45,724 nucleotides of DNA from a virus, in IMG/VR virus record IMGVR_UViG_3300010150_003189, positions 1 through 45,724 of that record. One strand, written 5' to 3'. Positions 1-45,724 of the stretch are shown in pieces. A program made the translations under genes and the position numbers. Each line of letters opens with the position of its first letter. The first letter of the stretch is position 1. The notes beneath the pieces were generated by a model, which did not search any database, was not told the origin of the DNA, and was given only the letters and a program-made list of their open reading frames with translations.

Positions 1-80
1 AACGGTTGATACATCTCTGGCATTTCTCCGTTTGGCAAACTTCCGTCGGGCTGTCTAAGTTTTTCTTTATCCTGATCCAA
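1..80 (-). CDS. 5' end of an unidentified gene, cut by the window edge
   Basis: An open frame starts at a TTG (minus strand, 80-78) and runs off the left edge for 26 codons, reading MDQDKEKLRQPDGSLPNGEM and onward. A purine-rich GAGGGAG lies about 8 nt upstream, inside the end of the neighbouring gene, and a stop codon in the same frame lies just before the TTG. An alternative ATG with GGAG 3 nt upstream lies at about 38. It overlaps the upstream structural gene by 14 nt, so it probably belongs to the same minus-strand unit. Too little is present to assign a function. Confidence 0.45.
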   Translation of the reverse strand, partial: MDQDKEKLRQPDGSLPNGEMPEMYQP

Positions 81-1686
81 GTGTTAAACTCCCTCTGCCA
101 TTATAGTAATCACTCATGCTCATGTTAAGTTCTAATTTCTTCGCATTAAAGTTGTTGTTGCCCAAAGTTAGTAACTCATCAGACTTAAATGTTGCAACAG
201 TATCATTTAGTTGTCCTTGAGTTGCTCCATCATGAACAGTATCAACAACTCCTTGACTGTATCCGTATACCAAGTACTCAGCAACAACTCTAAGTTGTCC
301 TGCTCTGTGATAATTAAACTCAACTGAGTCGCCAACTACTGTAGTTTTAATATATCTGTAATTCTCGCCTGTGTCAAGGGGGTGGTGCCAGAATGCATCA
401 TTGTCTGTTTTAATTTTATTCAAACAGTTTGCTTGAGTCATTCCATCATCAAATGTATGTACAAAACTACCTACAAGAGCTTCTGATCCACCTGTCATAT
501 TAGTATAATAGTATGTGAGTCGTAGTCTTGATGCATACCCATAATGTTCTCTAAGGTGGTTAGTAAATGTAGGTGCTGTAGCATGTGAGTTAACAAAATT
601 ACTACCACTGTCTGCCCAAAGAAGACTCCACAAGCTACTTCTATCTGGAGCAGAACCACTTGCCTTTTGCCATCTGTATAATGCAACATCTGATCCAGTA
701 TTATTTGTTATAGTACCATTGAGTACTGACCCACTGTTGGTCATCTGTAGTGAAACATTTTCTGAAGTGCCTGTATAGTTAGGATTACGTGCTACGTTAT
801 AACCTGTCGTAGTAGCAAGTAAGTTTGCAACTGTAGTTGCATTATTATTAGACCCAGTGATTACTGATCCTGAACCGTTTGTGAAACCAACGTTGTTTGT
901 CCAAGCTATTTGTCTAAAATTACTAAACGTAGTTAGGAAAGTGCCACTGTCATATGAAGTATCATACAACTGGAAATATATATAATGATAAGTTCCGCCT
1001 GCCGCTACTGTTGGTAGTGCATTTATTTGACTTGTAAAATCAATACTGCCACCGGCAGGAATAAGTACACCAGTCTCATTATCTGTAATTTGTCTTTTTG
1101 TAGTTACTTTTTGATTTCTACTTCCACCAACATATTCTCCTCCTACATCAGCAAATTGAAACTTAGCTTTTCCGTATAGGTAGTTTACTCTGTTGGCTAC
1201 ATTACCTGGATCTGATATAACATAAACAGGTACAGCAGTTCCGCCTGTTGTGTTATCTGATTTAATATATCCAGCTAGGCTGTTTGCTGAAGCTGAACCT
1301 GTATACTGAGAAAGATCAATAGTCATTAAGTTGCCATCAGCTGTACCGTTGTTAGTTACTCCTGTTGTAAGTAAGTTATTATTTCCAGGGTCAGTTGTTG
1401 AACTAAAGTATAAATTACTGTTATCCCAAGTTCCAGCAGTCTTTGCCAAAACAATAGTCATGTCATCGTTTAGTGCTATTCCTGTTGAGAATTCTGTACC
1501 ACCAAACTGTAATTTATTATTGGCGCTGTTAAATTCCATTTCAAATAGTATCCAAGCTGGGCCGCCGTCTGTTACACTAGAGTTAGAAAATTGTCCTCTA
1601 AACTCTGACATGGATATAGGATTAGATCCGCCGTACTCTGTTTGTAGATCTGAAAAACTAATTTGACCACTGCTTGGTAAAGCCAT
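67..1686 (-). CDS. Virion structural / tail-fibre-like protein, 539 aa
   Basis: The N-terminus (MALPSSGQISFSDLQTEYGG...) is an opening seen on many marine phage virion proteins; I recognise it as a recurrent structural-protein start, not as an enzyme. The rest is rich in Ser, Thr, Asn and Gly with alternating short hydrophobic stretches, the look of a beta-rich fibre or adhesin, and there is no membrane segment or catalytic motif. Its start codon follows directly on the stop of the S74 fibre gene (TAA ATG), so the two are co-transcribed and probably translationally coupled. Role as a receptor-binding or accessory fibre subunit is inferred from context. Confidence 0.65.
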   Translation of the reverse strand: MALPSSGQISFSDLQTEYGGSNPISMSEFRGQFSNSSVTDGGPAWILFEMEFNSANNKLQFGGTEFSTGIALNDDMTIVLAKTAGTWDNSNLYFSSTTDPGNNNLLTTGVTNNGTADGNLMTIDLSQYTGSASANSLAGYIKSDNTTGGTAVPVYVISDPGNVANRVNYLYGKAKFQFADVGGEYVGGSRNQKVTTKRQITDNETGVLIPAGGSIDFTSQINALPTVAAGGTYHYIYFQLYDTSYDSGTFLTTFSNFRQIAWTNNVGFTNGSGSVITGSNNNATTVANLLATTTGYNVARNPNYTGTSENVSLQMTNSGSVLNGTITNNTGSDVALYRWQKASGSAPDRSSLWSLLWADSGSNFVNSHATAPTFTNHLREHYGYASRLRLTYYYTNMTGGSEALVGSFVHTFDDGMTQANCLNKIKTDNDAFWHHPLDTGENYRYIKTTVVGDSVEFNYHRAGQLRVVAEYLVYGYSQGVVDTVHDGATQGQLNDTVATFKSDELLTLGNNNFNAKKLELNMSMSDYYNGRGSLTLGSG

Positions 1687-3861
1687 TTATCTCTTACCTT
1701 TTAAAAATTCTATTTCGTGCTTTAATTCTTTGATTGCTTCTACCAGCAGTCCTACAACTTTGTCGTATTGTACACCTAAGTATCCGTCTTTGTTACTGCG
1801 AACAATTTCTGGTAACACTTGCTCTACGTCTTGTGCAATTAGTCCTGTGTCGTTTTTCTTAACAAAGTAACCATCTTCGCCACCGTGTTGTTTCATGTAT
1901 GCTTCAGTCCAATCAAATGTTACACCATTGAGTTGATTAACTTTGTCTAGTGCATTTGGAATGTTAGAAATGTTTTCTTTAAGTCGTCTGTCTGATGAAT
2001 AGTATGCTGTGATGTTGTCAGTAGCTCTAATCTCTCCAGTAGTTCCTGAAGCGGCTGTACCAACACCTAATGAATCGTGTTGTACATCATCATCTGTATC
2101 AAGTGTTAATAGTTTACGTTGTGAACTTGCACCTGTTACTGTAGATGCCGCTAACAATGTTCTTGCTTGAGCAGGCATAGCAAATGTAGAAGCAGTACCT
2201 GATCCTGTAAAATATATTCCTTTGTCTGCCGCAGATGTTAATCCTGCTAATGCGGCTAAGTCTGCATCATATGCTTGTACGTTTACGCCAATGTCTGCAT
2301 CAACTACCATAGTTGCATCGTAAGCCATTACGTCTGAACCAATAGCAACACCCAATGCTGTTCTAGCATCACTTGCAGATGTGCTACCTGTTCCGCCTTT
2401 AGCAACTGGAACTGTTCCTAAACTAATGTCACCTGCCGCGGATAATGAGATTGGACTTGTACCACTAACTGCTACTGTACCTGTTGCGGCTGGCAATGTA
2501 ATAGTTACATCGGCAGTACTTGCAGGACCTATTAGTGTTGCTTTATTAGTACCGTTGTTTGTTCCTTCTAAAAACTCAATCTTACCACCTGTTGTAGCAG
2601 TAGGAGATAGAGTAGGATCAGTTAACGTTTTGTTTGTTAGTGTTTGCGTTGCCGCAATACCAACAAGTGTTTCGTCACTAACCGCAGTATTAAATTCAGC
2701 AAAAGTTCCTGTTACAGTATTATCAGTTAAACTAATTGACTTGTTTGTAAGTGTATCGGTTGTATCTCTACCTACTACAGTTTCATCACTAACTGCGGTA
2801 TTAAGTTCTGCTATTGTACCTGTTACTGTATTATCAGTTAAACTAATTGACTTGTTTGTAAGTGTGTCTGTTGTATCTCTAGCTACTACACTTTCGTCAC
2901 TAACGGCTGTATTCAATTCTGCTATGGTTGTCGTTAATGTATTGTTTGCTAAGTTAACACTTTTATTAGTCAACGTATCCGTTGTGGCTTTACCTACGAA
3001 CGTGTCGTTGCTATCGGGCAATGCCCAACTGTTACTTGCACTAGGTTTAATAGCGGCTATGATTGGTGATGTTAAAGTTTTGTTTGTTAAAGTTTGTGAA
3101 CCTACAAGTGTTGTTACAGTACTGTCTATTGCCCATTCAATAGAGTCTGTTGCAGGTGTTGTTGTAATATCAATACCTGTTCCGCCTGTTAAGTTTAAAA
3201 TATCTTGAATGTTGTCAGCAACAACAGGAGCTTCACCTGCTACTTGGATAGTTTTAAATACGTCTTTTGCTCCACCGTAATCAGCAGTAGCAACTCCACC
3301 ACTGGTGTATGCACTAAATCCTGTGCCGTCAATTGGTGCTGTTAATTGTCTATCTGAATACAAAGCAAATGTAGTACCAGTTAGTACGTCCATGAAGTAC
3401 TCGTTACCGTTAACGTTGGTCATTCCTACAACATCAACTAGTGTTACTTCTGTACCATCTGTAAATGCGTGAGCGTTAGTTGTTGTAACTACAACAGGGC
3501 TGGCCGCTGTGATGTTGCTAATTGATTTACTAACACCACCCACCAGTGCCGCAATAGTCATCTGGTTTGCATTATCTCTAGTAATGGTCATGTTACCACC
3601 AGCAACTAAATTAATATCGTTTGAAATATTATTAACGTCAGTTAGTCTAATTGCAGTAGTTGACAATGGAACAGCTAAAGTATATTCAACATCGAACTTA
3701 AATGTGTCTGACGATAAGTCTACATTATTCCATGCAACACCATTTCCTCGTATAAAGTTAATACTATCAGTTACATTATCCGCCTCGATAGTCTGCTCAA
3801 GAGTCGTTCCATCAGGTGAATAAAGTTTAACATATCTAAAAAAATCGTAATAAGCAGTCAT
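1687..3861 (-). CDS. Tail-fibre protein with C-terminal S74 intramolecular chaperone
   Basis: The 724-aa protein ends in a Peptidase_S74 domain from about residue 622: [10 protein letters not shown], then [15 protein letters not shown] and a terminal coiled coil. In this family the domain drives trimerisation of the fibre and then cuts itself off at the Ser of the SD pair (here about Ser623). The middle has [14 protein letters not shown] repeats and a 37-aa tandem repeat, and the 480-600 region has typical fibre text ([20 protein letters not shown]). A good Shine-Dalgarno (AAGAGGAAC) precedes the ATG, and a late-type AATAAATAC lies about 28 nt upstream. It is the first gene of a minus-strand fibre unit that includes the next gene. 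Confidence 0.88.
2655..2987 (-). repeat. 111-bp tandem repeat inside fibre gene (3 units)
   Basis: Three 111-bp units, in phase at about 2669, 2780 and 2891, encode 37-aa repeats of the form [17 protein letters not shown]... ending near [13 protein letters not shown]. Units two and three are nearly identical in DNA; the third from the left is more diverged. This is an in-frame protein repeat of the fibre shaft, where unit number could vary between relatives. Confidence 0.8.
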
Positions 3862-3888
3862 GTTCGTATTTGTTCCTCTTGTATATTG

Positions 3889-3896
3889 TATTTATT
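3889..3896 (-). promoter_or_regulatory. Late-type promoter motif AATAAATA (minus strand)
   Basis: Read on the minus strand the sequence is AATAAATAC, one base off the GATAAATAC motif used elsewhere in the window. It sits about 28 nt upstream of the S74 fibre gene, the same distance as other late promoters here, and the fibre is expected to be late. Confidence 0.55.
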
Positions 3897-3906
3897 AAAT
3901 AATGCT

Positions 3907-4461
3907 ATGCTTGTAATTGGCAACGGTGAAACTAGATATAACATTGATTTAGGTCTGTTTAGAGATACTAAAATAGGATGTAATGCCCTGTATAGAGATT
4001 ATGCAGTGGATCATTTAGTCTGTTGCGACAAGCGAATGGTCAAAGAAGTACTAGAAGCAAACACATTTAAGGGTACTTTATATACCCGTAAAGACTGGTT
4101 TGAGGATTTCAAAGGAGTTGAGTGCTTACCCGACTTACCTTACAAAGGTACAGCAAGACCAGATGATCCTTGGCATTGGGGCAGTGGTCCTTTTGCTGTA
4201 CTAATTGGAGCAAGATTAGCATATGAATGGAAAGAAACAGTTAACCTAGTAGGGTTTGATTTGTACAATGGAAATATTTACAAGGATACTAAGAACTATG
4301 CTAAATCAGATGCAAGGCCAGTAGATCCTAGTTATTGGATACACCAGATGAACAAAGTATTTGAACACTTCCCTAGTGTTACGTTCAATTATTACTCTAC
4401 AGAAAAATGGCCAGATAAGTACTATAACATAAAGAATTTTAATTTAGAGGAACTTAAATGA
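3907..4461 (+). CDS. Conserved phage protein, MptE/MAF-like Rossmann candidate
   Basis: The protein opens with MLVIGNGETR, a glycine-rich loop after a beta strand, and has later segments WGSGPFAVLIGA and VNLVGFDLYNG. This layout resembles the DUF115/MAF_flag10 (MptE-like) group, whose members include pterin diphosphokinases and flagellin-glycosylation factors; the match is from memory of motifs and is weak. I chose ATG 3907 because it begins at the conserved core; a TTG at 3886 would add seven residues. Neither start has a clear Shine-Dalgarno. The gene heads the oxygenase/QueD/glycosyltransferase cluster and overlaps the next gene by 4 nt, so a sugar- or pterin-related role fits the context but is not shown. 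Confidence 0.6.
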   Translation: MLVIGNGETRYNIDLGLFRDTKIGCNALYRDYAVDHLVCCDKRMVKEVLEANTFKGTLYTRKDWFEDFKGVECLPDLPYKGTARPDDPWHWGSGPFAVLIGARLAYEWKETVNLVGFDLYNGNIYKDTKNYAKSDARPVDPSYWIHQMNKVFEHFPSVTFNYYSTEKWPDKYYNIKNFNLEELK

Positions 4462-5108
4462 ACTACGAAGCAAAACATCACGATTCGTTTCCTACTTTGG
4501 TTACTAGTTTTGATATCGAAGGACACGAGAGTGAGAAGACCTGTGTAGAGATGATCGATGCTTTTAATGAGTATGGACCTGATCACCCGTTAGTTGCAAA
4601 AGGAAAAAGTAGTTATCAAAAAGGCGACGAACAGTTTTTAAACGATCATAAACTTATTCCTCTTTGGAAAACTATACAAGAATGTATTGATGTATACACA
4701 CAGCATCTTGGTGTTGATTATACTCTATTATCAACTAGCTGGTTTAATTCTTTGTTCAATGGTGGCGCAGTTGACGCCCACAGACATGAACGCAGTATTA
4801 TTAGTGGTGCATACTATCCGTATGTAGACAAAGGTAGTTCACCTATTGTATTTAGAAACCCTAACCAAGTAAACTTTATGAACTATGCACCCTTGGGGTT
4901 AACAGACTACAATAGATATGAATTAGAATGTTTTCCTAAAACAGGATTATTAGTTTTGTTTCCAAGTTGGCTAGAACATCGTGTTATTACAAACCAAACA
5001 GAAAAAAGATACACAGTTAGTTTTAACACAATTAGACATAGCGACAGAGCCGCATTTATGAACATACGAGATTATAGGATTGACCCGCATGAAAGCACAG
5101 ATAGTTGA
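4458..5108 (+). CDS. 2OG-Fe(II) oxygenase-like protein (first of tandem pair)
   Basis: The C-terminal half carries the signature of the putative 2OG-Fe(II) oxygenase family: HRHE at 108-111 followed by ISGAYYPYV, then GLLVLFPSWLEH (His174) and KRYTVSFN (Arg184). In the double-stranded beta-helix fold the two His and an acidic residue bind iron, and the Arg binds 2-oxoglutarate. Here the first metal motif reads H-R-H-E, not a plain HxD, so the exact ligands are uncertain. A clear AGAGGAA ribosome site precedes the ATG. It overlaps the preceding gene by 4 nt and the next, paralogous gene by 20 nt. The substrate is unknown; neighbours suggest modification of a nucleotide, glycan or virion protein. 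Confidence 0.75.
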   Translation: MNYEAKHHDSFPTLVTSFDIEGHESEKTCVEMIDAFNEYGPDHPLVAKGKSSYQKGDEQFLNDHKLIPLWKTIQECIDVYTQHLGVDYTLLSTSWFNSLFNGGAVDAHRHERSIISGAYYPYVDKGSSPIVFRNPNQVNFMNYAPLGLTDYNRYELECFPKTGLLVLFPSWLEHRVITNQTEKRYTVSFNTIRHSDRAAFMNIRDYRIDPHESTDS

Positions 5109-5691
5109 TGGACCGTTTAGGAAAGCAAACTATCCTCTCTTTCCTACACTAGTACAAGTTTACAATTTACAAGATAACCCTAGTAACATTGACATAATCA
5201 ATTACATTGACGAGCAAGAATTAACTGAATGGCCAAAAGACATTGGTGATGGTTCTTCAACTAGTCAAAACGAAATGAACATTCTTGATAACTTTGATAT
5301 TAAAAAAGATATTGAAAATTGTGTAAACGAATATTGTATTGATGTTGGACTAGACAAATTAGAAATTGGAAAGAGCTGGATTAATATACAAAGACAGAAA
5401 GGCTACATTGCTAGGCACAGACACGAACTTAGTATTATTAGTGGAGCATACTATCCATTTGTAGAACCAAACAGTTCACCGTTAGTTTTTGGAAGTCCAA
5501 TACTAGGACCTAAAATGGGCGAGATACATAACCAAGCTACAGAATATACTGCTAACGAAATGGAATTTGATGTACGTACAGGCTTTCTTGTATTGTTTCC
5601 AAGTTGGTTATATCATTATACAATTCCAAACCCTTCATTAAAACGAGTAACCTTAAGTTTCAATACATACCACAAAACACTTGACAAGTAG
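5089..5691 (+). CDS. 2OG-Fe(II) oxygenase-like protein (second of tandem pair)
   Basis: A 200-aa paralogue of the preceding gene with the same blocks in the same order: HRHE at 110-113 followed by LSIISGAYYPFV, GFLVLFPSWLYH (His176) and KRVTLSFN (Arg186). I start it at ATG 5089, 9 nt after an AGGA; a TTG at 5080 is possible. The two copies have diverged strongly outside the motifs, so the duplication is not recent. The last codons and stop contain the -35 box of the next promoter. Substrate unknown. Confidence 0.75.
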   Translation: MKAQIVDGPFRKANYPLFPTLVQVYNLQDNPSNIDIINYIDEQELTEWPKDIGDGSSTSQNEMNILDNFDIKKDIENCVNEYCIDVGLDKLEIGKSWINIQRQKGYIARHRHELSIISGAYYPFVEPNSSPLVFGSPILGPKMGEIHNQATEYTANEMEFDVRTGFLVLFPSWLYHYTIPNPSLKRVTLSFNTYHKTLDK

Positions 5692-5709
5692 TAATTTTTA
5701 ATATATAAT
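5681..5709 (+). promoter_or_regulatory. Consensus sigma70 (early) promoter ahead of queD
   Basis: TTGACA (5681-5686), 17-nt spacer, TATAAT (5704-5709): both boxes perfect. The -35 box overlaps the last codons of the upstream oxygenase gene. Expected +1 is 5716-5717, at the ATG of a short leader ORF. Confidence 0.8.
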
Positions 5710-5716
5710 ATTACAC

Positions 5717-5797
5717 ATGTTAGAGGACTTTTATGCGTCGACCCTCTTTAAATACTCCGCCGTTATACTTATAGGAGAAGAATATGGCTTATTATAG
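5717..5797 (+). CDS. Possible 26-codon leaderless leader ORF
   Basis: ATG 5717 sits within 1 nt of the start expected from the perfect promoter at 5681. The frame MLEDFYASTLFKYSAVILIG continues for six more codons and stops at 5797, overlapping the queD start by 14 nt. It could be a translated leader that couples to queD, or a chance ORF in a 5' UTR. No homologue is recognised. Confidence 0.3.
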   Translation: MLEDFYASTLFKYSAVILIGEEYGLL

Positions 5798-6230
5798 CAC
5801 AAAACATTACGGACACAACATAGGATTATCAGCGGTCTTTAGACAACCTAACGCAGATCATTCGCATTGCCATTTACTACATGGTTACAGTTTAGCATTT
5901 ACATTTACATTTGGATGTGATAAACTAGATGACAAAAACTGGGCAGTAGACTTTGGTGGATTGAAACCTTTGAAGAAGTGGTTAGAAGATCACTTTGATC
6001 ACAAGACAGCAATTGATAAAAAAGATCCACACTTAGATAAATTTATGGAACTGCAAGAACTTGACCTAGCTGAAATTGTTGTAATGGATGGTGTAGGTGC
6101 AGAGAAGTTTGCCGAACACGCATTTAACTTTGCAGACAAACTTGTACGTGAAGCAAGTGACAATCGTTGCTATTGCGTAAGAGCAGAATGTGCAGAACAC
6201 GGCGCCAACTCAGCAATCTACGAAGGATAG
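5784..6230 (+). CDS. queD: QueD / 6-pyruvoyl-tetrahydropterin synthase family protein
   Basis: A 148-aa protein of the PTPS/QueD family, which converts 7,8-dihydroneopterin triphosphate to 6-carboxy-tetrahydropterin on the way to 7-deazaguanines (preQ0, queuosine), or to pyruvoyl-tetrahydropterin. Visible motifs are Cys29 in CHLLHGYS, the Asp72-His73 pair in FDHK and the C-terminal ECAEHGANSAIYEG. The usual zinc motif HGH reads HGY here, and the His of the N-terminal AAH motif is replaced, with extra His residues at 26 and 28; I recall a QueD subgroup with this HGY form, so it need not be inactive. A strong AGGAG precedes the ATG. No other deazaguanine gene is in the window. Confidence 0.82.
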   Translation: MAYYSTKHYGHNIGLSAVFRQPNADHSHCHLLHGYSLAFTFTFGCDKLDDKNWAVDFGGLKPLKKWLEDHFDHKTAIDKKDPHLDKFMELQELDLAEIVVMDGVGAEKFAEHAFNFADKLVREASDNRCYCVRAECAEHGANSAIYEG

Positions 6231-6234
6231 TTTA

Positions 6235-6786
6235 ATGATTTGGGAACAAGTAAATGAAGATCGTAAAAAACTTAAGGTAGCACATTATAAAAATGCGTTT
6301 CCAGAAGCAGTAAATGATATTAACTTTACAACACTAGTAGAAGTAAATCAGTATAAGTCTACAGTTACAAACGTAGATGAATTTGTAAAAGGAAGTACAC
6401 ACATTTCTGACATTGGTTCAGACAAGCGTATACAAAAATATTTGTTAGAGTTTCAAAAACACTATGACAGACATGAAACTGAAGCACACTTCAATGCTAG
6501 TTTGTTCTTTTCATTAAGTGACGGGCATAATAGCTTGTTCCTACATAATGATTACGAAACTGTTTTGCTTATACAAGGATACGGTGAAACTGCATATCTT
6601 GTAACAGATGGAGAAACAATGAACAAGCAAATTTATCATTGTAAAACAGGAGATGCTTTACTGTTACCAAGACTTACAAATCATAAACCTTTAATCTTAG
6701 GTCCAAGAGTTACATTAAGTTTGGGTGCTAATCCTTTAAAAGCAATGACCAATAAAAACTTTGGTCCAGTTAATTCGACAATGTAG
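6235..6786 (+). CDS. JmjC/cupin-like putative Fe(II) oxygenase
   Basis: This 183-aa protein has an HxD pair (His104, Asp106 in FLHNDYETV), a beta-rich stretch LLIQGYGETAYLVTD, then CKTGDALLLPRLTNH (His150) and Arg158. That order, HxD...H...R inside a jelly roll, is the facial triad of cupin-type 2OG oxygenases. I start it at ATG 6235, 7 nt after AAGGA; the frame is open further upstream inside queD. It lies 4 nt after queD, within the same operon. Substrate unknown; a link to the queD product or to the nearby glycosyltransferase is only contextual. Confidence 0.6.
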   Translation: MIWEQVNEDRKKLKVAHYKNAFPEAVNDINFTTLVEVNQYKSTVTNVDEFVKGSTHISDIGSDKRIQKYLLEFQKHYDRHETEAHFNASLFFSLSDGHNSLFLHNDYETVLLIQGYGETAYLVTDGETMNKQIYHCKTGDALLLPRLTNHKPLILGPRVTLSLGANPLKAMTNKNFGPVNSTM

Positions 6787-6797
6787 AGGAAGTTAAA

Positions 6798-7499
6798 TTG
6801 CCCAACCATGTAGTTTGTTTAAAGCACGGTAAGAAATATTCAGCAGAATACGTTAATGTTCTTTACAGAATGGTAACACGCAATCTTACCGTGCCACATA
6901 ACTTTGTTTGCTTTACAGAAGATCCAACAGGTCTTGATATGGGTATACAAGTTAAGCCCTTGCAATTAAACAGCGACATCAACGGTTGGTGGTACAAAAC
7001 AATGTTCTTTAATCCAGACTTTGGATGTTACGGTACTGTATTGTTTTTAGATTTAGATGTTATTGTGTTTGGAAATATTGATAAGTTGTTTACATACAAG
7101 CCGGGCGAGTTTTGTGTAATACGTGATTTTAATCGTAGTGTGCAAAGTCAATGGGACAGAATGAATTCAAGTTGTTTTAGATTAGAAACAGGACAACATG
7201 CAAATGTATATCATGAGTTTATGTCTAATCCAGGACAAAATGCACGTAAGTATCACGGAGATCAAGATTGGCTGTATGCTAATGTAAAATCTCAATATAA
7301 CTTTTGGCCAGATGAATGGATACAAAGTTATAAATGGGAGATGCGTGGACGTCCTGAGATGAATAGATACAACGGCAAACGTAACTTTGTTGCCCCAGGT
7401 GAACCAAAGATATTACCTGACACAAGTATTGCAGTATTTCACGGAGACCCTAACCCAAAAGACTGCATTGATCCTTGGTGCAAGGAGAATTGGAAATAA
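6798..7499 (+). CDS. Glycosyltransferase, GT-A type with DxD motif
   Basis: The 233-aa protein shows the layout of GT8-like transferases: an N-terminal nucleotide-sugar part (CLKHGKKYSAEYVNVLYRMV, FVCFTEDP), the metal-binding DLD at 85-87 in VLFLDLDVIVFG, and a late VFHGDPNPK block typical of the C-terminal His motif. It should move a sugar from a nucleotide donor to an unknown acceptor, such as DNA, a virion protein or a host glycan. The start is a TTG with AGAGGAAG about 5 nt upstream. Its stop overlaps the ATG of the phosphomannomutase-like gene, which suggests one sugar-handling unit. Confidence 0.78.
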   Translation: MPNHVVCLKHGKKYSAEYVNVLYRMVTRNLTVPHNFVCFTEDPTGLDMGIQVKPLQLNSDINGWWYKTMFFNPDFGCYGTVLFLDLDVIVFGNIDKLFTYKPGEFCVIRDFNRSVQSQWDRMNSSCFRLETGQHANVYHEFMSNPGQNARKYHGDQDWLYANVKSQYNFWPDEWIQSYKWEMRGRPEMNRYNGKRNFVAPGEPKILPDTSIAVFHGDPNPKDCIDPWCKENWK

Positions 7500-8203
7500 T
7501 GGACAAATATATTTTTGATGTTGATGGAACACTAACACCAAGTCGTGGACTAATTGACTTAGAATTTAAAATGTTCTTTAATACATTTTGTTTGACACAT
7601 GATGTATATCTTGTTACAGGTAGTGACCGTGCTAAGACTGTAGAACAACTAAGTGAACCAACATACAATCTAGCAAAACGTGTATACAACTGTTCAGGTA
7701 GTGATGTATATGAAGGTAGAATCAATGTTCATCGTAGCGATTGGATTTTACCACGTAGTTGTAGTCATTGGTTAGAAGATAAACTAGAAGAAAGTGCGTT
7801 TGAACTTCGTACAGGATTGCATATTGAAGCAAGGCCGGGTATGGTTAACTTCAGCATAGTAGGACGTAAAGCAACGCCCGAACAACGTCAGCAATATGTT
7901 AAGTACGACAAGAAACATAACGAACGGGTGAACATTGCCGCTCTGTTCAATTTAGAATTTCAAGAACTAAAAGCCGTAGTAGGTGGAGAAACTGGTATTG
8001 ATATATTTCCAAAAGGGTATGACAAAAGCCAAATTATAAGAGATTTTGATCCAACTGATACACTACACTTTTTTGGTGATGCAATGGAAACTACAGGAAA
8101 TGACTACCCTTTGAAAAAAGTAATCATTGACAATGACCTAGGAATGTGCTATAATGTAAACAGTTGGAAGGATACCCGAGAACTGTTGAATGAAGAAAAA
8201 TAG
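7499..8203 (+). CDS. HAD phosphatase, phosphomannomutase-like
   Basis: A 234-aa HAD-superfamily protein with the nucleophile motif FDVDGTLTPSR (Asp7, Asp9). RPGMVNFSIVGR (112-123), GGETGIDIFPKGYDK (162-176) and FFGD (191-194) closely follow the eukaryotic-type phosphomannomutase pattern. Family members interconvert mannose-6-phosphate and mannose-1-phosphate, feeding GDP-mannose; related ones are simple sugar phosphatases. It starts at ATG 7499, overlapping the TAA of the glycosyltransferase by 1 nt. Together the pair may prepare and transfer a mannose-type sugar (inference). Its 3' end holds a perfect sigma70 promoter for the next gene. Confidence 0.78.
   Translation: MDKYIFDVDGTLTPSRGLIDLEFKMFFNTFCLTHDVYLVTGSDRAKTVEQLSEPTYNLAKRVYNCSGSDVYEGRINVHRSDWILPRSCSHWLEDKLEESAFELRTGLHIEARPGMVNFSIVGRKATPEQRQQYVKYDKKHNERVNIAALFNLEFQELKAVVGGETGIDIFPKGYDKSQIIRDFDPTDTLHFFGDAMETTGNDYPLKKVIIDNDLGMCYNVNSWKDTRELLNEEK
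8127..8155 (+). promoter_or_regulatory. Consensus sigma70 promoter inside the HAD gene
   Basis: TTGACA (8127-8132), 17-nt spacer, TATAAT (8150-8155), perfect boxes within coding DNA. Expected +1 is about 8162, giving a 28-nt leader before the glucosaminidase gene and uncoupling it from the sugar operon. Confidence 0.7.
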
Positions 8204-8843
8204 TAACTTTATAAAATATACAAAAATAGGTGCAGTAGCAGTCCTAGGACTAGGTCTTAGCTATGGCATTGGTACCTTTACACCCAACACATGGACTATA
8301 AATGATATAGTCGCAAAAGCAGAAGAAAATATTATAGGAGAATGGAACGAGTTTGGGTTTCATGAACCTTCAATAGAATATACAAACAATGCTCAATTTA
8401 TAACTGGCGTAGCTCGTTGTATTGACTTTCTTAATTTACATACAGAAATAAGCAAACGTGTTCCACGAGATATTATTGTTGCAATGGCAATACTAGAAAC
8501 AGGATATGGCAAAAGTAGATTTGCACTTGAAGGTAACAACTTATTTGGTATACGTACATGGGACAAAAATACACCACAATTGAAACCTTTAGAGTTGCCC
8601 AATGCGGCATTTGGTGTTAAAATATATAAAACAAAGTGTGCTTCTGTAAAAGATATGATTCACACTATTAATACGCATCGTGCGTACATAGACTATAGAG
8701 ATGAACGTGACAGACAAGAAGCAACAGGAGTTTTAGATATTGATGCACAAGTAGACCAATTACACAAGTGGAGTACAAATCCAAACTACACAGCATTAGT
8801 AAAAGAAAAGATTTTAATATTACAAGGCAAACAACATGACTAA
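8190..8843 (+). CDS. Membrane-anchored glucosaminidase-like cell-wall hydrolase
   Basis: The 217-aa protein has a basic N-terminus and one hydrophobic segment (about 13-30, IGAVAVLGLGLSYGIGTF), then a glucosaminidase (GH73/Bax-like) domain. Visible motifs are VPRDIIVAMAILETGYGKS with the likely catalytic Glu103, NNLFGIRTW and a Tyr-rich end. Such enzymes cut the glycan strands of peptidoglycan. The N-terminal segment could be a signal anchor, placing it on the periplasmic side of the inner membrane. It overlaps the HAD gene by 14 nt and UvdE by 8 nt and has its own upstream promoter. It is far from the main lysis cassette, so an early role such as wall remodelling is possible but unproven. 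Confidence 0.75.
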   Translation: MKKNSNFIKYTKIGAVAVLGLGLSYGIGTFTPNTWTINDIVAKAEENIIGEWNEFGFHEPSIEYTNNAQFITGVARCIDFLNLHTEISKRVPRDIIVAMAILETGYGKSRFALEGNNLFGIRTWDKNTPQLKPLELPNAAFGVKIYKTKCASVKDMIHTINTHRAYIDYRDERDRQEATGVLDIDAQVDQLHKWSTNPNYTALVKEKILILQGKQHD

Positions 8844-9855
8844 ACGTATAGGCTTCGCATGTAAGTACATGCACTCAGATCAAACGCAGAAGAAGAAACT
8901 GCTAGAAGAAATTCAACGACCACTAAATACACGCAGTACGACAGTACAATGGCTTAACAGGCAAACACGTGAAGTAGCAGAAGAACGCCTGTGGGACATT
9001 ATGGTACACAACATTCAGTCGTACAGTAACTTGATCGAATACGTAGGAGGATTACCTAATGAACTTAGAATGGTTAGACTCGGTAGCGATTGCCTTCCGG
9101 TATATACGCAACAAGATTGGTCATACTTTTGGCGAAAGCCTGACGTCCGTGATTACTGTAGTAAACATCTCGCCCCCGTCGGCGACAAAGCAAGGGCCCT
9201 CGATGTCCGACTATCGATGCACCCAGGCCAATTTACTGTACTTGCGAGCGACAACCCCGACATTGTAGATAGGAGCATAGAAGAATTTGAATATCATACC
9301 GACATCATACGCTGGATGGGATACGGCAAACAATTCCAAGACTTTAAATGCAATGTCCATATATCAGGCAGACAAGGTCCATCCGGTATCATCAATGTCC
9401 TGCCAAGACTATCTCAAGAGGCGAGAAACTGCATTACGATCGAGAACGACGAGAACTCGTGGGGGCTCGACGCATCGCTCGAACTTGAAAAACATGTCGC
9501 ATTGGTTCTTGACATACACCACCACTGGGTGCGTACAGGTGAATACATACAGCCCACCGACGATAGATTTACTCGCGTAGTAGATAGCTGGCGTGGTGTG
9601 CGTCCTGCAATGCATTACAGCTACAGTCGTAACGAACATTTACCACAAGACTTTGCACACGACACTATGCCCGATATGGAACAGCTACTAGAAGCAGGCC
9701 ATAAGAAGCAGAAACTTAGAGCCCATAGTGACTACTATCCTAACAAACTTGTTAATGATTGGGCATTGAGCTTCTTAGAACATTCTGACATTATGTGCGA
9801 GAGCAAGTGCAAAAACTTAGCCAGCATTGAACTATACGAACAATATAAAGCGTAA
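8836..9855 (+). CDS. uvsE: UV-damage endonuclease UvdE/UvsE
   Basis: A 339-aa TIM-barrel endonuclease of the UVDE family, which nicks DNA 5' to UV photoproducts in an excision-repair pathway independent of UvrABC. Characteristic blocks are RIGFACKYM at the start, VRLGSDCLPVY, RLSMHPGQFTVL with metal-binding His, CITIENDENSW, LVLDIHHHWV and KLRAHSDYY. Length matches the family. The stretch from about 9000 to 9560 is visibly richer in G and C than any neighbouring gene, which suggests separate origin or uneven exchange. The start overlaps the preceding gene by 8 nt. Confidence 0.92.
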   Translation: MTKRIGFACKYMHSDQTQKKKLLEEIQRPLNTRSTTVQWLNRQTREVAEERLWDIMVHNIQSYSNLIEYVGGLPNELRMVRLGSDCLPVYTQQDWSYFWRKPDVRDYCSKHLAPVGDKARALDVRLSMHPGQFTVLASDNPDIVDRSIEEFEYHTDIIRWMGYGKQFQDFKCNVHISGRQGPSGIINVLPRLSQEARNCITIENDENSWGLDASLELEKHVALVLDIHHHWVRTGEYIQPTDDRFTRVVDSWRGVRPAMHYSYSRNEHLPQDFAHDTMPDMEQLLEAGHKKQKLRAHSDYYPNKLVNDWALSFLEHSDIMCESKCKNLASIELYEQYKA

Positions 9856-9859
9856 ATAC
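9852..9859 (+). promoter_or_regulatory. Weak late-type promoter GTAAATAC
   Basis: GTAAATAC lies 35 nt upstream of the small membrane-protein gene and overlaps the uvsE stop. It differs from the GATAAATAC consensus of this genome by loss of one base pair position, so it is a variant at best. Confidence 0.3.
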
Positions 9860-9886
9860 TACACATTAACTTTTAAGGAGATTATA

Positions 9887-10060
9887 ATGATCGATACTAT
9901 TAAAGAATGGGTAAGTGAACGTTTTGAAGAACGTACATCTTGGGATGGAGCAATGCTTATTGCTATTGGCGTAATTGTGCTAATCGCAGGACCATTTGCA
10001 AAATTAGCGGCTTATGCGGCAATCGCATATGGTGCTTGGACTTTATTCAAATCTGAATAA
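9887..10060 (+). CDS. Small membrane protein, 57 aa
   Basis: The protein has a short charged N-terminus (MIDTIKEWVSERFEERTSWD) and a long hydrophobic region from about residue 22 to 52 (AMLIAIGVIVLIAGPF, then AKLAAYAAIAYGAW), enough for one or two membrane passes. A very strong Shine-Dalgarno (TTAAGGAG) decides ATG 9887; the frame is open upstream into uvsE but without a ribosome site. No family is recognised. It is followed by a convergent gene and a hairpin. Confidence 0.7.
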   Translation: MIDTIKEWVSERFEERTSWDGAMLIAIGVIVLIAGPFAKLAAYAAIAYGAWTLFKSE

Positions 10061-10071
10061 TCACTTTAGAC

Positions 10072-10109
10072 CAATGATTGACATCACAATTTGCTGATGT
10101 CGGTCATTG
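10072..10109. terminator. Hairpin between convergent genes
   Basis: A 15-bp stem (10072-10086 with 10095-10109, two G.U pairs) closes an 8-nt loop. It spans the stop codon of the minus-strand zinc-ribbon gene and lies 12 nt after the plus-strand stop. It has no clear U-tract, so it may be a two-way transcript end or an RNA-stability element. Confidence 0.5.
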
Positions 10110-10368
10110 TATCTACCCTAACATTGAGTTTCTTGCGTTGTAATACGCCAGCTTTTTGAGCAAAACGTTTAGGATCGCATTTTTCACATACGTGTGAGTA
10201 GTCATTTGTTAGGCGCTTAGGGTCTACTTGTCCTTTGTCGCGTGAGAATTCTTCATGGCAGTTATCACATTCAAAGAATACAATCGTCTTTTTACGCTTG
10301 TACGGATGATGTCCACGCTTACCTTTACGCATATAGTATTGAATTTTCTTTTCAGTTCGTAAAAACAT
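10084..10368 (-). CDS. Small zinc-ribbon protein, 94 aa
   Basis: The protein has a basic N-terminal third (RKGKRGHHPYKRKK) followed by two CxxC knuckles: Cys34/Cys37 (FFECDNCHEEF) and Cys61/Cys64 (HVCEKCDPKRF), a four-Cys zinc ribbon. Similar short proteins are common in marine T4-type phages; the function is unknown, with nucleic-acid binding likely from the basic tail. I place the start at 10368; 10332 is an alternative and neither has a good Shine-Dalgarno. A perfect T4 late box TATAAATA lies at 10384-10377, so +1 would fall at about 10371, only 3 nt before the first ATG. It is the only minus-strand gene in this part of the window. Confidence 0.7.
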   Translation of the reverse strand: MFLRTEKKIQYYMRKGKRGHHPYKRKKTIVFFECDNCHEEFSRDKGQVDPKRLTNDYSHVCEKCDPKRFAQKAGVLQRKKLNVRVDTMTDISKL

Positions 10369-10376
10369 AGTAATAG

Positions 10377-10384
10377 TATTTATA
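10377..10384 (-). promoter_or_regulatory. Late promoter TATAAATA (minus strand)
   Basis: An exact T4 late-promoter octamer followed by C on the minus strand, pointing at the zinc-ribbon gene. It is back-to-back with the plus-strand late motif at 10410. Confidence 0.65.
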
Positions 10385-10409
10385 ATCACATTCGGATTAT
10401 AGATTAACA

Positions 10410-10417
10410 GATAAATA
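10410..10417 (+). promoter_or_regulatory. Late promoter GATAAATA for the IscA-like gene
   Basis: GATAAATA begins 26 nt upstream of ATG 10436, matching the spacing of the other late motifs. Confidence 0.65.
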
Positions 10418-10435
10418 ATAATGATAGGAACAACA

Positions 10436-10759
10436 ATGTCGATAGTTACTTTAACAGACTCAGCCAAAGCACAGATGTGTAATATGGTTGAAGAACATAA
10501 AAAGCCAGCAGTTAGGCTTTCATTAAAGGGCGGCGGCTGTGCTGGTTTTAAATATGAATGGACTATGGAAGCAGATATTAACGCAGAAGACGAAGTAGTT
10601 GAATTCGATAAAGGTAAATTTGTAGTAGATCCATCTAGTGTGATGTATTTACTAGGTAGTACAATTGACTACAAGAAAGAAATGTTTGGATCTTACTTTG
10701 CAGTAGAGAATCCAGGAAGTACTTCAAGTTGTGGTTGTGGCGAGTCAATAGGATTTTAG
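10436..10759 (+). CDS. A-type Fe-S cluster carrier (IscA/HesB family)
   Basis: The 107-aa protein matches the HesB/IscA family in length and in its three conserved cysteines: Cys35 in GGGCAGFKY and Cys99/Cys101 in SSCGCGESIGF. These proteins bind and pass Fe-S clusters or iron to target proteins. AGGA 6 nt before ATG 10436 fixes the start. Homologues recur in marine T4-type phages directly beside tail genes, as here, with the giant structural gene 10 nt downstream. Whether it serves a virion or a host protein is open; a phage ferredoxin in this window (34608) is one possible client. Confidence 0.88.
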   Translation: MSIVTLTDSAKAQMCNMVEEHKKPAVRLSLKGGGCAGFKYEWTMEADINAEDEVVEFDKGKFVVDPSSVMYLLGSTIDYKKEMFGSYFAVENPGSTSSCGCGESIGF

Positions 10760-10769
10760 GGAATAATAC

Positions 10770-13700
10770 ATGTCAAAATTAAATATTAATATTGGTACAG
10801 AGGGCAACGATAATACTGGTGATAGTATTAGAGAAGCGTTTAGAAAAGCCAATGAAAACTTTACAGAACTTTATGCTGTATTTGGTATCGGCGGACAGAT
10901 TAGCTTTACAAGTTTAAGCGATGTTCCAGATGTACTAACTGCATACACAGTACCACAAGCTAACGCAGAAGGATCAGCGATTGACTTCAAGACGCTAGTT
11001 GGCGGAACTGGAATGACTATTAATTCAACTAGTCCAAACCAAATTGTTATCAGCAACACATCAAGTATTATTAGTACAGACGGACAACCAAGTTTAGGTG
11101 GTCCACTTAATGCGGCCAACCAGGCTATAGCAAACGCACCTGTTTCCCTAAGTGCAGTTAACGCATTGAATACAGTACATGGTACTAACTTTACTATTGA
11201 TGATTTAATAATTAACAAAGGTTATGCTGACGGACGTTACTTGCGTTCAACAGGTTCACCTGGTGGCGAAGGACAAATTAGAGTTAGAGAAGAACCAGTT
11301 GATGCCGCGGCATACACTCTTAATATTACAAGTTTTGCAAACGGTAACGTTGTAACTAGTGGAGGACATGGATTCTCTACAACTGCAAATGGTATTAGCT
11401 ACATTTATAATTCAACAGGTACAGATGCAACAGGGTTAACAACTGGTGTTAAGTATTACCTACGTTATGTAAGTGATACACAATTAAGTGTTCACACAAC
11501 ACTAGCAGAAGCACAGAACGATGATGACTTATCAAGAGTTAAAGTTGGTATTGTATCAGGTTCAGGTACTGGCACACAAACAATGGTTGACGCAGAGTAT
11601 GATGCAACCTTAGCAGGATATTGGATTAGTACAGAAGCATTACCACGTAAGAGTATTACTAGACGTGAAGGTGACACTATGTCAGGTGCATTGTACTTAC
11701 ATGATCACCCAGGCTCACAAGCAGGAGCAGGAGCACCAGGTGGTATTACAGACATGCAGGCGGCTACAAAATACTATGTAGACAATAGTGCATATCCTTC
11801 TAAAACAAATTTATTCGTAAGTACCAAAGGTGACGATACAATGGCTAACGTTCCAGTTGGTCAAGAAGGTCGTTCATGGAACTATTCATATGCTTCAGTT
11901 GCGGCCGCGGCGGCAAAAGCAGAAGAAGTTATTACTACAAGTCCTATTAAGATTGGACCTTACGCACAACACATTACATATGCATCAGGACAGAATAATT
12001 CAACTGTTGCTTCGTCAGGTGTTACAAGTTCAAGCGGTTACGAAGAAGTTAAAATTCTTACAGACGCAAACAAACAATTTATAATTGATGAAACTATTGC
12101 TTTCTTAGAAGCTACATATCCTACTTTACTTTATGATGCAACTCTATGTCGCAGAGACTTAGGATTTATTGCAGAAGGTATTGTATTAGATATACTAGAT
12201 GGAACATTTGCAAACTACCACAGTAGAAATGCTGGATTAAGATATTACAGTAGTGCAAGTGGGCAGATTGCTAGACGTACACAGTACACAGAAACAATAG
12301 CATCACTTAACTTTGCCAAAGCTCTACATGCTAAAGTTATTACTAACACACTAGAAACTAACTTATACCAGAGTGTTACTACACAGACTACAATTCCAGC
12401 ACAAGTAGTTGACTTAGTTGGACAAACAGCAGTTGCGGCTAAATGGGATATTATTAAAACAATAGTAACAGGACCAACTATAGCAAGTGCTCCACAACTA
12501 GTTGAAGGTAGTAGTTGGACTATTACTATTACTAACGGTGGACAAGGATTTGTTGATCAAAACATAGTTTCAAACCAAGACTTAGTTCCTGGTAAGATTA
12601 TAACTTTTGAAACAAGTGGCGCAGTTGGTAGAATTGTATCAACAACAAGAGGTGCATCAGTTGATACTATTGAAATAGAATTACTTGAACCAATTACTCC
12701 AGTAGTTGGTGAAGAAATGAATTACGGTAATGCGTTCTCAATTAAAGATATTAGCATACACGTTGAATCAGGAACATACTTTGAACAGTTTCCAATTAAG
12801 GTTCCAGCAGGTGTATCAATAAAAGGTGACGAGTTTAGACGTGTTAATATTAAACCAGCACCAGGACCAAGTACATCAATTTGGGCTGATAGTTATTTCT
12901 ACAGAGAACCAACGTTTGACGGCCTTGCATTAAAAACAGAATATAATCCAAATGCTGTTGAACTATTAACAGTTAATAAAGAATTCCTTAAAGACGAAGT
13001 TGTAGCTTGGATCGATGCACAGATTGTTATTAACACAGGTATATGGAACGGCTTTACATACGATAGTCAAAAATGTGAAAGAGATGCAGGAATCATCATT
13101 GATGGTTTAATATATGATCTTCAATGGAGTGGTAATGAAAAGACTCACTACAATGCATCAAGATATTACAATGGCGTAGTAAGTTTAGTAGCTGGCCAAC
13201 AGGATCAGACTGCCGCGGCAATGGCACAGTTAAAACTGATTATTCAAAACTTTATTTTTGCTAACGCAACATACACAAGTTTACAAAGCCCTGTAAGAAC
13301 AACACAAACAATTGATTCTACAGCAGGTGAAGCGGCGGCAAGTACACAGGTTGGTACATTACTTGATATGGTTGGTGACGTTATTACTAACGGATTACCT
13401 AACTTACCAGCACTTGACTCACCAAGTTACGGTTACCATTACTTAACAGATTACAGTAACGCTTCAAGTACACCTAAAGACAACAAAGACATGGACGTCT
13501 TCTTAATGAATGACGCAACTATTATACGTAACATGAGTGTCCAAGGACACGGTGGGTTTATGTGTGTATTAGATCCAGAAGGTGTTGTACTTACTAAGTC
13601 ACCATACATACAAACAGGTTCAAGTTTCTCACAGAGTATTAATAAACAAGCGTTTAGAGGCGGTATGTTTATTGACGGATTTGTTGGTAACTTAAGAACT

Positions 13701-16700
13701 GTTGTAAACAGTAAAACAGATAACTTCACACTAAACGTACAAAGTGCGGCAGGTGAAGGATTAAGAATTAAACGTCCGCAAGTACCAAGTCCTTTTTACA
13801 TTAACGGCAAACGTCATCAAGTAAATGCTATTACTAGTTACGACCAAGCGGCAGGTACTGCAACACTTATACTAGATCCAACATCAAATGATGGAACTGG
13901 TTTTGATCAACCAATGCCAACTAACATTGTATTACAAACAGCTGGTAACAGATCAATGTTGGCAAACGACTTTACACAAGTTAACGACTTAGGTTATGGT
14001 ACTGTAGCTGTTAACACAGGACTTTCAGAACTTGTTTCACAGTTTACATATTATTGTCAAGCGGCATACTATGCAGGCAGTGGTTCAGAGATTAGATCAC
14101 TTAACGGTTCTAACGCTTATGGTGAATACGGACTAGTAAGTACAGGTTCAGATCCAAACGAAATTCCAGACATTATTACAACAACTAATAGATTTACATC
14201 ACCATTTAAAATCTTTGATGATGGTTCAGGATTTGATCATCCAGAAGACCAGTTGTTTATATATGCATACGACTTTGACGGTGTTCCAAGAACTAATTCA
14301 GAAATAGAAATTGATCATGGTGGATCACTAGGAACTACTAGATACGAAATTACAACTGTTGAAGCAATAACACAACCTGGATCACCTCCGACTGGTGTTG
14401 TTAGTAACACAGTTTATAAATTAAACATGGCAACAACAGGTGCTAACCAAACTAGTACTACAGGACTTAAGGCAGTATTATCAAACGGCCAAATTGGTAC
14501 TATTAGAGTTGGACAAACTGTTGAGCTATCAGGTGTTGATGTTGCTACAACTAGACCAAGTAGTGCATTGATATTTGATCAATCAGTTGAATCAATCTAC
14601 AGAGTTATTAGCTTTAACACAACAAACGCACTAGGTACAGCATTACCAAGTGGTACACAGCAAGTTAGACTTGATAGTACATACGAATATATTAAACTAG
14701 TTGTTGATGAAACAAATTCACAGTTAAACACACATGCTGGTACTGGTACTACAATGGGTGCTACAGCAGGCGATAATGTTATTGCTGTTGTTAGTATTTT
14801 CTCACAGAAACAATTAGATCAACTTAATGCAGGTGATATGATCTTTACCTGGAATGGTAAAACACATACTGTTACAGGCTATACACAAAGAACAGGCTTT
14901 GGTACAATTAGTATTCAAGACTTAGCTGGTACGGATATTAACTCACCAGCATCAAGTCCAGGACTTGTAAGTTCAGTTTACAATGCAACCAACACAGTTA
15001 CACTAAGAGTAGGTTTACGTGATGGTGAGGGTGGTAACATTACTGTTAACATTTCAACAACTAGAGCAACAGGACATGACTTCTTAAATATTGGTACAGG
15101 TGGATTTAACACAAGTAACTATCCAAACGTTGTATTAGGTGCACCAACGCAACCTAAGGACGTATCAAGACAAGTTGACGAAAGAGATAAAGGTAGAGTA
15201 TTCTACGTAAGTACAGACGAAGATGGATTCTTTAGAGTAGGTAAGTTCTTTACAGTTGACCAAGGTACTGGTACAGTTACATTTAGTGCTTCGATTGCAT
15301 TGAGTAACTTAGATGGTATTGGATTTAAACGTGGTGTTGTTGTAGCAGAATTTAGTGCTGATGACGGCATGACAGATAATGCTACTGACACAGTTCCAGT
15401 TGAATCAGCAGTACGTGGTTACGTTGCAAGAAGATTAGGTTGGGACCACGGTGGTAACCCATATGCTAACATTATTGGCCCAGGTGCATTAGCAAGAGAT
15501 GGAACAACTTCTCTAACTGGTAACATTAATGCAGGTGGTAACACATTTACAAACTTATCAGATCCAGCTAACCCACAAGAAGCGGCAACCAAAAGTTACG
15601 TTGATAGTTTAATTGATGCAGGTGATACACTACCTGAAATGATTGACTTTGAAACTAATGGGTTGACAGGCAACCAAATGATTGCCACAACAGGATTGTT
15701 TAGAATTTATACACAACCAGCAACAGGTGGCAACTTCCAAAACGGTGATACTATCACAGGTAACGGTTCAAGTGCAACAGGTACTATTGTAGATATTACA
15801 AATGTTACACGAGGCGGTGTTGCAGAAAACTTAATTGTATACACAGCAGTAACAGGAACAATATTAAATTCAGACATTGTTGAAACAGCAGGCGGTGTGT
15901 CAGCACAAGTTACAACTGGTCCTATTATGGAGTTTGCAAACTTAGTTGAAACAGCAACTTCAGATATCAATGTTTTTGTTGCAAGAGATGTAAGTGGTGC
16001 AACAGTTGACTTTAGACTTAGAGCAGATAGTATTATTAATGCTGATGTAAATGCAAGTGCAGGTATACAGCAAAGTAAACTAGCACTAGAAGAAGCAACT
16101 ACAAGAGCTAATAGTACTGGCATTACACAAAACGATTTAGGTGTTGCTAGTTTTGACAGTGATATATTTACAGCTGACCAAGGTTGGATTACAATCGACA
16201 ATGGTGCATTAGACTATAGAAAAATTATTAATATTGCAGACGGTACTGTAATTGGTAGAGCGGCAGGTGACTCAAGTACAGGTGATGTAAGTGAAGTTCC
16301 ATTTGCTACTATTGTTAGTGAAGGTGGCGGTGTACAAGAAGCTGTTAGTACAACAGGAGCAATAAACGCTCTTGTTAAAACAGATGCTTCAGGTGTAGCA
16401 ACAGTACAAGGACTTAAAGTTGACAGTTACTTAGTAATGGATACAAGTGGTACAGAGTTACAACTTTCAACTCCAGGTGGTGCATTGTTTATGACATCAG
16501 CAGGTACTGTTACTCCAACAGTTGAAATGCCTGGATCACTTAACATTGGCGCAACTGGTGTTACACAAGGATTCTTCCAAACTAACTCAGCACTAGCAGG
16601 CGAAAGTAGACTAGGTGTTGATTGGATACACAGTAGCTTTATTGAAGCACCAGGTGAACTTGATGCAAACTCAACAGGTATTGGTATTGGTGCTAACACA

Positions 16701-17255
16701 GGTTATAGTGCGGCAGGACAAATTGCTTTAATTAGTGATGGTGCTGTAATTGTTAAAACAACATCAACAGGATTTGAACCAGGATTAGATAACACATATA
16801 ACATTGGTACAAGTTCAGCTAGATACAACACAGTTTATGCAGGTGTACTAAACGGTACATCAACACAATCACGTTACGCTGACTTGGCAGAGAACTACTT
16901 AGCAGATACAGAGTATGAAACAGGTACAGTATTAGTGTTTGGTGGAGATGAAGAAATAACTACAACAACTGCAAAAGGCGACAGACGAGTAGCTGGTGTT
17001 GTTTCTGAGAAACCGGGTTACTTAATGAACGGTGATTTAGAAGGTAGCTTTGTAACTGCTATTGCACTACAAGGTAGAGTTCCAGTTAAGGTACTTGGCA
17101 CAGTTGAGCCAGGAGACTTAGTTGTAACATCAAGTATACCAGGATACGGAATTGTCGATAACGATCCTAAAGTAGGAACTATTATAGGTAAGGCACTAGG
17201 GGCTAAGGAAGATCCCGAACGTGGAATTGTCGAAGTAGTTGTGGGGAGAGTATAA
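10770..17255 (+). CDS. Giant virion structural protein, 2161 aa
   Basis: The N-terminus NINIGTEGNDNTGDSIREAF with KANENFTELY is a module found on several structural proteins here. Near residue 345 FVSTKGDD and near 665 IHVESGTYFEQFPIKVPAG look like a pectate-lyase-type beta-helix. Two copies of a YDxxxCxRDxGxIxxGxxxD block occur near residues 453 and 763; I know this block from large cyanophage structural proteins. Around 1590-1610 there is the fibre text LTGNINAGGNTFTNLSDP and AATKSYVDS. The C-terminal 150 residues (RYADLAENYLADTEYETG and following) resemble a chaperone-like end domain. It is probably a long tail fibre or baseplate-linked spike. AGGGA precedes the ATG and the stop overlaps the next start. 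Confidence 0.8.
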   Translation: MSKLNINIGTEGNDNTGDSIREAFRKANENFTELYAVFGIGGQISFTSLSDVPDVLTAYTVPQANAEGSAIDFKTLVGGTGMTINSTSPNQIVISNTSSIISTDGQPSLGGPLNAANQAIANAPVSLSAVNALNTVHGTNFTIDDLIINKGYADGRYLRSTGSPGGEGQIRVREEPVDAAAYTLNITSFANGNVVTSGGHGFSTTANGISYIYNSTGTDATGLTTGVKYYLRYVSDTQLSVHTTLAEAQNDDDLSRVKVGIVSGSGTGTQTMVDAEYDATLAGYWISTEALPRKSITRREGDTMSGALYLHDHPGSQAGAGAPGGITDMQAATKYYVDNSAYPSKTNLFVSTKGDDTMANVPVGQEGRSWNYSYASVAAAAAKAEEVITTSPIKIGPYAQHITYASGQNNSTVASSGVTSSSGYEEVKILTDANKQFIIDETIAFLEATYPTLLYDATLCRRDLGFIAEGIVLDILDGTFANYHSRNAGLRYYSSASGQIARRTQYTETIASLNFAKALHAKVITNTLETNLYQSVTTQTTIPAQVVDLVGQTAVAAKWDIIKTIVTGPTIASAPQLVEGSSWTITITNGGQGFVDQNIVSNQDLVPGKIITFETSGAVGRIVSTTRGASVDTIEIELLEPITPVVGEEMNYGNAFSIKDISIHVESGTYFEQFPIKVPAGVSIKGDEFRRVNIKPAPGPSTSIWADSYFYREPTFDGLALKTEYNPNAVELLTVNKEFLKDEVVAWIDAQIVINTGIWNGFTYDSQKCERDAGIIIDGLIYDLQWSGNEKTHYNASRYYNGVVSLVAGQQDQTAAAMAQLKLIIQNFIFANATYTSLQSPVRTTQTIDSTAGEAAASTQVGTLLDMVGDVITNGLPNLPALDSPSYGYHYLTDYSNASSTPKDNKDMDVFLMNDATIIRNMSVQGHGGFMCVLDPEGVVLTKSPYIQTGSSFSQSINKQAFRGGMFIDGFVGNLRTVVNSKTDNFTLNVQSAAGEGLRIKRPQVPSPFYINGKRHQVNAITSYDQAAGTATLILDPTSNDGTGFDQPMPTNIVLQTAGNRSMLANDFTQVNDLGYGTVAVNTGLSELVSQFTYYCQAAYYAGSGSEIRSLNGSNAYGEYGLVSTGSDPNEIPDIITTTNRFTSPFKIFDDGSGFDHPEDQLFIYAYDFDGVPRTNSEIEIDHGGSLGTTRYEITTVEAITQPGSPPTGVVSNTVYKLNMATTGANQTSTTGLKAVLSNGQIGTIRVGQTVELSGVDVATTRPSSALIFDQSVESIYRVISFNTTNALGTALPSGTQQVRLDSTYEYIKLVVDETNSQLNTHAGTGTTMGATAGDNVIAVVSIFSQKQLDQLNAGDMIFTWNGKTHTVTGYTQRTGFGTISIQDLAGTDINSPASSPGLVSSVYNATNTVTLRVGLRDGEGGNITVNISTTRATGHDFLNIGTGGFNTSNYPNVVLGAPTQPKDVSRQVDERDKGRVFYVSTDEDGFFRVGKFFTVDQGTGTVTFSASIALSNLDGIGFKRGVVVAEFSADDGMTDNATDTVPVESAVRGYVARRLGWDHGGNPYANIIGPGALARDGTTSLTGNINAGGNTFTNLSDPANPQEAATKSYVDSLIDAGDTLPEMIDFETNGLTGNQMIATTGLFRIYTQPATGGNFQNGDTITGNGSSATGTIVDITNVTRGGVAENLIVYTAVTGTILNSDIVETAGGVSAQVTTGPIMEFANLVETATSDINVFVARDVSGATVDFRLRADSIINADVNASAGIQQSKLALEEATTRANSTGITQNDLGVASFDSDIFTADQGWITIDNGALDYRKIINIADGTVIGRAAGDSSTGDVSEVPFATIVSEGGGVQEAVSTTGAINALVKTDASGVATVQGLKVDSYLVMDTSGTELQLSTPGGALFMTSAGTVTPTVEMPGSLNIGATGVTQGFFQTNSALAGESRLGVDWIHSSFIEAPGELDANSTGIGIGANTGYSAAGQIALISDGAVIVKTTSTGFEPGLDNTYNIGTSSARYNTVYAGVLNGTSTQSRYADLAENYLADTEYETGTVLVFGGDEEITTTTAKGDRRVAGVVSEKPGYLMNGDLEGSFVTAIALQGRVPVKVLGTVEPGDLVVTSSIPGYGIVDNDPKVGTIIGKALGAKEDPERGIVEVVVGRV

Positions 17256-17896
17256 TGGCACAACAAAACATAAACATTGGGTCAAGTGCTAACAAGGGTG
17301 ATGGAGATCCGATTAGAGTTGCATTTACAAAAGTTAATGCAAACTTTACAGATTTATTTGCAAGAGTAGTTGTACTTGAAGGCGGTGGCATTGCTGTTGC
17401 ACAAGATATACAAGGTGATATTTTTGCACAAGATAGTTCACTAGCATACAACTCAGCTACTAATACATTTATTGGAAACTTTCAAGGACCACTTGACGGT
17501 GATGTAACAGGTTCAGTATTTGCTGACAATAGTACAGTATTAATAGATGGTGTAGCAGGAACTATTAGTGCCGGAGCATTAACAGGTAACTTGCCAGCAT
17601 TAGATGGTTCAGCACTAACAGGTGTTGTAACAGGTTCTAACACAGGAGTAATTAACTTCAATGGTGCTACATTAAATTTTGTAAGCACTACATTTAACGG
17701 TTTAGACTTTGCTGACTTAGGAACAACTCCAACTACACTAGCAGGTTATGGAATTACTGATGCGGCAACATCAGCACAGGGAGTCTTAGCGGCAAGTGCA
17801 TTACAAGCAGAGACGATTACACTAACAACATTAAAAGCAGAAGTTGCGGCAAGTACTGACTTTGCAGACTATCAAACAAGAATAGCGGCACTATAA
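17255..17896 (+). CDS. Tail/fibre structural protein, 213 aa
   Basis: It begins with the same module as the giant protein (NINIGSSANKGDGDPIRVAF, then KVNANFTDLF). Fibre-like repeats follow, with LPALDGSALTGV, and TTPTTLAGYGITDAATSAQG near residue 158-177. A strong GGGGAGAG ribosome site precedes the ATG, which overlaps the previous stop by 1 nt. It ends in an Ala-rich helix (AEVAASTDFADYQTRIAAL). It is likely a partner of the giant protein in the same appendage. Confidence 0.7.
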   Translation: MAQQNINIGSSANKGDGDPIRVAFTKVNANFTDLFARVVVLEGGGIAVAQDIQGDIFAQDSSLAYNSATNTFIGNFQGPLDGDVTGSVFADNSTVLIDGVAGTISAGALTGNLPALDGSALTGVVTGSNTGVINFNGATLNFVSTTFNGLDFADLGTTPTTLAGYGITDAATSAQGVLAASALQAETITLTTLKAEVAASTDFADYQTRIAAL

Positions 17897-17903
17897 TGAG
17901 TAC

Positions 17904-17911
17904 GATAAATA
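17904..17911 (+). promoter_or_regulatory. Late promoter GATAAATA
   Basis: The motif starts 26 nt upstream of the 912-aa fibre gene (ATG 17930) in the 33-nt gap after the previous gene. Confidence 0.65.
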
Positions 17912-17929
17912 TGAGTATAGGAAAACAAA

Positions 17930-20668
17930 ATGGCAAATAGAATACCACTTATAGTTGACACATTAGATGACAACAAAATCAAAGAATTACCAGCAGGTGA
18001 TAATTTAGATTTAGGTAACGCTGGGCTTACCAATGTTGGAAGTGTAAATGCTACAGACGTTACAATTAACGGAGTATCATTTAACAATCCATTTAGTGGT
18101 AACTACAACGACCTAACTAACAAACCAATTATTCCTGTTGTACCAAGTGCTATTAGTGCATTTGCTAACGATAGTGGATACTTAGTATTTGGTACTGACA
18201 CTGATAGTATTCCAGAAGGACTTACTAACTTGTATCATTCAACTGCAAGAGTTGATGCTCGTATACAGTCAGCTAACTTATCAAGTTTAGGTAACGTTGA
18301 TGCAGTTACATCAGCAGACGACGGCAAAGTTGTTTACTATAATCACGAAACACAAACATTTAAATTTACAAACGTTGTTACTGAATCAGATAACTTGCAG
18401 TCAATACTTACAAGAGGTAACACTAGTGATAAAGATATTATTACAACAGGTAAAGTATATTATCAAAACGTGTGGGCTACAATCGATGATTTACCAAGTC
18501 CAAGTACATACCATGGCATGTTCGTACATGTTCATAGTACAGGCAAAGCATATTATTCACATGCAGGTGAATGGAAAGTATTACAAAACGAAGGTGAAAA
18601 CTTTACATCATTTAGCGTAGGTGCTGATGACTCAACATTAAGAAGCATTGGTAACGGAGAATCATTTAAAATTTCCGGTGGCACAGGTATTAGTACTTCA
18701 AGTACAGCTGAAGGCGACATTACTATTACGTTAGGTAACTTAACAGATTTAGCAAACGTAAGTGCAGGAGCTCCAAGCAACGGACAAGCACTAGTTTGGA
18801 ACAACGCACAAACAAGATGGGAACCAGGAAACGTAGCTGGTGGTATTTCAGACATTGGTGACTTAGGTGACGTTGATGTTACAGTAACAACACCAGTAGA
18901 CAACTATGTATTAAGTTGGGACAATGGTAACAGTTATTGGCGTCCTAGAGCATTAAACAACTTAGATGCTTCAACAGTTACTACACAATTAGATAGTACA
19001 GCGGCAAACCATTACATTCCGTTTGTTGCGGCAGGTAGTGCAAGTCAACAAGCATTGAGAACAGATGCTGGTATTACTTACAATCCTAGTACTAATGTTA
19101 TTTCACTTAATACTATTGTTGCAACAACTGAAATACAAACTAGCGGATTAGCAGTTACAGGTAACATAACAGGTACAGCTTCTGAAGTTAACTTTGCAGA
19201 TGCAGTTAGATTAACAAGTGGTAAAGAATTAAGATTATATGACACAGCTAACGTTAAGTATAACGCATTCAAAAGTCCAGCGGCACTAACAACTAGTGTT
19301 TCATGGACATTACCAGACGGCGACGGTACTACTAACCAAATTTTAAAAACAGACGGTAGTGGAAACTTAGCTTGGACAGATAACAACGCAGGCGGAAATT
19401 CATTTAGTACAATAATTGTATCAGGACAAAACAATGTTGTTGCAGATACTGCAAACGACTCATTAACTCTTGTAGCTGGTACTAACGTAACAATTACAAC
19501 TAATGATTCTACAGACACAATTACTATTAACGCATCAGGCGGCGGTGGAGGAGGAACTCCAGGTGGTAGTGATACACAAGTACAATTTAATGACGGTGGT
19601 ACATTTGGTGGCGATTCAGATCTAACTTATAACAAAACTACTAATACACTAACTGGTGTTAATTTAATAGCAACTGGTAAAATTGAAGCACCAGAAATAT
19701 TTTCAAGCTCAACTGGTATTCCAACTATTACTAGTGCAAGTAATATTATACTTGATGCGGCCAATGCTGTTGTATTACAAAAAACAGTACTAAGATTAGG
19801 ATCGTATGATACTAACGGATTAGCAACACTAACTGGACAAGCAGGTGATGTAGTTTACAACAGTTCAGAAAAACAAATGCAATTCTGGGATGGTACAGCA
19901 TGGAAATCATCTAGTGATACTTTTAGATTTAGTGTTGGTGCAGATGACTCTACACTAAGAGAAGTAAGCAATCAAGAAAGCATTAAATTTATTGGTGGAA
20001 CAAATGTTACAACATCGAGTGATGCTGAAGGTAACATAACAATTAATGCAAGTGGTGGCGGAAGTTATGGCAACAGTGATGTTGACACACACTTAAACCA
20101 AAGTAATCCAACAAGTGGTTACGTTCTTTCTTGGAACGGCTCAGACTATGCTTGGGTAGATAACGCTACGGCTGTAAGTGTTGCTCTTAACGATATTTCA
20201 AACGTAACAGCACCAAGTCCAAGTACTAATGATTACTTAAAATGGAATGGAAGTGCATGGGTTAACGATGCTATTTCAGGAATTAGTATTAGTTCTCCAA
20301 GTGCAGGCGACATGGTTTATTACAATGGTACTGCTTGGACGGCAACACAAGGTCCAGTATACTATTACACAGTATCATCAAATGGATCAAGTGCATACAG
20401 ATTTGCAGGACCAGGTGTTGGTGCATCGACAGATAATCCAAACCTAACATTATACAAAGGTGCTACATATGTCTTTAATAACACTACTGGTTCAGGACAT
20501 CCATTTGCTATTAGAGTAAGCAGTGGTGGTGCTTCATTTACAGAAGGTGTTAGTGGATCAACAACAGGAACACAAACATTTACAGTACCACATGAACCAA
20601 GTGATACAACATTGGTATATCAGTGTACTATTCACGGGGGCATGGTAGGTAACTTAACGATAGTTTAG
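17930..20668 (+). CDS. Fibre-like structural protein with cupredoxin-like C-terminal domain
   Basis: The 912-aa protein has fibre repeats: YNDLTNKPIIP near 62, LNDISNVTAPSPSTNDYLKW near 755, and two copies of a block beginning FSVGADDSTLR (about 228 and 667). The last 100 residues differ: LYKGATYVFNN, GHPFAIR and YQCTIHGGM resemble a cupredoxin, with His857, Cys899, His902 and Met905 placed like type-1 copper ligands. Similar Cys-x2-His-x2-Met ends occur on other marine phage proteins. Copper binding is inference; the fold may simply be a tip domain. AGGA precedes the ATG, and a late motif lies upstream. Confidence 0.75.
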   Translation: MANRIPLIVDTLDDNKIKELPAGDNLDLGNAGLTNVGSVNATDVTINGVSFNNPFSGNYNDLTNKPIIPVVPSAISAFANDSGYLVFGTDTDSIPEGLTNLYHSTARVDARIQSANLSSLGNVDAVTSADDGKVVYYNHETQTFKFTNVVTESDNLQSILTRGNTSDKDIITTGKVYYQNVWATIDDLPSPSTYHGMFVHVHSTGKAYYSHAGEWKVLQNEGENFTSFSVGADDSTLRSIGNGESFKISGGTGISTSSTAEGDITITLGNLTDLANVSAGAPSNGQALVWNNAQTRWEPGNVAGGISDIGDLGDVDVTVTTPVDNYVLSWDNGNSYWRPRALNNLDASTVTTQLDSTAANHYIPFVAAGSASQQALRTDAGITYNPSTNVISLNTIVATTEIQTSGLAVTGNITGTASEVNFADAVRLTSGKELRLYDTANVKYNAFKSPAALTTSVSWTLPDGDGTTNQILKTDGSGNLAWTDNNAGGNSFSTIIVSGQNNVVADTANDSLTLVAGTNVTITTNDSTDTITINASGGGGGGTPGGSDTQVQFNDGGTFGGDSDLTYNKTTNTLTGVNLIATGKIEAPEIFSSSTGIPTITSASNIILDAANAVVLQKTVLRLGSYDTNGLATLTGQAGDVVYNSSEKQMQFWDGTAWKSSSDTFRFSVGADDSTLREVSNQESIKFIGGTNVTTSSDAEGNITINASGGGSYGNSDVDTHLNQSNPTSGYVLSWNGSDYAWVDNATAVSVALNDISNVTAPSPSTNDYLKWNGSAWVNDAISGISISSPSAGDMVYYNGTAWTATQGPVYYYTVSSNGSSAYRFAGPGVGASTDNPNLTLYKGATYVFNNTTGSGHPFAIRVSSGGASFTEGVSGSTTGTQTFTVPHEPSDTTLVYQCTIHGGMVGNLTIV

Positions 20669-20681
20669 AGGAACATAGACC

Positions 20682-22202
20682 ATGGCTGAAAAAGAATATA
20701 TTGTTTCATTACATAAGGGTGCTGATAAAAATCTAATCCTGTCTGACTTAAACAGAGATACAACTAGTGATAGTGCTATCGATAGTGCTATTGTTCCAGA
20801 TAGAACTGTTAGTATTACAGATCAAAGATCTTCTAGTAAGAGAATGTTTCATGTTACACTTACAGAAGATGAAGCTCAATCATTATTAAATCATCCAGAC
20901 GTTGGCGGTGTTAATGAACCTTTAGAATGGGACGATGATTGGCTAGACTACGAACAAGAAGCAAACTGGACAAGAGATAATTCAAGTACTATAAGAACTA
21001 ACTGGGGATTACGTAGACACATAGTAGAATCAAACCCGTGGGGTACTGGTTCACAAAACGCTGACCTAGATGGCGTTTACCCATATCATTTAGATGGTAC
21101 TGGTATTGACTACATACACCAAGAAAGTAAATTTAGATTTGACCATGAACAATGGCAAGACAAAGATGGCAATAGCCGTTTACAAGAATTCCAATGGAAC
21201 ACACTTCCAAACATGGGTAGTATTCCTACTATTGATTATTCAAATGTATCAGGATCAAGTTACCACGCAACGCATTGTGCAGGAATTGCTGTTGGTAAAG
21301 ATTATGGCTGGGCTAAAAATGCAAACATTTATTGCTTACCTATGGACATTGTAAATAGTGCATTATGGTTTGATGCTATTAAAGAATTTCACAAAGCAAA
21401 AACACCCGACCCTGTAACAGGAGTTGTGCGTCCAACTGTAGTTGGTGCTAGTTGGGGATATAAAGCATACTTCACAAGTATGACTGCTATTCAGTTTAGA
21501 GGAGCAAACGTTGGTACTGTTAAAAGTTCGCAGTACGGAATGATTGGAGATGGTATTAACAGATTTAATGCTAACTTATATAACTTAAATGCTGAAGTTG
21601 AAGAAATGCAAGATGAAGGTGTACACTATATGAAAAGTGCCGGTAACCAAGGACAAAAACTTTGTTACGAAGGCGATATAGACTACGATAATTATATCTT
21701 GCGTAGTGTTTCAACAGGTGGTATTTCGTCGGGTAACCCGATATACTATAACAGAGGTGCAGGTAATATTGGTCCTGAAACTATTGTTGTAGGTAATATT
21801 GATAGTGCATTATATTCAAACTCAGAAGCGTGTGCTACATCAAGTGATAAAGGTCCACGTGTTGATGTATACACAGCAGGTACTGACATTGTTAGTGCTA
21901 CAAATACAAATTCAACAGCAGTTGCAAACTATTCAGGAACAAGTATGTCAACACCACAAGTATCCGGAATGAGTTGTTTAGTTTTACAAGTTAATCCAGG
22001 TTGGTCTCCAGCACAGTTACGTAAGTGGTGGCAAGACAATGCACTTAAAGAAGGTTTATATCAAGGATCAACAGACGAAAATGATGCTACTACATTCTTT
22101 GCAAACAACAGAAATTTAATGAGCCCAGATGCAACATCTAATAGAATTGCACAGTTTCCGTTTGCGGCACATTTTGGCGTAACATATAAGGACGGAGCAT
22201 AG
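20682..22202 (+). CDS. Subtilase-family (S8) protein with altered catalytic Asp
   Basis: The 506-aa protein has an I9-like N-terminal prodomain (about 1-82) and a subtilisin-like domain. His195 (YHATHCAGIA), oxyanion Asn322 (KSAGNQG) and Ser421 (SGTSMSTPQVSG) are in place. Aligned with the next gene, the catalytic Asp position reads Glu148 in IHQESKF, and the Gly two residues later is Lys, so protease activity may be lost or changed. AGAGGAA lies 9 nt before the ATG. It sits 2 nt before an intact paralogue in a structural block, so it may be a virion protease or a binding partner (inference). Confidence 0.82.
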   Translation: MAEKEYIVSLHKGADKNLILSDLNRDTTSDSAIDSAIVPDRTVSITDQRSSSKRMFHVTLTEDEAQSLLNHPDVGGVNEPLEWDDDWLDYEQEANWTRDNSSTIRTNWGLRRHIVESNPWGTGSQNADLDGVYPYHLDGTGIDYIHQESKFRFDHEQWQDKDGNSRLQEFQWNTLPNMGSIPTIDYSNVSGSSYHATHCAGIAVGKDYGWAKNANIYCLPMDIVNSALWFDAIKEFHKAKTPDPVTGVVRPTVVGASWGYKAYFTSMTAIQFRGANVGTVKSSQYGMIGDGINRFNANLYNLNAEVEEMQDEGVHYMKSAGNQGQKLCYEGDIDYDNYILRSVSTGGISSGNPIYYNRGAGNIGPETIVVGNIDSALYSNSEACATSSDKGPRVDVYTAGTDIVSATNTNSTAVANYSGTSMSTPQVSGMSCLVLQVNPGWSPAQLRKWWQDNALKEGLYQGSTDENDATTFFANNRNLMSPDATSNRIAQFPFAAHFGVTYKDGA

Positions 22203-22203
22203 T

Positions 22204-23826
22204 ATGGCTGAATATATTGTAGTTACAGAAAAAGGTATAGACGTTGCAGTAGTTGATACTGATTTACAAAGAGATACATCAACTGATGATTCTGTTAACA
22301 GTAGTCTTGTACCTGATAGAATTGTACCAGTAGTTAATGCTAGGCCTGCTAATAACAGAATGACGCATTATGATCTTACTGACGAAGAAGCCGCGGCATT
22401 ATCAAATGATCCAAGAGTGCTATCAGTAGCAGGTGTTCCAGACAAAGAAACACAAGAACTGTATGCTACACAAAATGCAGAATTTCAAAGAAGTTTTACA
22501 AACGGTTCAAATAGTGTTAACTGGGGATTAGATAGACATACTGATCCAGACTTAACTTACAATTCATCAAGCACACGTACAGCTGATTATAATTATACAC
22601 TAGACGGAACAGGTATTGACATGGTTATTCAAGACGATGGTGTACAAGTTGATCATCCTGAATGGGAAGATGCAAACGGAGTAAGTAGATTTCAACAAGT
22701 TGATTGGTATGAACTAACAGGATTAGCAGGAACAATGCCTAGTAGCTTTTATGCTAACACATCAAATGATACAAATGCCGCAGGTGCTCATGGAAGTCAT
22801 TGTGCAGGAATTGCCGCAGGTAAAACATACGGTTGGGCAAAGAATGCAAAAATTTATTCAATGAGAATCTTTGGTGGAAGTAATCATAGTATCGATACTG
22901 ATCGTTATGATTTAATTAGATTATTCCACGAACAAAAACCAGTTGATCCAGATACAGGATTTAAACGTCCTACTATTGTAAATCAAAGTTGGGGGTATAG
23001 TTGGTATTATAGAAATGGTTCTTTTGGTTCTGCACAAGTACAATCAATTTTTTATAGAGGCGTTGATCAAAGTATTGCGGCACAGCAATGGACAAGTGGA
23101 ACATTTTCACAATACGGTGCAGTAGCAAGTAGACATCCAATGTCATACACACCAGCTGATGTTGAACAAGAACAATTAACTGATGCAGGAGTAATATGTG
23201 TCAAAGCCGCAGGCAATGGATATCATCCATGTGCTGGTTCTTCCGCAGGAGAATATGCTGATACAATATATGACAGTTACTATACACTTAATGAAACATG
23301 GGCTAGTTATATTACTGCTGGTAATCCTATATACTATAATAGACCAAGTAGTCCACATTCATTAGACACAATATGGGTTGGCAACATGGCGGCTGATCAA
23401 TATGGTTCAGAAGAATTTTTAAGAGAAGATAGTGAGCGTGGTGCTAGACTAGATATCAATGCCGCAGGTGAACAAATTACAAGTGTTACAAGTGGTGCAT
23501 CTACATACAGTACTAAACAAGCATACCCAGGTAATAGCAGTTATTATATTGCAAGAATTAGTGGAACAAGTATGGCGGCTCCGCAAGTAACAGGAATGGG
23601 TGCTTTATGGTTACAAGCAAACCCAGGTGGTTCAGCGGCGGACTTTAAGAAGTTCTTAGCAAATAGTTCAAAAGAAGATTTATATGATAGCGGAAACGCT
23701 GACAGTTTTAATGCTAGTAATAACATTCCTAGATTATATGGTGGTACACGTAAAGTAGCGTACTGGCCTTATAATAGTCCAAACAACGTTAGCTACAAAG
23801 GTACTAGCGGTAGTGGACAAGGATAA
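22204..23826 (+). CDS. Subtilase-family serine protease (S8), intact triad
   Basis: The 540-aa protein has an I9-like prodomain (1-80) and all subtilase elements: Asp144 (MVIQDDGVQVDHPEW), His196 (AHGSHCAGIAAGK), Asn338 (KAAGNGY) and Ser456 (SGTSMAAPQVTG). No signal peptide is seen, so it is either used inside the cell or carried on the particle. It is the closest relative of the preceding gene, 2 nt away. Lying between fibre genes, it may cut structural proteins during assembly or attack host surface proteins at infection; the sequence does not decide. Its stop codon is part of the next late promoter. Confidence 0.88.
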   Translation: MAEYIVVTEKGIDVAVVDTDLQRDTSTDDSVNSSLVPDRIVPVVNARPANNRMTHYDLTDEEAAALSNDPRVLSVAGVPDKETQELYATQNAEFQRSFTNGSNSVNWGLDRHTDPDLTYNSSSTRTADYNYTLDGTGIDMVIQDDGVQVDHPEWEDANGVSRFQQVDWYELTGLAGTMPSSFYANTSNDTNAAGAHGSHCAGIAAGKTYGWAKNAKIYSMRIFGGSNHSIDTDRYDLIRLFHEQKPVDPDTGFKRPTIVNQSWGYSWYYRNGSFGSAQVQSIFYRGVDQSIAAQQWTSGTFSQYGAVASRHPMSYTPADVEQEQLTDAGVICVKAAGNGYHPCAGSSAGEYADTIYDSYYTLNETWASYITAGNPIYYNRPSSPHSLDTIWVGNMAADQYGSEEFLREDSERGARLDINAAGEQITSVTSGASTYSTKQAYPGNSSYYIARISGTSMAAPQVTGMGALWLQANPGGSAADFKKFLANSSKEDLYDSGNADSFNASNNIPRLYGGTRKVAYWPYNSPNNVSYKGTSGSGQG

Positions 23827-23830
23827 ATAC
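23822..23830 (+). promoter_or_regulatory. Late promoter GATAAATAC
   Basis: The motif includes the stop codon of the second subtilase and starts 28 nt before ATG 23850. Confidence 0.7.
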
Positions 23831-23849
23831 AATATAAGAGAGAGAAAAT

Positions 23850-24554
23850 ATGGCTTTACAAACAATTAACATTGGTACACTAGCAAACGACGGAACAGGT
23901 GATGATCTTCGTGAAGCGTTTATTAAGGTAAATCAAAACTTTGATGACTTAGATTTACGCTCCCCAGAAAGCACAACTGTTGCTAATATGGGTGCTGTGG
24001 GTGAAGGTTTATTTTCACAAAAAGTTGGAGCAGAAATCCAACTTAAAAAACTAGTACAAGGTTCTAATGTAACGCTAACAAGTACTCCACAAGGAGTTAC
24101 GATTAACGCTACAGGCGGATTACAAGCATTAAGCGTAGTTTCAGACTCTGGAAGTGTAGTACTTGCAGATGGCGGAGCTCTTAACATATACGGTGGCGCA
24201 GGTACAACTACATCAGTAACAGGTAATGTTTTAACAATTGATTCAAATGCGGTAATATCAACAGATACTACTCCAGCATTAGGTGGTAACTTAGATGCCG
24301 CTGGTTTTAACATAAGCAATGTTGGAACTATTACAGCAAGTGATTTTAACGGACCTGTAACAGGTAACTTACAAGGCTTAGTATACGGAATTGATATTAG
24401 AAGTATTGAACCAAATACAGCAGGATTTGACTTTGGAACGCTAAGTAATGATGTAAGGGGTTTCAGTGACTGGCTACTTTACGAAACAGACATAGACTTT
24501 GGAGGATATATGACTCCTGATGCTAGAAATTTTGACGCAGGAGTGATAAGCTAA
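23850..24554 (+). CDS. Tail/fibre structural protein, 234 aa
   Basis: It carries the shared N-terminal module in its clearest form (INIGTLANDGTGDDLREAF, then KVNQNFDDLDLR). A beta-rich middle follows with TPALGGNLDAAGFNISNVGT near residue 140-160, a motif common in phage fibres, and a short Asp/Phe-rich tail. AAGAGAGAG precedes the ATG and a late promoter lies upstream. Probably a particle component assembled with the giant protein; no enzymatic motif is visible. Confidence 0.7.
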   Translation: MALQTINIGTLANDGTGDDLREAFIKVNQNFDDLDLRSPESTTVANMGAVGEGLFSQKVGAEIQLKKLVQGSNVTLTSTPQGVTINATGGLQALSVVSDSGSVVLADGGALNIYGGAGTTTSVTGNVLTIDSNAVISTDTTPALGGNLDAAGFNISNVGTITASDFNGPVTGNLQGLVYGIDIRSIEPNTAGFDFGTLSNDVRGFSDWLLYETDIDFGGYMTPDARNFDAGVIS

Positions 24555-24555
24555 T

Positions 24556-25434
24556 ATGGCAACATTAACAATTACATCAAATGGATTACCTAATCCAGCA
24601 CAATTTGGTAAAACGTTCGGCAACAATGCATTTGCACCTAGTTCGAACACGGCACAATCTCAAACTTATAACTATTCATTCACATTCAGAGGTGGAGAGA
24701 ATACTGAAAACGCACAGCTAATTACTTCATTAGCACCATTAGGTATTATGTCAAATGGTGTTGTGTTTTACGGACCATCAGCAGGTATTGGCGTTGTACC
24801 CCCAGGGTTAGATGCTACAGCAGATGCACCATCAGTAGGCTTTGAATATAACGCACAACAATTTAGAACAAATTACGGAAGTGACGATGCAGGTGGATGG
24901 CCAGAAACAAATGGTCAATATCATTACATGTCAGCAATGTTCTTATTTTTACCAACAGGTTCAGCTGAAGCAACTGCGGGTTGGAATACAGACATGGTTG
25001 CTACAGAAGCAAGTCCAACTCCAACATATTACACAGGAAGTAACTTCAGTGGAGATCACTTTAGACATACAGATGGACACAGTAAGATTGTAGGTTATGC
25101 ATTTGACGGTTATCCTATTTACGGTCCTTATGGCTATTCAGACTTTAATGATCCAGCTTCAGTAGTAACTAGAATGACTAGTTCATATCAATACTATAGC
25201 AGTGAACAACCAGGGCGTGGTTATTTGTATTCAGAAAAGAACGCAGGTGCGTTTGTTAATGATCATGAATATCAAATAGGTACAGGTACACTAGATGAAT
25301 ACAATGGTAGATTTGCAAAAACTCCAGAATATCCAGCAGGTACATATGCATACTATATGAGCGTAGATGCAAGTTTACAGCCCGTATATCCATACATTGT
25401 AGGTCCTAGCACTAAACAACAACGTGCATTCTAA
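24556..25434 (+). CDS. YHYH-domain structural protein
   Basis: The 292-aa protein matches the YHYH domain pattern: NGQYHYMSAMF near residue 120 (YHYM here), HSKIVGYAFDGYPIYGPYGY near 178-197, LDEYNGRFAKTPEYPAGTYAYYM near 247-270 and a final YPYIVGP. The YHYH family has no assigned reaction; it is found in bacterial secreted proteins and in marine phage structural blocks. It starts 2 nt after the preceding gene with GGAG upstream. Location among fibre genes suggests a particle-surface role. Confidence 0.72.
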   Translation: MATLTITSNGLPNPAQFGKTFGNNAFAPSSNTAQSQTYNYSFTFRGGENTENAQLITSLAPLGIMSNGVVFYGPSAGIGVVPPGLDATADAPSVGFEYNAQQFRTNYGSDDAGGWPETNGQYHYMSAMFLFLPTGSAEATAGWNTDMVATEASPTPTYYTGSNFSGDHFRHTDGHSKIVGYAFDGYPIYGPYGYSDFNDPASVVTRMTSSYQYYSSEQPGRGYLYSEKNAGAFVNDHEYQIGTGTLDEYNGRFAKTPEYPAGTYAYYMSVDASLQPVYPYIVGPSTKQQRAF

Positions 25435-25447
25435 TAATAACATATCC

Positions 25448-25456
25448 GATAAATAC
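25448..25456 (+). promoter_or_regulatory. Late promoter GATAAATAC
   Basis: The motif starts 33 nt before ATG 25481, in the 46-nt gap after the YHYH gene. Confidence 0.7.
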
Positions 25457-25480
25457 TAGTAAGTTAAAGGATATGCAAAA

Positions 25481-28400
25481 ATGGCAGTACCAAGTTGGAC
25501 TCAAAAATCAGGTTATAATCTAGCAACTCTACAAGAAAGAGTTACAACATCGGTTTCATTACCGTTGGACCCAACTGTTGGCGGCAACAGTGGATTTAAT
25601 CCTAGCAATCAAAGTTTAAGTTTTCCGGCGCAACCAGCGTTAGGTAATGCTAGTGACATTAGCATTAGTATTGACCATGTTGATACTTATGGTGCTAACG
25701 TGACTACATCATATCCATCACCAGCTATACGTGTTCCAACAATTCCAGGATTAACAGGTAAACTAATTCCTGTTGTTATTATATTACACCCACAAGGTAG
25801 TACAGGTGCTAATATGATTAACGATTGGCAAAACTATCTAGGAGACCATATTATTATTGCTCCAGATAAACCGTTAAATGATTGGAATGTAATCGACGAA
25901 GATACTAACAAATCTCCAGACATTGAAATGCTACGTCAACTAGTTGCTAAACTTAAACAGTTTTCAAATGTAGACGGTGGCGAAATTAAATTACTTGGTA
26001 TTAACAATGGTGGACTATTAGTTAATCGTGCAATACTAGAATTAGACGTAGTTGGTATAAAAGATTACGCTACTATTAATGCTCCGTTGTTTAGTCCAAT
26101 GTTTAGAAACGGAACTTTTTACTTTCCGTCATCAGAAGCAAATACAGGTAATGCCGCAGACGATTATAACACAAATACGTCTGTTAAACAAGCTAAAAGA
26201 ATATTAACGATACAAAGTACTGATGGCGACACAGACGTTGCTACAACGAACGATATGATGCCCTACGTAGGAGGTTTTGTTGACCCGAGTACTAACGTAG
26301 CACCTAACTATAGTACAACACCAGTTACATGGTTAAGTGGACAAGAAACAGCATATCAATGGGCTAAGTCACAAGGCTATATTGGTGGACAAATACCAGA
26401 TGTTGGTGGAACATTTTACGGACAATATAATACATATTATTATTCATACCTAGCAGGGCAAGTACTACACTACAAAACAAGTGGAAGTAGTGACTATGTA
26501 ACAACTGAATTATGGTATAGAGATATTGTAAGAAGTTACTTTACATATACACCATCAATTCTAAAAGACATTTATCTAGCAGACGGATCACCAACTAGTA
26601 TCAGCTTAAACACAGATGTTGTTACATTAATTAGTGGTGAGTTACCTCCTGGTATGAGATTAGAACAAAGTAAAATTGTTGGTACACCTTTTGAAGTATC
26701 ACGTAACACCGAATTTAAATTTGTATTACGTGCAACCAATGACGATGGTTTAAGAGATAGAACATTTACAATAACTGTTGAAGGACCTGATGATCCTGTA
26801 TGGGCAACATCAGAAGGACTATTACCATTAGGACGAGGAAGTGCTACATTTGTTTTAGATAGTAGTATTGTTGACTTTCAATTAGAAGCAATTGATGCTG
26901 ATTTGCCTACAGGGCAAACACTTGAATATTTTATTGGTGACGATGATGGCGAATTACCTCCAGGATTACAATTAACATCAGACGGACGTTTAGTAGGAAT
27001 TGTTGATCCTATTTTAGCAATAGATAAAAATGCAGGTAGTGGATTTTATGATGCATCACAGTTTGACTCATATGCGTTTGACTTTGGTTTAAGAAGTGCT
27101 AACGGATTTGAAAGTTATTACTATGACACAAAAGGATACGATGATGCTATCCTAACACAAAGTAGAAAAAAATTAAATCGCAGATATGCATTTGATGTAA
27201 GTGTAAGTGATGGCGATACAATTATTAAAAGAGCATTTGAAATATTTCTTGTAGGAGATGACTTCCTACGTGCTGATAACACAGTTATGCAAATTGGTAC
27301 TGGTGTGTTTAAAGCAGACAACACTTATTTAAGAACACCTGTTTGGTTAACTCCAGCAGACTTAGGATTTAAACGTGCAAATAACTATGTAACAATTTAC
27401 TTAGATGTGTTTGATCCACAAGCTGTACTAGGTGATTTGACATATACATTTGAAGCAACTAATCCTGACAACACTCCTAGTACACTTCCACCAGGAATGG
27501 TATTAGATATTACTACTGGTGAAATTGCAGGTCGTGTTCCATACCAACCAGCAGTTACAAAAGAATATAAATTTACAATTAATGCACAACGCTTTACAAG
27601 TATTGGGCAAGAACTAATTGCTGAAAAAAGAAAAACATTTACAGTTAAAATATTAGGTGAAGTTGAAAGTACAATTAAGTGGACAACAACATCAGACTTA
27701 GGCAGTATCAAAGCAAACTTTGTTAGTACGTTTTATGTAAATGCATTAACAAGTGTTACAGACAGTTCATTACTTTACACATTAGCAAGTGGTAGACTTC
27801 CACCAGGATTAAGTTTAAACTTTGATGGAGAGATTGTTGGTAAGGTTAGACAGTTTGCAACTAGTACAGGCGATGGTCTTTCAACTATTGATAATAATCA
27901 GTTTACACTTGACGGCGGTACTACAACTATAGATAGAAAGTTTATCTTTACAGTACAAGCAAGAGACCGTTTTGGATTTAGTTCAACAACTAGATCATTT
28001 AATATTATTGTAAAAGATCCTGACAACTTAACATATAGTAACTTATACGTTAAGCCGTTATTTAAAGAAACACAACGACAAATATACAAAAACTTTATTG
28101 GTGACAGTAACATCTTTACACCAAACAGCATTTATAGACCAAACGATACACAATTTGGATTACAAAAAGAAGTTAAGATGTTAGTATACGCTGGCATTGA
28201 AACTAAAGAAATTAAAGAGTATGTTGCGGCTTCTAGAAAAAATCATAAACGTAAAAGATTTAACTTTGGATCTTTGAAAACTGCTGAAGCTAAAAACAGT
28301 GGATCAAACACAGTACTATATGAAGTAATTTATGTAGAAGTAAAAGATCCGTTAGAAGCAACTAAAGGCAAAGTGTCTAAGTCAATAAGCATTGCTAATA

Positions 28401-29041
28401 AAAAGAAAATTACAGTTGATAGTGTTGAATATGAAACTCGTGATGATGCTAGTAAAGAAGGAGCAGGTGAAGCTGTTTTCCAAATTAGAAATAGTATTAA
28501 TCAAATTATTAATGTTAGAGCATTTGGTAATGACTTAGAAATTATTACTAGAGCAGGTTCTGTTATATATGATGCAAACGGAACTATTGAAATTACAACT
28601 AGAAATGGTGCTACATTAAAAGCAGGACAAATTGCTACTACAAGTAGTGATCCGTTTAGATTTAGACCAACACATAATACAATTAAAGTAGACAGTGATG
28701 CTGTCCAAATTAGTAACCCAGCTGACCAAAAACGTTTCGTAAGTAACGTAACAAATATGCGTGAAAACATAGCAGACGCAGGTGTTACAGAAGGTAGTTT
28801 CTTACCAATTTGGATGTCAACTGCCCAAGGTACAGGTGTACAAGAACTAGGGTATGTAACAGCAGTACCGTTATGCTACTGTAAACCAGGAACAGCGGCA
28901 CAAATTTTATTAAATATAACTAATAGTGGGTTCGATTTTAAGAATTTAGACTTTGAAATTGATAGATACATTGTTGATGCTACAACAGGCAACAGCGATG
29001 AGCAGTATATTGCTTTCGGAAACTATCAATATAATGTTTAA
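25481..29041 (+). CDS. Ig-repeat structural protein with esterase-like N-terminal domain
   Basis: Residues about 90-320 resemble an alpha/beta hydrolase of the PHB-depolymerase/LpqC type: IPVVIILHPQGSTGANM, then a stretch ending LLGINNGGLLVNRAI, then STDGDTDVATTNDMMPYVGG. The nucleophile elbow, normally GxSxG, reads GINNG, so Ser is Asn175 and classic esterase activity is not expected. After it come four putative-Ig (He_PIG) repeats marked by LPPGMRL (about 386), LPPGLQL (487), LPPGMVL (669) and LPPGLSL (769). The protein ends in about 250 residues of unassigned sequence. It is likely a large adhesin-like particle protein. AAAGGA precedes the ATG. Confidence 0.78.
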   Translation: MAVPSWTQKSGYNLATLQERVTTSVSLPLDPTVGGNSGFNPSNQSLSFPAQPALGNASDISISIDHVDTYGANVTTSYPSPAIRVPTIPGLTGKLIPVVIILHPQGSTGANMINDWQNYLGDHIIIAPDKPLNDWNVIDEDTNKSPDIEMLRQLVAKLKQFSNVDGGEIKLLGINNGGLLVNRAILELDVVGIKDYATINAPLFSPMFRNGTFYFPSSEANTGNAADDYNTNTSVKQAKRILTIQSTDGDTDVATTNDMMPYVGGFVDPSTNVAPNYSTTPVTWLSGQETAYQWAKSQGYIGGQIPDVGGTFYGQYNTYYYSYLAGQVLHYKTSGSSDYVTTELWYRDIVRSYFTYTPSILKDIYLADGSPTSISLNTDVVTLISGELPPGMRLEQSKIVGTPFEVSRNTEFKFVLRATNDDGLRDRTFTITVEGPDDPVWATSEGLLPLGRGSATFVLDSSIVDFQLEAIDADLPTGQTLEYFIGDDDGELPPGLQLTSDGRLVGIVDPILAIDKNAGSGFYDASQFDSYAFDFGLRSANGFESYYYDTKGYDDAILTQSRKKLNRRYAFDVSVSDGDTIIKRAFEIFLVGDDFLRADNTVMQIGTGVFKADNTYLRTPVWLTPADLGFKRANNYVTIYLDVFDPQAVLGDLTYTFEATNPDNTPSTLPPGMVLDITTGEIAGRVPYQPAVTKEYKFTINAQRFTSIGQELIAEKRKTFTVKILGEVESTIKWTTTSDLGSIKANFVSTFYVNALTSVTDSSLLYTLASGRLPPGLSLNFDGEIVGKVRQFATSTGDGLSTIDNNQFTLDGGTTTIDRKFIFTVQARDRFGFSSTTRSFNIIVKDPDNLTYSNLYVKPLFKETQRQIYKNFIGDSNIFTPNSIYRPNDTQFGLQKEVKMLVYAGIETKEIKEYVAASRKNHKRKRFNFGSLKTAEAKNSGSNTVLYEVIYVEVKDPLEATKGKVSKSISIANKKKITVDSVEYETRDDASKEGAGEAVFQIRNSINQIINVRAFGNDLEIITRAGSVIYDANGTIEITTRNGATLKAGQIATTSSDPFRFRPTHNTIKVDSDAVQISNPADQKRFVSNVTNMRENIADAGVTEGSFLPIWMSTAQGTGVQELGYVTAVPLCYCKPGTAAQILLNITNSGFDFKNLDFEIDRYIVDATTGNSDEQYIAFGNYQYNV

Positions 29042-29045
29042 CACG

Positions 29046-29054
29046 GATAAATAC
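29046..29054 (+). promoter_or_regulatory. Late promoter GATAAATAC
   Basis: The motif starts 30 nt before ATG 29076, just after the stop of the Ig-repeat gene. Confidence 0.7.
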
Positions 29055-29075
29055 ATACACTAGAGAGGAACAAAT

Positions 29076-29654
29076 ATGGCAAGTAATATTGATAACACGA
29101 GTATTGATTCGACATTTCCGGTAGCTGGACAAGACAACGACAGCCAAGGATTTAGAAATAACTTCAATACTATTAAGAACAATTTCACAGCCGCGAAGAA
29201 TGAAATTGAAGATTTGCAGACAAATACTGCAAAATTAAATGCGGCTAACAACTTTCTAGGTAACGATGTAAGTGGAGCAAACCTAATTGCTAACACAGAG
29301 AAACATTACCCAGGTGGTACTGTTACAGGTCCAACAAACGTAAGTTTTACTAATGGTAACTTCCAAACGTTTACTATTGGATCTAACACACTTACACTAA
29401 CGTTCACTGATTGGTCTACTGCTAACAAAGTTGGTAAGATTAGACTAATGCTTTTGGATACGCTAGGAGACAGTACAGCACGTACAGTTTCATTTGCTAC
29501 AGAAAACGGAACTATTAAGTATGGTACAAACGGAGACAATCCTTTTCCATCACCGTTTATTGTAAACAGCAACAGTGATCCAGTTTGCGTTGACGTATGG
29601 ACTTATGACGGTGGAATAACAGTCTACGCACAGTACGTCGGTCAATTCTCATAA
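29076..29654 (+). CDS. Small structural protein, 192 aa
   Basis: The N-terminus (STFPVAGQDNDSQGFRNNF, then NTIKNNFTAAKNEIEDLQ) is a variant of the opening module of the neighbouring fibre proteins and continues into a short coiled coil. The remaining 130 residues look like a small beta-sandwich (GNFQTFTIGSNTLTLTFTDW). AGAGAGGAA precedes the ATG. It ends the structural block. Role as a fibre tip or connector is inferred. Confidence 0.68.
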   Translation: MASNIDNTSIDSTFPVAGQDNDSQGFRNNFNTIKNNFTAAKNEIEDLQTNTAKLNAANNFLGNDVSGANLIANTEKHYPGGTVTGPTNVSFTNGNFQTFTIGSNTLTLTFTDWSTANKVGKIRLMLLDTLGDSTARTVSFATENGTIKYGTNGDNPFPSPFIVNSNSDPVCVDVWTYDGGITVYAQYVGQFS

Positions 29655-29665
29655 GGTATTAAATA

Positions 29666-29890
29666 ATGGATCATCCACTACTATCAGATCTCTCGTCTTT
29701 AACAGACGAAGAAATATCAGAAAAGGTTAATAGCCTAACTCAAAAGTGGTTCCAAACTAGAAATCCCGAAGCTCAGTATCAAATCCAAACTATGTTAGAT
29801 ACATATAAATTAGAAATGATTGACAGATCGAGCAAATCAAAACCAGAAGATGGCAATAAAGATCTTGACAATCTTATCAACATAAGTTAA
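29666..29890 (+). CDS. Small conserved phage protein, 74 aa
   Basis: A short, highly charged and probably helical protein starting MDHPLLSDLSSLTDEEISEK. I recognise this pattern (DHPL...L..L...EL..K...L) from small conserved proteins of marine T4-type phages that have no assigned function. It follows the last structural gene by 11 nt with AAGG upstream. Its last 9 codons contain the -35 box and most of the spacer of the promoter for the next gene. Confidence 0.65.
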   Translation: MDHPLLSDLSSLTDEEISEKVNSLTQKWFQTRNPEAQYQIQTMLDTYKLEMIDRSSKSKPEDGNKDLDNLINIS

Positions 29891-29893
29891 AAT
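29865..29893 (+). promoter_or_regulatory. Sigma70 (early) promoter, leaderless start at 29900
   Basis: TTGACA (29865-29870), 17-nt spacer, TAAAAT (29888-29893). Counting -7 at 29893 puts +1 at 29900, the A of the next ATG. The -35 box lies inside the preceding gene. Confidence 0.68.
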
Positions 29894-29899
29894 AAGTGT

Positions 29900-30424
29900 A
29901 TGCTTATGAAAACTGATGACTTGGGTATCCCCAGATTTACAAACAAAGACTTAATTGATATGATCTATACAGGACATATCGACAAGTGTCATATTGTTCT
30001 TTGTGATCCAAGTGATGATATTGATAAGTTTAATACATTAGCACAGGATAACGGATTAGCAGGACTTAATACCTATATACCGTTAGATGTTGATAAAGAA
30101 GAATTTGATGAAACACTCCAAACAGACTGGTTTATGCCTGAAAAGTATAAAACTATGGACATTTATAATTACGTATTAGATAAGTGTCCTAACGATACTG
30201 CTAAAATGGCTAGAACTTGTGAAGAACTAACAGAGTACGATAGACGTAATATGTTTGACTTATTAAAGTATATGGTATATTTGGTAGACTTTATGCGTGA
30301 AAACGATATTGTATGGGGAGTGGGTAGAGGTAGTAGTGTATCCAGCTATGTACTATACTTAATTGGTGTACATAAAGTAGATTCCGTCCAGTTTGACCTA
30401 GACTACCATGAGTTCATGAGATAA
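29900..30424 (+). CDS. Truncated C-family DNA polymerase (DnaE-like) fragment
   Basis: The C-terminal third is clearly related to DNA polymerase III alpha: MARTCEELTEYDRR, a helix, then VWGVGRGSSVSSYVLYLIGV (139-158), the same place as the GPGRGSAAGS loop of DnaE, and FDLDYHEFMR. The protein stops at 174 aa, before the catalytic aspartates of the palm, and lacks the PHP domain, so it cannot be a polymerase by itself. I recall such short relatives in cyanophages. It may act as a decoy or modulator of host Pol III, or as a structural remnant. No Shine-Dalgarno is seen; promoter spacing predicts a leaderless mRNA. Confidence 0.75.
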   Translation: MLMKTDDLGIPRFTNKDLIDMIYTGHIDKCHIVLCDPSDDIDKFNTLAQDNGLAGLNTYIPLDVDKEEFDETLQTDWFMPEKYKTMDIYNYVLDKCPNDTAKMARTCEELTEYDRRNMFDLLKYMVYLVDFMRENDIVWGVGRGSSVSSYVLYLIGVHKVDSVQFDLDYHEFMR

Positions 30425-30428
30425 ATAC
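30420..30428 (+). promoter_or_regulatory. Late promoter GATAAATAC
   Basis: The motif contains the stop codon of the polymerase-fragment gene and starts 33 nt before ATG 30453, separating early from late expression at this junction. Confidence 0.7.
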
Positions 30429-30452
30429 GTATATAACCAGGAGAATATAATT

Positions 30453-30881
30453 ATGGCAATGAAGCAAACAGGTCGTAAAGTTTACAAAAGTATGCAAGGT
30501 AAGTCCGTTGATATGGATCTACTACGCCAACGTAATGAACTTACACCAGCAGTAGGAAATGCTAGAGTTAATGCACGTGGTGACGAATTAGGTCCAGGTG
30601 GACAAATTGTTCGTAAGCGTGATGAAATTCTAGACGAGTATTACAAAGATCACCCTCAAGCAGTTGCAGACGAAGTAGCAGGAACACAACCGGTACAAGA
30701 GCCAGTTGCAGAACCTGTAGCGGAAGTTAAAGAAACTGTTAAAGCTACACCAAAAAAAGCAGTAAAAGCTACTCCTTCTAAAATAGAAGCAGAGATGGCG
30801 GCTATTGATGAAGAAGCAGACGAAACAGGTACAGCGTGGGTAGAAGACGCTGATGGTAATTTTGTGAAAAAAGGTGACTAA
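30453..30881 (+). CDS. Conserved phage protein, 142 aa, unknown function
   Basis: The first 60 residues (KQTGRKVYKSMQGKSVDMDL, then RQRNELTPAVGNARVNARGD) follow a pattern I know from conserved small proteins of marine T4-type phages. The second half is an acidic, Ala/Val/Glu-rich linker (EPVAEPVAEVKETVKATPKK) and an acidic end. It looks like a flexible, possibly virion-associated protein; no enzymatic motif is present. AGGAG and a late promoter precede it, and its stop overlaps the co-chaperonin start. Confidence 0.62.
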   Translation: MAMKQTGRKVYKSMQGKSVDMDLLRQRNELTPAVGNARVNARGDELGPGGQIVRKRDEILDEYYKDHPQAVADEVAGTQPVQEPVAEPVAEVKETVKATPKKAVKATPSKIEAEMAAIDEEADETGTAWVEDADGNFVKKGD

Positions 30882-31315
30882 TGGAACTTAATACTACTAT
30901 GATGGGCCAAGGCCCTAAGATGAAGACAAAAGTATCTGGCAGAGTGCGTCCAATACATGACGGAGTACTTGCAATGGATATGGAATTTGGCGAACGTACT
31001 ACTAAAGGTGGTATTATTTTGTCAAGTGACGACGGCAAAGAAAGAGGCATCCGTCCAAGATGGTGTCAAATCTATGCAATCGGACACGAAAATAAAGACC
31101 CTTACGAAGTCGGCGATTGGATCTATGTAGAACATGGTCGTTGGAGTAGAGGCTTTATTACTGATGACCCAGAGCATGGTGAAGTTGAACTTAGACTTAT
31201 TGATGTCAATGGCATTATGCTTACAAGTAAAGACAAACCCGATGATGACGGTATGGGTACTGAAACAGACCTTTCACAACCTAGTATTGACCCAAGCGAA
31301 TTCGTTCGTGCATAA
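30881..31315 (+). CDS. GroES/gp31-like co-chaperonin
   Basis: The 144-aa protein has the GroES fold signature: SGRVRPIHDGVLAMDMEFGE followed by a long Gly/Ser/charged mobile-loop region (TTKGGIILSSDDGKERG), then QIYAIGHENKDPYEVGDWIYV and an acidic tail. Phage gp31-type proteins cap host GroEL to fold the major capsid protein. It is longer than host GroES because of the extended loop and a 30-aa acidic tail. It overlaps the preceding gene by 1 nt and is probably expressed with it from the late promoter at 30420. Confidence 0.85.
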   Translation: MELNTTMMGQGPKMKTKVSGRVRPIHDGVLAMDMEFGERTTKGGIILSSDDGKERGIRPRWCQIYAIGHENKDPYEVGDWIYVEHGRWSRGFITDDPEHGEVELRLIDVNGIMLTSKDKPDDDGMGTETDLSQPSIDPSEFVRA

Positions 31316-31343
31316 CACCCTATAAAAGAAAGAGGATTATCTT

Positions 31344-31754
31344 ATGGCTGAGATTGACTTAAACAAATACAAAGAATTTGTTGACGCAGTTACTTCCGAT
31401 GAAAGCTCAAAGAATGACGACTTTACAAGTCATTGGGCACAACTAAACTATTCCCCAGAAGTTAATATGCCAAGACTATTAACTGCCTCTATGGGACTAG
31501 GAGCCGAAGCAGGCGAATTTACCGAAATTATTAAAAAAATTATGTTCCAAGGTAAGCCTTTAGACAAGGATAACATTTGGCACATGCAACGTGAACTAGG
31601 TGATATCATGTGGTATTGGATGCAAGGATGTATGGCATTAGACATTGATCCTAACGAAGTCATTCAAATGAATATTGATAAACTTAAAGCACGTTATCCT
31701 GGTGGTGAATTTGATGCACATTATTCCGAAAACAGAGTCAAGGGCGATTTGTAA
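31344..31754 (+). CDS. mazG: MazG-like nucleotide pyrophosphohydrolase
   Basis: The 136-aa protein has the all-alpha NTP pyrophosphohydrolase motifs: Glu55 and Glu58 in GLGAEAGEFTEIIKK, Glu84 and Asp87 in RELGDIMWYW, and NIDKLKARYP near the end. These acidic residues bind Mg and NTP; the enzyme hydrolyses (d)NTPs to NMP and pyrophosphate. Marine phages commonly carry it, with proposed roles in nucleotide pools or ppGpp control. AAAGAGG precedes the ATG, and a TATAAAAG box about 25 nt upstream may be a variant late promoter. Confidence 0.85.
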   Translation: MAEIDLNKYKEFVDAVTSDESSKNDDFTSHWAQLNYSPEVNMPRLLTASMGLGAEAGEFTEIIKKIMFQGKPLDKDNIWHMQRELGDIMWYWMQGCMALDIDPNEVIQMNIDKLKARYPGGEFDAHYSENRVKGDL

Positions 31755-31762
31755 AAAAGAGC

Positions 31763-31791
31763 TTGACTTTTCAGTAAAGATAGTTTATAAT
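31763..31791 (+). promoter_or_regulatory. Sigma70 (early) promoter, leaderless start at 31798
   Basis: TTGACT (31763-31768), 17-nt spacer, TATAAT (31786-31791). +1 falls on 31798, the A of the oxygenase ATG. The upstream GAGCTTGAC is shared with the promoter at 43576. Confidence 0.78.
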
Positions 31792-31797
31792 TAACTT

Positions 31798-32418
31798 ATG
31801 AACTATGATCTTGATAAAATAATAGTACTTGACGATGTGGTGCCACAATGGTTACATGACCAAGCCATAAGTCAAGTACTAAACACTCCAGTTAGTTACG
31901 GACACAGAGGATTAGGGCCTGATCAAGGTCACCCAATCTTTAGTCAACAATACACTCACGAACAAGTGGATAAAGCACCGTGGACTTTGAAAGCAGTTTG
32001 GCACGCTTTTGAACATCATAAACATATGATTGATGAAGATGTTGGCGATATACAATTAAATCAAATACAAATTAATCTTACTACAAAAGAACACACAGGA
32101 GCATTACACGTTGACAGTGGTGATGACGTACCTGCATACACAATGGTGTATCTTGTTCAAGGAGATACAGGTATGGACTTTTGGGATAACAATCCTGATC
32201 GTGGTGGAAAGAAGATTGACGAAGTAGAATACAAAGAAGGTAGATTAATAGTCTTTCCAAGTCGTTATATTCATAGAGGTATACCTACTAACAAAGTAAG
32301 TCCTCGTGTTACTGCTGGTTATGTGTTTAGTGGTAAGAGTACACAGTTTGCTAGAGACCGTAATATTGTATTACCTATATTTAAAAAGGAACAAGAGAAC
32401 TTTGCCTACCATAGATAA
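31798..32418 (+). CDS. 2OG-Fe(II) oxygenase (first of second tandem pair)
   Basis: The 206-aa protein has a canonical HxD...H...R set: His104 and Asp106 (GALHVDSGDD), His159 (FPSRYIHRG) and Arg170 (SPRVTAGYVF), the iron and 2-oxoglutarate ligands of prolyl-hydroxylase-like dioxygenases. A possible dimer or substrate segment GHRGLGPDQGHPIFSQQ is shared with the next gene. It starts without a Shine-Dalgarno directly at a promoter's expected +1. Substrate unknown. It differs from the pair at 4458-5691 and belongs to another subfamily. Confidence 0.8.
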   Translation: MNYDLDKIIVLDDVVPQWLHDQAISQVLNTPVSYGHRGLGPDQGHPIFSQQYTHEQVDKAPWTLKAVWHAFEHHKHMIDEDVGDIQLNQIQINLTTKEHTGALHVDSGDDVPAYTMVYLVQGDTGMDFWDNNPDRGGKKIDEVEYKEGRLIVFPSRYIHRGIPTNKVSPRVTAGYVFSGKSTQFARDRNIVLPIFKKEQENFAYHR

Positions 32419-33040
32419 AAATAATATTTTAGTATTTGATGATTTAGTTCCAGACTATCTAATGAATCAAATGGATTCTAGTATTCCACATATGCCTTTG
32501 CGTTTTGGTCATAGAGGACTAGGACGTGACGAAGGTTATACTACGTTTAGCGAACAATGGACACGTGAAGTACAACAAGGTGCAACTGTAGAACATACAA
32601 ATTTTTTAGTCGACATGCCATGGGAGTTTAAAACGTTCTGGTGTGTAGTTAATAGCTTTCGAGAAACACTCTTTAAAAATATACATCAAGGATTACAATT
32701 AAATCAAGTACAAGTCAATCTTACTACAAAAGAACACGTAGGAGGGCTACATACAGATGCACCCGACGACACGGCACAGTTAGAAATGCCTGGTTGGTTA
32801 CCTTCGCATACATTAGTATACTTTATGGAAGGCGATAGCGGGTTAGATTTTTGTGAATACGATAGTGTAAACTTTGAGGTAAAAACTGTGGAACACATTG
32901 AATGGAAAAAAGGACGTTGTGTAGTATTTCCAAGCAGTTATCCACATAAAGGATTAGCACCTATAAACGTAAGCCCACGTATTACAGTAGGATTTATTTT
33001 TAACGGACTTCCGTTACAACGACAAGAGGACAAACAATGA
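32402..33040 (+). CDS. 2OG-Fe(II) oxygenase (second of second tandem pair)
   Basis: A 212-aa paralogue of the preceding gene, sharing FGHRGLGRDEGYTTFSEQW and QLNQVQVNLTTKEHVGGLHT. The triad is His117/Asp119, His182 (SSYPHKG) and Arg193 (SPRITVGFIF). I place the start at TTG 32402, with AAGGAACAAGAGAA upstream, because protein similarity begins just after it; the frame is open further upstream inside its neighbour. It overlaps the first copy by 17 nt and the next gene by 4 nt. Both active sites look intact, so the copies may act on different substrates or as a heterodimer. Confidence 0.78.
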   Translation: MPTIDKNNILVFDDLVPDYLMNQMDSSIPHMPLRFGHRGLGRDEGYTTFSEQWTREVQQGATVEHTNFLVDMPWEFKTFWCVVNSFRETLFKNIHQGLQLNQVQVNLTTKEHVGGLHTDAPDDTAQLEMPGWLPSHTLVYFMEGDSGLDFCEYDSVNFEVKTVEHIEWKKGRCVVFPSSYPHKGLAPINVSPRITVGFIFNGLPLQRQEDKQ

Positions 33041-33450
33041 CAATAGGTATTACATTTAGTAGTTTTGATTTGTTCCATAGTGGACATGTTGCTATGCTCA
33101 AAGAAGCAAGTGAAAATTGTAACTATTTGATTGTAGGATTACAAACAGATCCAACTATTGATAGACCAGAAAAGAATAAACCTATACAAAGTGTATTTGA
33201 ACGATATGTCCAATTAAAAGGTTGTAGTTATATTGATGAAATTATTCCGTATGCTACAGAACAAGATCTAAAGGATATACTGTTAACTTACACATTGAAC
33301 CGTAGATTTATTGGTGAAGAATACCGTGATAAAGAGTTCACAGGTAAGCAGATTTGTGTTGACAAAGGCATAGAATTGTATTATAATAAAAGACAACACT
33401 CATTTAGTACATCTAATTTGAGAAAACGAATAAGCGAGGCACAGACATGA
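33037..33450 (+). CDS. Cytidylyltransferase-like nucleotidyltransferase
   Basis: The 137-aa protein has the nucleotidyltransferase HxGH motif (His14, His17 in FHSGH), a VGLQTDPTID block, ERYVQLKGCSYIDEIIPY, and STSNLRKRI near the end, as in glycerol-3-phosphate cytidylyltransferase (TagD). Such enzymes join CTP to a phosphorylated alcohol or sugar. It overlaps the oxygenase by 4 nt and gp44 by 4 nt. The promoter for gp44 is embedded in its 3' third. The true substrate is unknown; with the oxygenases it could make an activated, hydroxylated building block (inference). Confidence 0.8.
   Translation: MTIGITFSSFDLFHSGHVAMLKEASENCNYLIVGLQTDPTIDRPEKNKPIQSVFERYVQLKGCSYIDEIIPYATEQDLKDILLTYTLNRRFIGEEYRDKEFTGKQICVDKGIELYYNKRQHSFSTSNLRKRISEAQT
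33359..33387 (+). promoter_or_regulatory. Consensus sigma70 promoter for the clamp-loader gene
   Basis: TTGACA (33359-33364), 17-nt spacer, TATAAT (33382-33387), perfect boxes inside the cytidylyltransferase gene. Expected +1 is 33394, 53 nt before the gp44 ATG. Confidence 0.72.
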
Positions 33451-34361
33451 AGGAACTTTGGGTAGAAAAATATCGTCCTAAGACAGTAGACGGTTATGTG
33501 TTCAGAGATGAACATCAAAAGAAACAAGTACAAACGTGGATTAAAGATAAAACTATTCCGCATTTGTTATTCAGTGGTAATGCTGGTATTGGTAAAACAA
33601 CACTTGCTAAACTATTATTCAACGAATTAGATCTAAATGATTTAGACATATTAGAAATTAACGCAAGTAGAACAAACTCCGTAGAAGATGTACGTGCTAA
33701 GATTGTAAACTTTGTACAGATGATTCCATTTGGTGACTTTAAGGTTGTACTACTTGATGAGGCTGATTACTTGAGCCCGAACGCACAAGCGGCACTACGT
33801 GGTGTGATGGAAGAGTATCATACTACTGCAAGGTTTATTTTAACTTGTAACTATCCTAACAGAATTATTCCTGCACTACACAGTAGATGTCAGGGCTTTC
33901 ATATTGCAAAAGTTGATCAAACAGAGTTTACTGCTCGTGTTGCAGAGATTTTAATTACAGAAGGCGTACAACCTGACTTAGATACACTTGACACATATGT
34001 AAAAGCAACGTATCCAGACTTACGTAAATGTATTAATACAGTACAAATGAACAGTACAGAAGGTGTACTAGTCAAACCTAATGAAGCTGACAAGACAGAA
34101 GCTGATTGGAAACTTGATATGGTGCAACTATTTAAACAAGGCAAGATTACAGAAGCACGTAAACTTGTTTGTGCAAGTGCTAGAGCTGAAGAGATGGAAG
34201 ATATCTATCGTTGGCTTTATGACAACATTGAATTGTTTGGTGACCCTGACCAACAGGACAAAGCTATTATGATTATTAAACAAGGCTTAGTAGATCATAC
34301 ATTAGTTGTAGATCCAGAAATTAACTTAGCCGCTACATTGATTAAACTTGGTAAAGTATAA
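33447..34361 (+). CDS. 44: Clamp-loader large subunit (T4 gp44-like AAA+ ATPase)
   Basis: The 304-aa protein has the RFC/clamp-loader motifs: LWVEKYRPKTV at the N-terminus, Walker A GNAGIGKTT (44-52), Walker B VLLDEAD (101-107), sensor 1 LTCNYPNRI and the arginine-finger SRC (145-147). It loads the sliding clamp onto primed DNA for the phage replisome. No gp62 or gp45 is recognised nearby, unlike T4, where 45-44-62 are adjacent. The start overlaps the previous gene by 4 nt with GAGG upstream, and an internal early promoter lies 60-90 nt upstream. Confidence 0.93.
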   Translation: MKELWVEKYRPKTVDGYVFRDEHQKKQVQTWIKDKTIPHLLFSGNAGIGKTTLAKLLFNELDLNDLDILEINASRTNSVEDVRAKIVNFVQMIPFGDFKVVLLDEADYLSPNAQAALRGVMEEYHTTARFILTCNYPNRIIPALHSRCQGFHIAKVDQTEFTARVAEILITEGVQPDLDTLDTYVKATYPDLRKCINTVQMNSTEGVLVKPNEADKTEADWKLDMVQLFKQGKITEARKLVCASARAEEMEDIYRWLYDNIELFGDPDQQDKAIMIIKQGLVDHTLVVDPEINLAATLIKLGKV

Positions 34362-34606
34362 TGAAAATCCGATACTACAGGCAAATAGACGGGCCAAGGT
34401 GGATAGGATTTGCACTAGCGATTGTAGCCGCTTTTATTCTTTCGGAAGCAAACCCCGAAACACAATGGATAGGTTGGGCTTTGGCCTCGTGTAGTTGTGT
34501 TATGTGGGTATACTTTGGGATAAAGGACAAAGACACACCTAGAGCATTGATGGAAGGTATGTACTTGTTATTATCTTTACGTGCAATATGGAACTGGGTG
34601 GTATAG
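34361..34606 (+). CDS. Small membrane protein, 81 aa
   Basis: The protein has three hydrophobic stretches: about 15-27 ([13 protein letters not shown]), 36-52 ([17 protein letters not shown]) and 64-81, and few charges between. It is probably a two- or three-pass inner-membrane protein. Similar short proteins sit near the same genes in marine phages, without known function. It overlaps gp44 by 1 nt and precedes the ferredoxin by 1 nt. Confidence 0.62.
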
Positions 34607-34607
34607 T

Positions 34608-34928
34608 ATGAGTTATTTGGTTAATGATAATTGTGTTAATTGTAAGCATATGACATGTGTAGAAGTATGTCCTGTGGACTGTTTTTACGAAGGCGAGAAT
34701 ATGCTTGTTATTAACCCAGATGAATGTATAGACTGCGGTGTATGTGAACCAGAGTGCCCTGTAGATGCTATTATTACTGAGGATCAGGACGATGGAACTT
34801 GGTTTAAGATCAACGCTAAGTACAGTTATGAATGGCCCAACATTACAAAGGTCAGAGAAGAAGATGTTTTAGCGGATAAGATACCGGTTATTGATGTTAT
34901 GTCAACTAAGCCGGGTAAAGGAGATTAA
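34608..34928 (+). CDS. fdxA: FdxA-type 7Fe ferredoxin
   Basis: The 106-aa protein closely follows FdxA / Azotobacter ferredoxin I. Cys9, Cys17 and Cys50 match the 3Fe-4S ligands, and Cys21, Cys40, Cys43 and Cys46 the 4Fe-4S ligands; the extra Cys12 and Cys25 are also kept. Motifs are [14 protein letters not shown] and [18 protein letters not shown]. It is a low-potential electron carrier, likely an auxiliary metabolic gene. I start it at ATG 34608, directly after the preceding stop. Possible partners are host reductases; neighbours include a parvulin and ThyX. Confidence 0.9.
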
Positions 34929-34930
34929 TA

Positions 34931-35260
34931 ATGGCAATAACAAAAATGAGAGCAAGTCATATATTGCTATCTTATAGAGGTGCAGAGAATTCTACGCATG
35001 GCAGAGGCATTGGTGAAGCAATGCAAGAAGGTGAACGTATTATTAAACAACTACATGAAGGAGGTGTTTCTTTTGATCAAATGGCAAAAGAGAATTCTGC
35101 ATGTCCAAGTAAAAACAATGGCGGAGACCTAGGTTGGTTTGAACCAACTGATATGGTATTAGAATTTAGTACAGCATGTGCGGCAATTCCAAAAGGTGAT
35201 TTAGGTCCACATCCTTTTGTAACAAAGTTTGGTGTCCATGTTATATGGAGAACAGGTTAG
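34931..35260 (+). CDS. Parvulin-type peptidyl-prolyl isomerase
   Basis: The 109-aa protein is a single PpiC/parvulin domain: RASHILLSYRG at the start (active-site His10), FDQMAKENSACPSKNNGGDL, GWFEPTDMVLEF, and a final FGVHVIW with the second conserved His. There is no signal peptide, so it acts in the cytoplasm. It speeds cis-trans isomerisation of X-Pro bonds. It is one of five protein-folding or protein-quality genes in the window. It starts 2 nt after the ferredoxin stop. Confidence 0.9.
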   Translation: MAITKMRASHILLSYRGAENSTHGRGIGEAMQEGERIIKQLHEGGVSFDQMAKENSACPSKNNGGDLGWFEPTDMVLEFSTACAAIPKGDLGPHPFVTKFGVHVIWRTG

Positions 35261-35262
35261 TA

Positions 35263-35496
35263 ATGACTGTTAAACAGACTAAAGAACAACAAGCAAATAT
35301 GCAATCAGACGCAATAGAAATGGCTGGTTGGAAACGTGTTAAAAAAGACTTTCCGGGTAATCTTATACAAGTTAGTATGCTAGAACGTGAAATTGAATAT
35401 GCAAAATCCTGTTTACGTGAACACGATACAGGTCACATACACACAGCCATTAGTTGGCTAGAACATAGAATAGAGGAATTAAAGAATGAACGTTAA
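35263..35496 (+). CDS. Small protein of unknown function, 77 aa
   Basis: The protein is helical and charged (MTVKQTKEQQANMQSDAIEM, then MAGWKRVKKDF and SWLEHRIEELKNER). No family is recognised. I use ATG 35263, 2 nt after the parvulin stop, since the open frame upstream lies inside that gene. It overlaps thyX by 11 nt. Position suggests co-expression with ThyX. Confidence 0.6.
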   Translation: MTVKQTKEQQANMQSDAIEMAGWKRVKKDFPGNLIQVSMLEREIEYAKSCLREHDTGHIHTAISWLEHRIEELKNER

Positions 35497-36154
35497 ATTA
35501 GTATCTTACTCAAAGGCAACAGATGATTTTTCAGCTGAAGGCGTTGACAATTTACAAGAACTAATAGCATTTTGTGCCAAGGTAAGTAACCCTGCGGCAC
35601 AGATTAACAACGAAACCAGTGAACGTTTAATTAAATATTTGATTAAACATCAACATTGGTCACCTTTAGAGATGGTCAATGCTTGTTTAGAAATTAAAAC
35701 TACACGTGATATTGCACATCAAATTGTAAGACATAGAAGTTTTAGTTTTCAAGAGTTTAGTCAGCGTTATGCTAAGCCAGATGAACAAGGCGACATGTTT
35801 GAATATAGTGAAGCACGTTTACAGGATACAAAGAATAGACAAAACAGTATTGAGACCGACGACACAAACTTAGCTATTTGGTGGGACGCACAACAAAAGT
35901 ATATTGCCGAAGCATCTAAGGTTGTTTATGACAATGCTATTGAAAAAGGTATTGCTAAAGAACAAGCACGTAAGATATTACCTGAAGGTATTACTAAAAC
36001 AACATTATACATGAACGGTACTCTACGTAGTTGGTTACATTACATTGATTTACGTGGTGCTAATGGTACACAAAAAGAACATATGGAAATTGCTCATGCA
36101 TGTGCAAAAGTAATTGCAGAGATATTTCCTTTAATGGAAACAATTAATGACTAA
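35486..36154 (+). CDS. thyX: Flavin-dependent thymidylate synthase ThyX
   Basis: The 222-aa protein has the ThyX signature RHRSFSFQEFSQRYA (RHRx7S type). It also has HWSPLEMVNACLEIKTT upstream and ARKILPEGITKTTLYMNGTLRSWLHYIDLR, the FAD/dUMP region, downstream. It converts dUMP to dTMP with FAD and methylene-THF, supplying dTTP for phage replication. AGAGGAA precedes ATG 35486. It overlaps the neighbouring genes on both sides. Confidence 0.94.
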   Translation: MNVKLVSYSKATDDFSAEGVDNLQELIAFCAKVSNPAAQINNETSERLIKYLIKHQHWSPLEMVNACLEIKTTRDIAHQIVRHRSFSFQEFSQRYAKPDEQGDMFEYSEARLQDTKNRQNSIETDDTNLAIWWDAQQKYIAEASKVVYDNAIEKGIAKEQARKILPEGITKTTLYMNGTLRSWLHYIDLRGANGTQKEHMEIAHACAKVIAEIFPLMETIND

Positions 36155-36902
36155 ACCAGAACCTGTAATATTTTTTGAAACTGAGAGATGGGCTGTACGT
36201 AAACATGCACCTATCGAACCAGCTGGTAAATTTAAACCAGATGTATGGAAGAGAATGCCTGCCTATGTGAATAAACAAAAGCATAAAGCAGACAGTGATC
36301 AAACTGTAAAAGGTTGTCCAGGTATCAAAGATTTTATGGAAACAGGGTTTGTTATTCCTGCTTGGTGTGATATGGAAATTACTCCTAGCGAATGCGGTAA
36401 CTTTGTAAACACACGTTATAGTGATTCTAGTTACAATGATGCACATCATCCACCAGATCAAGTAAGTGTTCCGGGTGCAGAAATATTAACCAAGTTTGGT
36501 GTAAGAGCCTCAGTTAAATTAGACTGTCCTTGGAAGATATGGAGTAAGCCTAACTGGAGTGTACTGTATCAACCTATGTTTTATCATGAAGATAGGAACT
36601 ACGAAGCAATACCTGGTATTATTGACCATGACTTAGGTGCTTTGATTAGTCCAGTTAATATTATGTTAAAAGAGATTAAGCCCACTTTCATAAAAATGGG
36701 TGAACCTTTAGTGCAACTGATCCCAATTAAAAGAGAAACAGTTGTCGCTCGTTCAGGTGACCTGAGCGAAACAAGTGTTAATAGACACAATGCTATTATA
36801 GGACTACAAAATATAATCTTTAATACATGGTCTAAATGGCAACACGCTAAGAAGACCTATATCGTCGATAAAAACGATACAGATCTTCCAGGTGATAATT
36901 AA
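36147..36902 (+). CDS. Conserved phage protein, 251 aa, unknown function
   Basis: No enzymatic motif is certain. Visible blocks are VIPAWCDMEITPSECGNFVN, CPWKIWSKPNWSVLYQPMFY, IPGIIDHDLGALISPVNIML and MGEPLVQLIPIKRETVVA. The pattern, with an N-terminal Pro-rich region and the LVQLIPIKRE block, recalls DUF6065-type proteins; this is weak. It overlaps thyX by 8 nt and abuts the stop of convergent phoH exactly (36902/36903), with no terminator between them. Confidence 0.6.
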   Translation: MTKPEPVIFFETERWAVRKHAPIEPAGKFKPDVWKRMPAYVNKQKHKADSDQTVKGCPGIKDFMETGFVIPAWCDMEITPSECGNFVNTRYSDSSYNDAHHPPDQVSVPGAEILTKFGVRASVKLDCPWKIWSKPNWSVLYQPMFYHEDRNYEAIPGIIDHDLGALISPVNIMLKEIKPTFIKMGEPLVQLIPIKRETVVARSGDLSETSVNRHNAIIGLQNIIFNTWSKWQHAKKTYIVDKNDTDLPGDN

Positions 36903-37622
36903 TTACTCATCGCCGTAAACAGCTAGTACTTCTTTAACTGCATCATGCCTTTCAATATCATGGGTTTGGAATCTGACTATGTCAATGTGTGATGTTTCTC
37001 TATGTTTTTCTAACGATTTAATAAAATCAATCAAACCGTTATTACTCAACTTATCAGCTTGAGCTAAATCGCCTGTTACTACCATCTGTGATCTCTCACC
37101 GATACGTGTTAATAACATTTTCATTTGGTTTGGCGTTGCGTTTTGCATCTCGTCCGCAACAATTATTGATCTTTTAAACGTTCGACCCCTCATATAAGCT
37201 AAAGGTGAAATTTCAATAACACCATCGTACATCATACCTTCAAGTTCTTTAGCACTAAAGTACTCTTTAAAAACATCAAAGATAGGTCTTGTCCATGGAG
37301 CCATTTTCTCTTCCATTGTTCCTGGTAAAAAACCAAGATCTTCGTCAGCTGAAACAGCAGGTCTAGTAACAACAATTTTGTCAATCTTCTTTTCCTTGAA
37401 TAACTTAATAGCCACCTGGACCGCTAGTAGGGTCTTACCGGTTCCCGCAGGACCAACACCGAAGACTATGTCTTTCTTCGGGTCCAACAGTTTTAGCATA
37501 TATGTTTCTTGGTTTTTATTTCTTGGAAGTATGTTGATTTGTTTTGGTTGTTGTTTTGAAAAGCTAATAACGTTGTTATCAGCCGGGATTTTATGAGCTC
37601 TTGCTCGTCTTTTAGCACCCAT
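36903..37622 (-). CDS. phoH: PhoH-like ATPase
   Basis: The 239-aa protein has Walker A GPAGTGKTLLAVQVA (about 57-71), the PhoH block VVTRPAVSADEDLGFLPGT with EEKMAPWTRPIFD, Walker B IIVADEMQN and sensor MVVTGDLAQ. PhoH proteins are P-loop ATPases with suspected RNA-related helicase or nuclease roles and are near universal in marine myoviruses. A perfect AAGGAGG ribosome site precedes the ATG. Its promoter region, shared with the divergent late gene at 37779, contains a TATATT box and two palindromes. Confidence 0.92.
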   Translation of the reverse strand: MGAKRRARAHKIPADNNVISFSKQQPKQINILPRNKNQETYMLKLLDPKKDIVFGVGPAGTGKTLLAVQVAIKLFKEKKIDKIVVTRPAVSADEDLGFLPGTMEEKMAPWTRPIFDVFKEYFSAKELEGMMYDGVIEISPLAYMRGRTFKRSIIVADEMQNATPNQMKMLLTRIGERSQMVVTGDLAQADKLSNNGLIDFIKSLEKHRETSHIDIVRFQTHDIERHDAVKEVLAVYGDE

Positions 37623-37652
37623 TAAGTTCCTCCTTCATGAGTTAATATAAAG

Positions 37653-37681
37653 ACAGTCACTGTAGATTCACAGTACTACTG
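37653..37681. promoter_or_regulatory. Two adjacent odd palindromes, operator candidate
   Basis: ACAGTCACTGT (37653-37663) and CAGTACTACTG (37671-37681) are each perfect inverted repeats around a central C, with centres 18 bp apart. They lie 31-59 bp upstream of the phoH start, just behind a TATATT box (minus strand). On the minus strand CTGTGAA-N4-CAGTGAC loosely recalls a Pho box (10 of 14 positions). Protein binding is inference. Confidence 0.35.
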
Positions 37682-37744
37682 CCCTACAAAAATATTTACC
37701 TCTGTACACACAAGACAAATCTGCGTAGTTATAGATCGTATCCG

Positions 37745-37753
37745 GATAAATAA
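37745..37753 (+). promoter_or_regulatory. Late promoter GATAAATAA
   Basis: The motif starts 34 nt before ATG 37779 in the divergent region after phoH. Confidence 0.65.
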
Positions 37754-37778
37754 GTGTATAAGAATAGGTGAAAACAAC

Positions 37779-38300
37779 ATGCGTGATGTATTAGATATTA
37801 TTACAAACATTGAAAGTATATACGAAAGTGATACTGCTTTAAGTGTTTTAAAAGACTTTGAACGTGTATTAGACGAATTAGATCTATATGTGTATGCTAA
37901 CTGGGAAGATGGCGAGTTAGTTGAGGGTCCTAAAATAGAAAGACATTGGGTTAAGGCTTCATTTATGTGGCCTAAGGACAAAATGCCTGATCCAGCAGGT
38001 GGTAAAAGACTGCTAGATTATGACTGTTATGTTTCGTATGAAAAAACAGCTATTTTAAAACCACGAAAAATTAAAGAACCAGACGATATTCGTCCAGGTA
38101 CTAAGAAGGGCAAACTAGATAGAGAACCAGTTTGGGTAGTAACTATTAAAATGCCGAAAGAACTTATATTAAATATCTATAGCGGATACAAAGAGCAGTT
38201 AGACTTCACTAAAGAACCAGCTGTTGCATCAACTCAACCAGCAGTTGACGATGTTGCACAAGAAGGTGAAACAGCCGCAGTTGAAGGCGGAGCAGTTTAA
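37779..38300 (+). CDS. Conserved T4-type marine phage protein, 173 aa
   Basis: The protein shows YVYANWEDGELVEGPKIERH, then a KASFMWPKDKMPDPAGGKRL block, GTKKGKLDREPVWVVTIKMP and a low-complexity Ala/Glu end. I recognise these blocks from proteins conserved across marine T4-type phages, but no function is assigned. A late promoter and AATAGGTG lie upstream. Its stop overlaps the next start by 1 nt, and the two genes travel together in relatives as I recall. Confidence 0.65.
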   Translation: MRDVLDIITNIESIYESDTALSVLKDFERVLDELDLYVYANWEDGELVEGPKIERHWVKASFMWPKDKMPDPAGGKRLLDYDCYVSYEKTAILKPRKIKEPDDIRPGTKKGKLDREPVWVVTIKMPKELILNIYSGYKEQLDFTKEPAVASTQPAVDDVAQEGETAAVEGGAV

Positions 38301-39010
38301 TGGGATTAATAGCTGGAGATCTAAACGACTTAGTATTACCTATATTTGAAATTGACAGTTTCAAATCAAAGATGGGTGATGACAAAGATATTGTAGTATG
38401 TAGCTTTAGTTGTATGTCTGAAGCACCTGCAAAAGACTTAATGAACTTCTTTGAAAAAGGATATTCATATGTACTTGATGCAGATGTTACTTCAGGAGAA
38501 CAAACTGATGGTACCTACAAAGTATTTGTAGAAATTGAACGCCACAAAGATGTTCCAAGTCAAATAATAGAAATGTTAGATGGTGTTGGTAAGTTAGCTA
38601 ATATAGATAAATTCAAATTTCGTTATTACAAAAGTTTCAAAAGTCAAGAAGCACAAATGGAAAACATTTCAGCAACAGTTCCATTAGACAAGAGTGCATA
38701 TGAAATCAAAGTAAACGAAAACAACATGGACAACTACAAGAACTTCTTTAATAAGAGTTACCTTGATAGTATAGACTTAAAAGAAGATAAAATTAAGTTT
38801 AGTAAGATATGGGCTGACACACTTACTTACAATGTTGTTGATTTTGGTAAAAGTAGTCACATAGAAACTACAATCACTGAAAAATATGATGTCAATTCTT
38901 TCGCAGAAATAATTTTCCTTACTAAATATATTGGAGACTACAATATATCCAAGTATGGAGATAATTTACTAATCGAAAATAATGGTTATACTGTTGTCCT
39001 AAAAAAATAG
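38300..39010 (+). CDS. Conserved T4-type marine phage protein, 236 aa
   Basis: The N-terminal half has GLIAGDLNDLVLPIFEIDSF with KSKMGDDKDIVVCSF, a YVLDADVTSG block and GTYKVFVEIERHKDVPSQII. The C-terminal half (from about 125) is a separate beta-rich region ending LLIENNGYTVVLKK. I recall relatives of the N-terminal part in cyanophages without assigned function; a virion role is plausible. It lies between a conserved hypothetical gene and the endolysin in a late unit. Confidence 0.6.
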   Translation: MGLIAGDLNDLVLPIFEIDSFKSKMGDDKDIVVCSFSCMSEAPAKDLMNFFEKGYSYVLDADVTSGEQTDGTYKVFVEIERHKDVPSQIIEMLDGVGKLANIDKFKFRYYKSFKSQEAQMENISATVPLDKSAYEIKVNENNMDNYKNFFNKSYLDSIDLKEDKIKFSKIWADTLTYNVVDFGKSSHIETTITEKYDVNSFAEIIFLTKYIGDYNISKYGDNLLIENNGYTVVLKK

Positions 39011-39021
39011 GAAACCATAAA

Positions 39022-39531
39022 ATGCAAGAAAATTACGATAAGTGTTTAGAGACAATTTTACACCACGAAGGTGGATATGTAAATCACCCTAGCGACCCAG
39101 GTGGGGAAACAAATATGGGTGTTACTAAAAAAGTTTATGTAGCGTTCGGCGGAACTAAGGATATGAAAGACTTAGAATTCGACGATGTTGCACCTATCTA
39201 CAGAAAAAACTACTGGGATAGAATGAAGTGCGATAACGTACCAGCAGGGTTAGACCTATGTTTATTTGACTTTGGTGTTAACGCAGGTACAGGTAGAAGT
39301 GCTAAATTTTTACAACGTATGATTGGAACTACTGCTGATGGCGGTATTGGACCAAACACACTTAAAAAATTAGCTGACTACATTGATACGCATGGACTTG
39401 AAGAAACCATTAAAGAGTTCCAAGAAGATCGTCAAGACTATTATGAAAAACTATCTACGTTTAAAACGTTTGGTAGAGGTTGGACACGTAGAGTAGACGA
39501 AACAACGGAACTTGCATTGTCAATGGTATGA
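39022..39531 (+). CDS. Endolysin, GH108-type muramidase with C-terminal PG-binding part
   Basis: The 169-aa protein has the glyco_hydro_108 signature at its N-terminus: LETILHHEGGYVNHPSDPGG with the likely catalytic Glu16, then TNMGVTKKVY. The second half (LDLCLFDFGVNAGTGRSAKF, then a DGGIGPNTLKKL block and GRGWTRRVDE) matches the PG-binding domain usual for this family. It cuts peptidoglycan glycan strands at lysis. There is no signal peptide, so it needs a holin. AGGAAA precedes the ATG. It leads the lysis cassette. Confidence 0.9.
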   Translation: MQENYDKCLETILHHEGGYVNHPSDPGGETNMGVTKKVYVAFGGTKDMKDLEFDDVAPIYRKNYWDRMKCDNVPAGLDLCLFDFGVNAGTGRSAKFLQRMIGTTADGGIGPNTLKKLADYIDTHGLEETIKEFQEDRQDYYEKLSTFKTFGRGWTRRVDETTELALSMV

Positions 39532-39668
39532 GCCAGTACTGCCAAAACTGCGGAAGACAGCACGAAGGTAGACTAATTGAAACGTTTACAGACGGTGATA
39601 ACAAACCAGTACAAGTTATCGTCTGTGAACAACATAGATATGAGGTGAAAGATGATAGGGTCGATTAA
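39528..39668 (+). CDS. Mini zinc-finger-like protein, 46 aa
   Basis: ATG 39528 overlaps the endolysin stop (ATGA) and the frame runs 46 codons to TAA at 39668, inside the start of the spanin gene. The sequence begins MSQYCQNCGRQHEG, and later VIVCEQHRYEV, so CxxC with CxxH can form one small zinc site. Tight overlaps on both sides support real translation. No family is recognised. Confidence 0.55.
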   Translation: MSQYCQNCGRQHEGRLIETFTDGDNKPVQVIVCEQHRYEVKDDRVD

Positions 39669-40137
39669 AATTGCAATAGTAATTATTATGATGGCCGGTG
39701 CCGGTGGCGGTGTTATGTATGTAAAAACACTAAAGTCTGACTTGGCTACATCAGAAGCAAACAATTTAAAGTTAGAACAAAGCGTTGAGGATCAAAAGGC
39801 AGTAATTGCACAAGCACAAGCTGACTTTGAATCACAAAAGAAAATTACAGCTAACTTAGATGCACAAAACAAAGCACTACAAGCCGAGTTTCAAGCATTA
39901 GATAAACGCTTTAATAAAATTAACGGTCGAGGTGAAGTACGTGACATTGGCAAACTTGCAGATGAACGTCCTAAATCAGTTGAACGTGTTATTAACGGTG
40001 CGACAGTAAAGGCAATGAGATGTGTAGAAATTGCTATGGGGTCGCCATTAACGGAGAAAGAGAAAAATGCTACTAAAAAGTCTGAAATCAACTCAGAGTG
40101 TCCTAGTATTGCTAATCCTAAGTACGTTCCTTATTAG
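39652..40137 (+). CDS. Inner-membrane spanin-like protein (i-spanin candidate)
   Basis: The 161-aa protein has one N-terminal membrane segment (about 4-24, SIKIAIVIIMMAGAGGGVMYV), then a long coiled coil (30-90) rich in Gln, Ala and Lys (EDQKAVIAQAQADFESQKK), and a C-terminal region with two Cys. This is the N-in, C-out layout of Rz-type spanins that bridge to an outer-membrane lipoprotein and fuse the membranes at lysis. Its 3' end overlaps a lipoprotein gene by 71 nt in another frame, as in Rz/Rz1 pairs. Confidence 0.72.
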   Translation: MIGSIKIAIVIIMMAGAGGGVMYVKTLKSDLATSEANNLKLEQSVEDQKAVIAQAQADFESQKKITANLDAQNKALQAEFQALDKRFNKINGRGEVRDIGKLADERPKSVERVINGATVKAMRCVEIAMGSPLTEKEKNATKKSEINSECPSIANPKYVPY

Positions 40138-40456
40138 TGGATGTAGTTCTGTTAAGCAACTAGAGATTTTTAAAACAGAAGTTCCTAGAGAACCTCTTGC
40201 GTTGCCTGAACCGTTAACTCCAAAACTAGAAGAACTCAAATGGACTATCATTACTAGCGAAAACGCTGATGAAGTATTTGAAAAACTTAAAGCGGGTGGA
40301 GTAGATCCTGTGTTATTTGGATTAACAGATGACGGCTACGAAGCTCTAAGTAAAAACTTTGCACAAATACGTGCATACATGCTACAGCAAGACGAAATTA
40401 TTAAATCTTATAAAGAGTATTACGAGTCTACAGACAAGAGTAAACCTAAGAAGTAA
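40067..40456 (+). CDS. Lipoprotein overlapping the spanin gene (o-spanin candidate)
   Basis: The 129-aa protein has a type II signal peptide: SVLVLLILSTFLISGC with lipobox ISGC and lipidated Cys26. The mature part is 104 residues, with PREPLALPEPLTPKLEEL and a helical C-terminus ending in Lys. It starts inside the i-spanin-like gene, in another frame, with GGAGAAAGAGAA upstream. A mature part this long and Pro-rich fits an outer-membrane spanin. Gram-negative host is implied. Confidence 0.68.
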   Translation: MLLKSLKSTQSVLVLLILSTFLISGCSSVKQLEIFKTEVPREPLALPEPLTPKLEELKWTIITSENADEVFEKLKAGGVDPVLFGLTDDGYEALSKNFAQIRAYMLQQDEIIKSYKEYYESTDKSKPKK

Positions 40457-40611
40457 TGCGTTTATGGACAGTCTTGTTGTTGGTTGTCCTACTGACCTCC
40501 TGTGCTAAAAATAAATGTTCTGTCCGTCCTGGTGCAGACGTTGATATTGATTCCCTTACAAAAGAAGGTATTGTAGTATCGCCCAAAGGCGAGATGACTT
40601 GTTCCTTCTGA
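40456..40611 (+). CDS. Small lipoprotein, 51 aa (Rz1-sized)
   Basis: ATG 40456 overlaps the previous stop (TAATG) and the frame ends at 40611. The N-terminus MRLWTVLLLVVLLTSC is a compact lipoprotein signal with lipobox LTSC and Cys16. The mature 36-aa peptide has two further cysteines (21 and 49). The size is like Rz1, so it competes with the previous gene for the o-spanin role. The stop TGA is part of the next late promoter. Confidence 0.68.
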   Translation: MRLWTVLLLVVLLTSCAKNKCSVRPGADVDIDSLTKEGIVVSPKGEMTCSF

Positions 40612-40618
40612 TAAATAC
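40610..40618 (+). promoter_or_regulatory. Late promoter GATAAATAC
   Basis: The motif overlaps the stop of the small lipoprotein gene and starts 33 nt before ATG 40643. Confidence 0.7.
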
Positions 40619-40642
40619 TAACATAATACACAGGATTACACT

Positions 40643-40930
40643 ATGATTGAAATGATAGAACGCATGGCTAGTGATAGACTATGGATATATACCGCACTTG
40701 CCGGCAGTATATTTGGGGCATTATTCATTGCATACATGAGAGATACACGTATTGCACTATGGGTATTCGGCAAATGGGACACACTTTTAGACAGTTTACG
40801 AGATCGCTTTGGTTGGACATGGTTTAACCAAGATCCAGATGCGTGGAAAAAGGTAAACCCAAACATTGCTCGTAAGATTGACGAGCTTGAATCACGTATA
40901 AAAACTTTAGAAACTAAAAGGAAGAAATAA
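40643..40930 (+). CDS. Single-pass membrane protein, 95 aa
   Basis: The protein has one membrane segment at about 13-31 (LWIYTALAGSIFGALFIAYM), an amphipathic middle with several Trp, and a charged C-terminal coiled coil (ARKIDELESRIKTLETKRKK). Its place next to spanins suggests a holin or lysis-control role, but the single pass plus coiled coil is also compatible with other functions. AGGA precedes the ATG and its stop overlaps the next start by 1 nt. Confidence 0.6.
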   Translation: MIEMIERMASDRLWIYTALAGSIFGALFIAYMRDTRIALWVFGKWDTLLDSLRDRFGWTWFNQDPDAWKKVNPNIARKIDELESRIKTLETKRKK

Positions 40931-42723
40931 TGTCAGCACAGGATGATAAGAACAGAGCAGAAGCCCAGAAGCGTGATGCTCAAAATCAAATAAACCAACA
41001 TAACTCAGAAAAAGCTAAAGCAGAAAATCAAAAGAAATCTGCACAACAAGAAGCAAACACAGCAAACACAAACAAAACACACGCACAAGAAGAACAAAAG
41101 ACTGCACAACAGCAACAACAGGCGGCTGAAGCGGCACATGATCAAGCAATTAAAGATCATGACGATGCTCTTGCAAAACAAAAAGAAGCAGATGATAATT
41201 ATGCGGCGGCACAGGCACAAGTTGCACAAGCTGAAGCAATGGTACAAGATGTATCAAGACCACAATACTCAATTCAAGTTGCTGACCACGCTGAAACATC
41301 AGTTGGTGAAACAGTAGGCGACGAACATGCAGGTGCTAGTTATGAAGCTGGTGCAAGTGCAAGTTATGACGCAAGTGCAAGTGCAGGTTATGAAGTAACT
41401 GACCACAGCGTTGCAGTTGGTGCTGAAGCAAGTGTACACGCAGAAGCAAGTGCAAATGCAGGTGCTGAAGCTCACGCTGAACAAGAAATTGTTCCAGGTG
41501 TAGATGCACACGCTGACGCAAGTGCTGAAGCAGAAGGTAAAGTAAGTGCAGATGCAGAAGCACACGCAAAAGCAAGTGGCGGTTGGGACGGCAGTGATGC
41601 AACAGCGGCGGCAACAGTAGGTGCAAGTGCAAGTGCAGATGCAACAGCAACAGGATCAGTAGATGGTAGTGTTGGTGTTGATACACCCTTAGGTGATGTT
41701 AGTGTTGATGCAGGTGCAGAAGGTACAGCAGGTGCTCACGCTGAAGCATATGCAGAAGCAGGTGGACATGCAAGTGTTGGAGAACATGGAGTTGACGTAG
41801 GCGGTGGTGCTATTGCAGGTGCTAACGTTGGAGTTGATGCTGAAGGTTCAGCACACATAGGCGGCGCTGAAGTAAGTGGCGGTGCTGGTGCAAGTATTGG
41901 CGGACAAATTGGTGCTCAAGGTTCTGCACACGCTACATACGAAGATGATACAATCTCGTTTGGTATTGATGGACAAGCGGCTTTGCTAGTTGGACTAGAT
42001 GTTGATGTGAATGTTGACATTGATATTGGACCACTAGTAGACGGTGCTAACGCTATTCTAAATGCAGGTGGAACAATGGACGAAGCATTGAACCATGTAA
42101 CTGATGGAATTGATCAAGCACAAGCAGAAGCAATGAAAGTTGCAAACCAAGCACAAGCGGTTGCTAAACAAGGCGAAAAAGTTGCAAAACAAACTGTAGA
42201 TGCATGTAACTCGGCAGTAAGTGCTACCGAAGATGCAATTAACCAAACTGGTCAAGCAATGACTGATGCGGCTAATGCAGTTGCACATTGGGGTAACGAA
42301 GTAGGTAAGTGGACTACAAGCGTATTTAATGCTAATAACGCTGTTAAAGCGGCTAACAGCACTATTAACGCATGTAACAGCGCCATTAATGCATGTAACA
42401 ACACTATTAATCAAGCAAATAATGCCATTAATAGTGCAACAAAAGCTATCAATGATGCGGCTAATGCAGTTTCTAATACAGCTAAAAAGGGTTGGAAGAG
42501 TGTTAAGAAATTCTTTTCAGACTCACGCTTAAAAGAAAATGTTGAATTTGCAGGCAAAGTCAACGGTATTAACACTTACACATATAATTATGTGTGGAAT
42601 AATGCAGTACAAACAGGTGTAATGGCACAAGAGCTATTAGAAACTAAGTATGCAGATGCAGTTGATACACACCCATCAGGGTATTATACAGTTAACTACA
42701 GTAAGTTACCTACTATAAACTAA
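40930..42723 (+). CDS. Ala/Gly/His-rich coiled-coil protein with S74 C-terminal domain
   Basis: The 597-aa protein has four parts. Residues 1-108 are a Gln/Ala/Lys coiled coil. About 109-345 is low-complexity sequence of short ASA, AHAEA and GGA repeats with many His and Asp. About 370-520 is an Asn/Ala-rich helical region with heptads such as AINACNNTINQANNAINSAT. From about 530 comes an S74 chaperone domain (SDSRLKENVEFAGKVNG, then TGVMAQELLETKYADAV). The S74 end implies a trimeric fibre that matures by self-cleavage. AAGGAAG precedes the ATG. A terminator follows directly. Confidence 0.72.
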   Translation: MSAQDDKNRAEAQKRDAQNQINQHNSEKAKAENQKKSAQQEANTANTNKTHAQEEQKTAQQQQQAAEAAHDQAIKDHDDALAKQKEADDNYAAAQAQVAQAEAMVQDVSRPQYSIQVADHAETSVGETVGDEHAGASYEAGASASYDASASAGYEVTDHSVAVGAEASVHAEASANAGAEAHAEQEIVPGVDAHADASAEAEGKVSADAEAHAKASGGWDGSDATAAATVGASASADATATGSVDGSVGVDTPLGDVSVDAGAEGTAGAHAEAYAEAGGHASVGEHGVDVGGGAIAGANVGVDAEGSAHIGGAEVSGGAGASIGGQIGAQGSAHATYEDDTISFGIDGQAALLVGLDVDVNVDIDIGPLVDGANAILNAGGTMDEALNHVTDGIDQAQAEAMKVANQAQAVAKQGEKVAKQTVDACNSAVSATEDAINQTGQAMTDAANAVAHWGNEVGKWTTSVFNANNAVKAANSTINACNSAINACNNTINQANNAINSATKAINDAANAVSNTAKKGWKSVKKFFSDSRLKENVEFAGKVNGINTYTYNYVWNNAVQTGVMAQELLETKYADAVDTHPSGYYTVNYSKLPTIN

Positions 42724-42734
42724 GAAAAAACTAG

Positions 42735-42773
42735 AAAGGTTGTTCGATTTATTTTGGACAACCTTTCCTTTTG
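42735..42773 (+). terminator. Rho-independent terminator
   Basis: An 11-bp stem (42735-42745 with 42756-42766, AAAGGTTGTTC pairing GGACAACCTTT with one G.U) closes a 10-nt loop. CCTTTTG follows. It lies 12 nt after the S74 gene and just before the next late promoter. Confidence 0.8.
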
Positions 42774-42776
42774 ACT

Positions 42777-42785
42777 GATAAATAG
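42777..42785 (+). promoter_or_regulatory. Late promoter GATAAATAG
   Basis: The motif starts 27 nt before ATG 42804, immediately after the terminator. Confidence 0.68.
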
Positions 42786-42803
42786 TACAGTAGGAGAAAT
42801 AAA

Positions 42804-43244
42804 ATGAACCCTTTTGATCAATTTGGAATGGATCTAACAGATGTGTTAGCCCCATGGATAGCGATACTAATTAGTATCTCAGCGGCCTTTTGGTTTAAGG
42901 ACTTTGCACATAATTTAATGAGCGGACTAAAGTTCAAAATGAATCCTGCGTTTAATGAAGGCGATCATATTATACTAGATGACACTGATGCTATCATAGT
43001 TAAAATAGGGTTGCGTGAAAGTGTGTTTGGAGTTTACGGTGATCGTGGTTATACTTGGAGATATATTCCAAATGATCGTATTAAGTTTCACAAGTTAGAA
43101 AAAGTTATCAATAAAAATCTACACTTGGATTCTGAGGCTGAAAAAGGTAGACGCTTACAAGAAATGATTGATCAAGCACAGAGTGCTCAGATTAAGAATA
43201 ACAAAGATAACATAGAGAAAATTAAAAATGGAAAAAGAGATTAA
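42804..43244 (+). CDS. Miniature MscS-like membrane protein
   Basis: The 146-aa protein has one membrane helix at about 14-32 (LAPWIAILISISAAFWF), then FKDFAHNLMSGLKFKMNPAF. It continues with NEGDHIILDDTDAIIVKIGL and RYIPNDRIKFHK. The last two blocks match the TM3-to-beta-domain region of mechanosensitive channel MscS (PFxxGDxI, then IPN). TM1, TM2 and the large C-terminal cage are missing, replaced by a charged helix. A minimal ring of TM3-like helices could form a pore, so a holin-like or osmotic role is possible (inference). AGGAG precedes the ATG. Confidence 0.68.
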   Translation: MNPFDQFGMDLTDVLAPWIAILISISAAFWFKDFAHNLMSGLKFKMNPAFNEGDHIILDDTDAIIVKIGLRESVFGVYGDRGYTWRYIPNDRIKFHKLEKVINKNLHLDSEAEKGRRLQEMIDQAQSAQIKNNKDNIEKIKNGKRD

Positions 43245-43572
43245 AGAAATCAAAACTGATACTGAAGTGAAAGAAGATACTGCGGTAAAGAAAGTTAAAT
43301 TCGAACTAGAAGTAGATACTAATGTAGTTGATAGTGGTAAGAACCCTTATATGCATCTTATCTTTTTAGCAAGGGCTGTAGATGCATGGAGAATTTTTCC
43401 AAGAATCTTTTTATCAGTTTACATCTACTTACTGTATGATGTTACAACATGGTTTATGAACTTACCAGAACCTAACTTAGAGCAATCGGGTTTGGTTAGT
43501 ATTGTCGTTGGTGCAGGGGCGGCTTGGTTTGGTTTATATGCAGGTACTTCTAAGAAGAATCCAGACAAATAG
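43228..43572 (+). CDS. Two-pass membrane protein, 114 aa (holin candidate)
   Basis: A charged N-terminus of about 40 residues is followed by two hydrophobic segments: 54-76 (AWRIFPRIFLSVYIYLLYDV) and 86-106 (LVSIVVGAGAAWFGLYAG). The motif RIFPR with VGAGAAWFGLY recurs in small membrane proteins of marine T4-type phages. Two passes, small size and a position beside lysis genes fit a holin, but this is not demonstrated. It overlaps the mini-MscS gene by 17 nt. Confidence 0.62.
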   Translation: MEKEIKEIKTDTEVKEDTAVKKVKFELEVDTNVVDSGKNPYMHLIFLARAVDAWRIFPRIFLSVYIYLLYDVTTWFMNLPEPNLEQSGLVSIVVGAGAAWFGLYAGTSKKNPDK

Positions 43573-43575
43573 AGC

Positions 43576-43604
43576 TTGACAACAGCCTAAGATAAGTATA
43601 TAAT
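43576..43604 (+). promoter_or_regulatory. Consensus sigma70 (early) promoter, leaderless start at 43611
   Basis: TTGACA (43576-43581), 17-nt spacer, TATAAT (43599-43604): perfect. +1 falls on 43611, the A of the dnaJ ATG. Confidence 0.82.
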
Positions 43605-43610
43605 ACTACT

Positions 43611-44459
43611 ATGGATTATTACGAACTTTTAGGCGTTCCAAGAAACGCTACAGAATCAGATCTTAAGAAAGCATACAAGAAACAAAGTATGCAACACCAC
43701 CCTGACCGCAATGGTGGAAGTGATGCTAAGTTCAAACAAATTAATGAGGCATACTCAGCACTAAAGGATCCACAGAAAAGGCAAATGTATGACCAATATG
43801 GTACTGCTGATCCTCAACAAGCACAGGCACAACAGCAGAGTCATTTTTCAAATTCTTTTGGTGGTGCTAATTTTGAAGATATATTTGGACAAATGTTTGG
43901 AGGACAACCAAACATGCGTAGACAAATGCATAATCAAGATATAACTATTGCCGCAGATATTGATTTGGAAGATATCGTAAAAGGTAAAGATGTTATTGCT
44001 ACATATAGGCTACCAAGTGGCAGAGAAGAAACAGTAGAGATTAAACTTCCACGTGGTTGTAGACCAGGAGATAGGATACGTTATTCGGGTATGGGTAGCG
44101 ACTTACACCCACATGCTCCAAGAGGTGATTTGCACGTTCAGTTGCGAGTCAGAAGACACCCCGAGTACACTCAAGATGGCATAAATTTATATATAGACAA
44201 GAAGTTAAATTTATTTGATTTCGTTTTAGGCACAAACTTAACTATCAAAACAATCCACGATCGTACATTGAGTGTTAATGTACCAGCTGGATCTAACCCA
44301 GGCACAGTTTTTAGTATTGGAGGTCAAGGTTTACCTGACAGACGTTCAGGACAAACGGGCAACTTATACATTAAAGTATTAGGTGTAACACCTAAAATAA
44401 ACGATGAGAAAATTAGAGAACAGTTAAGAAGAATACAAGATGAAACTAAAACTACTTAG
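43611..44459 (+). CDS. dnaJ: DnaJ/Hsp40 co-chaperone, type II (no zinc finger)
   Basis: The 282-aa protein has a J domain (1-66) with HPD at 30-32, a short Gly/Phe/Gln linker (HFSNSFGGANFEDIFGQMFGG) and a DnaJ C-terminal substrate domain (ITIAADIDLEDIVKGKDV, then VNVPAGSNPGTVF). It lacks the Cys-rich zinc region and so resembles CbpA. It should steer host DnaK. No Shine-Dalgarno is visible; the ATG coincides with the expected transcript start. It overlaps the deformylase gene by 20 nt. Confidence 0.92.
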   Translation: MDYYELLGVPRNATESDLKKAYKKQSMQHHPDRNGGSDAKFKQINEAYSALKDPQKRQMYDQYGTADPQQAQAQQQSHFSNSFGGANFEDIFGQMFGGQPNMRRQMHNQDITIAADIDLEDIVKGKDVIATYRLPSGREETVEIKLPRGCRPGDRIRYSGMGSDLHPHAPRGDLHVQLRVRRHPEYTQDGINLYIDKKLNLFDFVLGTNLTIKTIHDRTLSVNVPAGSNPGTVFSIGGQGLPDRRSGQTGNLYIKVLGVTPKINDEKIREQLRRIQDETKTT

Positions 44460-44967
44460 ATACCCAGATCCATTTTTAAACAAAAAGGTTGCACCTTTTG
44501 ACTTTGATAAGCATGATGCTAAACAAATCGAAGCTGAGATGATTGAACTAATGACTAAAGAAAATGGTGTAGGATTAGCGGCAACACAAGTTGGTCTTGA
44601 TGCACAAATATTCATTATCAAACCAGAAGGATTAGAAGGGTACGAAGACAATAAACCTTTCGCATTAATTAATCCTGTGATTACAGCCGTAAGTCAAGAA
44701 ACTGTACTAGGTGAAGAAGGTTGTTTAAGTTTTCCATTATTGTTCTTTAAAGTTAAAAGACCAACAGGAATGGTAATAGAGTGTCTTGACTCTAGCGGTA
44801 AAGAGTGTACAATAGAGTTAGTAGGTTGGAATGCAAGAATTGCAGGACATGAATACGATCACTTATATGGAATCAACTATGTTGATCGTGTAAGTAAATT
44901 AAAACTCGACATTGCTAAGAAAAAGCAATCAAAATTATTAAAAAGATTTGGAGCCTATATAAAATAA
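44440..44967 (+). CDS. def: Peptide deformylase
   Basis: The 175-aa protein has the three deformylase motifs: GVGLAATQVG (43-52, Gln50), EEGCLSFP (Cys95) and GHEYDHLYG (His137, Glu138, His141). Cys95 and the two His bind the metal, and Glu138 is the catalytic base. It removes the formyl group from new N-terminal Met residues. Length is the full bacterial type, with a basic C-terminal tail. It is translationally coupled between dnaJ and the ClpA-like gene. Marine phage deformylases are well known. Confidence 0.94.
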   Translation: MKLKLLRYPDPFLNKKVAPFDFDKHDAKQIEAEMIELMTKENGVGLAATQVGLDAQIFIIKPEGLEGYEDNKPFALINPVITAVSQETVLGEEGCLSFPLLFFKVKRPTGMVIECLDSSGKECTIELVGWNARIAGHEYDHLYGINYVDRVSKLKLDIAKKKQSKLLKRFGAYIK

Positions 44968-45724
44968 TGGTAGAACCTAGCGAAAATTTACAGAAAATAT
45001 TTGACAAAGCATTAGATGTAACTAAGAAACTTAATCACGAATATCTTACACTAGAGCATTTGTTATTTTCAATGTTGTGCGAAGAAGACTTTTCAAACAT
45101 TGTATCAGGATTCAATCAAGTAGATCCAGAATTCATGAAAAAGAATGTTGAGAACTTTCTTAAAACAAAGTGCAACGACTTGTTAATGACTGACATTGAA
45201 AATCTTCCTAAGAAATGGAAGCCTAAGAAAACACAGGCAGTAGAACGTGTACTAAACAGAGCGTTTACACAAGTGTTGTTTAGTGGTCGTAACAGTATTG
45301 AAGTTACTGATGTGTTCTTAAGTATGTTTAACGAAAAGAAAAGCTGGGCATTATACTTTATTAACGAAGTAGGTATTGAAAAAGAAAAGTTTGCAGACTA
45401 TCTAAACAATGAGCTAGAAGCAAATTACGAAGATGAAGAAATGCAAGGCATGGCTAATCGTGCATTGCGTTCGTTTACAACTAATCTTAACGTTGATGCA
45501 GAAACAGGTAAGATTGATCCTGTTATTGGACGCTCAGAGGAACTTGAAAACATTGCACTAGCAATAGGACGTAGACAAAAGAACAACGTACTACTAGTTG
45601 GTGAACCAGGTGTAGGTAAAACTGCTATTGCAGAAGGACTTGCATACAATATTGTACAAGGTAACTGTCCTGAATTCCTTAAAGAATATAACGTATACAA
45701 TTTAGACATTGGTAGTATGTTAGC
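44967..45724 (+). CDS. clpA: ClpA-like AAA+ unfoldase, cut by the window end
   Basis: 252 codons are present. Residues 1-75 resemble the Clp N-domain (LQKIFDKALDVTKKLNHEYL, then TLEHLLFSML), which binds adaptors and substrates. After a linker come NLNVDAETGKIDPVIGRSEE, IALAIGRRQKNNVLLVGEP and Walker A GEPGVGKTA (about 211-219), all typical of the ClpA/ClpC D1 domain. It would unfold proteins for host ClpP, unless the missing C-terminus lacks the ClpP loop. The ATG overlaps the deformylase stop by 1 nt. It may redirect host proteolysis. Confidence 0.9.
   Translation, partial: MVEPSENLQKIFDKALDVTKKLNHEYLTLEHLLFSMLCEEDFSNIVSGFNQVDPEFMKKNVENFLKTKCNDLLMTDIENLPKKWKPKKTQAVERVLNRAFTQVLFSGRNSIEVTDVFLSMFNEKKSWALYFINEVGIEKEKFADYLNNELEANYEDEEMQGMANRALRSFTTNLNVDAETGKIDPVIGRSEELENIALAIGRRQKNNVLLVGEPGVGKTAIAEGLAYNIVQGNCPEFLKEYNVYNLDIGSML

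Follow-up and report, generated by a model that had tools for sequence, protein, structure and literature searches.

Predicted leaderless mRNAs from both sigma70-type and T4-type late promoters in a group of marine jumbo phages

Leaderless mRNA in a phage has a precedent in the Thermus phage phiYS40, whose middle and late mRNAs are described as lacking leaders (PMC3594737). The marine phages considered here resemble phiYS40 in having one class of phage mRNAs that would lack leaders. They differ in possessing two promoter classes, sigma70-type and T4-type late; phiYS40, for its part, has a Thermus host and is reported to raise IF2 and lower IF3 (PMC3594737). In Deinococcus-Thermus, mRNA without a 5′ UTR is likewise described from a -10 element about 6–7 bp before the ORF, but that account concerns cellular genes and stresses the -10 motif (PMC12340547), whereas here a near-consensus TTGACA is found at a fixed 17-nt spacer. 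A T4 late promoter is described as lacking a conserved -35 element and consisting of one TATA-like box, from which transcription starts roughly one helical turn downstream (PMC2988020). The late boxes of the marine phages share these features, and a gp55 homologue is also found in marine phages. Early and late promoter classes also occur in AR9, another jumbo phage; its 5′ UTRs, however, are given as 26–491 nt, so its mRNAs as described are not leaderless (PMC5312081). Among PMC titles and abstract openings, a scope that lies mostly outside subscription journals, no report was found of leaderless mRNAs from T4-type late promoters, or of one phage group that is leaderless via both early and late promoters. 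This suggests that, while leaderless phage mRNA is already known from phiYS40, the use of T4-type late promoters in this way is apparently unreported.

The stretch analyzed here (the window) comprises positions 1–45,724 of the IMG/VR virus record IMGVR_UViG_3300010150_003189 and is a piece of a jumbo-phage genome. G007, an IMG/VR contig of 267,783 bases, aligns to 91% of the window at 85% identity, and the clamp loader shares 57.6% identity with its counterpart in Pseudomonas phage PA5oct and in several related phages. A gp55-like late sigma factor is encoded in G007 (phrog_12791, 2.5e-74; T4 gp55 match, 1.9e-6), and T4 gp55 also matches in the contigs G033 (4e-8) and G028 (2.2e-6). A phmmer search with T4 gp45 (1e-3) matched T4, HTVC008M, and S-TIM4 and none of the marine contigs, a search that a diverged clamp could escape. 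Statistics were collected from 23 related jumbo-phage contigs (1.53 Mb), the less redundant subset of 41 sequences (40 contigs and the window), in which genes were called crudely, by ORF length. The first 40 kb of G017, G018, G019, G022, and G023 and the first 20 kb of G036 were read; G010 and G029 contributed the dnaJ locus only. Because some of the 23 contigs are still related, sites were also counted by protein family.

When bacterial and archaeal genomes were searched with the terminase, nine candidate stretches came up. Four were confirmed, in MAGs labelled Neomarinimicrobiota (two), Euryarchaeota (one), and Spirochaetaceae (one). Host assignment from these MAGs was set aside, as the stretches look like co-binned phage contigs. 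The Candidatus Neomarinimicrobiota MAG RS350 includes PBPT01000016.1 and PBPT01000082.1 (L264 and L265; 335 kb and 153 kb). The terminase in the RS350 contigs is 76% identical to that of G007, and these are probably phage contigs binned with a bacterium.

The initial annotation described three promoters in the window (29865, 31763, and 43576; Table 1), each with a 17-nt spacer and a 6-nt gap between the -10 box and the ATG. Coordinates and letters were right in every case, and the hexamers match consensus at 11–12 of 12 positions. TTGACW-N17-TAWAAT-N6-ATG has three matches in the 45.7-kb window; 100 dinucleotide-preserving shuffles contained no match (expected 0.00). The excess at 6 nt recurs in the 23 related contigs. 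A loose sigma70-like scan of positions 27000–45724 gave no excess (59 vs. a shuffle mean of 63.9); within that interval, the near-consensus sites alone stand out. Allowing spacers of 16–18 and gaps of 4–9 added one window site, at 5681. The 26-aa ORF that follows it may be a coincidence of the leader; the G007 counterpart of this promoter lies 6 nt ahead of a 29-aa ORF, with the promoter position kept and the peptide different. The perfect promoter at 33359 was rejected as a member of the leaderless class, having no abutting start codon. Rfam gave no match in the window at the gathering threshold.

The three genes had also been said to lack a Shine-Dalgarno sequence that most other genes in the window possess, and both statements hold. 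Their anti-Shine-Dalgarno duplex energies (-1.0, -1.0, and +0.4 kcal/mol) are the three weakest of 40, and 29 of the 40 reach -4 kcal/mol or better. These 40 come from 51 listed ORFs, with eight GTG/TTG starts and the ORFs at 10421, 35245, and 40067 excluded. The -10 box fills the Shine-Dalgarno place, and the absence therefore adds no independent evidence. Two words noted as shared by two of the promoters, GAGCTTGAC and AAGATA, had to be dropped as class elements, as they are not kept in relatives: at the -35 position, dnaJ relatives read TCTTGAC, ACTTGAC, GCTTGAC, or TGTTGAC, and AAGATA is retained in the near dnaJ relatives only. The protein family behind the 29865 promoter has 12 members including the window, with a gap of 6 nt in eight and 7 nt in four. 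Its DNA polymerase III alpha-like product is a short piece only, of a size kept in relatives (173 aa in G007).

Table 1. Promoters, late boxes, and associated genes (window coordinates unless a contig is named)
Feature	Position	Strand	Remark
Late-type box TTAAATA	3895..3901	+	5 nt ahead of ATG 3907
184-aa gene, late leaderless layout	3907..4461	+	ORF tool lists start as TTG 3886
sigma70-type promoter TTGACA-N17-TATAAT	5681..5709	+	7 nt ahead of ATG 5717
26-aa ORF	5717..5797	+	overlaps start of gene 5784-6230; peptide not conserved in G007
Ninth window GATAAATA, left unclassed	10410		3 nt before ATG, 18 nt before second in-frame ATG
Late box GATAAATA, Shine-Dalgarno leader	17904..17911	+	gene 17930
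Late box GATAAATA, leadered	23822..23829	+	gene 23850
Late box GATAAATA, leadered	25448..25455	+	gene 25481
Late box GATAAATA, leadered	29046..29053	+	gene 29076
sigma70-type promoter TTGACA-N17-TAAAAT	29865..29893	+	predicted +1 at 29900
174-aa DNA polymerase III alpha-like gene, leaderless layout	29900..30424	+	Pfam PF07733 1.4e-9; phrog_11127 5.2e-44
Late box GATAAATA, leadered	30420..30427	+	gene 30453
sigma70-type promoter TTGACT-N17-TATAAT	31763..31791	+	predicted +1 at 31798
206-aa 2OG-Fe(II) oxygenase-like gene, leaderless layout	31798..32418	+	weak match PF13640 6.6e-4, under family cut-off
sigma70 promoter, 12/12	33359..33387	+	inside gene 33037-33450; 59 nt ahead of clamp-loader gene 33447
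Late box GATAAATA, leadered	37745..37752	+	gene 37779
Late box GATAAATA, leadered	40610..40617	+	gene 40643
Late box GATAAATA, leadered	42777..42784	+	gene 42804
sigma70-type promoter TTGACA-N17-TATAAT	43576..43604	+	predicted +1 at 43611
DnaJ gene, leaderless layout	43611..44459	+	PF00226 1.1e-25; PF01556 1.1e-32
Micropeptide with consensus promoter	G007 193514-193552; G008 46915-46953; G011 34801-34839	minus	

The 23 contigs contain 196 strong sigma70 promoters (at least 11 of 12 matches, spacer 17), and for each, all ATGs downstream that open an ORF of at least 40 aa were considered. The gap to the ATG was 6 nt at 20 sites, 7 nt at four, and 5 nt at two; gaps of 1–4 and 8–11 nt accounted for zero or one site each. 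Seven sites had the ATG directly after the -10 box. Gaps of 12 and 13 nt (four and six sites) were in part second ATGs of the same genes, and a broad hump at 20–34 nt was formed by leaders, many of them with AGGAG-type signals. Reversed sequences yielded 29 strong promoters with no more than one per gap, and with a spacer of 16 or 18, only one or zero sites fell at the 6-nt gap. Counted by protein family (at least 10 of 12 matches, ORFs of at least 60 aa), there were 16 families at 6 nt vs. a mean of about 1.4 over the remaining gaps to 16. Across IMG/VR, an ORF of at least 60 aa is opened at 76 of the 117 distinct sites among the gap-6 matches listed (at least 120 stretches) and at 36 of the 87 among the gap-9 matches listed (86 stretches; at least 120 in all), a weak pointer. 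A conserved basic micropeptide of 19–22 aa (M[ST]RALKLRPKKLIK...) lies 7 nt downstream of a consensus promoter in three contigs (Table 1).

An unsupervised count of hexamers upstream of ATGs revealed a second, larger signal. TAAATA at 5 nt ranked top (89 vs. 7.2 expected), above every Shine-Dalgarno hexamer. Prominent signals also came from ATAAGTA at the same distance and from TTGACA at 29 nt. ATAAATA was found 55 times at 5 nt vs. three and five times at the adjoining positions, with a hump at 17–30 nt; the variants GTAAATA, ATAAGTA, and TTAAATA occurred 30, 25, and 14 times at 5 nt. By protein family, the late box gave 51 at 5 nt vs. a mean of about 6.4 across the other gaps through 16, and the stricter ATAARTA 33 vs. 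about 1.8. The late background of about six families per gap includes chance matches. GTG and TTG starts, counted by family, showed no peak, a result of little weight given the small expected number. The T4 late promoter consensus is TATAAATA, an 8-bp TATA box with a TAAATA core. The marine boxes keep the core ATAAATA and use the GTAAATA and ATAAGTA variants, but favor G (47%) in place of the first T of T4. They also differ in position: in T4, TAAATA lies mainly 23–29 nt before the ATG, with three occurrences and no peak at 5 nt, whereas the marine phages add the sharp 5-nt class. The window itself has one late box at leaderless distance (3895) vs. eight with Shine-Dalgarno leaders; the gene at 3907 belongs to a late-type family of four (23 contigs and window) that includes G007.

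Where proteins were looked up, late leaderless sites precede the terminase large subunit, a baseplate wedge subunit, and virion proteins, and early ones precede a primase, an exonuclease, a polymerase-like protein, and dnaJ. The baseplate wedge genes, listed as baseplate wedge subunit in PHROGs and in the records, are presumably gp25. The assigned functions fit the promoter timing, because terminase, baseplate, and virion genes stand on late sites and primase and exonuclease genes on early ones. These sites alter the picture of an early-gene class put forward in the initial annotation. Its sigma70-type members stand, and their early timing is a reading from the promoter type and the few assigned genes (primase, exonuclease, polymerase-like). 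The class was drawn too narrowly, however, as a larger gene set has the late box at 5 nt, and the restriction of the leaderless layout to early genes is rejected. The purpose suggested for it, immediate use of host 70S ribosomes, leaves the late-type genes unexplained.

The dnaJ gene, one of the supposed early genes, was followed across viral contigs. Of 54 loci, 51 were scored, several of them near-copies; L021 (start at locus edge), L052 (partial copy, early-type upstream), and L058 (66-residue match, GTG start) were excluded, and in L036, where the match begins at residue 2, the start was shifted to the ATG just upstream. All 51 relatives have a promoter at leaderless distance: late at 5 nt in 30, and early at 6 nt in 16, 7 nt in four, and 8 nt in one. 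The assignment of dnaJ to the early class therefore applies to some relatives but not to others, which are late-type. A tree built from 42 distinct proteins requires promoter class to have changed three times. Well-supported branches force two of these changes; the third depends on L055, a long branch of unsure placement. Class also varies, at leaderless distance, in the 2OG-oxygenase family (three early-type and two late-type among five, including the window) and in a nucleotidyltransferase-like family (one early, one late). The gap is class-specific, 5 or 6 nt, and would in each class leave the A of the ATG as +1. In the window clade of dnaJ, a late-type box GATAAGTA stands at 43591–43598, directly ahead of the -10 box and 12 nt from the ATG; dnaJ relatives have a box similar to GATAAGTA at 5 nt. 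The dnaJ early promoter may have arisen through a small insertion.

The promoter switches in dnaJ bear on whether TAAATA at 5 nt might, instead of being a promoter, serve as an AT-rich enhancer or ribosome-binding element in place of the Shine-Dalgarno sequence. The box does occupy the Shine-Dalgarno place, and AGGAGA likewise peaks at 5 nt. Yet dnaJ can instead carry TTGACA at exactly 29 nt, where a ribosome would not read it; the same box recurs 17–30 nt upstream of genes with a Shine-Dalgarno sequence and is then followed by an initiator step; and a late sigma factor is encoded in the genome. We consider a ribosomal element very unlikely.

Leadered promoters locate +1, because they are read without reference to a start codon. 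In the 23 contigs, 79 distinct leadered GATAAATA sites have a Y-R step at box+4/+5 in 70% of cases and elsewhere in 10–42%; for 45 leadered early promoters, the step at -10+5/+6 reaches 51% and elsewhere at most 44%. Y-A occupies the expected offset at 41 of 79 late and 23 of 45 early promoters, counts matched by none of 5000 shuffles in each class. For both classes, the initiator offsets of the leadered promoters are the offsets of the ATG in the leaderless-type genes. A pyrimidine immediately precedes the ATG at 127 of 128 late 5-nt sites and at 19 of 22 early 6-nt sites, compared with 324 of 850 Shine-Dalgarno genes. The initiator signal is not general, because the peak is missing in T4, whose 15 leadered late promoters have the Y-R step at box+4/+5 in 33% of cases and most often at +3/+4 (47%), and in an out-of-sample contig, where 27 leadered late promoters have 41% at box+4/+5, level with other steps.

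The lack of a sharp initiator step at the expected place in T4 and the out-of-sample contig would also be compatible with promoters that are real but start one to several nucleotides upstream of the ATG, producing very short leaders without a Shine-Dalgarno sequence. The 7- and 8-nt gaps in dnaJ relatives (4 and 1 of 51) point the same way, and sigma70 start sites shift by a nucleotide or two. We think such leaders unlikely: the peaks are one position wide (20 at 6 nt vs. 2 and 4 adjoining; ATAAATA 55 vs. 3 and 5), and the pyrimidine at -1 together with the leadered promoters of the 23 contigs indicates that the A of the ATG is +1. Gaps of 5, 7, and 8 nt do occur, and some leaders may be one or two nucleotides long. 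The proposal of the initial annotation that transcription begins at the A of the start codon, giving leaderless mRNAs, is strongly supported by the distance peaks, the initiator signatures, and the uniform layout of the 51 dnaJ relatives.

Among other phages, the cultured Pelagibacter phage HTVC008M has TAAATA at 5 nt as its top signal (12 vs. 0.43 expected). The genes behind it include a baseplate wedge gene (31132), the head completion gene (18943), the DNA end protector gene (18916, minus strand), and tail genes (one at 75830). Six of six starts looked up in its deposited annotation are the same ATGs. A pelagimyophage study describes the prediction of middle and late promoters by the steps used for cyanophages as unsuccessful (PMC7029224); the placement of the HTVC008M late box so close to the start codon, at 5 nt, may explain that outcome. 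A 611–683 aa protein with late leaderless layout is encoded in two distant phage groups, at HTVC008M 11972–13807 (phrog_35576) and at G030 14250 (scan coordinate); the N-termini look alike by eye. Xanthomonas phage XacN1, scanned over 340 of 385 kb, shows smaller excesses: eight and five late sites at 5–6 nt, and four and seven early sites at 6–7 nt, two of them repeats present in both ends. One annotated baseplate wedge gene is included, its annotated start agreeing. These annotations speak against the idea that the promoter-adjoining ATGs are wrong starts with true initiation downstream. Gene 29900 has another in-frame ATG at 29906, as that idea would have it, but the HTVC008M and XacN1 annotations agree at seven of seven starts looked up. 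The DnaJ start is well fixed, because the J domain spans residues 2–61, and one G015 gene opens ATGAAG, apparently at the second ATG of the others, with the promoter 6 nt before that ATG. Wrong starts are highly improbable, more so than a ribosomal element.

TAAATA at 5 nt was absent from the Synechococcus phage S-TIM4 (zero occurrences) and occurred once in RaK2 (100 of 346 kb scanned). PA5oct, closest in clamp loader among named phages, has five at 5 nt on a scattered background, a weak excess at most. Whole-record counts of ATAARTA-N5-ATG against the pattern read backwards, with no ORF requirement, gave forward:backward values of 10:2 in G007, 9:2 in HTVC008M, 11:6 in PA5oct, 4:1 in S-TIM4, 5:2 in XacN1, 3:3 in T4, 4:6 in RaK2, 5:9 in 121Q, 6:5 in Atu_ph07, and 0:1 in Phosso. 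An out-of-sample contig of 335 kb, found in the terminase search, has 17 late sites at 5 nt and nine at 4 nt; consensus sigma70 promoters are nearly absent from it, although the enrichment of TTGACA at 29 nt persists (6 vs. 0.54). Coincidence in AT-rich, compact genomes deserves mention, as the pattern was spotted by eye in a single window and the late background of about six families per gap is partly chance. For the class as a whole, it is excluded by the shuffles, the reversed sequences, the family counts, the conservation, and the out-of-sample sequence, and we give it the least credence of the explanations considered; individual sites may still be due to chance.

We regard it as very probable that leaderless mRNAs come from both early sigma70-type and T4-type late promoters and do not form an early-only class, a view that the missing initiator peak in T4 weakens slightly. 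Sequence statistics establish the promoters, the exact distances, the matching initiator offset of leadered promoters, and the conservation. In the mechanism we propose, promoters of the host sigma70 type would start transcription at the A of the ATG, so that the mRNAs are leaderless. Late promoters (ATAAATA, GTAAATA, ATAAGTA) 5 nt before the ATG of another gene set would likewise place +1 on the A and are probably read by the gp55-like late sigma factor of the phage. Each promoter class would come in two forms, leaderless or with a Shine-Dalgarno leader of about 12–28 nt. From the layout we infer the actual 5′ ends, the timing, translation from a 5′-terminal AUG, and poor translation from read-through mRNA. 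Because such mRNA offers no Shine-Dalgarno sequence to a gene of leaderless layout, and thus lacks a ribosome site, the gene would be poorly translated from it, and its translation would be tied to the firing of its own promoter.

A wider reading appears somewhat favored, with less assurance: a number of T4-related or jumbo phages of different groups would run a leaderless programme, early and late, for genes that include terminase, baseplate wedge, head completion, tail, dnaJ, and primase, with promoter-class switches that keep the mRNA leaderless and with gated translation. With similar, limited assurance, we put the distances to the AUG in this programme at 6–7 nt for sigma70-type and 5–6 nt for gp55-type late promoters.

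Leaderless translation has so far been studied mostly in cellular genes, for instance in Deinococcus-Thermus, and in a few phages. The phage group described here appears to employ it with two promoter systems, the T4 late system included; in T4 itself, the boxes of that system stand at distances that leave room for leaders. If gating is true, its possible benefit is that a gene would be made only when its own promoter fires and not from read-through RNA. For uncultured phages, the layout offers a simple rule by which start codons can be corrected and the time of expression guessed; it also predicts efficient translation of leaderless mRNA in the hosts of phages that have this layout.
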